Positions 1 through 39,852 of a stretch of DNA of 39,852 nt are shown in pieces. The stretch comes from Phycisphaerae bacterium (lineage in GTDB: Bacteria > Planctomycetota > Phycisphaerae > UBA1845 > PWPN01), in contig JAGNEZ010000004.1 in NCBI GenBank assembly GCA_018003015.1, forward strand, positions 13,478 to 53,329. Reading direction: 5' to 3'. The notes under the pieces are model-generated. The model was given only the letters and a program-made list of their open reading frames with translations, was not told the origin of the DNA and did no database searches. Positions within the stretch are counted from its first letter, which is position 1; every line of letters begins with the position of its first letter. The translations under genes were made by a program, and so were the position numbers.

Positions 1-1026
1 CGACCGAGACCGTGCCGTTGTTGTTGAATGACTGGAAGTAACTGCTGTAGTGGGCAAACAGTGCTTGGCCCGTACCGCGTTTGGTGAATGTGCCGGCGTT
101 GGTGAGGGTGTGATTTCCGTCATTCGATTGCCACTGCAGGCTTGAGCTGAACTCGGCGGTGAGCTGGCCGTTATTGGTCAGGGTCGTGCCGCCCCCGCCG
201 TAGATGTTGCCACCTGTCCAGGTCATGGTGCCGTCGTTGGTCAGGTTGCGATAGAGATAGACGGAGTTGGTGATACTCAGGCTGGCCCCGGCGGCCACGA
301 CGATCGAGCCGGCCCCGGTCATCGTCCCGCCGCTCCAGGTCGAGGTACCCTTGAGCGTCAGCGTGCCGGTGCCACCCAGCGCGCCACTGGTGAATGCCAA
401 TCCGCCGGCCAGTTCCTTCTGGGCTTCATCCTCGAAATTGGCGGTGCCGCCGGCGATCGCCATCCGGCCGGTGCCACCCAGCGTGCCGGTGAACGTGGCG
501 GTCCCGCTGTAGACGGTCAGCGGACTCGCGCCTTCGAGGGTGGTGTTCGCCAGGGCGTGCGTGCCACTGAGGTAGAGTGTTGTGCTCTCGGCCACATCGA
601 AAGTGCCGCTGGCGCTGGTGCCGTTGCACTGCAGGTACAGGGTTCCCGCCTCGACCGAGACCGTGCCGTTGTTGTTGAATGACTGGAAGTAACTGCTGTA
701 GTGGGCAAACAGTGCTTGGCCCGTACCGCGTTTGGTGAATGTGCCGGCGTTGGTGAGGGTGTGATTTCCGTCATTCGACTGCCACTGCAGGCTTGAGCTG
801 AACTCGGCGGTGAGCTGGCCGTTATTGGTCAGGGTCGTGCCGCCCCCGCCGTAGATGTTGCCACCTGTCCAGGTCATGGTGCCGTCGTTGGTCAGGTCGC
901 GATAGAGGTAGACCGAGTTGGTGATACTCAGGCTGGCCCCGGCGGCCACGACGGTCGAACCGGCCCCGGTCATCGTCCCGCCGCTCCAGGTCGAGGTGCC
1001 TTTGAGCGTCAGCGTGCCGGTGCCGC
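1..1026 (-). repeat. 651-bp tandem repeat inside the beta-strand protein gene
   Basis: The stretch 1-375 recurs at 652-1026, a period of 651 bp or 217 codons. I count about eight differences over 375 bases, most of them silent, with two clear replacements (Asn/Asp and Ile/Thr). The repeat runs off the left edge, so the number of units is unknown. High identity with an intact frame points to recent duplication or gene conversion. Confidence 0.9.
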
Positions 1027-1357
1027 TCGAAGTCCCGCCGCTGAAGGCACACCCGCTGTTCATGGTGGAGACTTCGTCGATGCTCAGTGTTCCGCCGCTG
1101 AGAACGAACGCCTCCGAGCAGGTGAGGCTGCGAATGCTGGTACTGCCGGATGAGAACGTGACGGACGCGGTACCGGCCACGTCTGGGATGAGGACATCGT
1201 CTCCCGCGCCCGGCACGCGGTTGAGATCCCAGTTGCCGGCCGTATGCCAGGACCCCGTTGCCCCCGAGCCGGTCCAGGTGATTGTGCCAGCCGAGGCGCC
1301 GGCGGTGATCAGACCCACGAGCAGAACGATACTGCGGAGGCATCGTTGAGGCTTCAT
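1..1357 (-). CDS. Secreted repeat-rich beta-strand (autotransporter/beta-helix-like) protein, 3' end missing
   Basis: The reading frame is open from the ATG at 1357 to the left edge, 452 codons without a stop, so the C-terminus lies outside the window. An AGGAG sequence sits about nine bases before the ATG. Residues 1-24 form a signal peptide ending around AGASAG. The mature part is almost entirely Gly, Thr, Ser and Asn, with short motifs such as GTLTLKGTSTWSGGTMTGAG and NNGTVSVEAGTLYL, typical of right-handed beta-helix or autotransporter-associated strand repeats. A 217-residue unit is repeated in tandem with near-identical DNA. Planctomycete proteins of this kind often end in a PEP-CTERM or other anchor, but that end is not visible. 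No enzymatic motif is seen; a structural or adhesive surface role is inferred. Other-frame readings of this stretch are arginine-rich and are shadows. Confidence 0.8.
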   Translation of the reverse strand, partial: MKPQRCLRSIVLLVGLITAGASAGTITWTGSGATGSWHTAGNWDLNRVPGAGDDVLIPDVAGTASVTFSSGSTSIRSLTCSEAFVLSGGTLSIDEVSTMNSGCAFSGGTSSGTGTLTLKGTSTWSGGTMTGAGSTVVAAGASLSITNSVYLYRDLTNDGTMTWTGGNIYGGGGTTLTNNGQLTAEFSSSLQWQSNDGNHTLTNAGTFTKRGTGQALFAHYSSYFQSFNNNGTVSVEAGTLYLQCNGTSASGTFDVAESTTLYLSGTHALANTTLEGASPLTVYSGTATFTGTLGGTGRMAIAGGTANFEDEAQKELAGGLAFTSGALGGTGTLTLKGTSTWSGGTMTGAGSIVVAAGASLSITNSVYLYRNLTNDGTMTWTGGNIYGGGGTTLTNNGQLTAEFSSSLQWQSNDGNHTLTNAGTFTKRGTGQALFAHYSSYFQSFNNNGTVSV

Positions 1358-1862
1358 CTCGCCTATCTCCTGGGTGCACAGGCCGCTCGCCTAGTCCGGC
1401 CGGAAGTGGGGAGCTACCTCACCTGACAGGCCGGCAGGGCCGTGCGGAGGCCTTGTGCAGCCGTCTATGCAGGATGCGAAGCAAGGGCGACGGGGGTGCA
1501 TGATTCGACGGTCCCGTTCAGCCCGTGTGCCCTGGCAGATGAGCCCCGGCGACGTCGTGTGTAGATTGACTAGTATAAGTATATACGCCGATTACTGGAC
1601 CCATGATAGGTGAGTATAACACGAGACCTACAGATGTCAAGTGTAGGTTATCTAAGTCGACTTAATCCGGCGGGTGCTGGGCGGTGTCGGTTTCCCATGC
1701 GCGCTCGAATCGGCGTCGAACCATGCCGCGGCTGCTGACAAAACCGTAGCAGGAGTACGTGGCTGTGGACTCGAGGAGACCATCTTCGCCGGGTCTCCCC
1801 GGCCGCGACGATGCACAGACGGGTGATGAGACTCACACTGTCGTCGTGGGGCTATCCTTCGA
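1358..1862. other. Intergenic region with promoter and long leader
   Basis: This 505-base gap separates the beta-strand protein gene from the small lipoprotein gene. It carries the promoter at 1613-1640 and the roughly 250-base untranslated leader of 1-1357. I recognise no known riboswitch or RNA family in the leader, and no reading frame here has a ribosome site and protein-like composition. Confidence 0.5.
1613..1640 (-). promoter_or_regulatory. Sigma-70-type promoter for the 1-1357 gene
   Basis: On the minus strand there is a perfect -35 TTGACA (1640-1635), a 16-base spacer and a -10 TATACT (1618-1613), in an AT-rich pocket within GC-rich DNA. It would give a leader of about 250 bases before the ATG at 1357. 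Two more TATACT hexamers lie in tandem at 1583-1572 without a clear -35. Confidence 0.65.
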
Positions 1863-2105
1863 TCACTGCGCTGGTATGTTGGCGCAGTCGATCGGCTGGC
1901 CGTTCTCGTAGCAGAACCGCTCAATGGTGCTGGTGGTGCTGAAACCCCCGAGACCACCGGTCAGCAGGTTGGCCAGAAACGTGCCCACAAACGTGGATGT
2001 GCCCCAGGCTAGGAACTTCTCGCCCTTGCAGCCGGTGCCCATCAGGCTGACCGTCACCAGAACCAGCAACAACCGAGCAAGCCGTCGTTTCCTAACTACA
2101 CGCAT
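1863..2105 (-). CDS. Small lipoprotein, 80 residues
   Basis: The ATG at 2105 is preceded by GAGAGGAG at proper spacing and starts a typical lipoprotein signal: basic residues, a hydrophobic run and the lipobox LMGTGC, giving a lipidated Cys at residue 24. An upstream in-frame start exists but would put 19 non-signal-like residues before it. The mature part is about 57 residues with a Gly- and Thr-rich helix-like segment (FVGTFLANLLTGGLGGF) and two further cysteines near the end (FCYENG and IDCANI) that could pair in the periplasm. It stands alone between two larger genes on the same strand. I do not recognise a family; small lipoproteins of this layout are common in planctomycete genomes, but the function is unknown. 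Confidence 0.72.
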   Translation of the reverse strand: MRVVRKRRLARLLLVLVTVSLMGTGCKGEKFLAWGTSTFVGTFLANLLTGGLGGFSTTSTIERFCYENGQPIDCANIPAQ

Positions 2106-2339
2106 TGGATACTCCTCTCGCTGAGCCCTTGCGGTGCGTCGACCATGACGTACCCATTGCATCGCGCCGTGAATCAGGGCCGCTACCCGGCGGCCAATCG
2201 ACCAGAAGCCGCATCCAGATCCGGCAATTCCGCCCTCCGGAAGGACGGACCGCCCGTCCGCGCCTGACGGTGAGCCACGCCACGCTCTACGGGGACTCCT
2301 CGGAAGAGACCCCGGGGGGCCGCGGTCAGTCCCTGACCT

Positions 2340-3806
2340 TCACTCCCTACCCCACGATCGCGTTCCGAACTTCAACGCCAGCAGGGCCAACAACATACAT
2401 GGAAGGGGGGCCGCGCCCAGCATCCCGCAGGCATTGAATTGGGTCAGCACCGTGGTAATCCTCCGCTCTTCCTGCCTGTTTGTGGGATCGGGCCGGCCGG
2501 TGTCCCCATCGCAAGCATCCCCCATACCATCGCTATCCGTGTCGAGTTGCTCAGGATTGGGCGCCTGCGGGCAGTTGTCCAGGCAGTCCGCGACGCCATC
2601 GCTGTCCGAGTCGGTGTCCGCCACTCCGCAGCCGCAGGTGCCGAGCACGCTCTTGGTCGGATCGGCCGGGCAGGCGTCCGCGCAATCCGCCACGCCGTCG
2701 CTATCGGTGTCGGTATCCGCCACGCCACAACCACAGGTGCCGGGTGTGATCTTGGCCGGATCCGCCGGGCAGGCGTCCGTGCAGTCCGCCATGCCGTCGC
2801 TATCGGTGTCGGTGTCCGCTACGCCGCAACCACAGGCTCCGAGCACGCTCTTGTTCGGATCCTCCGGGCAGGCGTCCGTGCAATCCGGAACGTCGTCCCC
2901 GTCGGAATCGGCATCGGGCATCCCACAGCCGCAGACTCCCGGAGCCGTCTTGTTGGGGTCGGTTGGGCAAGTGTCAAGGCAGTCCGCGGCCCCGTCGTGA
3001 TCCGAGTCCGTGTCGGGCACGCCGCATCCGCATTGTCCGGCCAAGGTCTTGCCCGGATCATTCGGACAACCATCGAGGCAGTCGAGCACTCCGTCGCCGT
3101 CGGAGTCGATGTCGGGCACACCGCATCCGCACACCCCCGGGTTGGTTTTGGTCGGATCAGCCGGGCATTGGTCGACGGGACCGGCGATCGCGACCAGGAC
3201 TCCGTCCACCGCGATCACCGTCACCTGGCCGTCAGATGCTCCGGTGCCGAGCAGGTCAAACTGCAATCGGACCCGGGTGCCGACCGGAACGGTCGAAAGG
3301 TCCGCCGTGACTGTGAACCAGCCGTCCCGGGTCGTCGAGGGGGTCCGGGTGACGATCAGGGGGTCAAAATCAATGTTCCCGGGCGAGTCGTTGTAGAAGT
3401 AGTCATTGACCCCCGCGGTACTGATCAGCGGCGCGAGCGTGTCGGGATTCAGGAGCCGGGCGGTGAACGCGTCCGGCAGGGCACCGCCGCTCACGAAATC
3501 GCCGGCAGCGACCAGGGTGTACTCAAAGATGAGGGCGTTGCCTTCCGGGAGGATGAAGTCCTGATAGAGCGTGCTGGTAGCCGGCGCGCCGGCCATCCCG
3601 GCTTCCTGGAGCATCGCGAAGCCCCCGTGCTCATCGGCCAGGGTACTGACTACGCCCCCGGCGTTGATCTGCCAGCCGGTCAGGCCGCTCTCGAAATCAG
3701 GGTTGATCGCCTGGGCGCCGGCCCCTCGAGCGAGGGCCAGGCCGATCACCACCGCCACGACGAAAGCCCAGCCTCTTCCCCACGGCGATTGACTGAGGAC
3801 GTTCAT
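2340..3806 (-). CDS. Secreted thrombospondin type 3 repeat protein
   Basis: This is a 488-residue protein with a GAAGGAAAGAG ribosome site before the ATG at 3806. Residues 1-31 are a signal peptide. Residues 32-205 form a beta-sandwich-like domain starting NPDFESGLTGWQ, resembling carbohydrate-binding or choice-of-anchor domains. Residues 210-440 carry six copies of a unit with the pattern C-P-x-D-P-x-K, CGCG, DxDSDxDG and DC, plus a final shortened copy. These are calcium-binding thrombospondin type 3 repeats with paired cysteines. The C-terminus has a polar linker, then a short tail with ACGMLG, a proline-containing hydrophobic helix and a basic end (KFGTRSWGRE). That tripartite form resembles a sorting signal but is not PEP-CTERM. 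A surface-attached structural role is likely. The long open frames on the opposite strand are shadows of the repeats. Confidence 0.85.
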   Translation of the reverse strand: MNVLSQSPWGRGWAFVVAVVIGLALARGAGAQAINPDFESGLTGWQINAGGVVSTLADEHGGFAMLQEAGMAGAPATSTLYQDFILPEGNALIFEYTLVAAGDFVSGGALPDAFTARLLNPDTLAPLISTAGVNDYFYNDSPGNIDFDPLIVTRTPSTTRDGWFTVTADLSTVPVGTRVRLQFDLLGTGASDGQVTVIAVDGVLVAIAGPVDQCPADPTKTNPGVCGCGVPDIDSDGDGVLDCLDGCPNDPGKTLAGQCGCGVPDTDSDHDGAADCLDTCPTDPNKTAPGVCGCGMPDADSDGDDVPDCTDACPEDPNKSVLGACGCGVADTDTDSDGMADCTDACPADPAKITPGTCGCGVADTDTDSDGVADCADACPADPTKSVLGTCGCGVADTDSDSDGVADCLDNCPQAPNPEQLDTDSDGMGDACDGDTGRPDPTNRQEERRITTVLTQFNACGMLGAAPLPCMLLALLALKFGTRSWGRE

Positions 3807-3863
3807 GATATGACTCTTTCCTTCAGAGCTGAAAACCTTGCCTGACTGCCACGATCGGAGGAC

Positions 3864-3884
3864 GATTCCATCTTACCTGGAATC
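3864..3884. repeat. Inverted repeat between two minus-strand genes
   Basis: GATTCCA (3864-3870) and TGGAATC (3878-3884) form a perfect 7-base stem with a 7-base loop, just downstream of the YdjY lipoprotein gene and upstream of the thrombospondin-repeat gene. No T-run follows, so it is not a classic terminator; it could be an operator or a 3'-end hairpin. Confidence 0.35.
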
Positions 3885-3889
3885 ACCTT

Positions 3890-4735
3890 TCAATTCCCTC
3901 CACCGGCCGGAGCTTTTCGCAGAACCAGCCGGACCGGCGTGCCCTTGGCCGGCAGATCGGCCTTGCTGACCTCCAGCCCCGAGGCGTCGCCTCGGTAGGG
4001 GTTTCCGACATCCTGGGTCAGGTTCAGCAGGCAGGTGGGGTCGTACCATAGGGCGATCAGGGACTTCTCCGCATCGGCGGTGAAGTACTCTCGCTTGGTC
4101 GTCTCGTCCTTGGCGAAGAACGAACCGGTGAAGGCCCAGACCATCCGGCCGGGGGGCTTGCCGGTCCGCCGGTCGGTCAGGAGGCTCTCGATCGGCTGCT
4201 GCTTCCAGGTCCCGTCGGCCTGGCGGACCTCCACGCCGATGGTCACCCGGGTGGCTTGGCCGGTACGTGACGCCCAGTAGTCTTTGCCGGGAGCGGTTAC
4301 TTGAGGTGCTCCGGCCGGGCGGGCGTTGGCCGCCGGGTCGGAAGTGGGGTTTCGCCCGGCCGCGAAGTCGCCACGGGCGTCCGAGTTGACTTCTCCAACG
4401 TCGTATCCGGCGATGAGCATGGCCGACTGGAGATGCGACGGCTGGCAGGCCAGGCTGAACAGGCTCTCGTACTCTTTCCCGCCAGTGGCCACGGCCAGGT
4501 ACTCGAGAATGCCTTGCTCAATGCACACCTGGCCGTCGATCTGCAGCTCTGCCGAAGACGGATTCACGACAATGCCTGGCAGGCGAACGGTTTGGCCAGC
4601 CGCTGGCCCACCGGCGGGGGCCCCTGGTTTCGAACAGCTCGTCAGCAGCACAGCCAGCGATGCGAGGGCCAGTCCGCCGATATGCCATGCCCAGGGAGGC
4701 CGCCTCCCGGTGTTGTTCGTCCTGATCGTGCTCAT
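3890..4735 (-). CDS. YdjY-domain lipoprotein
   Basis: This is a 281-residue protein. The chosen ATG at 4735 has AAGGAG eight bases upstream; an in-frame extension to 4783 lacks a ribosome site. The N-terminus is basic (NNTGRRPPW), followed by a hydrophobic stretch and the lipobox LLTSC, so it is probably a lipoprotein. The mature protein has the features of the YdjY domain: a cysteine-containing IDGQVCIEQGILEYLAV segment, the GGKEYESLF block, PSHLQSAMLIAGY, and near the end VWAFTGSFF, YFTADAEKSLIALWYD and a final LRKA strand. This family is frequent in planctomycetes, is exported, and has no established biochemical role. It differs from its neighbours in lacking repeats and dockerin. A TATACT hexamer at 4777-4772 may be its -10, with only a weak -35. 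Confidence 0.8.
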   Translation of the reverse strand: MSTIRTNNTGRRPPWAWHIGGLALASLAVLLTSCSKPGAPAGGPAAGQTVRLPGIVVNPSSAELQIDGQVCIEQGILEYLAVATGGKEYESLFSLACQPSHLQSAMLIAGYDVGEVNSDARGDFAAGRNPTSDPAANARPAGAPQVTAPGKDYWASRTGQATRVTIGVEVRQADGTWKQQPIESLLTDRRTGKPPGRMVWAFTGSFFAKDETTKREYFTADAEKSLIALWYDPTCLLNLTQDVGNPYRGDASGLEVSKADLPAKGTPVRLVLRKAPAGGGN

Positions 4736-5126
4736 ACTCGCTTCTCCTTGCTGCTTCATGGTCCTCTGAGTAGTATACCGCACATTCTCGCACGTGTGCT
4801 CAGCTCGACTCTTGCCCTTTCTCGGCCGCTACGCCGCGGGGCGACGTTCCGCTATTGTACCCGCGTCTCGACCTACGGCGCGTTTCGTCAAATGACAGGA
4901 TCGCAGCAGGTGCCAATCCGACCGGGTCATACGGAGTCAATCCTCGTGACCGGCTGAGTGCGTGGCGGGTAACGGGCGTCTGGGTGCTCACAGGGGCGTG
5001 GTGGAGCGTCTGAGCACAGCGGGTCGAGCATCGTGATCTCAGACCCGGTCCGCTGGGGACTCGTCCCCGCCAGCTGCACGTCCATCATCAGAACCCGGTG
5101 ACCTCCCGACGGTCGCGGAGGGTGGT
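4736..5126. other. Intergenic region, no gene seen
   Basis: This 391-base gap separates two minus-strand genes. It holds a possible -10 (TATACT, minus strand, 4777-4772) and a short perfect hairpin, GGGGAC/GTCCCC at 5055-5068, downstream of the sialidase-like gene stop. The hairpin has a two-base loop and no T-run, so it is a weak terminator candidate. No RNA gene or credible small frame was found. Confidence 0.4.
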
Positions 5127-8100
5127 CTATCCGTCGCATCGCGGATCAGCGAGGACGGTTGGGCTGCTGACGCAGCGGATGAAAGCCGCCAAATCGGCTG
5201 CGTCGACGGTTCCCGTGAAGTCGGCATCGAAGCACGAGCAAGCTCCTTCGACGGGGTTCGCCTTGTCGGTGTAACACCTCTGAAAGGCGCCGAAGTCGTC
5301 CTGATCCACGTCTCCATCCGCGTCGGCGTCGGCTGGGGGATTGCTGCAGGGTGGCAAGGGCCTCTGGCCGAGTTCGAAACGGACGAATGTCCACCGGGAG
5401 TCGGAGCCCCCGATTCCGCCGGAGTCGTTGTCGCCCCACACCACCCGGGCCAGGGCCCGGTCCAGCGCTTCCGTGCGGCTCTGCATGCCCACCATCCGTC
5501 CGTCCATGTAGTAGAGTACCGCCCCTCGAGCCTGGTCGGCGGCCGGCTCATAGATCATCTGGTAGGTGTGATACTCCGCTGCCGGATCGAAGGCGGCGAG
5601 GTGCTGGAACGGCTCCAGCGCAAGTCCGTTCGTCCAGAGCCCTGGGTCCAGCAGTCCACCGGGAGTCACCAGGCTGATCGACCAGGCATCGCGGTCGTCG
5701 TTGACTTCCAGGTAGCTCTGATAGAGGCCCGGTGCCGTGGCTGGACGCACCCGCGCGGTCAAGGTCCAGCCGCGCGGGTCCGACCAGTGCACCGGGCTCA
5801 GCCGGTATTGGTAGTTGGCCCGCCAACCCTGGGCAACGGCTATTCGCCAGTGGGGTTGGCCGTCATCGCCAGGTTCCATGGTGGCGTCGGGCGCGACGGC
5901 GTTTGTATCCAATGTCCACGGGGGTGTTTCGAGCAGAGGATCGCTCATTCCGCGATGGGTCAGCACGGTGGGGATTCGTGTCTGGACATTCAAGTCAAAT
6001 CGGCCCCTGGAGTCGTCCGCGCTTGCCACTCGGATCAGGTATGATCGCCCCTTGGTGACTGGTACCAGCAGGCAGGTGTCGCTTTCTGGGCAGGGGCCTT
6101 CCGGACAGAGATGGCTGCAGCCGAGTTCCTGGCCGCCGCACTCGTCCAGCACCGAAAGTGTCGTGTTGATGTCGGTGCCGCAGGTATCGATTACGAGGTC
6201 GCCCGTGATTGGGGTGGTGTAGCGGTACCAGACGTCCGGAGGGTCGGACGATGCGTCACAGGAAGACTGGCCGTCGTTCGTGGCCCCGTGAGTCGTACCG
6301 AGGGTCACGCCCTCGCTGATGGCCGGGGCCTGGGAGCAGTGGTCATTACCGCCAATCGCCAGGACGAGGAGATTGTCGAAGAAGATGTGCGAGGAGGCCG
6401 CGTTCGTCTCGTTCGTCCATCGGTTCTTGAACAAGGCCAAGAAGTTGGAGGGGCTGCTCGATTGGCCTGCAACCGTTGTTGCGCAGATCGGCTGGCCGTT
6501 GACCTTCACATCGAGAGATTGCCCGACGAGAACAGCTTCGAGACGGAACGGCTCGCTGGTTTCCAGCACGCCATCGCCGTCGGCGTCGAACGGCTGGCCG
6601 TTGATGGATCGTGGCAGTCCGCCGGCTTCCTGGAAGACGTGCAACTCGTCGAGGTCTTGCAGGCCGGGAGTGAATGGATTGTCGGCGAATAGCGTGGCCA
6701 GACCTGAGCCGTTCGTCGTCATCTGGCCGACATACAGGCCGCCGCTCGGATGGAACTGAACGGTGATCTGGCCGGCTGAGTTGGGGTCCCCGATGGAGGC
6801 GTCCGACCGTGGTTTTCGGAGCATGAAGCCGCCGGTGTTTCTGCCGGCTGCCTGAACCGGGTTGTCTAGCGAGAATCGAACATCTGCGGAGATCGACAAG
6901 TTCCTCAGATCGACGTCCAGCACGGCCGCGCCTGGCCCCGACGCCGTCGCCGCGTTGCCCTCTGAGCCGAACACCCACAGCTGCGCGTCCTTGATCTGGG
7001 CAACGTTCGACAGCGAGCCGAGCGTGGTTCGCTCGATCCAGGGGATCTCGGGGGCCTCGGTCATTCCCAGGGAGTCGCTGTCCGGTCGTGTGAATGTGTC
7101 TTGGACGCCGAGGGTCGGAGTCTCCGGGAAGGCCACCTTGGCGAGGTAGATCGATGCTCTGCCTTCATGTGACGAGTAGTAGCTGACCCAAAGGGTGTCA
7201 TTGTGCCAGACGAGGCCGGGGTAGCTCGTGTCACCACCGGAAGGCAGCGAGAGGCACTCAGTCAGCGTTCCGGTGGTCGGGTCAACCCAGCTCAGAGCCG
7301 TGCGGACGGCGCCGTCGTAGAGGCGCGTCGCGGCGATGAACCGCCCGTCGGGCAGGCGGAGCATCTCAGGTCCGCCGACGGAGAAGCCCAGTGGCAACCA
7401 GTTCCACTGGGCATACGGCGGGTAGGCCGTTCCCCACGCCCCCTCTCGGGCGAGAACACAGGCCTTGCCGTCCGGCATGAAGATGATACGTGACGTTTCG
7501 TTGGGTTCAACTGGAACACCCATGTCCGGCACCAGGGTATCGAAGTGAACGCCGTCTGTGCTCCGGTACAAGCGGATGAACGCTCCCGAGGTCCAGGAGT
7601 ACCCGATGCCGTAGGCGACGTTCTGGTGCCATGTGATCCGCCAGAGCCAGATATTCGGCTCGCCGATCTCGACGCGGTTTGTCCAAGTCGAGCCATCGGT
7701 GGAGAAGAACGCGTAGTTACGATGGGTGATGCCACTGACAGGTGGATCGGTACGAGAGGCGAGGTACAGCATCAGCCGATTGTCCGGAGTGACAGTCAGG
7801 TGTGGATCGCGGTAGTCTTCCGTAGGGTTGGCCAGCAGGGCAGCGGTGGTCCAGGTCTGCCCATCGGCTGAGCGCAGAATGCGGGCCGAAGCCGGAAGTG
7901 ACACATGCCCATCTCCTTCGCGGAAGCAACAATAGAATGCGCCGTTGTGGAGCACCAGATCAGTGAACGCATTGTGCGGGGCCTGATCCCAGATCTTCTG
8001 CACACTGAGAAGCTGCTGGGCGGCGCCAGGCAGGGCCCACACCCAACACAGGATCCCGGCGAGGAAGGCATTGCCCGCCCACCTTCTCCTAAGGATCCGG

Positions 8101-8141
8101 CTCGAATACGACGCCGCGCTACCCCTGAGCTCGCCGGTCAC
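5127..8141 (-). CDS. Sialidase-like (BNR/Asp-box) multidomain dockerin protein
   Basis: I start this at the GTG at 8141, which has GAGGAG eight bases upstream and leads directly into a signal peptide (RRWAGNAFLAGILCWVW, cleavage near residue 42); longer readings put a non-signal sequence first. It has 1004 residues. Residues 44-340 are a sialidase-like beta-propeller with Asp-box forms such as SADGQTW and STDGSTW, and the signature blocks IGEPNIWLWR, SLPSGGDTSY and YYSSHEGR. Residues 345-597 are a module opening DTFTRPD; 599-728 a PPC-type domain (ATNDGQSSC, DVWYRYT, DTCGTDINTTLSVLDECGG); 729-925 a concanavalin-like module opening LTHRGMSDPL; 935-1004 a dockerin type I pair (DADGDVDQDDFG and DADFTGTVDAADLAAF). 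It is probably an extracellular glycan-binding or hydrolysing protein. Catalytic residues cannot be confirmed by eye. The propeller is closely related to the second half of 15920-18472. Confidence 0.85.
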   Translation of the reverse strand: MTGELRGSAASYSSRILRRRWAGNAFLAGILCWVWALPGAAQQLLSVQKIWDQAPHNAFTDLVLHNGAFYCCFREGDGHVSLPASARILRSADGQTWTTAALLANPTEDYRDPHLTVTPDNRLMLYLASRTDPPVSGITHRNYAFFSTDGSTWTNRVEIGEPNIWLWRITWHQNVAYGIGYSWTSGAFIRLYRSTDGVHFDTLVPDMGVPVEPNETSRIIFMPDGKACVLAREGAWGTAYPPYAQWNWLPLGFSVGGPEMLRLPDGRFIAATRLYDGAVRTALSWVDPTTGTLTECLSLPSGGDTSYPGLVWHNDTLWVSYYSSHEGRASIYLAKVAFPETPTLGVQDTFTRPDSDSLGMTEAPEIPWIERTTLGSLSNVAQIKDAQLWVFGSEGNAATASGPGAAVLDVDLRNLSISADVRFSLDNPVQAAGRNTGGFMLRKPRSDASIGDPNSAGQITVQFHPSGGLYVGQMTTNGSGLATLFADNPFTPGLQDLDELHVFQEAGGLPRSINGQPFDADGDGVLETSEPFRLEAVLVGQSLDVKVNGQPICATTVAGQSSSPSNFLALFKNRWTNETNAASSHIFFDNLLVLAIGGNDHCSQAPAISEGVTLGTTHGATNDGQSSCDASSDPPDVWYRYTTPITGDLVIDTCGTDINTTLSVLDECGGQELGCSHLCPEGPCPESDTCLLVPVTKGRSYLIRVASADDSRGRFDLNVQTRIPTVLTHRGMSDPLLETPPWTLDTNAVAPDATMEPGDDGQPHWRIAVAQGWRANYQYRLSPVHWSDPRGWTLTARVRPATAPGLYQSYLEVNDDRDAWSISLVTPGGLLDPGLWTNGLALEPFQHLAAFDPAAEYHTYQMIYEPAADQARGAVLYYMDGRMVGMQSRTEALDRALARVVWGDNDSGGIGGSDSRWTFVRFELGQRPLPPCSNPPADADADGDVDQDDFGAFQRCYTDKANPVEGACSCFDADFTGTVDAADLAAFIRCVSSPTVLADPRCDG

Positions 8142-8289
8142 GTCTTGTTCTCCTCGGCCCGACACGCGGGCGATGATCCTTTGCTCCATCCAGAACGAGA
8201 CGGCGAACCCGCCCGATGATGAGCGGGCCCGCCGTCCTCGAACTCCTTCTCCTCCTGTCACATGAATACCGTCACATCACCATCCGCGC

Positions 8290-11200
8290 TCAGTCATCGC
8301 AACTCTTGTTCGCGGGTAACGATGGCCCGCTCCAGCAGTTGGTAAAGAATGCCAGGTCGGCGCCGTCGATGGTTCCGAGAGGTTCGGCCAGATCGAAGCA
8401 GGTGCATTCCTGCGGAATGGTTGCCGGCCCGCCGGTGAAGCAGAGCTGCCACTGGCCGAAGTCAACCATGTCGACATCACCGTCGCGGTCGGTGTCGGCA
8501 AACGGATCGGAGCAGAACGATGCCTGGCTGCCGAACTCGAACTGCACCATAGCCCACTTGCCATGTGACGGCCCGTTTCCGGAGGTGTTGTCGCCCCAGA
8601 CGAGGCGCTGGTAGGTGGCATCGAACGCCTCGTCGCGGGTTTGGGTGTAGACCAGCGTGCCGTCGATGGTATAGGAGGCGGTCTGGGCGACCGGGTTGTA
8701 GATGATCTGATACAGGTGATAATCGGCGGTTGGGTCAATGTCGCTGATCTTGATCAGACCGAAGTCGGGTCCGGTCGCGTAAACGCCTTGCGGTACGGAG
8801 GACGTTCCGTCGATAAGATGGATGCACCAGGTGTCCTGGCCATCCTGGAGCATGATGTGTACCTGCCACTCGGTCAGGGCGGTCACCGCTTTGACGGTGG
8901 CGCTCAGCGTCCAGCCTTTGGGGTCCGCGAAGTCGGACGCCGTCAGGCCGGTGAACTGATAGTTGACGCGGTATCCTGCCAGCTGGGCGAGGAGCCAGTG
9001 GGGGGTGCCGTCGTCACCTGGTCCTTCCGCGAAATTGGGATTGTTGGAGTCGCGGGTCCATCCTTCGTCGAGCGGGTTGTTCTGGCCTTCGTGTTTGATG
9101 ACCACCTTGTCGAAGGAGAGCTCAAGGTTGAAGCTGCCGGACGCGCCGTTCACACCCGCCACTCGAATCAGGTAGGTGCCGCCCTGCTGAACCGCCTGGG
9201 AGAGGATGGGAGTGCCGCAAGCGACTTGGTTGTCGAGGCTGCCGGGGCAGTTGGCGGGCTGGTGCAAGGACACAAGAGCGGCGAAATCGGCGTTGCTGAC
9301 ATCGATCTTGAGGCGGCCAGAGCGTGACGCGGTGTAGAGATACCAGACGTCGGGGCTGCCGGCGGTCGACAGGGTGCCACACAGGGCGTCGCCGTCGGCG
9401 GTGGCGAAGAGGCTCGATCCGGTGGTTGTGCCTTCTGTGATGGCGATTGCCGTGGCGCACTGATCGTTGGCCGGTGGAGCCTTACAGAGCACGTTCAGGG
9501 TGAAATCGCCTTGGGCGTAGTTGTTGCCTGAGACGCGGATCAGGTAAGTTGTGCCCTGGGTGGCGTCGATTTCGATCCGGGACTGCCGGTCGCACTCGTT
9601 GTCACCGCAGGCGAGTTCCGTCCCACCGCAGGAACCGTAGACCGAGACCACGGTGTCAAAGCCTGAACCGCAGGTATTGATCTCGAGGGGTGCGGTGCAG
9701 GAGGCGGTGTAGGTGTACCACACGTCGGGACTGCCGTCAGAACCTCCGCAAGTGGCTGTGCCGTCAGCACTTGCGCCGAGCGTTGTGCCTTGCGTCGAAC
9801 CGTCGCCGACGGCGGCCGCACTGGCGCAGTTGTCGTTGGGCGGTGTCCCGCACGCCACGTGGAACCGGAACGGCCCTGCAGTACCGGCGTTGCCGGCCAC
9901 GCGTATCAGGTAGGTCTGGCCCTGTGACACGGTCGTCAAGGCTCGCGATTGACTGCCGCAGCCGTTGTCGTCGCAGGCCAATTCGGTCCCGCCGCAGCCG
10001 CTGTAGACGGAGACGACGGTATCCAGGAGTGCGCCGCAGGTATCGAAGGCCAAAGTGCCCGTGCATGAGGCGGTGTAGGTGTACCACACGTCGGGGCTGC
10101 TGTTGGCGTCGCCGCAGCTGGCCGCCCCATCCGTGCTGGCCCCGGCGGTCACCCCGTACCACTCGCCCTCGCTGACGGGGGTTGCTTGGGCGCAGTTGTC
10201 GTAGGCGCAGGGTGGGCCGGCATGGATGTGCTGACCGATTTCGAACCGGACAAAGGCGTAGTGCGACTGACTTGGGCCGTACGTGCCGAACAGCTCGCCG
10301 CCTGTGGTGTCGTCACCCCACTGTACTTGATGGAGGGCGATATCGTAGACGTTGGCTCGCACGTCCGTGCCGATCTGGTTGCCGTCCACGTAGTACGAAA
10401 CCGAGCCGATCCCTCCGTCGCCGGCCGGATCGTAGATGATCTGGTAGGTGTGATAGCCGTCTGCCGGATCCAGATCGTAGAGCAGGTCCTCAGGCTGGAA
10501 CTGGGTCAGCCCGAGTGGAGATCGATAGACGCCTCGTTCGCCCACCGCGTCGCGGGCGATGATGTGCAGTCCCCACAGGTCTTTCCCGTCCATCACATAG
10601 AGCAAAGTGGTGAAGGCATCGGGCGAGCGAATCGCCCGCAGCGTGGCGGTCAGTGTCCAACCGGCCGGGTCATTGAAGTCCACTGGTGCGACTTGTCCTC
10701 CGGCCTCGTTGGCCCGGTACGCCAGGCGCGATCGGTCGTTCGCGTTGATCGCCCAGTAGTCCATGCCTTCATTTCCAGGTCCGCCGGAGTACCCGCCCGC
10801 GGCAGCCTCAGTCCAGCCTTCGTCCAGAATCGGGTGTTTCCTGCCGGAGTGCTCGAGAACCACGTTATCCCTGATGCTCAGGCGGAAATCTCCGGTGACC
10901 CCGTCGGCCCCGGCGACGCGAATCAGGTAGGTCTTTCCCGCCTGGACGGACAGGGCGAGGCAGGAAGGCGGACCTTGGCATGCGGTACCCTCGCATTCGT
11001 CGTTGCAGACTAGCTCAGCACCTCCACAGCCGTCGTAGACAGACAAGACGGTGTTCAGGGCAGAGCCGCACGTATCGATACGAAGGGTCGCGTCCATCGG
11101 GGGAGTGTACTTGTACCAGACGTCGGGGGCGGTGCTGGAGTTGCCGCAGGAGGCGGTGCCGTCATTTGTGGCTCCAAAGGTGCTCCCTTCGGTGATTCCC

Positions 11201-13446
11201 TCTCCGATTGCGAAGGCGTCGGCGCACTTGTCGTTGAGCGGAATGCCGCAGCGTGCCTGCAGGCGGAATACTCCCTTCGTCCCCCCGGCTCCTGCCACAC
11301 GGACCAGGAACGTCTGTCCAACGCTGGCGGTGAGAGTGACGCAGGAAGCTGACCCGTCACAGGGCAGACCGGGGCACTGGTCGTTGCAGGCCGCCTCCGC
11401 CAGGGATCCACACGTACCGGTGTAGACCGCCAGGACGGTGTCCATCGGTGAACCGCAGGTGTCAAGCGTCAAATCTCCATCACAGGAAGCGGTGTAGGCG
11501 TACCACACATCCGGGCTGGTATTCGAGTCGCCGCATGAGGCGCTTCCGCCGGTGCTGGCTCCGAGAGTTGATCCGTAGGTGATTCCGTCGGCCAGGACCG
11601 CCGCTCCTCCGCACTCATCGTTGGGTGGAGCTGCCGGGCTGCGGCCGAGCGTCAACTCGCCGAAGGACCATCGCGAGTTGGAGGCGGGTCCGCCGGAGCT
11701 GTTGTCACCCACCACGATTCGCCTCGAACCGGCCGTGGCGTTGGGGGCGTCGTCGCGGGACTGCCAGGCCACCACCTTGCCGTCCAGGTAGTAGGATGCT
11801 GTACCGCTTGTCGGGTCATAGACGATCTGATAGGAGTGGAAGCCATCCCTGGGATCCAGGTCGCCTACGCGCACGGGCGAGAAGTCAGAGCGCATGATGT
11901 AGGCGCCGGCCGGGAGTGTACCGGTACCGTCCACGGCGTGGATCACCCAGATGTCCGAGCCGTCCTCGACCATCATATGGGCCTGCCAGATATCGCCTGA
12001 TTCGACGACCTGGGCTCGCCAGGTTGCGGTCCAGCCGAGTGGGCTCTGCAGGTCAACAGCGCTCAGAGCCCGGGCGTAGTTCAAGAAGCGGCCCGCCACC
12101 ACCTGCATGTACCAGTGATCTTCGCCTTCCGTTCCCTTGCCGACATCGTATACGGCGGCGTTGGTGCCGAGGGACCATCCCTCATCTATCGGGTTGTTCT
12201 GCCCGACATGGCGCACAACCAGGTCATCCTGCACCGCAAGGCGGAAGACACCTGTTTGACCATTTGCACCGGCGACACGGATGAGTAGTTGCTGATTGGC
12301 TTGGACAGGGAGCCTCATGCACGAAGCTGGGGCCGTGCAACTCGCGGCCTCCTCGCAGTCGTTGTTGCACGCAAGCTCGGTCCCCGAGCACCCGTCCAAA
12401 ACTGAAAGGACCGTGTCAAGCAGCGATCCGCAGGTGTTGATCATCAGGGTGCCGGCAACGGGCGAGGTATAGGAATACCAGACGTCCGGGCTGCCGGCGG
12501 CGTTACCACAGGAGGATACTCCGTCGTTGGTCGCACCCACGGTCATGCCGTTGAAGATGCCTTCACCGATCGAGGTGGCATTGGCGCAGGGGTCGTTGAC
12601 GATATCGACGAGGACCTGCAGGTCATCGAAATAGGCGTGGCTGGGAGCGCAGGATGCGCTGCCGGTAAAGCGGTTCTTCCACATCGCGAAGTAGTTGTGA
12701 GGACTGCTGGCTGTGCCCTGGACGCTGACTGAGGCGGTCTCCTCCTCGTTGATCAGCACGCGTAACGAAGTGCCGCGGAGGATTACCTTCATCTGGAAAG
12801 GCTCATTGCTCTCGAGTACCCCGTCGCCGTCGGCGTCAAACGGTCTGCCGTTGATCTCTGCGGGCAGAGCGCCGGCACCCATGAATTGATGCAACTGGCC
12901 AAGCGCCTGGTTTCCGGCCACCCAAGGGTTGTCGTAGAACGGCTGGTAGAAATCTGCAGCCGTGGGCAGTTTCTGGCTGATGTAGAGTCCACCAGCGGGC
13001 GTCATCTGGATGAGGATCTGGCCAGCCGATGTAGGGTTATTGATCGCGCAGTCGGAAGTGGGTTTGCGAAGGATGAAACCCGCACTGTTGTTGGCGCAGG
13101 CCTGTGTGGGGTTGTCGATGGCATAGCGGATTGTGGCTGCGATCTCGATATCGGGTGCGTCGATCTCCAGAATGGCCTGTCCTGGACCCGTTGCGGAAGC
13201 TCCGCTTCCTTCGGTGCCATACAAGAACAGCTCGTTACCCACAATCGAGGCTGCGTCGCCCAGAGCCCCCAGCGTGGCGCGTTCGACGTAGGAGATTCCC
13301 GGGGCCGGCGATTCGGTGGCTCCGATCGCCGTATCGTCTGCTCGCGTGAAGCTGTCGGTGATCTGCTGCCCGGGAGCCGCGGCGGCCCAAGCCCCAAGAA
13401 CCGTGAAGGCCACCCACACTCCGTGACGTCCTGAGAATCTGCGCAT
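8290..13446 (-). CDS. Giant multidomain dockerin protein with six PPC domains
   Basis: The ATG at 13446 follows AAGGAGAAAG and begins a signal peptide ending PGQQ, giving 1718 residues; upstream in-frame starts would add 100 unlikely residues. Domains in order: a DSFTRAD-type module (29-280); PPC1 (283-405); LamG-like module B1 (407-600); PPC2 (606-735); PPC3 (738-858); B2 (860-1078); PPC4, 5 and 6 (1082-1200, 1203-1323, 1326-1443); B3 (1447-1640); dockerin type I (1645-1718, DTDRDGDVDMVDFGQW and GTIDGADLAFF). Each PPC unit has ATxDGxxSCG, SPDVWYxYT, DTCG and VSVYxGCGGTELAC, with paired cysteines. Each B module has HxGxxxPxxEGW, YHxYQIIYDP and WGDNxSG. No catalytic domain is seen; it looks like a binding or scaffold protein held outside the cell. 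It lies 143 bases after the PEP-CTERM gene and 148 bases before the sialidase-like gene, possibly one transcript. Confidence 0.85.
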   Translation of the reverse strand: MRRFSGRHGVWVAFTVLGAWAAAAPGQQITDSFTRADDTAIGATESPAPGISYVERATLGALGDAASIVGNELFLYGTEGSGASATGPGQAILEIDAPDIEIAATIRYAIDNPTQACANNSAGFILRKPTSDCAINNPTSAGQILIQMTPAGGLYISQKLPTAADFYQPFYDNPWVAGNQALGQLHQFMGAGALPAEINGRPFDADGDGVLESNEPFQMKVILRGTSLRVLINEEETASVSVQGTASSPHNYFAMWKNRFTGSASCAPSHAYFDDLQVLVDIVNDPCANATSIGEGIFNGMTVGATNDGVSSCGNAAGSPDVWYSYTSPVAGTLMINTCGSLLDTVLSVLDGCSGTELACNNDCEEAASCTAPASCMRLPVQANQQLLIRVAGANGQTGVFRLAVQDDLVVRHVGQNNPIDEGWSLGTNAAVYDVGKGTEGEDHWYMQVVAGRFLNYARALSAVDLQSPLGWTATWRAQVVESGDIWQAHMMVEDGSDIWVIHAVDGTGTLPAGAYIMRSDFSPVRVGDLDPRDGFHSYQIVYDPTSGTASYYLDGKVVAWQSRDDAPNATAGSRRIVVGDNSSGGPASNSRWSFGELTLGRSPAAPPNDECGGAAVLADGITYGSTLGASTGGSASCGDSNTSPDVWYAYTASCDGDLTLDTCGSPMDTVLAVYTGTCGSLAEAACNDQCPGLPCDGSASCVTLTASVGQTFLVRVAGAGGTKGVFRLQARCGIPLNDKCADAFAIGEGITEGSTFGATNDGTASCGNSSTAPDVWYKYTPPMDATLRIDTCGSALNTVLSVYDGCGGAELVCNDECEGTACQGPPSCLALSVQAGKTYLIRVAGADGVTGDFRLSIRDNVVLEHSGRKHPILDEGWTEAAAGGYSGGPGNEGMDYWAINANDRSRLAYRANEAGGQVAPVDFNDPAGWTLTATLRAIRSPDAFTTLLYVMDGKDLWGLHIIARDAVGERGVYRSPLGLTQFQPEDLLYDLDPADGYHTYQIIYDPAGDGGIGSVSYYVDGNQIGTDVRANVYDIALHQVQWGDDTTGGELFGTYGPSQSHYAFVRFEIGQHIHAGPPCAYDNCAQATPVSEGEWYGVTAGASTDGAASCGDANSSPDVWYTYTASCTGTLAFDTCGALLDTVVSVYSGCGGTELACDDNGCGSQSRALTTVSQGQTYLIRVAGNAGTAGPFRFHVACGTPPNDNCASAAAVGDGSTQGTTLGASADGTATCGGSDGSPDVWYTYTASCTAPLEINTCGSGFDTVVSVYGSCGGTELACGDNECDRQSRIEIDATQGTTYLIRVSGNNYAQGDFTLNVLCKAPPANDQCATAIAITEGTTTGSSLFATADGDALCGTLSTAGSPDVWYLYTASRSGRLKIDVSNADFAALVSLHQPANCPGSLDNQVACGTPILSQAVQQGGTYLIRVAGVNGASGSFNLELSFDKVVIKHEGQNNPLDEGWTRDSNNPNFAEGPGDDGTPHWLLAQLAGYRVNYQFTGLTASDFADPKGWTLSATVKAVTALTEWQVHIMLQDGQDTWCIHLIDGTSSVPQGVYATGPDFGLIKISDIDPTADYHLYQIIYNPVAQTASYTIDGTLVYTQTRDEAFDATYQRLVWGDNTSGNGPSHGKWAMVQFEFGSQASFCSDPFADTDRDGDVDMVDFGQWQLCFTGGPATIPQECTCFDLAEPLGTIDGADLAFFTNCWSGPSLPANKSCDD

Positions 13447-13589
13447 CTTCTTTCTCCTTGTGTTGAGGAGCCGAGGCATCATCCGGCTCGCGTTTCGTCG
13501 GCGAACCAGGGTCTTTGCCCGACCAGGCGGTGCCCGGCAGACGCTCAAGCATGAGATGACCATCCGGTCGGGATGTGGGCCGGTGCGGT

Positions 13590-14333
13590 TTACGCGCGAC
13601 GTCGCGGTCGCAGCGTCGTTGCCGCCAATCCCGCCAGAAGGGTCACGATGGACACCGGCTCGGGCACGATGTTCTTGCCGGTTTCGAGTTGCACAATCGA
13701 GTAGGAGGCGTTTCCCTCGCCTCCGGCACTGGTCGAGGCTCCCCACTGCAGTTCATTGAGGTTCAGTGCGGGGACGAGGCTGCTGGGCACGGTGCCGACC
13801 CAGGTGCCGTCAATGTAGTACTCCCCACTGTCAATCGCAGGGTTATAGTATATCTGATAGGTATGGAAGCCGTCCGTGGGGTCGACGGCGGCACTGATCA
13901 GAACCGGGCCAAAGGTGTCGGCCGCGGCGTTGTACAGACCCTTGGTGAGGGCCCCATCGCCCGCGGATACCTTGATTGCCCAGAGGTGCGTGTCGGTTCG
14001 GAACTCCGCGCCCACTCGAGGAAGGCCTTCGCTGTCCCAGTCGGCAGAGCCTACGGCTTTGACCCGAACGGTCCCCGTCCAGCCGGCCGGATCCCTCCAG
14101 TCCGTTTCCAAGGTCGCGAACCGATAGCGGTTGAGGCTCGAGGCGGGGCCGACAATCCTCCAGCTTGGCTCCGCCTCATCGCTGATGGAGCCGCCGGCAT
14201 TGGGAGTGGTGAAGCCTTCGGTGAGGGGGTCGCTCGCGCCGAGATGCTGAGCAATGATACCAGCCTGCAATGCGCCAGCCAAGCCACCCAAGAGAGCCAC
14301 AACCACGAGGCCACTGACGGATCGATGCAACAT
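13590..14333 (-). CDS. PEP-CTERM sorted protein with one LamG-like module
   Basis: The ATG at 14333 is preceded by AAGGAAAGGAG and starts a signal peptide (SVSGLVVVALLGGLAGALQAG), giving 247 residues. The frame stays open upstream to 14564, but those 77 residues are Trp- and Arg-rich, lack a ribosome site, and lie in the promoter leader, so I reject them. Residues 25-220 are a single module of the same type as the B modules in 8290-13446: QHLGASDPLTEGF, DGFHTYQIYYNP, YYIDGTWVG and LQWG. The tail has VPEP, a hydrophobic helix (VSIVTLLAGLAATTL) and RPRRRA, a classic PEP-CTERM signal recognised by an exosortase. No exosortase is encoded here. It is probably an extracellular or envelope-sorted protein. 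The domain itself has no known function that I can name. Confidence 0.87.
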   Translation of the reverse strand: MLHRSVSGLVVVALLGGLAGALQAGIIAQHLGASDPLTEGFTTPNAGGSISDEAEPSWRIVGPASSLNRYRFATLETDWRDPAGWTGTVRVKAVGSADWDSEGLPRVGAEFRTDTHLWAIKVSAGDGALTKGLYNAAADTFGPVLISAAVDPTDGFHTYQIYYNPAIDSGEYYIDGTWVGTVPSSLVPALNLNELQWGASTSAGGEGNASYSIVQLETGKNIVPEPVSIVTLLAGLAATTLRPRRRA

Positions 14334-14573
14334 GGGGATGCTCCTTTCCTTGACTACGCGGCCACGCCCGACGCGACGATGTGGTGTCCGGGGACGCTGG
14401 GCCGACCACAAGCATGCGGCTTTCCAGAACAGGGCCTGCGTCGGACTACGAGACGGAGGTGCGCCCCAGGGCTTGCTCCAGGTGTGCTTGCCGAAAGGCC
14501 AACGATTGACTCCCCAAGCCCCACCGTTGCGCATGACCGCGACCAGCCGCCGCAGGTTCTGCACTTCTAGTAG

Positions 14574-14601
14574 AACATATCTTAAGTGCGGCGTTTGTCA
14601 A
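14574..14601 (-). promoter_or_regulatory. Promoter for the PEP-CTERM gene
   Basis: On the minus strand there is a perfect -35 TTGACA (14601-14596), a 16-base spacer and a -10 TATGTT (14579-14574, four of six consensus bases). The predicted leader is about 235 bases. The spacing and leader length resemble those at 1613-1640. Confidence 0.5.
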
Positions 14602-14782
14602 GCTTGATTCCGATGGGCGCCGGTCGCTCCGGCCGGTCGGGTGGCCAGGAGGTCCGGCAGAGCTCCAGCAACGGCTTGGTTCCCCGCCCCCGGAGCGGAA
14701 TGGAGACCGCCCCCTCCCGTGTGCCCAGGAAGCGACCGGTACCAGGCCCCCGCCCGCCCGGCGGCTCGGCGGTGGCGTGGCC

Positions 14783-14811
14783 TTGACGATCGCCGTCGTG
14801 GAGACTAGAGT
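14783..14811 (+). promoter_or_regulatory. Promoter for the prepilin-like gene
   Basis: A -35 TTGACG (14783-14788), a 17-base spacer and a -10 TAGAGT (14806-14811) lie about 65 bases before the start of the prepilin-like gene at 14883. Confidence 0.5.
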
Positions 14812-14882
14812 TCAGTGACAGTCGAAGCAGATCCACACCGCAGTCCATGGCCTCGGTCGACGGCTAGTGAGGAGGTGCTCTC

Positions 14883-15794
14883 ATGGCATCGCCGCTTCAC
14901 GTGCCATTCCGTCAGGGAAACAGGAGCGTCCCGGGAGTGTCTCGAGGCCCCCTCGGATTCACCCTGATTGAAGTTCTCGTGGTTGTGGCGATCATCGCCT
15001 TGTTGATCGCCATTCTCTTCCCGGCATTGCGAAAGGCGCGGCGGCAGGGCAGGGTCGTTGTGTGTTCGAGCAACATCGCCCAGCTCTGCCGGGGTATGAT
15101 CGCGTACACGCACGAATCCAACGGGCACTATGCACCTCATCTGGCGAACTACCCGAACCAGGTTCAGTTCCAGCGAGATATGCGGCCATTCCCGGACTAC
15201 CGAAGGTTGCTCTATGAGCGGTTTGCGAACAAGCAGGAGGATGCGTTGTGGTGTCCGCTGATTTCCACGGCGTACTACATGCAGCCAAGCAGGAGCCAGG
15301 CGAACCTCGGTGATCTCGAGGACGAGCGGAAGTGGTCCAAGGTGTTCTTCGTCGCTTTCACCTCCCCGAGCGGAGCAGGCTACGGCGGTTCGCCCAGTTA
15401 CATGTCAGGCTACGCTGTCTTCGCGGGATTGACGACCAACCCCAAGCCGAAACCGGGCGAACCGGCGACCTACGCCGGTTTCTGGTCCTGGGACCAATCC
15501 GGCAACCGATATCGTGATCATGAACCTCGTCAGGCAGGTTACTCTCAGGACGCGATCATCGCGGACGTCAACGAAGCTTGGCCCAAGGAGGGCTATGGGA
15601 CTCCCCTTCGGCCCCACAGAACGTATCACTCGGAGAACTGGGATGAGCTGATCGGGACTGCAGATGGAGTCAACCGCTTCGTTGACAGCAATGTCGGCTT
15701 TGGTGACGGCAGCGTGCAGACCCGAAGGAGATTGAGAAATCACGTTGGCCGGGACGGGATCGGCAGCAGCGCGACGGGATGTTATTCGTACTGA
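14883..15794 (+). CDS. Type II secretion-like prepilin (planctomycete H-X9-DG-like)
   Basis: An AGGAGGT ribosome site precedes the ATG. The 303-residue protein has a 25-residue leader, then the prepilin cleavage site Gly25/Phe26 with the conserved Glu at position 5 of the mature form (GFTLIEVLVV), followed by a 20-residue hydrophobic helix. A prepilin peptidase would cut and methylate it. The globular part contains NIAQLCRGMIAYTHESNGHY, typical of the large planctomycete pseudopilin family, and ends with VGFGDGSVQTRR, a form of the H-X9-DG tail. These proteins are thought to be pseudopilins or surface fibres and occur in dozens of copies per genome. The gene stands 125 bases before the double sialidase-like gene, on the same strand, and may be co-transcribed with it. 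Confidence 0.88.
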   Translation: MASPLHVPFRQGNRSVPGVSRGPLGFTLIEVLVVVAIIALLIAILFPALRKARRQGRVVVCSSNIAQLCRGMIAYTHESNGHYAPHLANYPNQVQFQRDMRPFPDYRRLLYERFANKQEDALWCPLISTAYYMQPSRSQANLGDLEDERKWSKVFFVAFTSPSGAGYGGSPSYMSGYAVFAGLTTNPKPKPGEPATYAGFWSWDQSGNRYRDHEPRQAGYSQDAIIADVNEAWPKEGYGTPLRPHRTYHSENWDELIGTADGVNRFVDSNVGFGDGSVQTRRRLRNHVGRDGIGSSATGCYSY

Positions 15795-15919
15795 ACTCGA
15801 AGGGGCGTTGAGAGCGAAACACGTTTCTCGGTCAGGAGGCGGGGTTCGTGCGGCCGGCAGGGTCGCTTCATTCCCCTGAGTAGAACTTCTCTACGGACCT
15901 GATTTCCAGGAGTCTCGAG

Positions 15920-18472
15920 ATGCAGATGAGTCTGGGCCGAAGTGTCACGATCTGGCTGGCGGCGGCAGCGGCATCAGGTTCCTACTGCGCTGCGGAGGAG
16001 ATGAGGATTGACCTGAGTCGTTCGGATGCCGCCGCATCGTGGATGTTCCTCAGAGACGGGGGACGGATCCAGAACGGCGAGATGGTCCTCGACGGCCGAG
16101 AGGACATCGCCCCTGCATTCCTGGAGCCTCATGCCTGGGGCGACGTGAAGCTGCAAGCTCGGTTCATGGTGGAACCGTCGGCACAGGGAGTGCTGGCCTG
16201 TGGCTTCATTGTCCGGGCTCAGGACGCTGAAACGTACTACTACGTCCACTATGACCGTCAGCAGGCGATCCTGGTTCGTTCCGACCCGAAGGTTTCCTGG
16301 AATGAGCTCAAGCGAACCGGCAATCTGGACAGGCCGGCAGGCCAATGGCACGAGGCGGCCATCGAGTGCGTCGGCGATAGCCTCAAGGTTCACCTCAACG
16401 GTCACCTGCTGTACGAAGCTCGCGACCCGCAGCTCAAGCACGGCCGTGTCGGCTTCTATGGTAGTCAAGGGATCGTTCACATCAAGGACATCGTGATCAC
16501 CGGCCGGCCGATGAAGCCGGAGAACAAGCTGGCTCCTCCCCAGCAGCGATTTGCGTACGTTTGCCGTGATGCCGGTGCCGGAGCTTACGAGGCATTTCCT
16601 GATGTGTGTCGCCTGTGCGACGGGCGACTATTGTGCGTGTTCTACGCGGGGTATGGACATATTGCCCTTCCCAACGCCCAGCTCCCCAAGGGTGGCCGGA
16701 TCGCTTTCTGCACCTCCAGCGACGAGGGACGGACCTGGAGCAAGGCCCAGACGCTGTACGATGGTCCGAACGACGATCGGGATCCTTCGATTACCCAACT
16801 GCAGGATGGGCGGCTCGTCTGCACGTTCTTCTCGCTGGAAGCCAAGCCCGGCGGGGGGTATCGCTGTCCCGGCAGCACGATGATCGTGTCCAGAGATCTG
16901 GGCCGAACCTGGTCGGAGCCCACCCTGATCGCCAAGGATTACTACTGCAGCTCTCCGGTCAGGGAATTGAGCGACGGCCGTCTGGTCCTGGGCCTTTACG
17001 CCGAGCGTCCCGATGGACAGTGGGGGGCGGTCACGTGTTCTTCTGACGGAGGGCAAAGCTGGAACCGTCCGGTCGACATCGCCAGTGCTGGTATGCCTCT
17101 GGCAGCGGAGACCGACGTCATCCGGTTGCGTGACGGCACGCTCTACGCTGCCCTCCGGGCCGAAAGCGGGAGCTGCGCCTGGTCGGCATCGGCCGACAAC
17201 GGCCGATCCTGGAGCACCGCCCGGCCGATGGGTTTCCCAGGGCATTGCCCTTACCTCCACCGGGCGGCTGACGGGGCGATTTGTCTCGCCCAGCGGCTCC
17301 CCGAGACCTGTCTGCGGATCAGCCGAGATGAGTGTCGTACCTGGAGCGAGCCGATCGCGGTGGACGCTTTCATCGGAGCCTACCCGTCCATGGTCACGCT
17401 TCGCGATGGGAGCGTGCTCATCGTCTACTACGAGGAAGGGGATCAATCCAGTATTCGTGCCAAGCGATTTCGGCTGACGGGAAGCGGTGTCCAGTGGTTA
17501 CCTCCCGCCGATGAGTCCCTGGCTCGTTGTGGGCTGAGGACGGAGAGTGTGAGTCGCATCTGGGACTTTGCACCCCACAATGCCTTCACTGATTTGGTGC
17601 GCCACGGGGACAAGCTGTTCTGCGTGTTCCGCGAGGCCACGGGACACGGTGTCAGCCCGACAGGGTCCATTCGGATCCTGTGTTCACGAGACGATGGATG
17701 CACGTGGCAGTCCGCGGCCCTGATCACGTCGCCCGGCCTGGATCTCCGGGACCCCAAGATTACTCTGACACCCGACCGCAGACTCATGGTCTATGCCGCG
17801 GGAGTGCAGGCCCAGGCCGTTGCCGGAGTAACCCACCGAAACTACGTCTGGTTCTCCCCCGACGGCAAGGACTTCGGCAAGGCGGCCGAGATCGGCGAAC
17901 CCAACATCTGGCTTTGGCGGGTGACGTGGCACAAGGGAACGGCATACGGCGTCGGCTACTCAGTAACGAGCGATCGTCTGCTGCGACTGTACACCAGTAC
18001 GGATGGGAACCGTTTCACCGTTCTGGTGCCAAACATGGGTCCTCAGGGCTATGCCAACGAGACTTCGACGATCATCTTTTCCCCCGACGGCACGGCACGT
18101 GTTCTCCTGAGGCGTGACCCGGAGGTGGGTATGATCGGCACTGCATCGCACCCCTATCGTGATTGGGTATGGCAGCCGCTGGATTGCCGCCTCGGCGGTC
18201 CCGAGATGCGGCAGTTGCCCGATGGGCGACTCCTGGCGGCGGTGCGCCTTTACGACAATCCGGTGCGTACGAGCCTCGCGTGGGTGGATCCGCAGAAACG
18301 CATCCTAGCCGAGGTCTTCTCCTTGCCGTCAGGTGGAGACACCAGCTACGCCGGAATCGCGGCAAGCGAGGATGATCGCCTGTGGCTCAGCTACTACTCA
18401 TCGCACGAGGGCCGGACATGCATATACCTCGCGGTGCTCCGGTTGGACGGTAAGACAGAGCCGGCACGGTGA
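15920..18472 (+). CDS. Secreted double sialidase-like protein with N-terminal concanavalin-like domain
   Basis: AGGAG lies nine bases before the ATG; the protein has 850 residues. Residues 1-25 are a signal peptide. Residues 26-200 form a concanavalin-like sandwich resembling the 3-keto-disaccharide hydrolase (DUF1080) fold (WGDVKLQARF, YYYVHYDRQQ, GRVGFYGSQG). Residues 205-530 form a first BNR propeller with Asp boxes SSDEGRTW, SRDLGRTW, SSDGGQSW, SADNGRSW and SRDECRTW. Residues 545-850 form a second propeller (SRDDGCTW, IGEPNIWLWR, SLPSGGDTSY, YYSSHEGR) clearly homologous to the propeller of the minus-strand gene 5127-8141. Such proteins act on or bind sialic acids or other sugars outside the cell; the substrate cannot be set from sequence alone. 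It has no dockerin or PEP-CTERM, unlike its relative. Confidence 0.86.
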   Translation: MQMSLGRSVTIWLAAAAASGSYCAAEEMRIDLSRSDAAASWMFLRDGGRIQNGEMVLDGREDIAPAFLEPHAWGDVKLQARFMVEPSAQGVLACGFIVRAQDAETYYYVHYDRQQAILVRSDPKVSWNELKRTGNLDRPAGQWHEAAIECVGDSLKVHLNGHLLYEARDPQLKHGRVGFYGSQGIVHIKDIVITGRPMKPENKLAPPQQRFAYVCRDAGAGAYEAFPDVCRLCDGRLLCVFYAGYGHIALPNAQLPKGGRIAFCTSSDEGRTWSKAQTLYDGPNDDRDPSITQLQDGRLVCTFFSLEAKPGGGYRCPGSTMIVSRDLGRTWSEPTLIAKDYYCSSPVRELSDGRLVLGLYAERPDGQWGAVTCSSDGGQSWNRPVDIASAGMPLAAETDVIRLRDGTLYAALRAESGSCAWSASADNGRSWSTARPMGFPGHCPYLHRAADGAICLAQRLPETCLRISRDECRTWSEPIAVDAFIGAYPSMVTLRDGSVLIVYYEEGDQSSIRAKRFRLTGSGVQWLPPADESLARCGLRTESVSRIWDFAPHNAFTDLVRHGDKLFCVFREATGHGVSPTGSIRILCSRDDGCTWQSAALITSPGLDLRDPKITLTPDRRLMVYAAGVQAQAVAGVTHRNYVWFSPDGKDFGKAAEIGEPNIWLWRVTWHKGTAYGVGYSVTSDRLLRLYTSTDGNRFTVLVPNMGPQGYANETSTIIFSPDGTARVLLRRDPEVGMIGTASHPYRDWVWQPLDCRLGGPEMRQLPDGRLLAAVRLYDNPVRTSLAWVDPQKRILAEVFSLPSGGDTSYAGIAASEDDRLWLSYYSSHEGRTCIYLAVLRLDGKTEPAR

Positions 18473-18629
18473 TCAACAGCGACAGCTGAGGGTGCGTGCC
18501 TGTTCTCGACAAGCGCCCCTTGTATTGCCCACCGACAAGCATGGGGTAATCGCCCCAGATCTGCCGATATCGCACCGAAACGATGCGGGATGCATCTCTG
18601 CAAATACCGTTCTTGTCCGAGGTTGTGCG

Positions 18630-18657
18630 TTGCTTTTGCGGAAGCCTCCATTACACT
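18630..18657 (+). promoter_or_regulatory. Weak promoter candidate before the cytochrome gene
   Basis: TTGCTT (18630-18635), a 16-base spacer and TACACT (18652-18657) lie about 90 bases before the start at 18749, in a locally AT-richer stretch. The match to consensus is modest. Confidence 0.3.
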
Positions 18658-18748
18658 ACGACGTGTCACATATCCGTTGAATCTACATCGCAAAGCGCTC
18701 CGGACGAGGCTTTGGCGAACAATAGCAGAACGGACAAAGGAGGCAGCC

Positions 18749-20590
18749 ATGCGACGGAGTTCTCGATGGGCGGCGCTTCTGGTGCTGGCCGGAATCCCGC
18801 TGGTCTATGCGGCTCTGGTTGTGCCCAATGACATCGTGCAGCCAGGGACTCAGCCGAACCAGGTGAGTAACCTGGAGTCTCCCGACAAGTGCGACAATTG
18901 CCACGGGGGCTACAACCGGGCGGTTGAGCCGGCCTTCAATTGGCGCGGCAGCATGATGGCCAACGCCGGCCGCGACCCGATTTTCTGGGCGACGCTGGCG
19001 ATCGCGGAGCAGGATTTCGACGGCTCGGGTGATCTCTGCATCCGCTGCCACAGCACGGGCGGCTATTACGCTGGCCGGTCTGTCCCGACTGACGGCTCGG
19101 GATTGGCGGCAGGTGACGCCGACGGTGTGGAGTGCGACAACTGCCACAAGATGACCGACACGAACAACTCCGAGCACCTGGGAGTGATGGTCGCGCCGTT
19201 CATCGCCAACGACGGAGCAGGCTGGGGTTACTACGGCAGCGGCATGGAGTCGCTCTCCGGCGGCAACGCCAAGCTCGGGCCCTACAGCGATGCGGCGGCC
19301 AAGCACCAGTTCCAGCAGTCCAGGTTTCACCGCGACGTGGACTACTGTGGTACGTGCCACGACGTGTCCAACCCGGCGGTGGGCGACCTGGCCCACAACA
19401 ATGGGACGCAACCCACGGCGGACTCGGTCGTCGCCAACGGTGTCCCCGGCTCGGCCGTAGACGGCAAGGCCGCGTTCAACAACTTCCCCTATCAGTACGG
19501 TGTCGTGGAGCGCACCTACAGCGAGTACAGCGCCGGGGCACTCTCGATGACCCTCGTTTCCAACTACGCCGGCTTGCCCGCTGATCTGAAGGCCGGCGCA
19601 ATCAAGGCGGCGTTCGACAGCGCTGGAGGCAACTACAAGGACGGGGTTGACCGCTACTTTAGCTGCCAGACCTGCCACATGCGGGCGGTGATTGGCTATG
19701 GGGCCAACAAGTCCGGGATTCCCCTCCGACAAGACCTGCCGCTGCACGACATGACCGGCGGCAACTACTGGATGCCGGATGTTATCCTGTACCAGAACTC
19801 GCAAGGCACGCTGCGTCTGGGCGGCGGACTGACAAGCCTGCAGATGCTGGCCATCCAGGCCGGCAAGGTGCGGGCGCAACAGCAGCTCAGCCTGGCGGCG
19901 TCGCTTTCCGTGAGCGGCGATACCCTCAAGGTCACCAACCTGACCGCCCACAAGCTGATTTCGGGCTATCCCGAGGGCCGGCGCATGTGGCTGAACGTCA
20001 AGTGGTACGACAGCGCTAACATCCTGCTACGCGAGGACGGGAAGTACGATGTCGTCGCATCCGTCAACGGCACACCTGTCAAGAGCATCTCTAACCTCGA
20101 CGACCCGAACACCAAGATCTACGAGGCGCACTACGGCATGACGCAGGAGTGGGCCGAGCAGCTTGTAACTCTGGGATACTCTGGTGACCTCCCCTTGAGC
20201 TTCGACCGCCAGACCGGTGCCGTTGCCTATACCCTCGGCCAACTGCGGACCAAGCGTCTGGCACCTACCATGCCACGTTCCACTTTGTCCTCAACAACAC
20301 CGTGGCCATGGACAACCGCATTCCGCCTTACGGCTTTGCCTACGATGAAGCACGGAGGCGGAACGCGTTGCCGGTGCCGGCAGGGCAGTATGGCGACCCT
20401 GGAACCGGTGGCTACTACAACTACTGGGACGAGATCGCGCTTAATCCGCCAGCCGGCGCTACCTACGCGGCCATCCAGCTCCTCTACCAACCGACGAGCT
20501 GGGAGTATGTGCAGTTCCTGTACCTGGCCAACACCGGACAGAATGCTTTCCTGGCCAACGAGGGCGTCAACCTGCTCAACGCTTGGCTGA
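18749..20590 (+). CDS. Five-heme cytochrome c, 5' part before a frameshift
   Basis: The ATG at 18749 follows AAAGGAGG; the frame is open upstream to 18590 without a ribosome site. The N-terminus is a signal or anchor segment (WAALLVLAGIPLVYAALV). Five CxxCH heme sites follow at about residues 48 (CDNCH), 96 (CIRCH), 129 (CDNCH), 199 (CGTCH) and 305 (CQTCH). Further histidines (FHRDVDY, LPLHDMTGG) could be distal ligands. This is a periplasmic or surface multiheme electron carrier, similar to planctomycete cytochrome c554-like proteins; its redox partner is unknown. Near 20245 the sensible protein leaves this frame: after YTLGQL the reading turns to Arg-, Ser- and Pro-rich nonsense until the stop at 20590, while the true continuation lies in the next frame (20302-20967). 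The whole protein would be about 739 residues. Confidence 0.82.
   Translation: MRRSSRWAALLVLAGIPLVYAALVVPNDIVQPGTQPNQVSNLESPDKCDNCHGGYNRAVEPAFNWRGSMMANAGRDPIFWATLAIAEQDFDGSGDLCIRCHSTGGYYAGRSVPTDGSGLAAGDADGVECDNCHKMTDTNNSEHLGVMVAPFIANDGAGWGYYGSGMESLSGGNAKLGPYSDAAAKHQFQQSRFHRDVDYCGTCHDVSNPAVGDLAHNNGTQPTADSVVANGVPGSAVDGKAAFNNFPYQYGVVERTYSEYSAGALSMTLVSNYAGLPADLKAGAIKAAFDSAGGNYKDGVDRYFSCQTCHMRAVIGYGANKSGIPLRQDLPLHDMTGGNYWMPDVILYQNSQGTLRLGGGLTSLQMLAIQAGKVRAQQQLSLAASLSVSGDTLKVTNLTAHKLISGYPEGRRMWLNVKWYDSANILLREDGKYDVVASVNGTPVKSISNLDDPNTKIYEAHYGMTQEWAEQLVTLGYSGDLPLSFDRQTGAVAYTLGQLRTKRLAPTMPRSTLSSTTPWPWTTAFRLTALPTMKHGGGTRCRCRQGSMATLEPVATTTTGTRSRLIRQPALPTRPSSSSTNRRAGSMCSSCTWPTPDRMLSWPTRASTCSTLG
20238..20262 (+). 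other. Frameshift site in the cytochrome gene
   Basis: In the first frame the protein reads YTLGQL and then loses sense; in the other frame sense resumes as DQASGTYHATFHFVLNN with no stop between. One extra G within CTGCGG at 20244-20248 would join them as GQLADQASGTYH. This is either an assembly or sequencing error or a real one-base deletion. Confidence 0.75.
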
Positions 20591-20967
20591 ACACCGGCAT
20601 GGCCGAGCCGTATGTGATGGCCGCGGCGACCTGGGGCAGCGCGCCGCCGCCGCCGTGCGGCACGCCGGGCGTCCCCCAAAACCTGCTCGCCAAGGCTGGA
20701 AAGAAGAGCATCACGTTGACTTGGGCGGCGGGCGCCCCGGCGCCTACGGGTGGCTACCGGGTCTATTACGTGCAGTCCGGCAAGCTCCAGTTCCGCGCTG
20801 GGGTCTCCAAGACTACACTGACCTACAAGGATACCGGATTAACCAGCCGCCAGGCCTACACCTACGTGGTGACCGCATGGAACGACTGCAACGGAAACGG
20901 CGTGTTTGATGCCGGCATTGACACGGAGAGTACGGTCAGCAACCAGGCCTCGGCCACGGCGCAGTAG
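20302..20967 (+). CDS. 3' part of the multiheme cytochrome: C-terminal region with fibronectin III domain
   Basis: This frame continues the cytochrome started at 18749; sense actually resumes near 20245, and the Met at 20302 is internal. The segment holds the end of the cytochrome body (NRIPPYGFAYDEARRRNALPV, LYQPTSWEYVQFLYLAN, LNAWLNTGMAEPYVMAAATW) and then, from about residue 120 of this piece, a fibronectin type III domain (GVPQNLLAKAGKKSITLTWA, YRVYYVQSG, QAYTYVVTAWNDCNGNGVFD) ending SATAQ. Fibronectin domains on planctomycete exported enzymes usually bind surfaces or partner proteins. It contains no heme motif and has no ribosome site of its own, so it is not an independent gene. Confidence 0.78.
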   Translation: MAMDNRIPPYGFAYDEARRRNALPVPAGQYGDPGTGGYYNYWDEIALNPPAGATYAAIQLLYQPTSWEYVQFLYLANTGQNAFLANEGVNLLNAWLNTGMAEPYVMAAATWGSAPPPPCGTPGVPQNLLAKAGKKSITLTWAAGAPAPTGGYRVYYVQSGKLQFRAGVSKTTLTYKDTGLTSRQAYTYVVTAWNDCNGNGVFDAGIDTESTVSNQASATAQ

Positions 20968-21179
20968 CAGCTTGCCACACATGGCGACCACGATTCGGTG
21001 AGTCTCTCATGGGGCAGTTGCGTCTCCTGTTGGTCTTGCGGTGGTTCTCTGTCCGCACCGCCTGAAGGTGGGCGCCGTGCGGAGGACTTCAGTGCAGAGC
21101 CGGCATCTTCTTTGGCTGCTGTCCGCCGTCGTGGTCCGGGAGGCTGTGGCGCGCGGCATGGACTTGCCTCGGTTAGCGG

Positions 21180-22664
21180 CTACTCCATCCAGTCGGCACG
21201 GAAGACGACTCGGTACGGTCGGTTCGGGTCGCATCGTGGAGGTCGAGGGACGAGGATGAAGTCATCGGTTATCACCGGCTTCAGATCCTTGCCGTCAATG
21301 ACCTGCACGTTCTTGATGCGGCGATCGAGAAAGTGTACGAACGGACGGCCACCCCGCTGGGAGCCGTTTGTGTTGACGGCGGCGAAGCTCTTGTCCCCGA
21401 GATTGGGCCTGATCTCGAGGGTGTGGACCTGGTTCTCGACAGTCAGAACCTGCTCATAGGCCAGCTTCCCCGGGGCCATACGGGCTTGCCATGCCGGATC
21501 GCCGTAGAACGCCACCACATCGCGGTCAAACTCCAGTCCGCGTCTGTCTTCGGCACTCGTGCCCGGCTCGCCCAGCCGATGCACCAGGGCGTGCTGATTG
21601 GCAAAGAACGCCTCGGAGAACGTGTATCGGCCGGGCTGTTCCACGAAGTAATCCAAGCACCCCCAGCCTCCGTAGCCGTACCACGTCGATACGGTGTAGC
21701 CCAGCATTTGCGTGACTCCGGCCGAGTTCAACCAGGCCAGAGCCATCGCGTCAAGGCCATCGACGTGACCCATCAGGCAGTTGCCGACCGGCATGTACAC
21801 CTTGGTATTGGGCGAGTCAATTGGGTGCCTCGTACCCTGGGTGTCGAGCCCGTAGAGTCTGCCCTTGGCGCACTGGAACCGGCCGTTGCGATACCTGAAG
21901 CCGATCTGCCAGTCTCTCTCGGTCGCATGGCCGGAGGTGACAAAGAGATCCGCCTGATACTCGTTGAGTGTATCGACCAGAGCCGCGGTCGTGTCATCCG
22001 GCCCGCGAAGTTGCTCGACCTTCCCGCCGGGTTGCCTGCGGACCATTTTGCCTTTCACCAGTTCATCGTACCAAAGCCCTTGTTCGCAACACTCCAGGGC
22101 GACCTCGGTGCCTGCGGCGACTTTGCGGACGACCAAGGGGGCGTCGTATCGGGCGATCCGCAACGCATTCGCGGCATCGTATCCGGTCAGGATGCCCCAG
22201 CGGGTGTCGGTGTAGGAATCGTCGTCAAGCCGCCGTGTCAACCGATGCACTTCCGCCACGAACTGGCGGTTTGCCTCGGTCGGACGGGCCACGAAGCAAG
22301 TATGCTTCGGGAATCGCCTCCTCAACTCCTCCAGTGACTCAGCCACGGCTTGGTCGTAGATGATCACCTTCGCGCCGTGCTTCCTGACCAGGGCCTCGAC
22401 AACCGGCTTCCAGTCATCCTGGTCGTAAGTCGATCGCGATACAGTGACAGCGTACTCCGTGCGGGCCACTGTCTCGGCGGCGCCGGCCGACGGCGATGCC
22501 ATACACAGCAACAACAGGAAGACCGCGGTCGGCCGGAGGAACGCCTGGCTCAAGCGGCCGTTGGTGATCGGGCCGACCAGATGAGCAGCCCTGCTGGCTA
22601 TGACGGGCGCGGGGAAAGCAGCCGCGGTCTCCGGTAACCGGAATCGGCAGTTTGGCTTGGTCAT
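21180..22664 (-). CDS. Secreted protein with candidate clan CD (caspase/gingipain-like) His-Cys dyad
   Basis: The ATG at 22664 has a GGAG eleven bases upstream and gives 494 residues; a GTG at 22721 would add 19. A hydrophobic segment (AVFLLLLCMASPSAGAAE) at about residues 45-62 is the signal peptide, preceded by an unusually long, basic N-terminal region. The body has two hydrophobic strands each ending in a possible catalytic residue: ADLFVTSGH (His about 246) and KVYMPVGNC (Cys about 295), followed by MLGYTVSTWYGYGGWG. This His-then-Cys arrangement is what clan CD cysteine peptidases such as gingipains (C25) show. I do not recognise a named family, so peptidase activity is inference. It faces the cytochrome gene tail to tail and stands before a lipoprotein and an S41 peptidase on the same strand. 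Confidence 0.68.
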   Translation of the reverse strand: MTKPNCRFRLPETAAAFPAPVIASRAAHLVGPITNGRLSQAFLRPTAVFLLLLCMASPSAGAAETVARTEYAVTVSRSTYDQDDWKPVVEALVRKHGAKVIIYDQAVAESLEELRRRFPKHTCFVARPTEANRQFVAEVHRLTRRLDDDSYTDTRWGILTGYDAANALRIARYDAPLVVRKVAAGTEVALECCEQGLWYDELVKGKMVRRQPGGKVEQLRGPDDTTAALVDTLNEYQADLFVTSGHATERDWQIGFRYRNGRFQCAKGRLYGLDTQGTRHPIDSPNTKVYMPVGNCLMGHVDGLDAMALAWLNSAGVTQMLGYTVSTWYGYGGWGCLDYFVEQPGRYTFSEAFFANQHALVHRLGEPGTSAEDRRGLEFDRDVVAFYGDPAWQARMAPGKLAYEQVLTVENQVHTLEIRPNLGDKSFAAVNTNGSQRGGRPFVHFLDRRIKNVQVIDGKDLKPVITDDFILVPRPPRCDPNRPYRVVFRADWME

Positions 22665-22816
22665 TCTTGAATCGACTCCGTGCTGATTGGACTTCGTCCA
22701 GATAAACGGGAAGCGGCTCACTGGGTACGCGACGGTCGACTTTCATCATGCCGACCTTTCCGTGCGGCGGGCAACCGGTAGGGAGACTCGTCAGGTGCTT
22801 GTGGTCTTGTTGACCT

Positions 22817-23380
22817 CTACGGGGCTACGATCGGTCCCAGGTACAAGCTGTAGTTATACACGACGACGCCGCTAACGTGGGCATCCGAGGCTCGCGTGGC
22901 CGTCGTACGCCATGCATACGTTTGGGGCAGCAGATCGGTTGGACTGCATGACGCACAGTTGACCACCAGTCTCGCTGCGTACCGCGTGTCAAGCCCGGTT
23001 CCGTCGAGCCCCTCGATAGGCCTCACGCCTGCCGGCAGGGGCTCGAAGGCGGTCTGCTCGAGTACGATGTTGTATTCCTGTACGACCGTATCGCCAGCGA
23101 CCAGTTCCACCCGGATAGCCAGGTCGCCGGCCGTCAGCGGCCCGATGCTGTACACGATTACATCGATCGTCGTATCCTCTCGAGGGTCCACAGCTCCGCT
23201 TCCTGATGAGTATGTGCTGCATGTCATCAAGGTATTGGTGCGGTCAAACTCCACCCAGCAACGATGTTCTATCGGAATCGCGACGACTCCGACGAACTCC
23301 GGGCAGCCGACGAGGATGGAAAGCAGGAAGGGCGCCAGGGCGACACATGCGGCTTTGATCCAGGATCTTGCAGCGTTCAT
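22817..23380 (-). CDS. Lipoprotein with beta-rich domain, unknown function
   Basis: The ATG at 23380 has AAGGAG eight bases upstream; the longer open frame adds 58 unlikely residues. It has 187 residues. The N-terminus (SWIKAACVALAPFLLSILVGC) is a lipoprotein signal with lipobox ILVGC. The mature domain is rich in beta-strand-like segments (TTIDVIVYSIGPL, LAIRVELVAGD, VVQEYNIVLEQT, RYAARLVVNCASC, SGVVVYNYSLYL), suggesting an immunoglobulin-like or CARDB-like fold. Four mature cysteines (HRCWVEF, LMTCSTY, VNCASC) may form disulfides. I see no catalytic motif and do not recognise the family. It lies about 190 bases downstream of the S41 peptidase gene on the same strand. Confidence 0.68.
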   Translation of the reverse strand: MNAARSWIKAACVALAPFLLSILVGCPEFVGVVAIPIEHRCWVEFDRTNTLMTCSTYSSGSGAVDPREDTTIDVIVYSIGPLTAGDLAIRVELVAGDTVVQEYNIVLEQTAFEPLPAGVRPIEGLDGTGLDTRYAARLVVNCASCSPTDLLPQTYAWRTTATRASDAHVSGVVVYNYSLYLGPIVAP

Positions 23381-23572
23381 CACAGTCTCCTTCTGAGAGT
23401 TCTTCGGCGCGGCGAGGTCCAGCCTCACCGCCGGATTATCCAGAGCCATTGTACCGCGCTGCCTGTCGCCGGGTAGCGGTGGACGTGGCGAGGCAGATTG
23501 CGCTGAGATTCCGTCTACCCCAGGCAGAGTGGCTGGGCAGGAGATTCTCGACACGGCTGATGATTCTGAAAA

Positions 23573-24895
23573 TCAGTCGTCGCATGGAGTCTGCTCCCGC
23601 CCGGGCAGCCTGCTGTCGATGCTCTGAGAGCGGGAGGGTACTGTCTTGTTGGAGAGGATCCACTCCTTGCCGATTTCAAGAGCGGCGTCGCGGCCGGTGC
23701 GCAGGTCATCGAGGGTGGGCGTGGAGGCGATGTGTGGAGGGATGCCGTGGCCCTCGAAGACGACGCCATTGGCCCGGAGGCCCAAGGCGCGGGAGATGCG
23801 GAGCTGGGTACCGTCAGGGAGCGTGACACCGGTGGGACCGCCGCCCGCGCCGTTGGTCGGGCTGCCGACCAGGAGGATGTGGCCCATCGCCTCGATGCCG
23901 GAGACGAAATGCTCGCAGGCGCTGGCGGAAGCTTCGTCGATGAGCACCGCTGCGCGGCCTCGGTAGGTCCAGGGTCCGCGGGGGCGGACCCAGCCGATCG
24001 TTCTTTCGTAGGTGGTCGTGCCGGCCTTCCGCCAGAAGTCGATGCTGCTGACCACGGGCTTGTCAATCAGACGGCCGTTGACCTGGTCGGCGAGTCGGTC
24101 GTCACCACCGCCGTTGCCGCGGACGTCGATGATGATTCCTTTCAGGTTCTTGAACTGCTCGAGGAGGCGGTCGAACTCTTCGGGGATTCCGCGGCCGGAG
24201 ACCTGGCCGTGCCACTGGGCGATACGAATGTAACCCACCGAGCCCCCCAACTCGCGTGAGGACAGGGTTGGCTCCTGCCAGAACTTCGGTGCTGGATCGC
24301 GGCGGAGGATGACGTCGCGCGGCACGCCGTCGGTGCCTTCGACCGTAGCGGGGACTGTCGTGCCGGGCTCGCCGCAGAGGAGACGCTCGCAGGCTTCGCG
24401 GATCCGGCCCCGTTCCGTCGAGTTGCAGACCAATCGGAGCTGGTCACTGAGGCATCGATTCGCGGGCCGTCCGCCGATGGCCGTGATGACGTCGCCCGGG
24501 GAGAGCCCCGTGCTGGGATGGGCTCGCATGACCGCGACTTGACCCTCCACCTGGTTGAGTTGGAGGGGAGGCGGCGCCAGCTTGGGCTGTCCGGAATAGG
24601 AGACGATACGCGTATGCGTATCGTTGAGGCGGGCCATCTGTTCGAGGAGGATTTCGTAGAACTCAGCGTCGCTCTGGGCTCGGCGAATGCGATTCTCGGC
24701 CGGTTCGAGCCATTCGCGGCCGCCGATGCCCTTGTATTCCAGTGCCGGGTAGATCCTGTTGAGATTGTCCCAGAGGGACTCGAGGACTTCGAGACGCTTC
24801 TCGGTGACGGCCTTGTCCTCTGTCGTTGTCTGGGCGGCCGCACAGTGGGCAAACAAGCTCACTCCAAAACAGAGAATGGTGACGTGTGCTCTCAT
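23573..24895 (-). CDS. Secreted S41-family serine peptidase with PDZ-like domain
   Basis: This is a 440-residue protein with an AGGAG about 11 bases before the ATG and a signal peptide ending CAAAQ. Residues 30-100 are the helical N-terminal part with LNDTHTRIVSY, whose His is conserved in many S41 peptidases. Residues 120-210 are PDZ-like (GLSPGDVITAIGGRPAN). Residues 215-400 are the S41 core: VGYIRIAQW, GIIIDVRGNGGGD, then the nucleophile region VLIDEASASACEHF and VGSPTNGAGGG. The catalytic Lys of CtpA-type enzymes (FGKG) is absent and replaced by NGAGG, as in S41 members that use Ser with His or Glu instead. It should cleave periplasmic or imported proteins or peptides. The final 25 residues are polar and probably disordered. 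Confidence 0.86.
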   Translation of the reverse strand: MRAHVTILCFGVSLFAHCAAAQTTTEDKAVTEKRLEVLESLWDNLNRIYPALEYKGIGGREWLEPAENRIRRAQSDAEFYEILLEQMARLNDTHTRIVSYSGQPKLAPPPLQLNQVEGQVAVMRAHPSTGLSPGDVITAIGGRPANRCLSDQLRLVCNSTERGRIREACERLLCGEPGTTVPATVEGTDGVPRDVILRRDPAPKFWQEPTLSSRELGGSVGYIRIAQWHGQVSGRGIPEEFDRLLEQFKNLKGIIIDVRGNGGGDDRLADQVNGRLIDKPVVSSIDFWRKAGTTTYERTIGWVRPRGPWTYRGRAAVLIDEASASACEHFVSGIEAMGHILLVGSPTNGAGGGPTGVTLPDGTQLRISRALGLRANGVVFEGHGIPPHIASTPTLDDLRTGRDAALEIGKEWILSNKTVPSRSQSIDSRLPGREQTPCDD

Positions 24896-25400
24896 GTCAG
24901 ATGGGTCTCCTAGCCGTAGCCGGGTATCTCGGATTCGGTTCAGTCTTCGGCCCGCAGGTGTGGAATGCCGGTGCCTCGTGCTCGGCGGACCCGTGGGTCG
25001 TCATGAAAGTCGTTCACCGGACAAGACGGTGAAACCATGATCGCCCATGGCGATGCGCGCCGGTTTCCTTAGCGACCTCCTCCGGGCTATGCCGCCAGGC
25101 CGCGTGCAGCACGTTCCGTTGCTCCTGGCCCAGACTCGGTCGCAGAAAGAACGCCGTGGGCGGAAGAGAAGAGTGCTCTACGGCCCTTCCCCCGCCAGTT
25201 TGTCGCCGTCTCGATTAGCGTACCATCTGCTCTCTCTGACGCAAGAAGAGGAACAACTGGCGAGCAGAAGGGCGCGGTTCTCTGGACGGCACAGACTCAG
25301 CCGGCGGGGGCGGGTCGGTGAAGATCCGCCGACTGCGGTGTGTCGGCAAACGCCTTGACGAGGGCGGTCAGAGCGGTGGCGATCCTGCAGTGGGCAAGCC
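24896..25400. other. Intergenic region with two hairpins, no gene seen
   Basis: This 505-base gap lies between two minus-strand genes. It contains perfect inverted repeats at 25013-25033 (TTCACCG/CGGTGAA, 7-base loop) and 25328-25347 (GCCGAC/GTCGGC). Open frames here are arginine-rich shadows without ribosome sites. It also holds the upstream region of the S41 gene, in which I see no convincing promoter. Confidence 0.4.
25328..25347 (-). terminator. Weak terminator candidate after the pseudo-receiver gene
   Basis: A 6-base perfect stem (GCCGAC/GTCGGC) with an 8-base loop lies 53 bases past the stop at 25401. No T-run follows on the minus strand, so intrinsic termination is doubtful. Confidence 0.25.
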
Positions 25401-26060
25401 TCAGGCGATTTCTCGTTCGGTCTGGAACTTGCACACGGCTTCGCACCTGGCGGGATTGCCGCAGCACACGGCACGGATGAACTCGTAGTAGACGTCCTTG
25501 CTGAGGCCGTACTCGGCTCGTAGACGGCACTTCAGGCAGATGCGAGGCTTGCTGGTCGAACCACCCAAGATCCGTGACTGGATGTAGACCTGGTTGCGGC
25601 CGGCGAAGCACTTCATCTTGGCATTGAGCTGCCTCTCCATCACGGAGAGACTGCCGCGAAGCTCTTCCTCACCAATCGGCGGCGGGCCCGCCAGGACGGC
25701 CAGGTGGGTCTTCCGGGCCTCGACGATGGCCGCTTCCAGGCGAGCCTCGTCCACCGGAAACTCGAGGAACGCCTTGGCGCCAAGCTTCATGGCGATGGGT
25801 TGATGGCTGCCTGCCCCTCGCATCGCCAGCACGACCACCGGGATCTTGAGCTCGTTGTCTTTGAGGTACTTGAGCAACCGGGTGCCTTCGAGTTTCTTCA
25901 GATCCTGGCCGACGATGATGACATCCGGACGGTGGCGGGCGATCTCTTTGACGCCAGCCACCAGTTCCTTGGCAGTCGTCAGATCGTGGCGCCTTTCTGT
26001 CATGCTCTGGAGCCTGGAGCGGATCCCGTCGTCGTGGTGAATGATCAGCAATCTCGACAC
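25401..26060 (-). CDS. Pseudo-receiver protein with C-terminal cysteine cluster
   Basis: GGAGG directly abuts an ATG at 26069, too close to serve it, but sits nine bases before an in-frame GTG at 26060; I choose the GTG (219 residues). Residues 3-120 have the response-regulator receiver fold: strand LLIIHHDD with the acidic pair, then DVIIVGQDL, IPVVVLAM and AKAFLEFPVD. Three of the four key residues are lost: the phospho-acceptor Asp is Gly, the Thr/Ser switch is Ala, and the Lys is Phe. It should not be phosphorylated in the usual way. The last 45 residues hold six cysteines (CLKC, then AVCCGNPARCEAVC), suggesting a zinc or iron-sulfur site. No DNA-binding helix is obvious. It may be an adaptor or redox-sensing regulator; the partner is unknown. 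Confidence 0.75.
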   Translation of the reverse strand: MSRLLIIHHDDGIRSRLQSMTERRHDLTTAKELVAGVKEIARHRPDVIIVGQDLKKLEGTRLLKYLKDNELKIPVVVLAMRGAGSHQPIAMKLGAKAFLEFPVDEARLEAAIVEARKTHLAVLAGPPPIGEEELRGSLSVMERQLNAKMKCFAGRNQVYIQSRILGGSTSKPRICLKCRLRAEYGLSKDVYYEFIRAVCCGNPARCEAVCKFQTEREIA

Positions 26061-26505
26061 TTCAGCCATCCTCCGTTGTTGACAGCTCGCGCTCTCTCGG
26101 GGAGTCCAGCGGCCTGCGGCTTCCCGACTTCCGTCGGGCTAACCTCTCCCGCAAGAACTCTAGACCGCCCCAGGTGTCCTCACCACGGGCGCAAGTATGC
26201 GGACGTGAGTGTCGGGAGAATGCCCCCTTACGGTCATGTGTTTGTCGGCCACCAGGATGATCGTTGGCCGCCGTGTCGGTCTTGCCCTCACGCTTTGCAG
26301 GAACCCTCAAATCGTCCTGACCTGCGGGATTAGCCTCGTCGGGCGGGTGGGGGGTCGATCGGGTTTGTCTTGTGGATCCGCGCGTCTGCCGCCTCACGCG
26401 GGAAAGAAGCGAAGTCACCGCGGTCGGTGTCCGAGAGGAGGTCCCTGCCGCGGGTAGCATCGCGTGGTGGAGATGAGCGATACCAGGCCGCGGCACGCTC
26501 ACAGG
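26061..26505. other. Intergenic region, no gene seen
   Basis: This 445-base gap lies between the TetR gene end and the pseudo-receiver start. A perfect hairpin CCCGAC-TTCC-GTCGGG lies at 26123-26138, in the likely leader of the pseudo-receiver gene. A 146-codon open frame across the gap has no ribosome site and a random-looking, Arg- and Pro-rich product, so I do not call it. Confidence 0.4.
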
Positions 26506-27195
26506 TCATTCGTTTGCCGTGGCGGCGACAGATTCGAGTCCGGCGAGGGCAAACTGGACCAGGTGATCGACCAGGCGTTCAAGTTGGTCTCGGCCAAAGG
26601 CGAGCTTGGGAAACAACCGCCTCATACTGCTTCGGTCCATGACCAGGAGCATGACGATGGGGCCGGCGACGCTCATGCACCCACGAGCCACCGCCGGATG
26701 ATCCTGGGGAAGACCCATCAGCTCACTGACGATGGATGCCAGGATTCGGGTCTTGGGAAAGATCTCGCGGTCGCGAACCGAGTCTACTACCGGCGAGGGG
26801 GAGACGATCTCGCGTCCGATGACGCGTAATTCCCACGAGCCAGATCCCTGCACGGTGAGGGTCCGAGCGATCAACTCGATGCCGGCCCGGAGTTTGGCGG
26901 CAGGGTGGGTCTGCCCGGCTACGGCCGCCGAGAGAGCATCGAGTCGGATCAACCGCCGATAGGCTTCCGCGACGACCTCGGCATAGAGCGCCTCCATGCC
27001 GCCGAAGTGGTAGTTCACGGCGGCGGTGTTTGTGCCTGCAAGGCTGCAGATCTCTTTGCCGGTCGCCCGGTCGTAACCTCTCTCCGCGAACACTCGTCCG
27101 GCAGCCTCGAAGAGCCTGCGGCGCGTGCCCTGCTCGTGGGCTTTGAGCTCCAGGATCTGTCGGCGGCGGCCGCGATCAGAGATTCTCGACCTCAT
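26506..27195 (-). CDS. cecR: TetR-family regulator, CecR (YbiH)-like
   Basis: This is a 229-residue protein. Residues 20-75 are the TetR helix-turn-helix (TRRRLFEAAGRVFAERGYDRATGKEICSLAG cut by TNTAAVNYHFGGMEAL, with the usual NYHF recognition helix). The C-terminal half (RVIGREIVSPSP, FPKTRILASIVSELMGL) matches the CecR-type ligand-binding domain. It is divergent from a ybhGFSR-like efflux operon, the same arrangement as E. coli cecR, so it probably represses that operon and itself and lets go on binding a toxic compound. I chose the ATG at 27195: the -10 TATACT ends only seven bases earlier, so transcription should begin on the start codon and the message would be leaderless. A GTG at 27198 is the alternative. 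No ribosome site is present for either. Confidence 0.88.
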   Translation of the reverse strand: MRSRISDRGRRRQILELKAHEQGTRRRLFEAAGRVFAERGYDRATGKEICSLAGTNTAAVNYHFGGMEALYAEVVAEAYRRLIRLDALSAAVAGQTHPAAKLRAGIELIARTLTVQGSGSWELRVIGREIVSPSPVVDSVRDREIFPKTRILASIVSELMGLPQDHPAVARGCMSVAGPIVMLLVMDRSSMRRLFPKLAFGRDQLERLVDHLVQFALAGLESVAATANE

Positions 27196-27202
27196 CACCG
27201 GG

Positions 27203-27232
27203 AGTATAGCATAGGCATGGCCTCCAAGTCAA
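27203..27232 (-). promoter_or_regulatory. Promoter of the cecR-like gene (leaderless)
   Basis: On the minus strand there is -35 TTGACT (27232-27227), an 18-base spacer and -10 TATACT (27208-27203). The -10 ends seven bases before the ATG at 27195, so the expected transcript start coincides with the start codon. The -35 overlaps the palindrome at 27229-27244. Confidence 0.65.
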
Positions 27233-27249
27233 ATATGAATTTGAAATTC
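27229..27249. promoter_or_regulatory. Palindromic operator between the regulator and efflux operon
   Basis: TCAAAT-ATGA-ATTTGA (27229-27244) is a perfect 16-base palindrome, and it overlaps a second one, GAATTT-G-AAATTC (27237-27249). They lie between the two divergent promoters and cover both -35 boxes, so a bound TetR dimer would shut both directions. Assignment to the CecR-like protein is inference. Confidence 0.6.
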
Positions 27250-27269
27250 TGATTTTCATGGCTTATACT
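27241..27269 (+). promoter_or_regulatory. Promoter of the efflux operon (leaderless)
   Basis: -35 TTGAAA (27241-27246), a 17-base spacer and -10 TATACT (27264-27269). Five bases separate the -10 from the ATG at 27275, so the transcript should begin at or next to the start codon. The -35 lies inside the palindrome. Confidence 0.65.
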
Positions 27270-27274
27270 TGGGC

Positions 27275-28330
27275 ATGAGACACAGGGTGCTGTTGGTACT
27301 GATCGTCCTGGCCGCGGCCTGCTCTGCCGCGATGTGGTGGTGGCAGACCTGCGACGGACGCGTTTCCGACAGGATTGTGCTTCGCGGCAACGTTGACCTG
27401 CGACAGGTGGACTTAGCGTTCAACAATGCGGAGCGGATCGCCGCGGTTCTGGTCAGAGAGGGGGAGGTTGTCCGGCGGGGTCAAGTCCTGGCCCGGCTCA
27501 ACACCTCCCGCCTGGAGCCCCAACTCGAGGAGGCCGAGGCTCAGGTGGCCGCCCAGCGCCAGGTGGTTCAGCGTCTTCGCAACGGGAGTCGTCCGGAGGA
27601 GATCGCGCAGGCTCGGGCCAGCGTGGACGCGGCCAAGGCCGAAGAGGTGAATGCGCGTCGCCATTATGATCGACTCAGGAACCTCGTGGGCGTGAACGCC
27701 GCGGCGCCGCTGGAACTGGATGACGCCAGAGTGGCCCTGGATGCGGCTGGGGCAAGGCTCCTGGCCGCTCAGAAGGGACTGGAGCTGATTGTGGCGGGTC
27801 CCCGCCGGGAAGAGGTTGCGGAGGCGGAGGCGCGCCTGCGTGCTGCCGACGCCGCTGTCGAGTTGCTGCGCCGGTGCATCGCTGACGCACAACTGGTGGC
27901 TCCCGTCGATTCGATTGTTCGGTCGCGGCTTCTGGAGCCCGGGGAAATGGCTTCACCCCAGCGCCCGGTGTTTTCTCTGGCCGTCACGGATCCGAAATGG
28001 GTGCGGGCCTACGTTTCCGAGACCGATCTTGGGCGCGTGTCCTCCGGGATGGGGGCTCGTGTTGGCGTGGATAGTTGGCCGGGCCGGGAATTCGAGGGAT
28101 GGGTAGGCTTCATTTCCTCGGTTGCCGAGTTCACGCCTAAGACGGTGCAGACCGAGGAGCTCCGGAGCAGTCTCGTTTACGAGGTCCGAGTCTTTGTGGA
28201 GGACCCTGGTGACGAGTTACGTCTTGGGATGCCCGCCAGCGTACACCTGCTTGTCCGCCCAGTGGGCGGAACGACCTCCCAGCCAGGTACGATCGAGGCC
28301 TCGCCTCGAGGCATGGGAGGCGCGCCGTGA
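27275..28330 (+). CDS. ybhG: HlyD-family periplasmic adaptor of an ABC-2 efflux pump, YbhG-like
   Basis: This is a 351-residue membrane-fusion protein. I start it at the ATG at 27275 (a TTG at 27269 lies inside the -10 box). Residues 1-24 are an N-terminal membrane anchor (LLVLIVLAAACSAAMWWW). Residues 33-75 and 200-230 form the lipoyl-like halves (VLVREGEVVRRGQVLARLN and LVAPVDSIVRSRLLEPGEM). Residues 80-195 are an Ala-, Glu- and Arg-rich coiled-coil hairpin (EEAEAQVAAQRQVVQRLR, LAAQKGLELIVAGPRREEV). The beta-barrel follows (DPKWVRAYVSETDLGRV, ARVGVDSWPGREFEG). It should link the inner-membrane ABC-2 transporter to an outer-membrane channel. Its stop overlaps the GTG of the ATPase gene by four bases, so the two are translationally coupled. 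Confidence 0.88.
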   Translation: MRHRVLLVLIVLAAACSAAMWWWQTCDGRVSDRIVLRGNVDLRQVDLAFNNAERIAAVLVREGEVVRRGQVLARLNTSRLEPQLEEAEAQVAAQRQVVQRLRNGSRPEEIAQARASVDAAKAEEVNARRHYDRLRNLVGVNAAAPLELDDARVALDAAGARLLAAQKGLELIVAGPRREEVAEAEARLRAADAAVELLRRCIADAQLVAPVDSIVRSRLLEPGEMASPQRPVFSLAVTDPKWVRAYVSETDLGRVSSGMGARVGVDSWPGREFEGWVGFISSVAEFTPKTVQTEELRSSLVYEVRVFVEDPGDELRLGMPASVHLLVRPVGGTTSQPGTIEASPRGMGGAP

Positions 28331-30090
28331 CGGTTACCGATGTCCCGCTCGTGATCGGTCGCGACATCAGAAAGACCTTCCGGAGAGGGACCGGTGAGCT
28401 GACTCACGCGCTGACCGGCGTGTCCCTGGCTGCCGAGCGTGGAGCGCTGACCGCCCTGGTGGGCCCCGACGGGGCGGGGAAGACCACCCTTCTGCGGTTG
28501 GTGGCCGGACTCCTCACCGCGGATTCGGGCGAGTTGAAGGTCCTGGGTATTGACGTGGGGGCCGACCCTCACCAGGTTCAGACTCGCGTTGGCTACACGC
28601 CCCAGAGATTTGGGTTATATGAGGATCTCACCGTGCGGGAGAACCTCGAGCTGTATGCCGCCATGCACGGTGTGACCGAACATGAGAAGCGAGAGCGGTA
28701 CCCGAGACTGCTCGAGATGACGGCTCTCGGTCCCTTTTTCGGCCGCCTCGCCGGACGGCTCTCGGGTGGAATGAAGCAGAAGCTCGGGCTGGCCTGCACA
28801 CTGATTCGCTGGCCGGAACTGTTGCTCCTGGATGAGCCAACGGTGGGAGTAGATCCGCTGTCTCGCCGTGAGCTCTGGCACATCATTCTCGATCTCGTTC
28901 GCCGGCAGGGTCTCACGGTGTTGTTGAGCACATCCTATCTGGACGAAGCGGAGCGGTGTGGCCACACGGTGGTGCTGCATCGTGGCCGGGTGCTGGCCAG
29001 CGGTCACCCCGCCTGCGTGCGGGCCATGGCCGAAGGTCGGACGTTCCTGGCCCAGGTCCCGGCAGGATGGAGTGCCCGAACCATGCAGGCACGGCTACTG
29101 GGGGATGCGTCGATTCTCGATGCGGTTCCTCAGGCTGGCCGAGTGCGGTTCGTGAAGAACGGGTATGGCGCCGCCGCCGAAGACTCCCTCCTGGTGAGCG
29201 CCGCCGTCGAGCCTGTCCCGGCACGATTCGAGGACGGCTTCATGGTCCTTCTTCAGGAATCGCGGGTGGAGGCGTGGGCCGGACCGGCAGCAGCCATCGA
29301 GCATCTGCCGGCCTTGCCGAGCGAAGAGGTGCTGGTTGAGACTCGGGACCTGGTTCGCCGATTTGGAGGTTTCACAGCGGTCAACCACGTCAGTTTCGAG
29401 GTGCGCCGCGGCGAGATATTCGGGCTTCTCGGTCCCAACGGCGCGGGCAAGACCACGACCTTTCGTATGCTTTGCGGGCTGCTGCCCGCGACGGGAGGGA
29501 GGTTGCGGGTGGCTGGCGTGGATCTGCTGCGGGCGCGAGCGTCCGCCCGGGAGCGAATCGGCTATGTGGCCCAGAAGTTCTCGCTCTATGGACACTTGTC
29601 AGTACTGGAGAACCTGCAGTTCTTCTCCAGCGCGTACGGTCTGCGAAGCGCTCGCCGTCGGGAGCGGATCGACTGGGGATTGCGGGAGTTTGAACTGGTC
29701 GATTTTGCCCACGTGCCCAGCGCCCAGCTGCCCGGGGGCTACCGGCAACGGCTGGCCATGGCAGCGGCCCTGCTCCACGAGCCCGAGATCCTGTTTCTTG
29801 ACGAGCCAACCAGCGGAGTTGACCCCCTTGCCAGGCGTGACTTCTGGCGCCGGATCACGGCCTTTGCCGAGCAGGGCGTCACCGTGATCGTCACCACCCA
29901 CTTCATGGAGGAGGCGGAGTACTGCGACCGGATTGTGATCATGGATTCGGGTCGCGTTCTGGCTTCGGGAACACCCGCTCAGGTCCGGGATCGCGCCGGG
30001 GCGCGCGGGGGGCAGGAGCCCACCATCGAGGATGCATTCATCGCGACCGTACAGGAATCGCGGTCGATGGCGGTGGGAGGTGGGACGTGA
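28327..30090 (+). CDS. ybhF: Double-domain ABC transporter ATPase, YbhF-like
   Basis: This is a 587-residue protein with two nucleotide-binding domains. Domain 1 (residues 5-230): Walker A GPDGAGKTT, signature LSGGM, Walker B LLLLDEPTVGVDP, but the H-loop reads LLSTSYLDEAE, with Ser for the switch His. Domain 2 (330-570): Walker A GPNGAGKTT, signature altered to LPGGY, Walker B ILFLDEPTSGVDP, and an intact H-loop VTTHFMEEAE. It powers the two ABC-2 permeases that follow. Start: a GTG with GGGAGG upstream, overlapping the adaptor stop as GTGA. The length and double-ATPase form match E. coli YbhF. Its own stop overlaps the next GTG in the same way. The two altered motifs fall in the same composite ATP site. 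Confidence 0.92.
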   Translation: MTVTDVPLVIGRDIRKTFRRGTGELTHALTGVSLAAERGALTALVGPDGAGKTTLLRLVAGLLTADSGELKVLGIDVGADPHQVQTRVGYTPQRFGLYEDLTVRENLELYAAMHGVTEHEKRERYPRLLEMTALGPFFGRLAGRLSGGMKQKLGLACTLIRWPELLLLDEPTVGVDPLSRRELWHIILDLVRRQGLTVLLSTSYLDEAERCGHTVVLHRGRVLASGHPACVRAMAEGRTFLAQVPAGWSARTMQARLLGDASILDAVPQAGRVRFVKNGYGAAAEDSLLVSAAVEPVPARFEDGFMVLLQESRVEAWAGPAAAIEHLPALPSEEVLVETRDLVRRFGGFTAVNHVSFEVRRGEIFGLLGPNGAGKTTTFRMLCGLLPATGGRLRVAGVDLLRARASARERIGYVAQKFSLYGHLSVLENLQFFSSAYGLRSARRRERIDWGLREFELVDFAHVPSAQLPGGYRQRLAMAAALLHEPEILFLDEPTSGVDPLARRDFWRRITAFAEQGVTVIVTTHFMEEAEYCDRIVIMDSGRVLASGTPAQVRDRAGARGGQEPTIEDAFIATVQESRSMAVGGGT

Positions 30091-31238
30091 GTTCAGCCCG
30101 TCGCTACCTGCGAGCGTCGGCGCCGGGCTGGACCCGCCGGGTTGGGGCCCTGATTTGGAAGGAGAGCCTTCAAGGCATCAGGGACCCCAGCAGTGTGGCC
30201 ATCGGCGTGGTATTGCCGCTCGTCCTGATACTCCTCTTCGGCTATGGCCTTTCGCTGGACGTCGAGCACGTGCCGCTCGCGGTGGTGCTTGAGGACACGT
30301 CGTCAGAGGCCTGCGATCTGGCGGCGCGGTTTCAGCTGTCACCCTCGTTTGACGTGTGGCGTGTGACGTCCATGCGGCATGCGCGAGATCTCATGGTGGC
30401 CCGAAAGGTGGATGCGATTGTCCGGATCGAGCCGGATTTCGCCCGGCATTTGGCTCAGGGCGATGCGGAGGTGCAAGTCCTGGTGCATGGAACGGACTCC
30501 AACCGCGCCCGGATCATCCAGGCCTACGCCCAGGCCGCAGTCGGCCAGTATGGCGTGCGTTGTGCGGCAGAAGGGAAGACCTCGCTGGCGGGACCGGTGC
30601 AGGTTCAGAGCCGGATGTGGTTCAACGAGGCCAACGAGAGCCGCCACTTCCTGGTGCCGGGGCTGATCGTCCTCATCATGACGTTGATTGGGGCGCTGTT
30701 GACCGCATTGGTGATGGCCCGGGAGTGGGAGCGGGGAACACTCGAAGCCCTGTTCGTCACGCCGATCCGGGCCGGGGAGATCATCATTGGCAAGACTCTT
30801 CCCTATTTTGCGTTGGGCATGATCGGGCTTGCGCTGTGCGTACTCTCGGCCCGCCTGCTCTTTCACGTGCCGTTTCGCGGGTCGATAGGAGTCCTGGTCA
30901 GTGTTTCCATGCTCTATCTACTGGTATCACTGGCCATTGGCCTGTTCATCTCATCCGCGTTCAAGAGTCAGTTCGTAGCCAGCCAGATCGCGCTGCTGGC
31001 GACGTTCATGCCCGCAACCATGCTCTCGGGTTTTCTCTTCGATCTGCAGAGCATGCCCGCGGTCGTTCGCGTGACCACCTACGTCTTGCCCGCCCGATAC
31101 TATGTCGCGCTGCTCCAGACGTTGTTTCTGGCTGGGAACGTCTGGAGCGTCATCCTGCCCAACGCGGGCATGCTGGCGGTGATGGCGGTAGTTCTTCTGG
31201 CTCTAACGCGGCGGATTACGCGCAAATCCCTGCAGTGA
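30087..31238 (+). CDS. ybhS: ABC-2 type permease, YbhS-like
   Basis: This is a 383-residue integral membrane protein. The GTG start has GGGAGG upstream and overlaps the ATPase stop (GTGA). It opens with a cytoplasmic helix (IWKESLQGIRDPSS) and the first membrane span (VAIGVVLPLVLILLFGYGL), then a large periplasmic domain of about 140 residues (ALVHGTD-type strand region, RMWFNEANESRHF). Five further spans follow: VPGLIVLIMTLIGALLTALV with the conserved AREWERGTLEALFVTPI coupling helix, then ALGMIGLALCVLSARLLF, VLVSVSMLYLLVSLAIGLFI, MPATMLSGFLFDLQSMPAVV and a last C-terminal span. The LSGFLF-x-SMP motif and the ERGT segment match the YbhS/YhhJ group. It pairs with the next gene to form the drug-export channel. 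Confidence 0.9.
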   Translation: MSSARRYLRASAPGWTRRVGALIWKESLQGIRDPSSVAIGVVLPLVLILLFGYGLSLDVEHVPLAVVLEDTSSEACDLAARFQLSPSFDVWRVTSMRHARDLMVARKVDAIVRIEPDFARHLAQGDAEVQVLVHGTDSNRARIIQAYAQAAVGQYGVRCAAEGKTSLAGPVQVQSRMWFNEANESRHFLVPGLIVLIMTLIGALLTALVMAREWERGTLEALFVTPIRAGEIIIGKTLPYFALGMIGLALCVLSARLLFHVPFRGSIGVLVSVSMLYLLVSLAIGLFISSAFKSQFVASQIALLATFMPATMLSGFLFDLQSMPAVVRVTTYVLPARYYVALLQTLFLAGNVWSVILPNAGMLAVMAVVLLALTRRITRKSLQ

Positions 31239-31246
31239 GGGTCGGC

Positions 31247-32365
31247 ATGATCTCGAGTGTTCTTCGGATTCTGGCCCTTGTGCGGAAGGAACTCCTGGCG
31301 GTCCTGAAGGATCCTCGCGGCCGGTTCAGCATTCTCGTGCCGCCGATGCTGCAGTGTCTCCTGTTTGGCTACGCGGCCACTTTCGACCTGAACGACGTCA
31401 CCTGTGCCGTCCTGGACCAGGACCGCAGCCCCGCGTCTCGGGACCTGCTGGCAACGCTCGACGGGTCGCGGGCCTTTCGCCGAGTGGCCAGCCTGCAGCG
31501 GGCAGCGGACGTGAACCGGGCTATTGACGAACGTCGAGCTCTGCTCGTGATCCGGATCGGTTCCGGCTTTCAGCGAAAACTGAATTCGGGTCAGCCCGTG
31601 GATGTGCAGGTGGTGGCGGACGGGCGAAATTCGAACACCGCCGGGATTGCCCTCGGCTATGTCTCGGAGATCGTCGAGACATTCAACAGCCGGTGGCGAG
31701 CGGCCCACGGCATGACCAGCCGGACGATTCGGGTTTCCACGCGAACCTGGTACAACCCCAACCTCGAGAGCCGCTGGAACATGATCCCTGCTCTGATCGG
31801 GACCTTGACCATGCTCCAGACCCTCCTGCTGACCGCTATGTCCGTGGCGCGAGAGCGAGAGCAGGGGACCTTTGACCAGTTGCTGGTAGCCCCTTTCCGG
31901 CCCGCTGAGATCATGGCCGGCAAGGCCCTGCCGTCGATGATCGTCGGGGCGGTTCAGGCTACCAGCATTCTCCTCATCGCCCAACTGTGGTTTCGGATTC
32001 CATTCGCTGGGTCCCTCGCGGCGCTGTACGTGGGCTTGATTCTGTTCTTGCTCGCGGCCGTCGGGGCCGGCCTCCTGATTTCGGCGTTTGCCGCCACCAT
32101 GCAACAGGCAATGCTCTTTACGTTCGTGCTGGTCATGCCATTCACGCTTCTGTCCGGCCTAGCCACGCCGATCAGCAGCATGCCCACGGTGCTGCAGTAC
32201 GTGACCCTGTTCAACCCGCTCCGCTATGCCATCCAGATTGCCCAGCGGGTGTATTTGGAGGGTGCGGCACTTGACCTGCTGATGCCCAATCTGTGGCCGC
32301 TGGCGGCGATGGCTGTGGTTTCGCTCTCGGTTGCCGCGTTGATGTTCCGACACCGCCTGGAATGA
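31247..32365 (+). CDS. ybhR: ABC-2 type permease, YbhR-like
   Basis: This is a 372-residue permease, partner of the preceding one. The ATG at 31247 has GAGGG just upstream and lines up with the YbhR family start; a GTG at 31235 overlapping the previous stop as GTGA is the alternative, mirroring the two earlier junctions. It has an N-terminal LVRKELLAVLKDPRGRFSIL helix, a first span (VPPMLQCLLFGYAATF), a periplasmic domain (NRAIDERRALLVIRIGSGF, TRTWYNPNLESRWNMIP) and five C-terminal spans with REREQGTFDQLLVAPF, FTLLSGLATPISSMP and FNPLRYAIQIAQRVYLEG. The operon order adaptor, double ATPase, permease, permease is that of E. coli ybhGFSR, reported as a drug efflux system. No outer-membrane channel gene is included. 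Confidence 0.9.
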   Translation: MISSVLRILALVRKELLAVLKDPRGRFSILVPPMLQCLLFGYAATFDLNDVTCAVLDQDRSPASRDLLATLDGSRAFRRVASLQRAADVNRAIDERRALLVIRIGSGFQRKLNSGQPVDVQVVADGRNSNTAGIALGYVSEIVETFNSRWRAAHGMTSRTIRVSTRTWYNPNLESRWNMIPALIGTLTMLQTLLLTAMSVAREREQGTFDQLLVAPFRPAEIMAGKALPSMIVGAVQATSILLIAQLWFRIPFAGSLAALYVGLILFLLAAVGAGLLISAFAATMQQAMLFTFVLVMPFTLLSGLATPISSMPTVLQYVTLFNPLRYAIQIAQRVYLEGAALDLLMPNLWPLAAMAVVSLSVAALMFRHRLE

Positions 32366-32411
32366 GGGCCCAACCCCAAGCCCCGAGCCGCGGTCGGTGG
32401 GGGTTTGGCCC
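32366..32411. terminator. Stem-loop between converging operons
   Basis: GGGCCCAACCCC (32366-32377) can pair with GGGGTTTGGCCC (32400-32411) with one mismatch and a 22-base loop. It starts at the base after the permease stop and stands between two converging genes, so it may end transcription from both sides. There is no clear T-run. Confidence 0.5.
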
Positions 32412-32456
32412 CACATGACCTTTGGGTGGGTCCCTGCCTGCAGGCTTCTGCTCCTC

Positions 32457-34598
32457 TCAGGCCTTGCGGATCGTGGTGATGAAACGCGAGACTCGCCGGT
32501 AGAGGTGAATACCAATCGACTCCCGACGCGCCGGCAGGCAGATCGTTGCCGTCATCCCATGGCCCAGAGTGAGGGTGTCGTCGTGTGCCAGGCGGACCAC
32601 GAGCAGAAAATAGGGTTGCATGGCTTCGCCACTGTCAGCCGTGACGGCGATGTCGCCGCCCGCTACGTGTGTCAGCGTGGGCAGCTCTATTCGGCGGTCG
32701 CCTGCCGCACTCACCCGCTCGATGACGCCGGTCATGATCCTGTTGGCTTCGCTGGCGACCCGGCACTCGACCATTTGCCCGACTCGTGGACGGACGGCGA
32801 ACACATCATCCTCACTGACCAATGCACGAACCTCGGCGGCCCCGGAGACGATCGTGGCGATCTCGCCGCCTGCCGGTATGTGGCAGCCCACGTCGGTGGG
32901 CCGAAGGCATGTGACCAGATGGCCGTCGGCTGGTGCGTACACCTCGAGAGCCGCCGCCTGCTGAGTTCGCCTTTGAACTTCCTGCCGGTACGCGGCCACC
33001 CGCTGCTGCTCCTCGATCGCCTTCGCGGGTTCGCTCAAGCGGTACGCATCACGTCGCACCTCGGCTGCCACCAGGCGGGCTTGAGCTTCCGCAAGCTGCT
33101 CTGTGACGGAGTCATTGCTGAACTGGACAAGGCGGACGCCGGTCGTGACGGCCTGACCGCTCTGGGCGTTGACGGCCACAACAAAGCCGGGCGTTTCTGC
33201 GCGAACCACGGTTTCCTCGCCCGCAAAAACCACACCTGATGTTTGAACGGCCAGTCTCACAGGAATGGTCGCCGCCAGGCAGGGAGCTCCGACAATGGCT
33301 GCCACACTGAGTGCGACGGCACGCCGGCGCACCGGCGCCGTTTCCTCCGCCCGCCACAGGTAGTCCGTCAGCTGCTTCAGGAGCCTTGCCAGCATGTATC
33401 CAAGGTACACCACGCCCAGAGTCAGGCCGACCATGAAGAACCGCGAGGCAAGCACGGTCGTGATCGCGATGAGAACAAGGACGCGGTAACAGGGGGCCAG
33501 CAGTCCGTAAGTCAGGAGGATCAGACGCAGCCGCCGTTCCTGGATTGGCTCCTGCCGAGGAATGCCCAGCAGCCATTTCTTCAGCATGGCGGCCACGTAC
33601 TCGTTCGCCCGCTGACCGAGATTGGCGATCTCGCAGAGATCGCACAGCACGAAGTACCCGTCGTACCGCATGAGCGGGTTGATATTGAACACGACCGTCG
33701 CCGCGCTGGCCAGAAAGATGACATTGAACGCAGTCGCATTCAGCAGGCCGGGCGGCGTCATGGCCCAAACGAACATGGCCATCGACGAGACGATCGTCTC
33801 GAAGTACATGCCGGCGAGGCAGATCACGATTCGCTTGCGCCGGTCGGTCAGGCTCCAGGATGCGGAAGCATCGACGTACGCGCAAGGGACTCCGGCTACG
33901 AGGTACACGCCGAGCGTGGGCACGTGCAGGCCATAGTACTTGCACGCGTAGGCGTGACCGAGTTCATGGATCAGCTTCAGGCCGACGAGCGTGAACCACA
34001 TGATCACCAGATTCTGGGCGGCCAGAAGACCGGACAGGGGGTCCAGTAACTCGTGACGGCGGGAGAAGCCGGTGCAGACCGCCCCGACAACGAGCATGAG
34101 CCAAGCGACAAAGAACCATCGGCTGAAGAGCGGTCTTGCGAGCCGGAGGGTCCGGCCAAGGAATGCATCGGGGTTCCAGAATGGTATATCGAGGTAAACG
34201 AAACTGAACACCCTGGCCCGCTGCTTAGCTGAACGCCGGGCTTTGTACCTGCGATAAAGCGACCGGCCGTCGGTGATGGGCAGGTTGAGGAAACTCGCTC
34301 GATGAAGGAAGAGGATGAACTCGTAGAAGCGGTCCTCCTGGGTGTCCAGCAGATCACCGCTGCTGACCAGGGTTTCGAAGATCTTGCCGAGCGGCCGGTT
34401 CGAGTCCAGGCTGACGAGAACACGGTAGTCGGCAAGGCTGAAACAGTGGCTCTGTCCGGTCACCGGATCGCGCACCACATAGGACGGCGCGCCGCGGAAC
34501 ACATGCCGACTGATCTCGAGGTCGCGGCGAAGGTCCACACGCGTCTGCCGAAGCCTCGCGGCGAGATTCGGAATCGAATTGGAGGAGTCTACAGCCAT
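32457..34598 (-). CDS. M50 intramembrane zinc protease fused to an HlyD-type adaptor
   Basis: This is a 713-residue protein. Residues 35-115 resemble the PqqD-like winged-helix fold (FSLADYRVLVSLDSNRPLGK cut by IFETL). From about 150 come multiple membrane spans with the zinc motif HELGHA at about residue 211 and the third ligand motif NINPLMRYDGY near 306-316: a complete M50/site-2-protease core. Residues 455-713 form a periplasmic HlyD-like part: FAGEETVVRAETPGFVVAV, an Ala/Glu coiled coil (QLAEAQARLVAAEVRRDAY), VYAPADGHLV and a barrel region. Its ATG overlaps the end of the GAF-HlyD gene by 10 bases, so it is the last gene of that operon. Such fusions are known in planctomycetes and some proteobacteria beside large surface proteins; their role is not established. 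It could cut or guide an exported partner at the inner membrane. Confidence 0.87.
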   Translation of the reverse strand: MAVDSSNSIPNLAARLRQTRVDLRRDLEISRHVFRGAPSYVVRDPVTGQSHCFSLADYRVLVSLDSNRPLGKIFETLVSSGDLLDTQEDRFYEFILFLHRASFLNLPITDGRSLYRRYKARRSAKQRARVFSFVYLDIPFWNPDAFLGRTLRLARPLFSRWFFVAWLMLVVGAVCTGFSRRHELLDPLSGLLAAQNLVIMWFTLVGLKLIHELGHAYACKYYGLHVPTLGVYLVAGVPCAYVDASASWSLTDRRKRIVICLAGMYFETIVSSMAMFVWAMTPPGLLNATAFNVIFLASAATVVFNINPLMRYDGYFVLCDLCEIANLGQRANEYVAAMLKKWLLGIPRQEPIQERRLRLILLTYGLLAPCYRVLVLIAITTVLASRFFMVGLTLGVVYLGYMLARLLKQLTDYLWRAEETAPVRRRAVALSVAAIVGAPCLAATIPVRLAVQTSGVVFAGEETVVRAETPGFVVAVNAQSGQAVTTGVRLVQFSNDSVTEQLAEAQARLVAAEVRRDAYRLSEPAKAIEEQQRVAAYRQEVQRRTQQAAALEVYAPADGHLVTCLRPTDVGCHIPAGGEIATIVSGAAEVRALVSEDDVFAVRPRVGQMVECRVASEANRIMTGVIERVSAAGDRRIELPTLTHVAGGDIAVTADSGEAMQPYFLLVVRLAHDDTLTLGHGMTATICLPARRESIGIHLYRRVSRFITTIRKA

Positions 34599-36463
34599 AG
34601 ACGCAGCCGCACGTAATCAACTGCCGAGTGGAACATCACCCACCATGCCGGACGCCGGCCGACGGAGATTCGGGCGACACCCTCCATGCCCGGACGGGCC
34701 CAGGCGGGGGCATTTTCGAGTTCGGCCTCGGCGACGAAAGCCACTTCTCCGTCCCGCACCACCGCATTGGGTTGCAGGCGGCTCAATTGGAATTCGTACG
34801 AAGTTTCCGGACGGGCATGGCAGGCGTAGCGTCCCGACAAGCCCGGGCGGATACCCGAAATCGCCGCCTCGGGCACGCGAAGCTCGAGCTTCCAGCCCTT
34901 CAAGGGGGCAATCCGGAAGAGCGGCGCGCCCTGGGACATGATGCTGCCGACCTTCGTCCTGAGATCACCCTCGATCACTACGCCGTCCATTGGACTCCGG
35001 ATGGTCGCTCGCTCAATCCGGCTTTCGACGACCGCAAGCTGCGCGCGAATCAGCTCTACCTGGGTTTCAGCAAGGCGAGCATCCACCGGTGTCTTCGTCG
35101 CCTTGGCCCGCTGGGCCTCCTGCTCGGCTACCGCGAGTTCCGCCAGGCGCTCCGCCCGCTGAAGGCCAAGTTCCCGCTCGTCCAGCTGGCACAGTATCTC
35201 GCCCTTGGCGACACGATCGCCGGCCGTTTTCCTGACATCCGCGAGGGTGGCATCGTAAGGCAAGCTCACATGTCGCAACTGCCCTGGTTGCACGGTGAAG
35301 TTGACGTACACGGTGTGCTCCAGCGTGCCGAGCACCAACCAGCACGCCAGGGCCGCGCCCGCGGCCAGGGCGATCCTGGCGCCGTGATGCCTCGGGTTCG
35401 CCAAGGCACGGCACACGCCCCCAACGACTTCGACCGCATGTCTCGGCAGACTGCGGCTCGCCTTCTGGAGCAGCAGGAACGCCGCCCCAAAAGGTTGGAC
35501 CGTCTCACTGATCTGTCGAATGACTTCCGGGGAAAACGATGCCGATTCCCTGTGCTGAATGCTGAGAATCGCAACGCAACGATCCTCGATTCTCAGCGGG
35601 ATGGAGCTGACTGGTGCGTTCTTCGCCACCTGGTGCCAACTCCGGTGGAGGCAGAAGCCGACCCTCTCTCCCTCGGACGACAAGGGTTGCTGGGCCTGGT
35701 AGACGATCGGGCGGCCGAAATCGAGACATTCCTCCATGGCTTGCTGGATCGCCAGCATTCCGGGACTGTCGCCATGGATCTCGTCCTGGCCGGAAACGGA
35801 CAGGATGCGAACCCGCCGGCGACGCACGATGCCGATCGCCACGTGCTCGCAGCCGAGGTTGTTCCGCAGCGAGTTGGCAATCGTAAACGCCAGTTCCTCG
35901 GGGGTCTCGCACGTTGCCGCCTTGGCGAGGGCCCGGTTCTGGCCCATGGTTCGCCTCGCTCCGGAGACGCGATCCTTCTCGATTCCACGTGCTGCGTGCA
36001 TCATCAACGCGGCGGCGGACTCCATCATGGTGACACGGACCCGTACGTCCTCCTCGCTCATGCGGGCCACAAGCGAAAGACCCCCGACCACCGTTCCTTC
36101 GGCCCCGCGAACGGGGACGGCGATCAGGCCGAGCTGGAGCGATGAGTGGCGGGCGCTGAGGAGTTTCGCCTGGGGTTGTCCTGAACCGATGGCGATGGTG
36201 AGGTAGTCCTCGACCATGGGGCGCCAGAAGTTGGGGTCGGTGTTGCCCGTATGCTGCTGGTCCTCGATGATGTCCGATGCAAACTGAATGGAAATCGCTG
36301 CAAACGGGCTTTCCGTCTCCCTCGCGATGCACTTGAGGGCTTCAGAGAAGAAGGCCTGCCGCGACACGCAGTCCGCTGCTATGGCCAGGATGGTCTCGTG
36401 CAGATTCGACCGTGCTGCCTTAGCATTGCCCGGCGTCGTGATGGTGGGCGTGTCTGTACTCAT
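34589..36463 (-). CDS. Double-GAF sensor fused to an HlyD-type periplasmic adaptor
   Basis: This is a 624-residue protein. I start it at the ATG at 36463, 34 bases after the PilZ gene; the open frame extends 65 residues upstream, but these are antisense-like and overlap PilZ. No strong ribosome site is visible. Residues 20-150 form a first GAF-like domain (FFSEALKCIARETESPFAAI, GLIAVPVRGAEGTVVGGLSL); residues 170-330 a second (ELAFTIANSLRNNLGCEHVA, PVSSIPLRIEDRCVAILSIQ, FSPEVIRQISETV). One membrane helix follows at about 362-384 (IALAAGAALACWLVLGTL). Residues 390-600 are the HlyD part: LPYDATLADVRKTAGDRVAK, a coiled coil (ELAVAEQEAQRAKA) and IRSPMDGVVIEGDLRTKVGS. The layout puts a small-molecule sensor in the cytoplasm and an export adaptor in the periplasm, in one chain. 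Ligand unknown. Confidence 0.84.
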   Translation of the reverse strand: MSTDTPTITTPGNAKAARSNLHETILAIAADCVSRQAFFSEALKCIARETESPFAAISIQFASDIIEDQQHTGNTDPNFWRPMVEDYLTIAIGSGQPQAKLLSARHSSLQLGLIAVPVRGAEGTVVGGLSLVARMSEEDVRVRVTMMESAAALMMHAARGIEKDRVSGARRTMGQNRALAKAATCETPEELAFTIANSLRNNLGCEHVAIGIVRRRRVRILSVSGQDEIHGDSPGMLAIQQAMEECLDFGRPIVYQAQQPLSSEGERVGFCLHRSWHQVAKNAPVSSIPLRIEDRCVAILSIQHRESASFSPEVIRQISETVQPFGAAFLLLQKASRSLPRHAVEVVGGVCRALANPRHHGARIALAAGAALACWLVLGTLEHTVYVNFTVQPGQLRHVSLPYDATLADVRKTAGDRVAKGEILCQLDERELGLQRAERLAELAVAEQEAQRAKATKTPVDARLAETQVELIRAQLAVVESRIERATIRSPMDGVVIEGDLRTKVGSIMSQGAPLFRIAPLKGWKLELRVPEAAISGIRPGLSGRYACHARPETSYEFQLSRLQPNAVVRDGEVAFVAEAELENAPAWARPGMEGVARISVGRRPAWWVMFHSAVDYVRLRLWL

Positions 36464-36497
36464 GGTTATTCTGGCGACCGGCTCTCCCCTCGCCGTG

Positions 36498-36905
36498 TCA
36501 GGCGAGCAGCGCTGCCGGCAACTCGACAGGCGCGAAGAAACGGAAACCCACCTCGAAGGCGTTCTCGCGAATGAGGCTGCAGCGCACACAGCGCGCAAAC
36601 GTGATCGGCAGATCAAGCTCCTGTCGGTTGAAGCTGAGCAGGTAGATGTCACCAACACCGCAGGGCTCCGGCAGCAGCACCTTGCCGCCGCCCTCCGAGA
36701 TGTCCGCGGTCATTCCGTTTACCTGGTGTTTGTTCCGCTCGCTCGAGTTGCCCGGTTGGAGCGTTACCGCCGTCCTGATCTGGAAGCGAGTGTGACTCCT
36801 CTGCCGACGTACCTCCTCTGCGGTGTTGCGTTCGAGATCCTCGACGAACTCCAGGGCGTCGGTGATGTCTTTGGATGCCGGTCCGTTTTCAAAAGCCTCG
36901 AACAT
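36498..36905 (-). CDS. PilZ-domain c-di-GMP-binding protein
   Basis: This is a 135-residue protein. The ATG at 36905 has GAGG about nine bases upstream; its start overlaps the end of the adaptor gene 36889-37920 by 17 bases, so it sits inside the operon. A helical N-terminus (DALEFVEDLERNTAEEVRRQ) is followed by the PilZ domain from about residue 33: RxxxR with Arg36 and Arg40 (RSHTRF), then DxSxxG with Asp68, Ser70 and Gly73 (ADISEGGG). Both are the c-di-GMP-binding motifs, and both are intact. The ending VGFRFFAP is the usual last PilZ strand. It is most likely a cytoplasmic c-di-GMP receptor acting on the adaptor proteins encoded on each side. That link rests on position only. Confidence 0.87.
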   Translation of the reverse strand: MFEAFENGPASKDITDALEFVEDLERNTAEEVRRQRSHTRFQIRTAVTLQPGNSSERNKHQVNGMTADISEGGGKVLLPEPCGVGDIYLLSFNRQELDLPITFARCVRCSLIRENAFEVGFRFFAPVELPAALLA

Positions 36906-37920
36906 CTTCGCCTGCCTCGCTGCTTCGCCCTCGTGCGGTCCTAGCCGCCGTGTCCGCCGCTGGCTGCGAGGTCGTCGCGAGCCTTGACGGAGCCGACGTA
37001 CTGACCGTCGACGCGGTCTTGGTCGTGAAGTCCACGGCAACCATAAGCCCGGCGATCCAGCCTCCGTCCTCGTTGGGGACCTCCAGCCGGATCCTCACCG
37101 TCTGGCTCCCGGCATCGGCCACGGGACCCACGGACTTGACCGTGCCCGTGCGTGTTTCCCATCGTGAGTCGATCGGCTTGACTTCGGCTCGTTGGCCGTG
37201 GCGTGCCGCTCGTCCCAAGGCCAGCGGACAGTCCACATTGACCAGGAGCGTATCGGTCTGCTCAAGGCGAATCACTGACTCGAGCTCCTCGACACTCTCG
37301 CCCACTTCCTTCAGCCTGGCGGTGACGAAGCCGGAGAACGGCGCCCGCAGTTCGCGCTGGGCAAGGAGTTCACTGTTGATCTGATAAGTCTGTTGGGCTT
37401 TCAGGTGGTCGTGCTTGGCGATCTCTTGGTTGAGGCGCGCCGCATCGAGCCTGGCCTGCGCTTCGCGCAACTCGCGATCGGATGCCGCGGTCTCTTTGTT
37501 CAACTTGGTGAGCCGATTCACTTCGCTCTGCGCGTATTCGAACTCGACTCGAGCAAGGTCGATTTTCAGCGTGGACTCGGCATCAAGGCGCGCACACTCT
37601 GTCTGAGCCTTCTGAACAGCCATGTCCAGACCCACAAGAACGTCACCCTTCCGGACGTGATGGCCTTCTTCGGCCGCGATGATGCAGATACGGCCTTTCT
37701 GGAGACTCGCCAGACTGGCCTTTCGCAGGGGGGCTGTGAAACCGACAGGCAGTTTATCGGCCGCGCCGTTTGCCGTCGACACTGACGCCGGCCTCTCTCG
37801 TTCGTCGGCCAGAACCGACGGGTGCAGCGGGATCACGGCTAGCGCGCAGGGTGCGGAAAGCGCAAGAACAGCTCGTACGCAGAGTTGTCTCCGTCGGTCC
37901 AAGGTACCGCTAATCCTCAA
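36889..37920 (-). CDS. Periplasmic adaptor (HlyD/RND membrane-fusion family)
   Basis: This is a 343-residue protein. The only workable start is TTG: I use 37920, with GGAAGG seven bases upstream; a second TTG at 37902 is possible. The N-terminus has a signal or anchor segment (AVLALSAPCALAVIPL, cleavage near residue 38). Residues 57-100 and 190-215 are the lipoyl-like halves (KGRICIIAAEEGHHVRKGDV and LRAPFSGFVTARLKEVGESV). Residues 100-185 form a long coiled coil (LDAESTLKIDLARVEFEYAQ, LREAQARLDAARLNQEIAKH). A barrel and membrane-proximal part follow, and a Thr/Ser/Ala-rich tail of about 45 residues ends RSSEAGEDVRGF. It is the first gene of the four-gene operon. Partner channel and pump are not visible in the window. 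Confidence 0.82.
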   Translation of the reverse strand: MRISGTLDRRRQLCVRAVLALSAPCALAVIPLHPSVLADERERPASVSTANGAADKLPVGFTAPLRKASLASLQKGRICIIAAEEGHHVRKGDVLVGLDMAVQKAQTECARLDAESTLKIDLARVEFEYAQSEVNRLTKLNKETAASDRELREAQARLDAARLNQEIAKHDHLKAQQTYQINSELLAQRELRAPFSGFVTARLKEVGESVEELESVIRLEQTDTLLVNVDCPLALGRAARHGQRAEVKPIDSRWETRTGTVKSVGPVADAGSQTVRIRLEVPNEDGGWIAGLMVAVDFTTKTASTVSTSAPSRLATTSQPAADTAARTARGRSSEAGEDVRGF

Positions 37921-38214
37921 GCCAAGGCCTTCCCAACATCACGGAACACTGTCTCGTTGTGCTCCGGTCCTGGTATCGACCATACGTGAGGTCGAAGTTA
38001 GCGATGCTGCGGCGGCAACTTCGGCGCGAGGAATCTGAGCCCTAACCGTGCAGCGGTACTGGAAGCACGATGTCTGATAACCTGGGAGTGGGGTGACAGC
38101 GGCCAGGGTTCTTCCCGCACGGCTCTCGAGTTACTGGACTTGCCGGGACCCGTTAAGGCGGGCTACCCGCGGCGAGGCCAAGGCGGGCGTACCCGGCTGG
38201 ACCCCGCCGCCCTC
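37921..38214. other. Gap between the surface-protein gene and the adaptor operon
   Basis: This stretch of nearly 300 bases separates the stop of the adhesin gene from the TTG of the adaptor gene. A 13-base element GCGGG-CTA-CCCGC (38158-38170) is a perfect short hairpin about 45 bases past the adhesin stop and could end or slow transcription. I see no clear -35/-10 pair, so whether the operon has its own promoter is open. Confidence 0.35.
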
Positions 38215-39852
38215 TCATTCGCGGGAGCTTCTTCCACCGACTCGCTCTTGCGATCCCGACGACCCGTCACCGCCCCAACTTCCCGTTAGGTTGCCCAATC
38301 GATGCACCATGCCCCACAGCATGGCTAGCAGGCCGCCATCCGACTCACCACCCCTCGCGGCCGAGCCCGTTACGGCTGCCACCTCGGTCTCGTCGCGCGG
38401 ATGCGCACCCGCCGGCGTGTCGGGCGCCGACCCCGCAGCGGCCGGCGTCAGACCCCGGACGTCGCGCACCTCGAACACGGACTCTACACGTCGCTCGGCA
38501 TAGCCTTTCGGCATATCCGCAGGTTCGACCTTCTGAGCCGGTACGGAAAGCCGCAAATCCAGACCCTGGCCGAGTTTTCGGTCCCCATCCATGTTCACCA
38601 GCAAGTCGGGGGTGGTGACGCCGGCGATGAAGCTCGTGACCGCTGTGGCTGCGGCCATCTCACGGCCGATCGTGGCCGGGTGTAATAGCATAGTCTCGCT
38701 GACGGGAATAGGAGCAGGCGGCTTGCGATCGGCGGCCTCAGCTGGTTCCAGGGGATTCGCATCTGCCAGTGCCGCTTGGCCGAAACCGTCTCTGCCCCCT
38801 CCCCTGAAACCGGCCTGAGCGTCGACCCGCTCATCGCGAGGGTCGGTGATTCCCGTCATGCCCGTCGTGACGTCAGTGCCTGTGTTTGGGCCGGCCATGG
38901 CTTGGGGTGCCACCCCGCCGACAGGCAATGTGGAGGTCACCGCTTGGGTCGGATCCGGGACAACGGTGTCGGTCGGCCATAGTCTCGGCGAGGCGGAATG
39001 GGGTATCGCCAGCTCAATGGTAGGCGGTTGATGAATATCAGCCACCGGCAGTGGCGATGCCGCGGCCGGCAGAGGTTGCGGCTCGATAAAGCCGACCGGA
39101 GGCTCCGCATCTGTCACCGGTGGGACCAGGACATCGGGGGATTGCGTCACGTCCGAGGAAAGGGGCGGTGTTTCGGGCGGCGGCACAGGGGCAGGCGAGT
39201 CGTCTGGCTCGGCTTCCGGTACCGCTGCAGGATCCTCGACCTCGTTCACAGCAACAATTGCGCTGGTCGTCGCCTGTCCGCCTTGGCCATCGCTGACCTG
39301 ATAGGTGAACGTGTCGGTGCCGCTGAAGTTGGCCTCTGGTGTATAGGTGAACGAGCCGTCGGCATTCAAGGCCACATGGCCGTGCTCGGCATCCTGGATG
39401 AGGCTGGCCGACAGGGTGTCACCGTCCAGGTCGGTGTCGTTGGCGAGCACGCCCTGGGCGGCATCCACACTGAGCGTCCCATCCTCGTCCACGGTGTGCG
39501 AATCCGAATCGGCGACCGGTGCATCGTTCGTCGGCGTGACCGTGACCATGGCGGTCGCGGTTGCCTGCCCACCCTGGCCATCGCTGACCTGATAGGTGAA
39601 CGTGTCGGTGCCGCTGAAGTTGGCCTCTGGTGTATAGGTGAACGAGCCGTCGGCATTCAAGGCCACATGGCCGTGCTCGGCATCCTGGGTGAGGCTGGCC
39701 GACAGGGTGTCACCGTCCAGGTCGATGTCGTTGGCGAGCACGCCCTGGGCGGCATCCACACTGAGCGTCCCATCCTCGTCCACGGTGTGCGAATCCGAAT
39801 CGGCGACCGGTGCATCGTTCGTCGGCGTGACCGTGACCATGGCGGTCGCGGT
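38215..39852 (-). CDS. C-terminal part of a large cadherin-like (tandem-95/VCBS) surface protein
   Basis: The frame enters from the right edge with no start in view; 545 residues are visible. The first 200 residues are two full copies of a 97-residue calcium-binding cadherin-like repeat plus the end of an earlier one: NDAPVADSDSHTVDEDGTLS, GVLANDTDLDGDTLSASL, NADGSFTYTPEANFSGTDTF and YQVSDGQGGQA. This is the tandem-95 or VCBS pattern of giant adhesins. Then follow about 200 residues rich in Pro, Ala, Glu and Asp, a probable wall-spanning or disordered linker, and a C-terminal part (MLLHPATIGREMAAATAVTS, LLVNMDGDRKLGQGLDLRLS, GLLAMLWGMVHRLGNLTGSW). No RTX nonapeptides, LPxTG or PEP-CTERM tail is present. 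The gene precedes the M50/HlyD operon and is its likely client, by inference. Confidence 0.83.
   Translation of the reverse strand, partial: TATAMVTVTPTNDAPVADSDSHTVDEDGTLSVDAAQGVLANDIDLDGDTLSASLTQDAEHGHVALNADGSFTYTPEANFSGTDTFTYQVSDGQGGQATATAMVTVTPTNDAPVADSDSHTVDEDGTLSVDAAQGVLANDTDLDGDTLSASLIQDAEHGHVALNADGSFTYTPEANFSGTDTFTYQVSDGQGGQATTSAIVAVNEVEDPAAVPEAEPDDSPAPVPPPETPPLSSDVTQSPDVLVPPVTDAEPPVGFIEPQPLPAAASPLPVADIHQPPTIELAIPHSASPRLWPTDTVVPDPTQAVTSTLPVGGVAPQAMAGPNTGTDVTTGMTGITDPRDERVDAQAGFRGGGRDGFGQAALADANPLEPAEAADRKPPAPIPVSETMLLHPATIGREMAAATAVTSFIAGVTTPDLLVNMDGDRKLGQGLDLRLSVPAQKVEPADMPKGYAERRVESVFEVRDVRGLTPAAAGSAPDTPAGAHPRDETEVAAVTGSAARGGESDGGLLAMLWGMVHRLGNLTGSWGGDGSSGSQERVGGRSSRE
39255..39852 (-). 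repeat. 291-bp tandem repeat coding for cadherin-like domains
   Basis: The unit at about 39546-39836 repeats the unit at about 39255-39545 with a period of 291 bp (97 codons). Away from the unit edges I count only two or three base differences. The last 12 bases of the window begin a further copy. The total copy number cannot be known from this window. Confidence 0.9.

Follow-up and report, generated by a model that had tools for sequence, protein, structure and literature searches.

A GAF-GAF-HlyD membrane protein encoded between PilZ and M50-HlyD genes near a giant adhesin gene in a Phycisphaerae bacterium

Introduction

Surface attachment is common among the Planctomycetota, while protein export in this phylum is little understood. 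Proteins that join GAF to HlyD/biotin_lipoyl domains and are encoded beside M50-HlyD proteins, HlyD proteins and a secondary SecA were described by Kamneva, Poudel and Ward in 2015, with no role assigned to the locus family in the accessible part of that paper (PMC4452313). PilZ, cadherin-type adhesins and an LEPR-XLL cargo go unmentioned in the same part of the text. The accessible literature yielded no later role for the family, and Kamneva 2015 was the sole relevant item in it for LEPR-XLL or GAF-HlyD fusions. A second relative in terms of architecture is Alg44, which consists of a PilZ domain, a transmembrane (TM) helix and a membrane-fusion domain (PMC8461298). Both are precedents for the protein discussed here, whose fusion a preliminary description had presented as a departure from normal adaptors. 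Its gene lies in a stretch of 39,852 nucleotides from a Phycisphaerae bacterium, the whole of which is referred to as the window.

Domain architecture and topology

The protein and its parts are encoded as follows.

34589..36463, minus strand: GAF-GAF-TM-HlyD protein, 624 aa plus stop, ATG start, open reading frame confirmed
35969..36406, minus strand: GAF1, divergent, residues about 20-165 (family profile, secondary structure, Foldseek)
35480..35908, minus strand: GAF2, residues about 186-328 (Pfam GAF_2/GAF and conservation)
35318..35374, minus strand: single transmembrane helix, residues 364-382 (hydropathy and K+R bias)
34649..35281, minus strand: HlyD-type periplasmic adaptor with barrel-sandwich, coiled coil and beta-barrel, residues about 395-605 (Pfam HlyD_D23 and HlyD_3)

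The Pfam model GAF_2 recognizes GAF2 at residues 186-328 with a score that exceeds the gathering threshold (E 6e-8), and GAF matches as well (E 4e-6). In contrast, GAF1 of the window protein has no Pfam match. Among the GAF1 segments of 26 relatives, five match GAF and one matches GAF_2 (2e-7), and a GAF1 family profile searched against the PDB retrieves the GAF domain of NifA (9qq6, E 8e-4) and NLH1 (4g3k, E 0.0015). Structure prediction of the whole protein from three sequences was poor (pLDDT 50) and was therefore used only for the order of secondary structure elements, in addition to a fold search with the N-terminal part. The low-confidence model of residues 1-345 (pLDDT 52) retrieved almost exclusively GAF-fold proteins with Foldseek; among these were PDE6, PDE5A and CyaB2, which have tandem GAF domains and were matched along some 400 columns, and LasR-type GAF-like domains were retrieved in addition. 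Profile and fold thus agree with two GAF-like domains, the first of them divergent; since the profiles of GAF1 and GAF2 do not match each other significantly, the evidence for GAF1 is weaker than that for GAF2.

A single hydrophobic helix is predicted by hydropathy at residues 364-382 and recurs at the same position in nearly all of 42 homologues. The 20 residues on its N-terminal side hold a mean of 4.2 K+R versus 1.7 on the C-terminal side, which places the GAF part in the cytoplasm. C-terminal to the helix follow barrel-sandwich/lipoyl half-motifs and a coiled coil, and this half is matched by HlyD_3 at 487-592 (E 7e-15) and HlyD_D23 at 395-566 (E 2.5e-12). The cytoplasmic GAF part, the single helix and the complete HlyD-type adaptor of the preliminary description are hence borne out. 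This architecture is kept across the phylum, so the fusion is neither a chance event nor an assembly artefact.

Operon and conserved neighbourhood

The gene is flanked by the following genes on the same strand.

32457..34598, minus strand: M50 metalloprotease-HlyD fusion, 713 aa, with the motif HELGH (Pfam M50 and HlyD_3)
36498..36905, minus strand: PilZ-domain protein, 135 aa (Pfam PilZ, E 2.9e-9)
36889..37920, minus strand: HlyD/RND-type adaptor, 343 aa (Pfam HlyD_D23, E 9e-15; TIGR01730 above cut-off)
38215..39852, minus strand: C-terminal part of a giant RTX/tandem-95 adhesin (Big_9/Cadherin_5, tandem-95)

The M50-HlyD and GAF-HlyD genes share 10 nt, and the gene of the 343-aa adaptor overlaps the start of the PilZ gene. 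The order HlyD, PilZ, GAF-HlyD, M50-HlyD is conserved among loci of this type, hereafter termed PilZ-type. The M50-HlyD protein has a PqqD-like N-terminus by homology, PqqD being found in the plasmid homologues, and the active-site motif HExxH is kept in 30 of 31 cases. The PilZ protein contains both c-di-GMP motifs, RSHTR (RxxxR) and DISEGG (DxSxxG), which are retained in 28 of 29 PilZ relatives; by these motifs it is a putative c-di-GMP-binding protein. A giant repeat protein adjoins the PilZ-type locus in 20 of 31 cases, despite contig ends. Apart from antisense shadow frames, no other family is common to more than a few of these loci. The preliminary description had left the GAF-HlyD protein unconnected to the giant adhesin and to the M50-HlyD gene of the same operon.

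No ABC gene is common to the PilZ-type loci that could represent a dedicated transporter. As candidates for the missing transporter, the ABC exporter genes at 27269-32365 on the plus strand were rejected, since they are not conserved with the GAF-HlyD locus; the ABC protein at 28327-30090 finds a match in at most one other sampled locus. TolC-family genes are present in the genome, with none on the contig of the window. Neither an ATPase nor TolC is conserved at PilZ-type loci, which thus offer no motor for export. The earlier statement that no ATPase intervenes accordingly applies to the clade of the window protein, but not to the family at large, whose members usually have a secondary SecA beside them.

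Exchange of SecA for PilZ

In the phylogeny, the window protein falls into a well-supported clade whose GAF-HlyD genes have PilZ immediately upstream and lack SecA; the PilZ-type loci form one side of a tree branch with support 100/100. In a held-out set, PilZ was encoded at 20 of 22 PilZ-type loci versus none of 18 sister loci, and SecA at none of the 22 versus 16 of the 18 (Fisher about 3e-9 for each contrast, values that overstate independence because the compared genomes are related). Genome-wide, 13 of 18 PilZ-type genomes contain the housekeeping SecA alone, and the remaining five have an additional GAF-HlyD locus of the SecA type. The window genome encodes a single, housekeeping SecA. 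Since the secondary SecA is missing genome-wide, the locus is a variant rather than a standard member of the Kamneva 2015 family. As far as the accessible literature shows, this PilZ-type variant is previously undescribed, although an earlier description may exist elsewhere; new in the same sense are the clade without SecA, the retained c-di-GMP motifs of its PilZ proteins and the link to a likely LEPR-XLL cargo, while the GAF-HlyD architecture was already known.

The giant adhesin and the LEPR-XLL motif

Past the edge of the window, the adhesin gene extends upstream as far as about C4:59.0 kb, where it carries LEPRILRSVTWTD at about C4:58636 (the N-terminus in L039). Its LEPR motif, found by regular expression, is degenerate (LEPRILRS), which explains why a search of the whole window genome with the LEPR-XLL profile NF012209 gave no match over cut-off. 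The profile is matched over cut-off in relatives: within the same order, 14 of 15 genomes with GAF-HlyD contain LEPR-XLL, versus 1 of 20 without. The motif also occurs in giant open reading frames directly adjoining the locus (L008, L064, L124, L130, L134, G155, G364, G503 and G427). On alphaproteobacterial plasmids, GAF-HlyD directly follows a giant gene whose length is about 4,000-12,800 codons, with M50, SecA or TolC. The putative cargo has no classical signal peptide obvious by eye. Judged from sequence, the likely cargo is a giant adhesin of the RTX/tandem-95 kind whose N-terminus bears the LEPR-XLL motif. This co-occurrence provides a testable cargo for the locus family and, conversely, a testable machine for the LEPR-XLL motif.

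Proposed mechanism and alternative readings

With about even confidence, we propose that GAF-HlyD is a subunit of an inner-membrane complex that is linked to c-di-GMP and serves to export or anchor the giant LEPR-XLL adhesin. Its periplasmic part would be built by GAF-HlyD, the free HlyD adaptor and M50-HlyD, the latter combining a putative peptide-recognition domain, an intramembrane protease and an adaptor, and would probably dock to a TolC-type channel encoded elsewhere. Upon binding of c-di-GMP, the PilZ protein may influence the GAF pair in the cytoplasm; from this pair the signal could travel along the single helix into the adaptor and thereby open, close or stabilise the adhesin route. 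The degenerate LEPR motif of the window adhesin and the lack of a conserved ATPase or TolC gene at PilZ-type loci weigh against this proposal, and adjacent PilZ and GAF-HlyD genes need not imply that the two proteins touch. A more far-reaching version is a tentative possibility: PilZ may have replaced a SecA-like motor and may feed a second-messenger signal through GAF-GAF-TM-HlyD straight into the periplasmic conduit for giant LEPR-XLL adhesins, yielding a c-di-GMP-gated envelope machine without a motor gene.

The GAF pair might instead sense nothing and serve solely as a scaffold that recruits SecA or PilZ, depending on the type. GAF-HlyD is indeed retained in both types, while the gene of its cytoplasmic partner changes cleanly from one to the other; this clean switch would fit sensing equally well, however, and we regard a pure docking platform as rather doubtful. 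Conservation within the GAF pair bears on a direct small-molecule switch, as favoured by the preliminary description; here the pair would bind a metabolite or gas and alter the adaptor, and PilZ would be a separate regulator. E245, D248, P289 and G225 of GAF2 are invariant within the PilZ clade, and all 25 sampled homologues, drawn from both types, have E245, but a docking surface on GAF2 would conserve the same residues. In addition, conservation of GAF1 is poor, with a mean column identity of 38% versus 54% for GAF2, and the cyclic-nucleotide motif NKFDE occurs in 0 of 31 PilZ-type members. Direct switching by a small molecule thus appears unlikely, and the PilZ protein with its intact motifs is, from its sequence, the likelier cytoplasmic ligand sensor.

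The adhesin might also be exported by another transporter and afterwards held, or released by the M50 protease, under a logic like that of c-di-GMP and LapA. A locus that lacks a motor gene, retains the protease motif and includes PilZ would suit such control after secretion; yet an operon with three HlyD-type adaptors is more in keeping with a conduit, and SecA and in some cases TolC are encoded at sister loci, which makes this reading quite improbable. Finally, the protein could be an ordinary efflux adaptor for drugs or metals with incidental GAF domains, in line with the automatic annotation of homologues ('efflux RND transporter periplasmic adaptor subunit'). This is hardly credible given that no RND, MFS or ABC pump is conserved alongside, that the protein stays below cut-off with the RND_mfp and HlyD models and that M50-HlyD and the giant adhesin are its constant company.

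If the proposed export or anchoring complex exists, it would provide a way to study how planctomycetes bring giant adhesins to their surface. The exchange of PilZ for SecA separates regulation from motor function and predicts that a second messenger controls a secretion adaptor through direct coupling across the membrane.

Comparison with known systems

The closest relative is the SecA_DEAD-associated locus of Kamneva 2015, a homologous family that shares GAF-HlyD and the adjacent M50-HlyD and HlyD proteins; as far as the accessible part of that description goes, the clade of the window differs in having PilZ and in lacking the secondary SecA (PMC4452313). With type I secretion of RTX adhesins (HlyB/HlyD/TolC) the system has HlyD adaptors, an RTX-type cargo and, at some sister loci, TolC in common, whereas its conserved set lacks an ABC transporter and the cargo signal would be the N-terminal LEPR-XLL motif. 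LapA/LapD/LapG represents c-di-GMP-linked control of a giant adhesin in which a protease is involved. By analogy, the window set may combine the same elements, although it lacks the HAMP/EAL domains of LapD and the LapG protease. PelD, which contains a GAF domain, likewise resides in the inner membrane and regulates an export apparatus through c-di-GMP; unlike the window protein, it has no HlyD part. Alg44, a subunit of the Pseudomonas alginate polymerase, shares the succession of cytoplasmic regulatory domain, single TM helix and periplasmic membrane-fusion domain, as well as, in our proposal, the input of c-di-GMP via PilZ. In Alg44, however, PilZ is fused and the cargo is a polysaccharide, whereas in the window PilZ is encoded by a separate gene (36498-36905), the GAF domains are fused instead and the cargo is probably a giant protein. 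The complex may thus be viewed as a split, protein-secreting counterpart of Alg44.

The GAF-HlyD protein and its locus

The window is part of contig C4 in a planctomycete assembly (6.86 Mb), where the minus strand encodes, in this order, a giant adhesin, an HlyD adaptor, a PilZ protein, the GAF-HlyD protein and M50-HlyD.

Genes of the GAF-HlyD locus
38215-39852, continuing to about C4:59.0 kb, minus strand: giant RTX/tandem-95 adhesin
36889-37920, minus strand: HlyD adaptor
36498-36905, minus strand: PilZ protein, 17-nt overlap with the HlyD gene
34589-36463, minus strand: GAF-HlyD, 624 residues
32457-34598, minus strand: M50-HlyD, 10-nt overlap with GAF-HlyD

The overlaps suggest a single operon. 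A separate, convergent operon (27269-32365, plus strand) comprises an HlyD adaptor, a tandem-ATPase ABC protein and two ABC-2 permeases and looks YhiI/RbbA-like by eye; it has a near-identical copy in locus L007 and is essentially absent next to the other PilZ-type loci. In L039, the region upstream of the giant adhesin (9474-17091) contains sulfatase-like genes and one for a TPR protein, all outside the conserved set.

The preliminary description of a cytoplasmic GAF pair fused to a periplasmic adaptor proved sound. Pfam places GAF/GAF_2 at residues 186-328 and HlyD_D23/HlyD_3 at residues 395-592; it thus recovers the second GAF domain (GAF2) but yields no match to the N-terminal one (GAF1) in the window's own sequence, GAF1 being found via a family profile that matches NifA-type GAF domains in a PDB search. 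An N-terminal GAF is also detectable in 5-6 of 26 relatives, and a fold search with a low-confidence model of residues 1-345 gave phytochrome, PDE and CyaB2 (tandem) GAF structures and LasR-type GAF-like domains as top matches, so that profile, relatives and fold together support a predicted GAF1. The position of the single hydrophobic helix (364-382) is kept in nearly all of 42 homologues. As K+R per 20 residues amounts to 4.2 before this helix versus 1.7 after it, the GAF pair is assigned to the cytoplasm, not the outside of the cell, and the adaptor to the periplasm. The GAF domains lack the NKFDE motif. The residues invariant in GAF2 (E245, D248, P289, G225) could reflect either ligand binding or docking.

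PilZ in place of SecA

Among 42 homologues from the phylum, the nine PilZ-neighboured proteins, including that of the window, are set apart by a branch with 100/100 support; SecA is the neighbour of 22 others, and none has both. These nine served to build a profile, which was searched against 298 genomes of the class. Loci above 400 bits carried PilZ in 20 of 22 cases (the other two are cut at the GAF gene by contig ends) and SecA in none, whereas the 18 loci sampled below 350 bits had SecA in 16 cases and PilZ in none (Fisher about 3e-9, which overstates independence, the genomes being related). Genome-wide, the long housekeeping SecA is the only one in 13 of 18 PilZ-type genomes, and the window's genome likewise has one SecA. 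The remaining five have one or two extra, shorter SecAs, and in all five a short SecA shares its contig with an additional GAF-HlyD gene that is of SecA type. The literature searched contained no earlier description of this PilZ-type, SecA-less clade.

RxxxR and DxSxxG are retained in 28 of 29 PilZ proteins; in clade member L067, both c-di-GMP motifs are gone. The PilZ-type locus L061 (7772-8551, genome G057) has a ParA/MinD/BcsQ-like ATPase between PilZ and GAF-HlyD, possibly an alternative NTPase partner.

LEPR-XLL adhesins as putative cargo

On alphaproteobacterial plasmids, a giant roughly 4,000-12,800 codons long is among the genes preceding GAF-HlyD; it has the LEPR-XLL motif in all four records searched. 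In PilZ-type planctomycete loci, the adjoining giant RTX/tandem-95 ORF has LEPRI(L/M)LS(A/T)TW at its start where the contig extends that far (L008, L064, L087, L124, L130), with the variant LEQRILLSATW in L134. The window adhesin's version, LEPRILRSVTWTD, is too degenerate to be matched by the LEPR-XLL model. Within the window's order, 14 of 15 genomes with GAF-HlyD have LEPR-XLL proteins above the model's cut-off (the window's genome entered as the miss) versus 1 of 20 without, and genome families f95 and f97 occur on both sides. The sole match among those 20 order/family genomes (G509:C118:12472-12507) could be a stray hit or point to an overlooked locus. This co-occurrence ties the GAF-HlyD machine to LEPR-XLL proteins, and we infer that it exports them; the literature searched contained no earlier description of this link.

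On the 571 kb plasmid NZ_CP085155.1 (L081), LEPR-XLL giants are encoded by two frames, of about 12,800 and 12,960 codons. A Thalassospira marina plasmid (L085) encodes a LEPR-XLL giant, DUF3467, GAF-HlyD, an M50-type adaptor, HlyD and TolC, and the stretch carries no annotated SecA gene, which makes it a third arrangement. Just upstream of GAF-HlyD, where the window's clade has PilZ, 4 of 5 plasmid loci have DUF3467.

Possible mechanism and known systems

M50-HlyD homologues contain a PqqD domain, which in RiPP systems is a fold that binds peptides, and HExxH is kept in 30 of 31 PilZ-type members. A plausible path is that M50-HlyD would recognize the LEPR end of the adhesin, the three HlyD-type proteins would form a conduit, and a TolC protein encoded elsewhere would serve as outer channel. 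c-di-GMP could exert control via PilZ onto the GAF pair and then across the single helix. Locus comparison revealed no conserved ATPase across PilZ-type loci; since a motor thus cannot be named, a live rival is that the machine retains the adhesin or releases it by protease. Direct control of the adaptor by a small molecule, as in the preliminary description, is possible.

The fusion itself is not new. Kamneva et al. 2015 (PMC4452313) already recorded GAF proteins that bear HlyD and biotin_lipoyl domains as well; in Planctomycetes, Verrucomicrobia, Proteobacteria and others, these have M50-HlyD, HlyD and a secondary SecA_DEAD protein as neighbours, and their role was given there as unknown. 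In Alg44, a PilZ-TM-membrane-fusion protein, a cytoplasmic ligand domain is likewise attached to a periplasmic adaptor, which makes it another precedent (PMC8461298).
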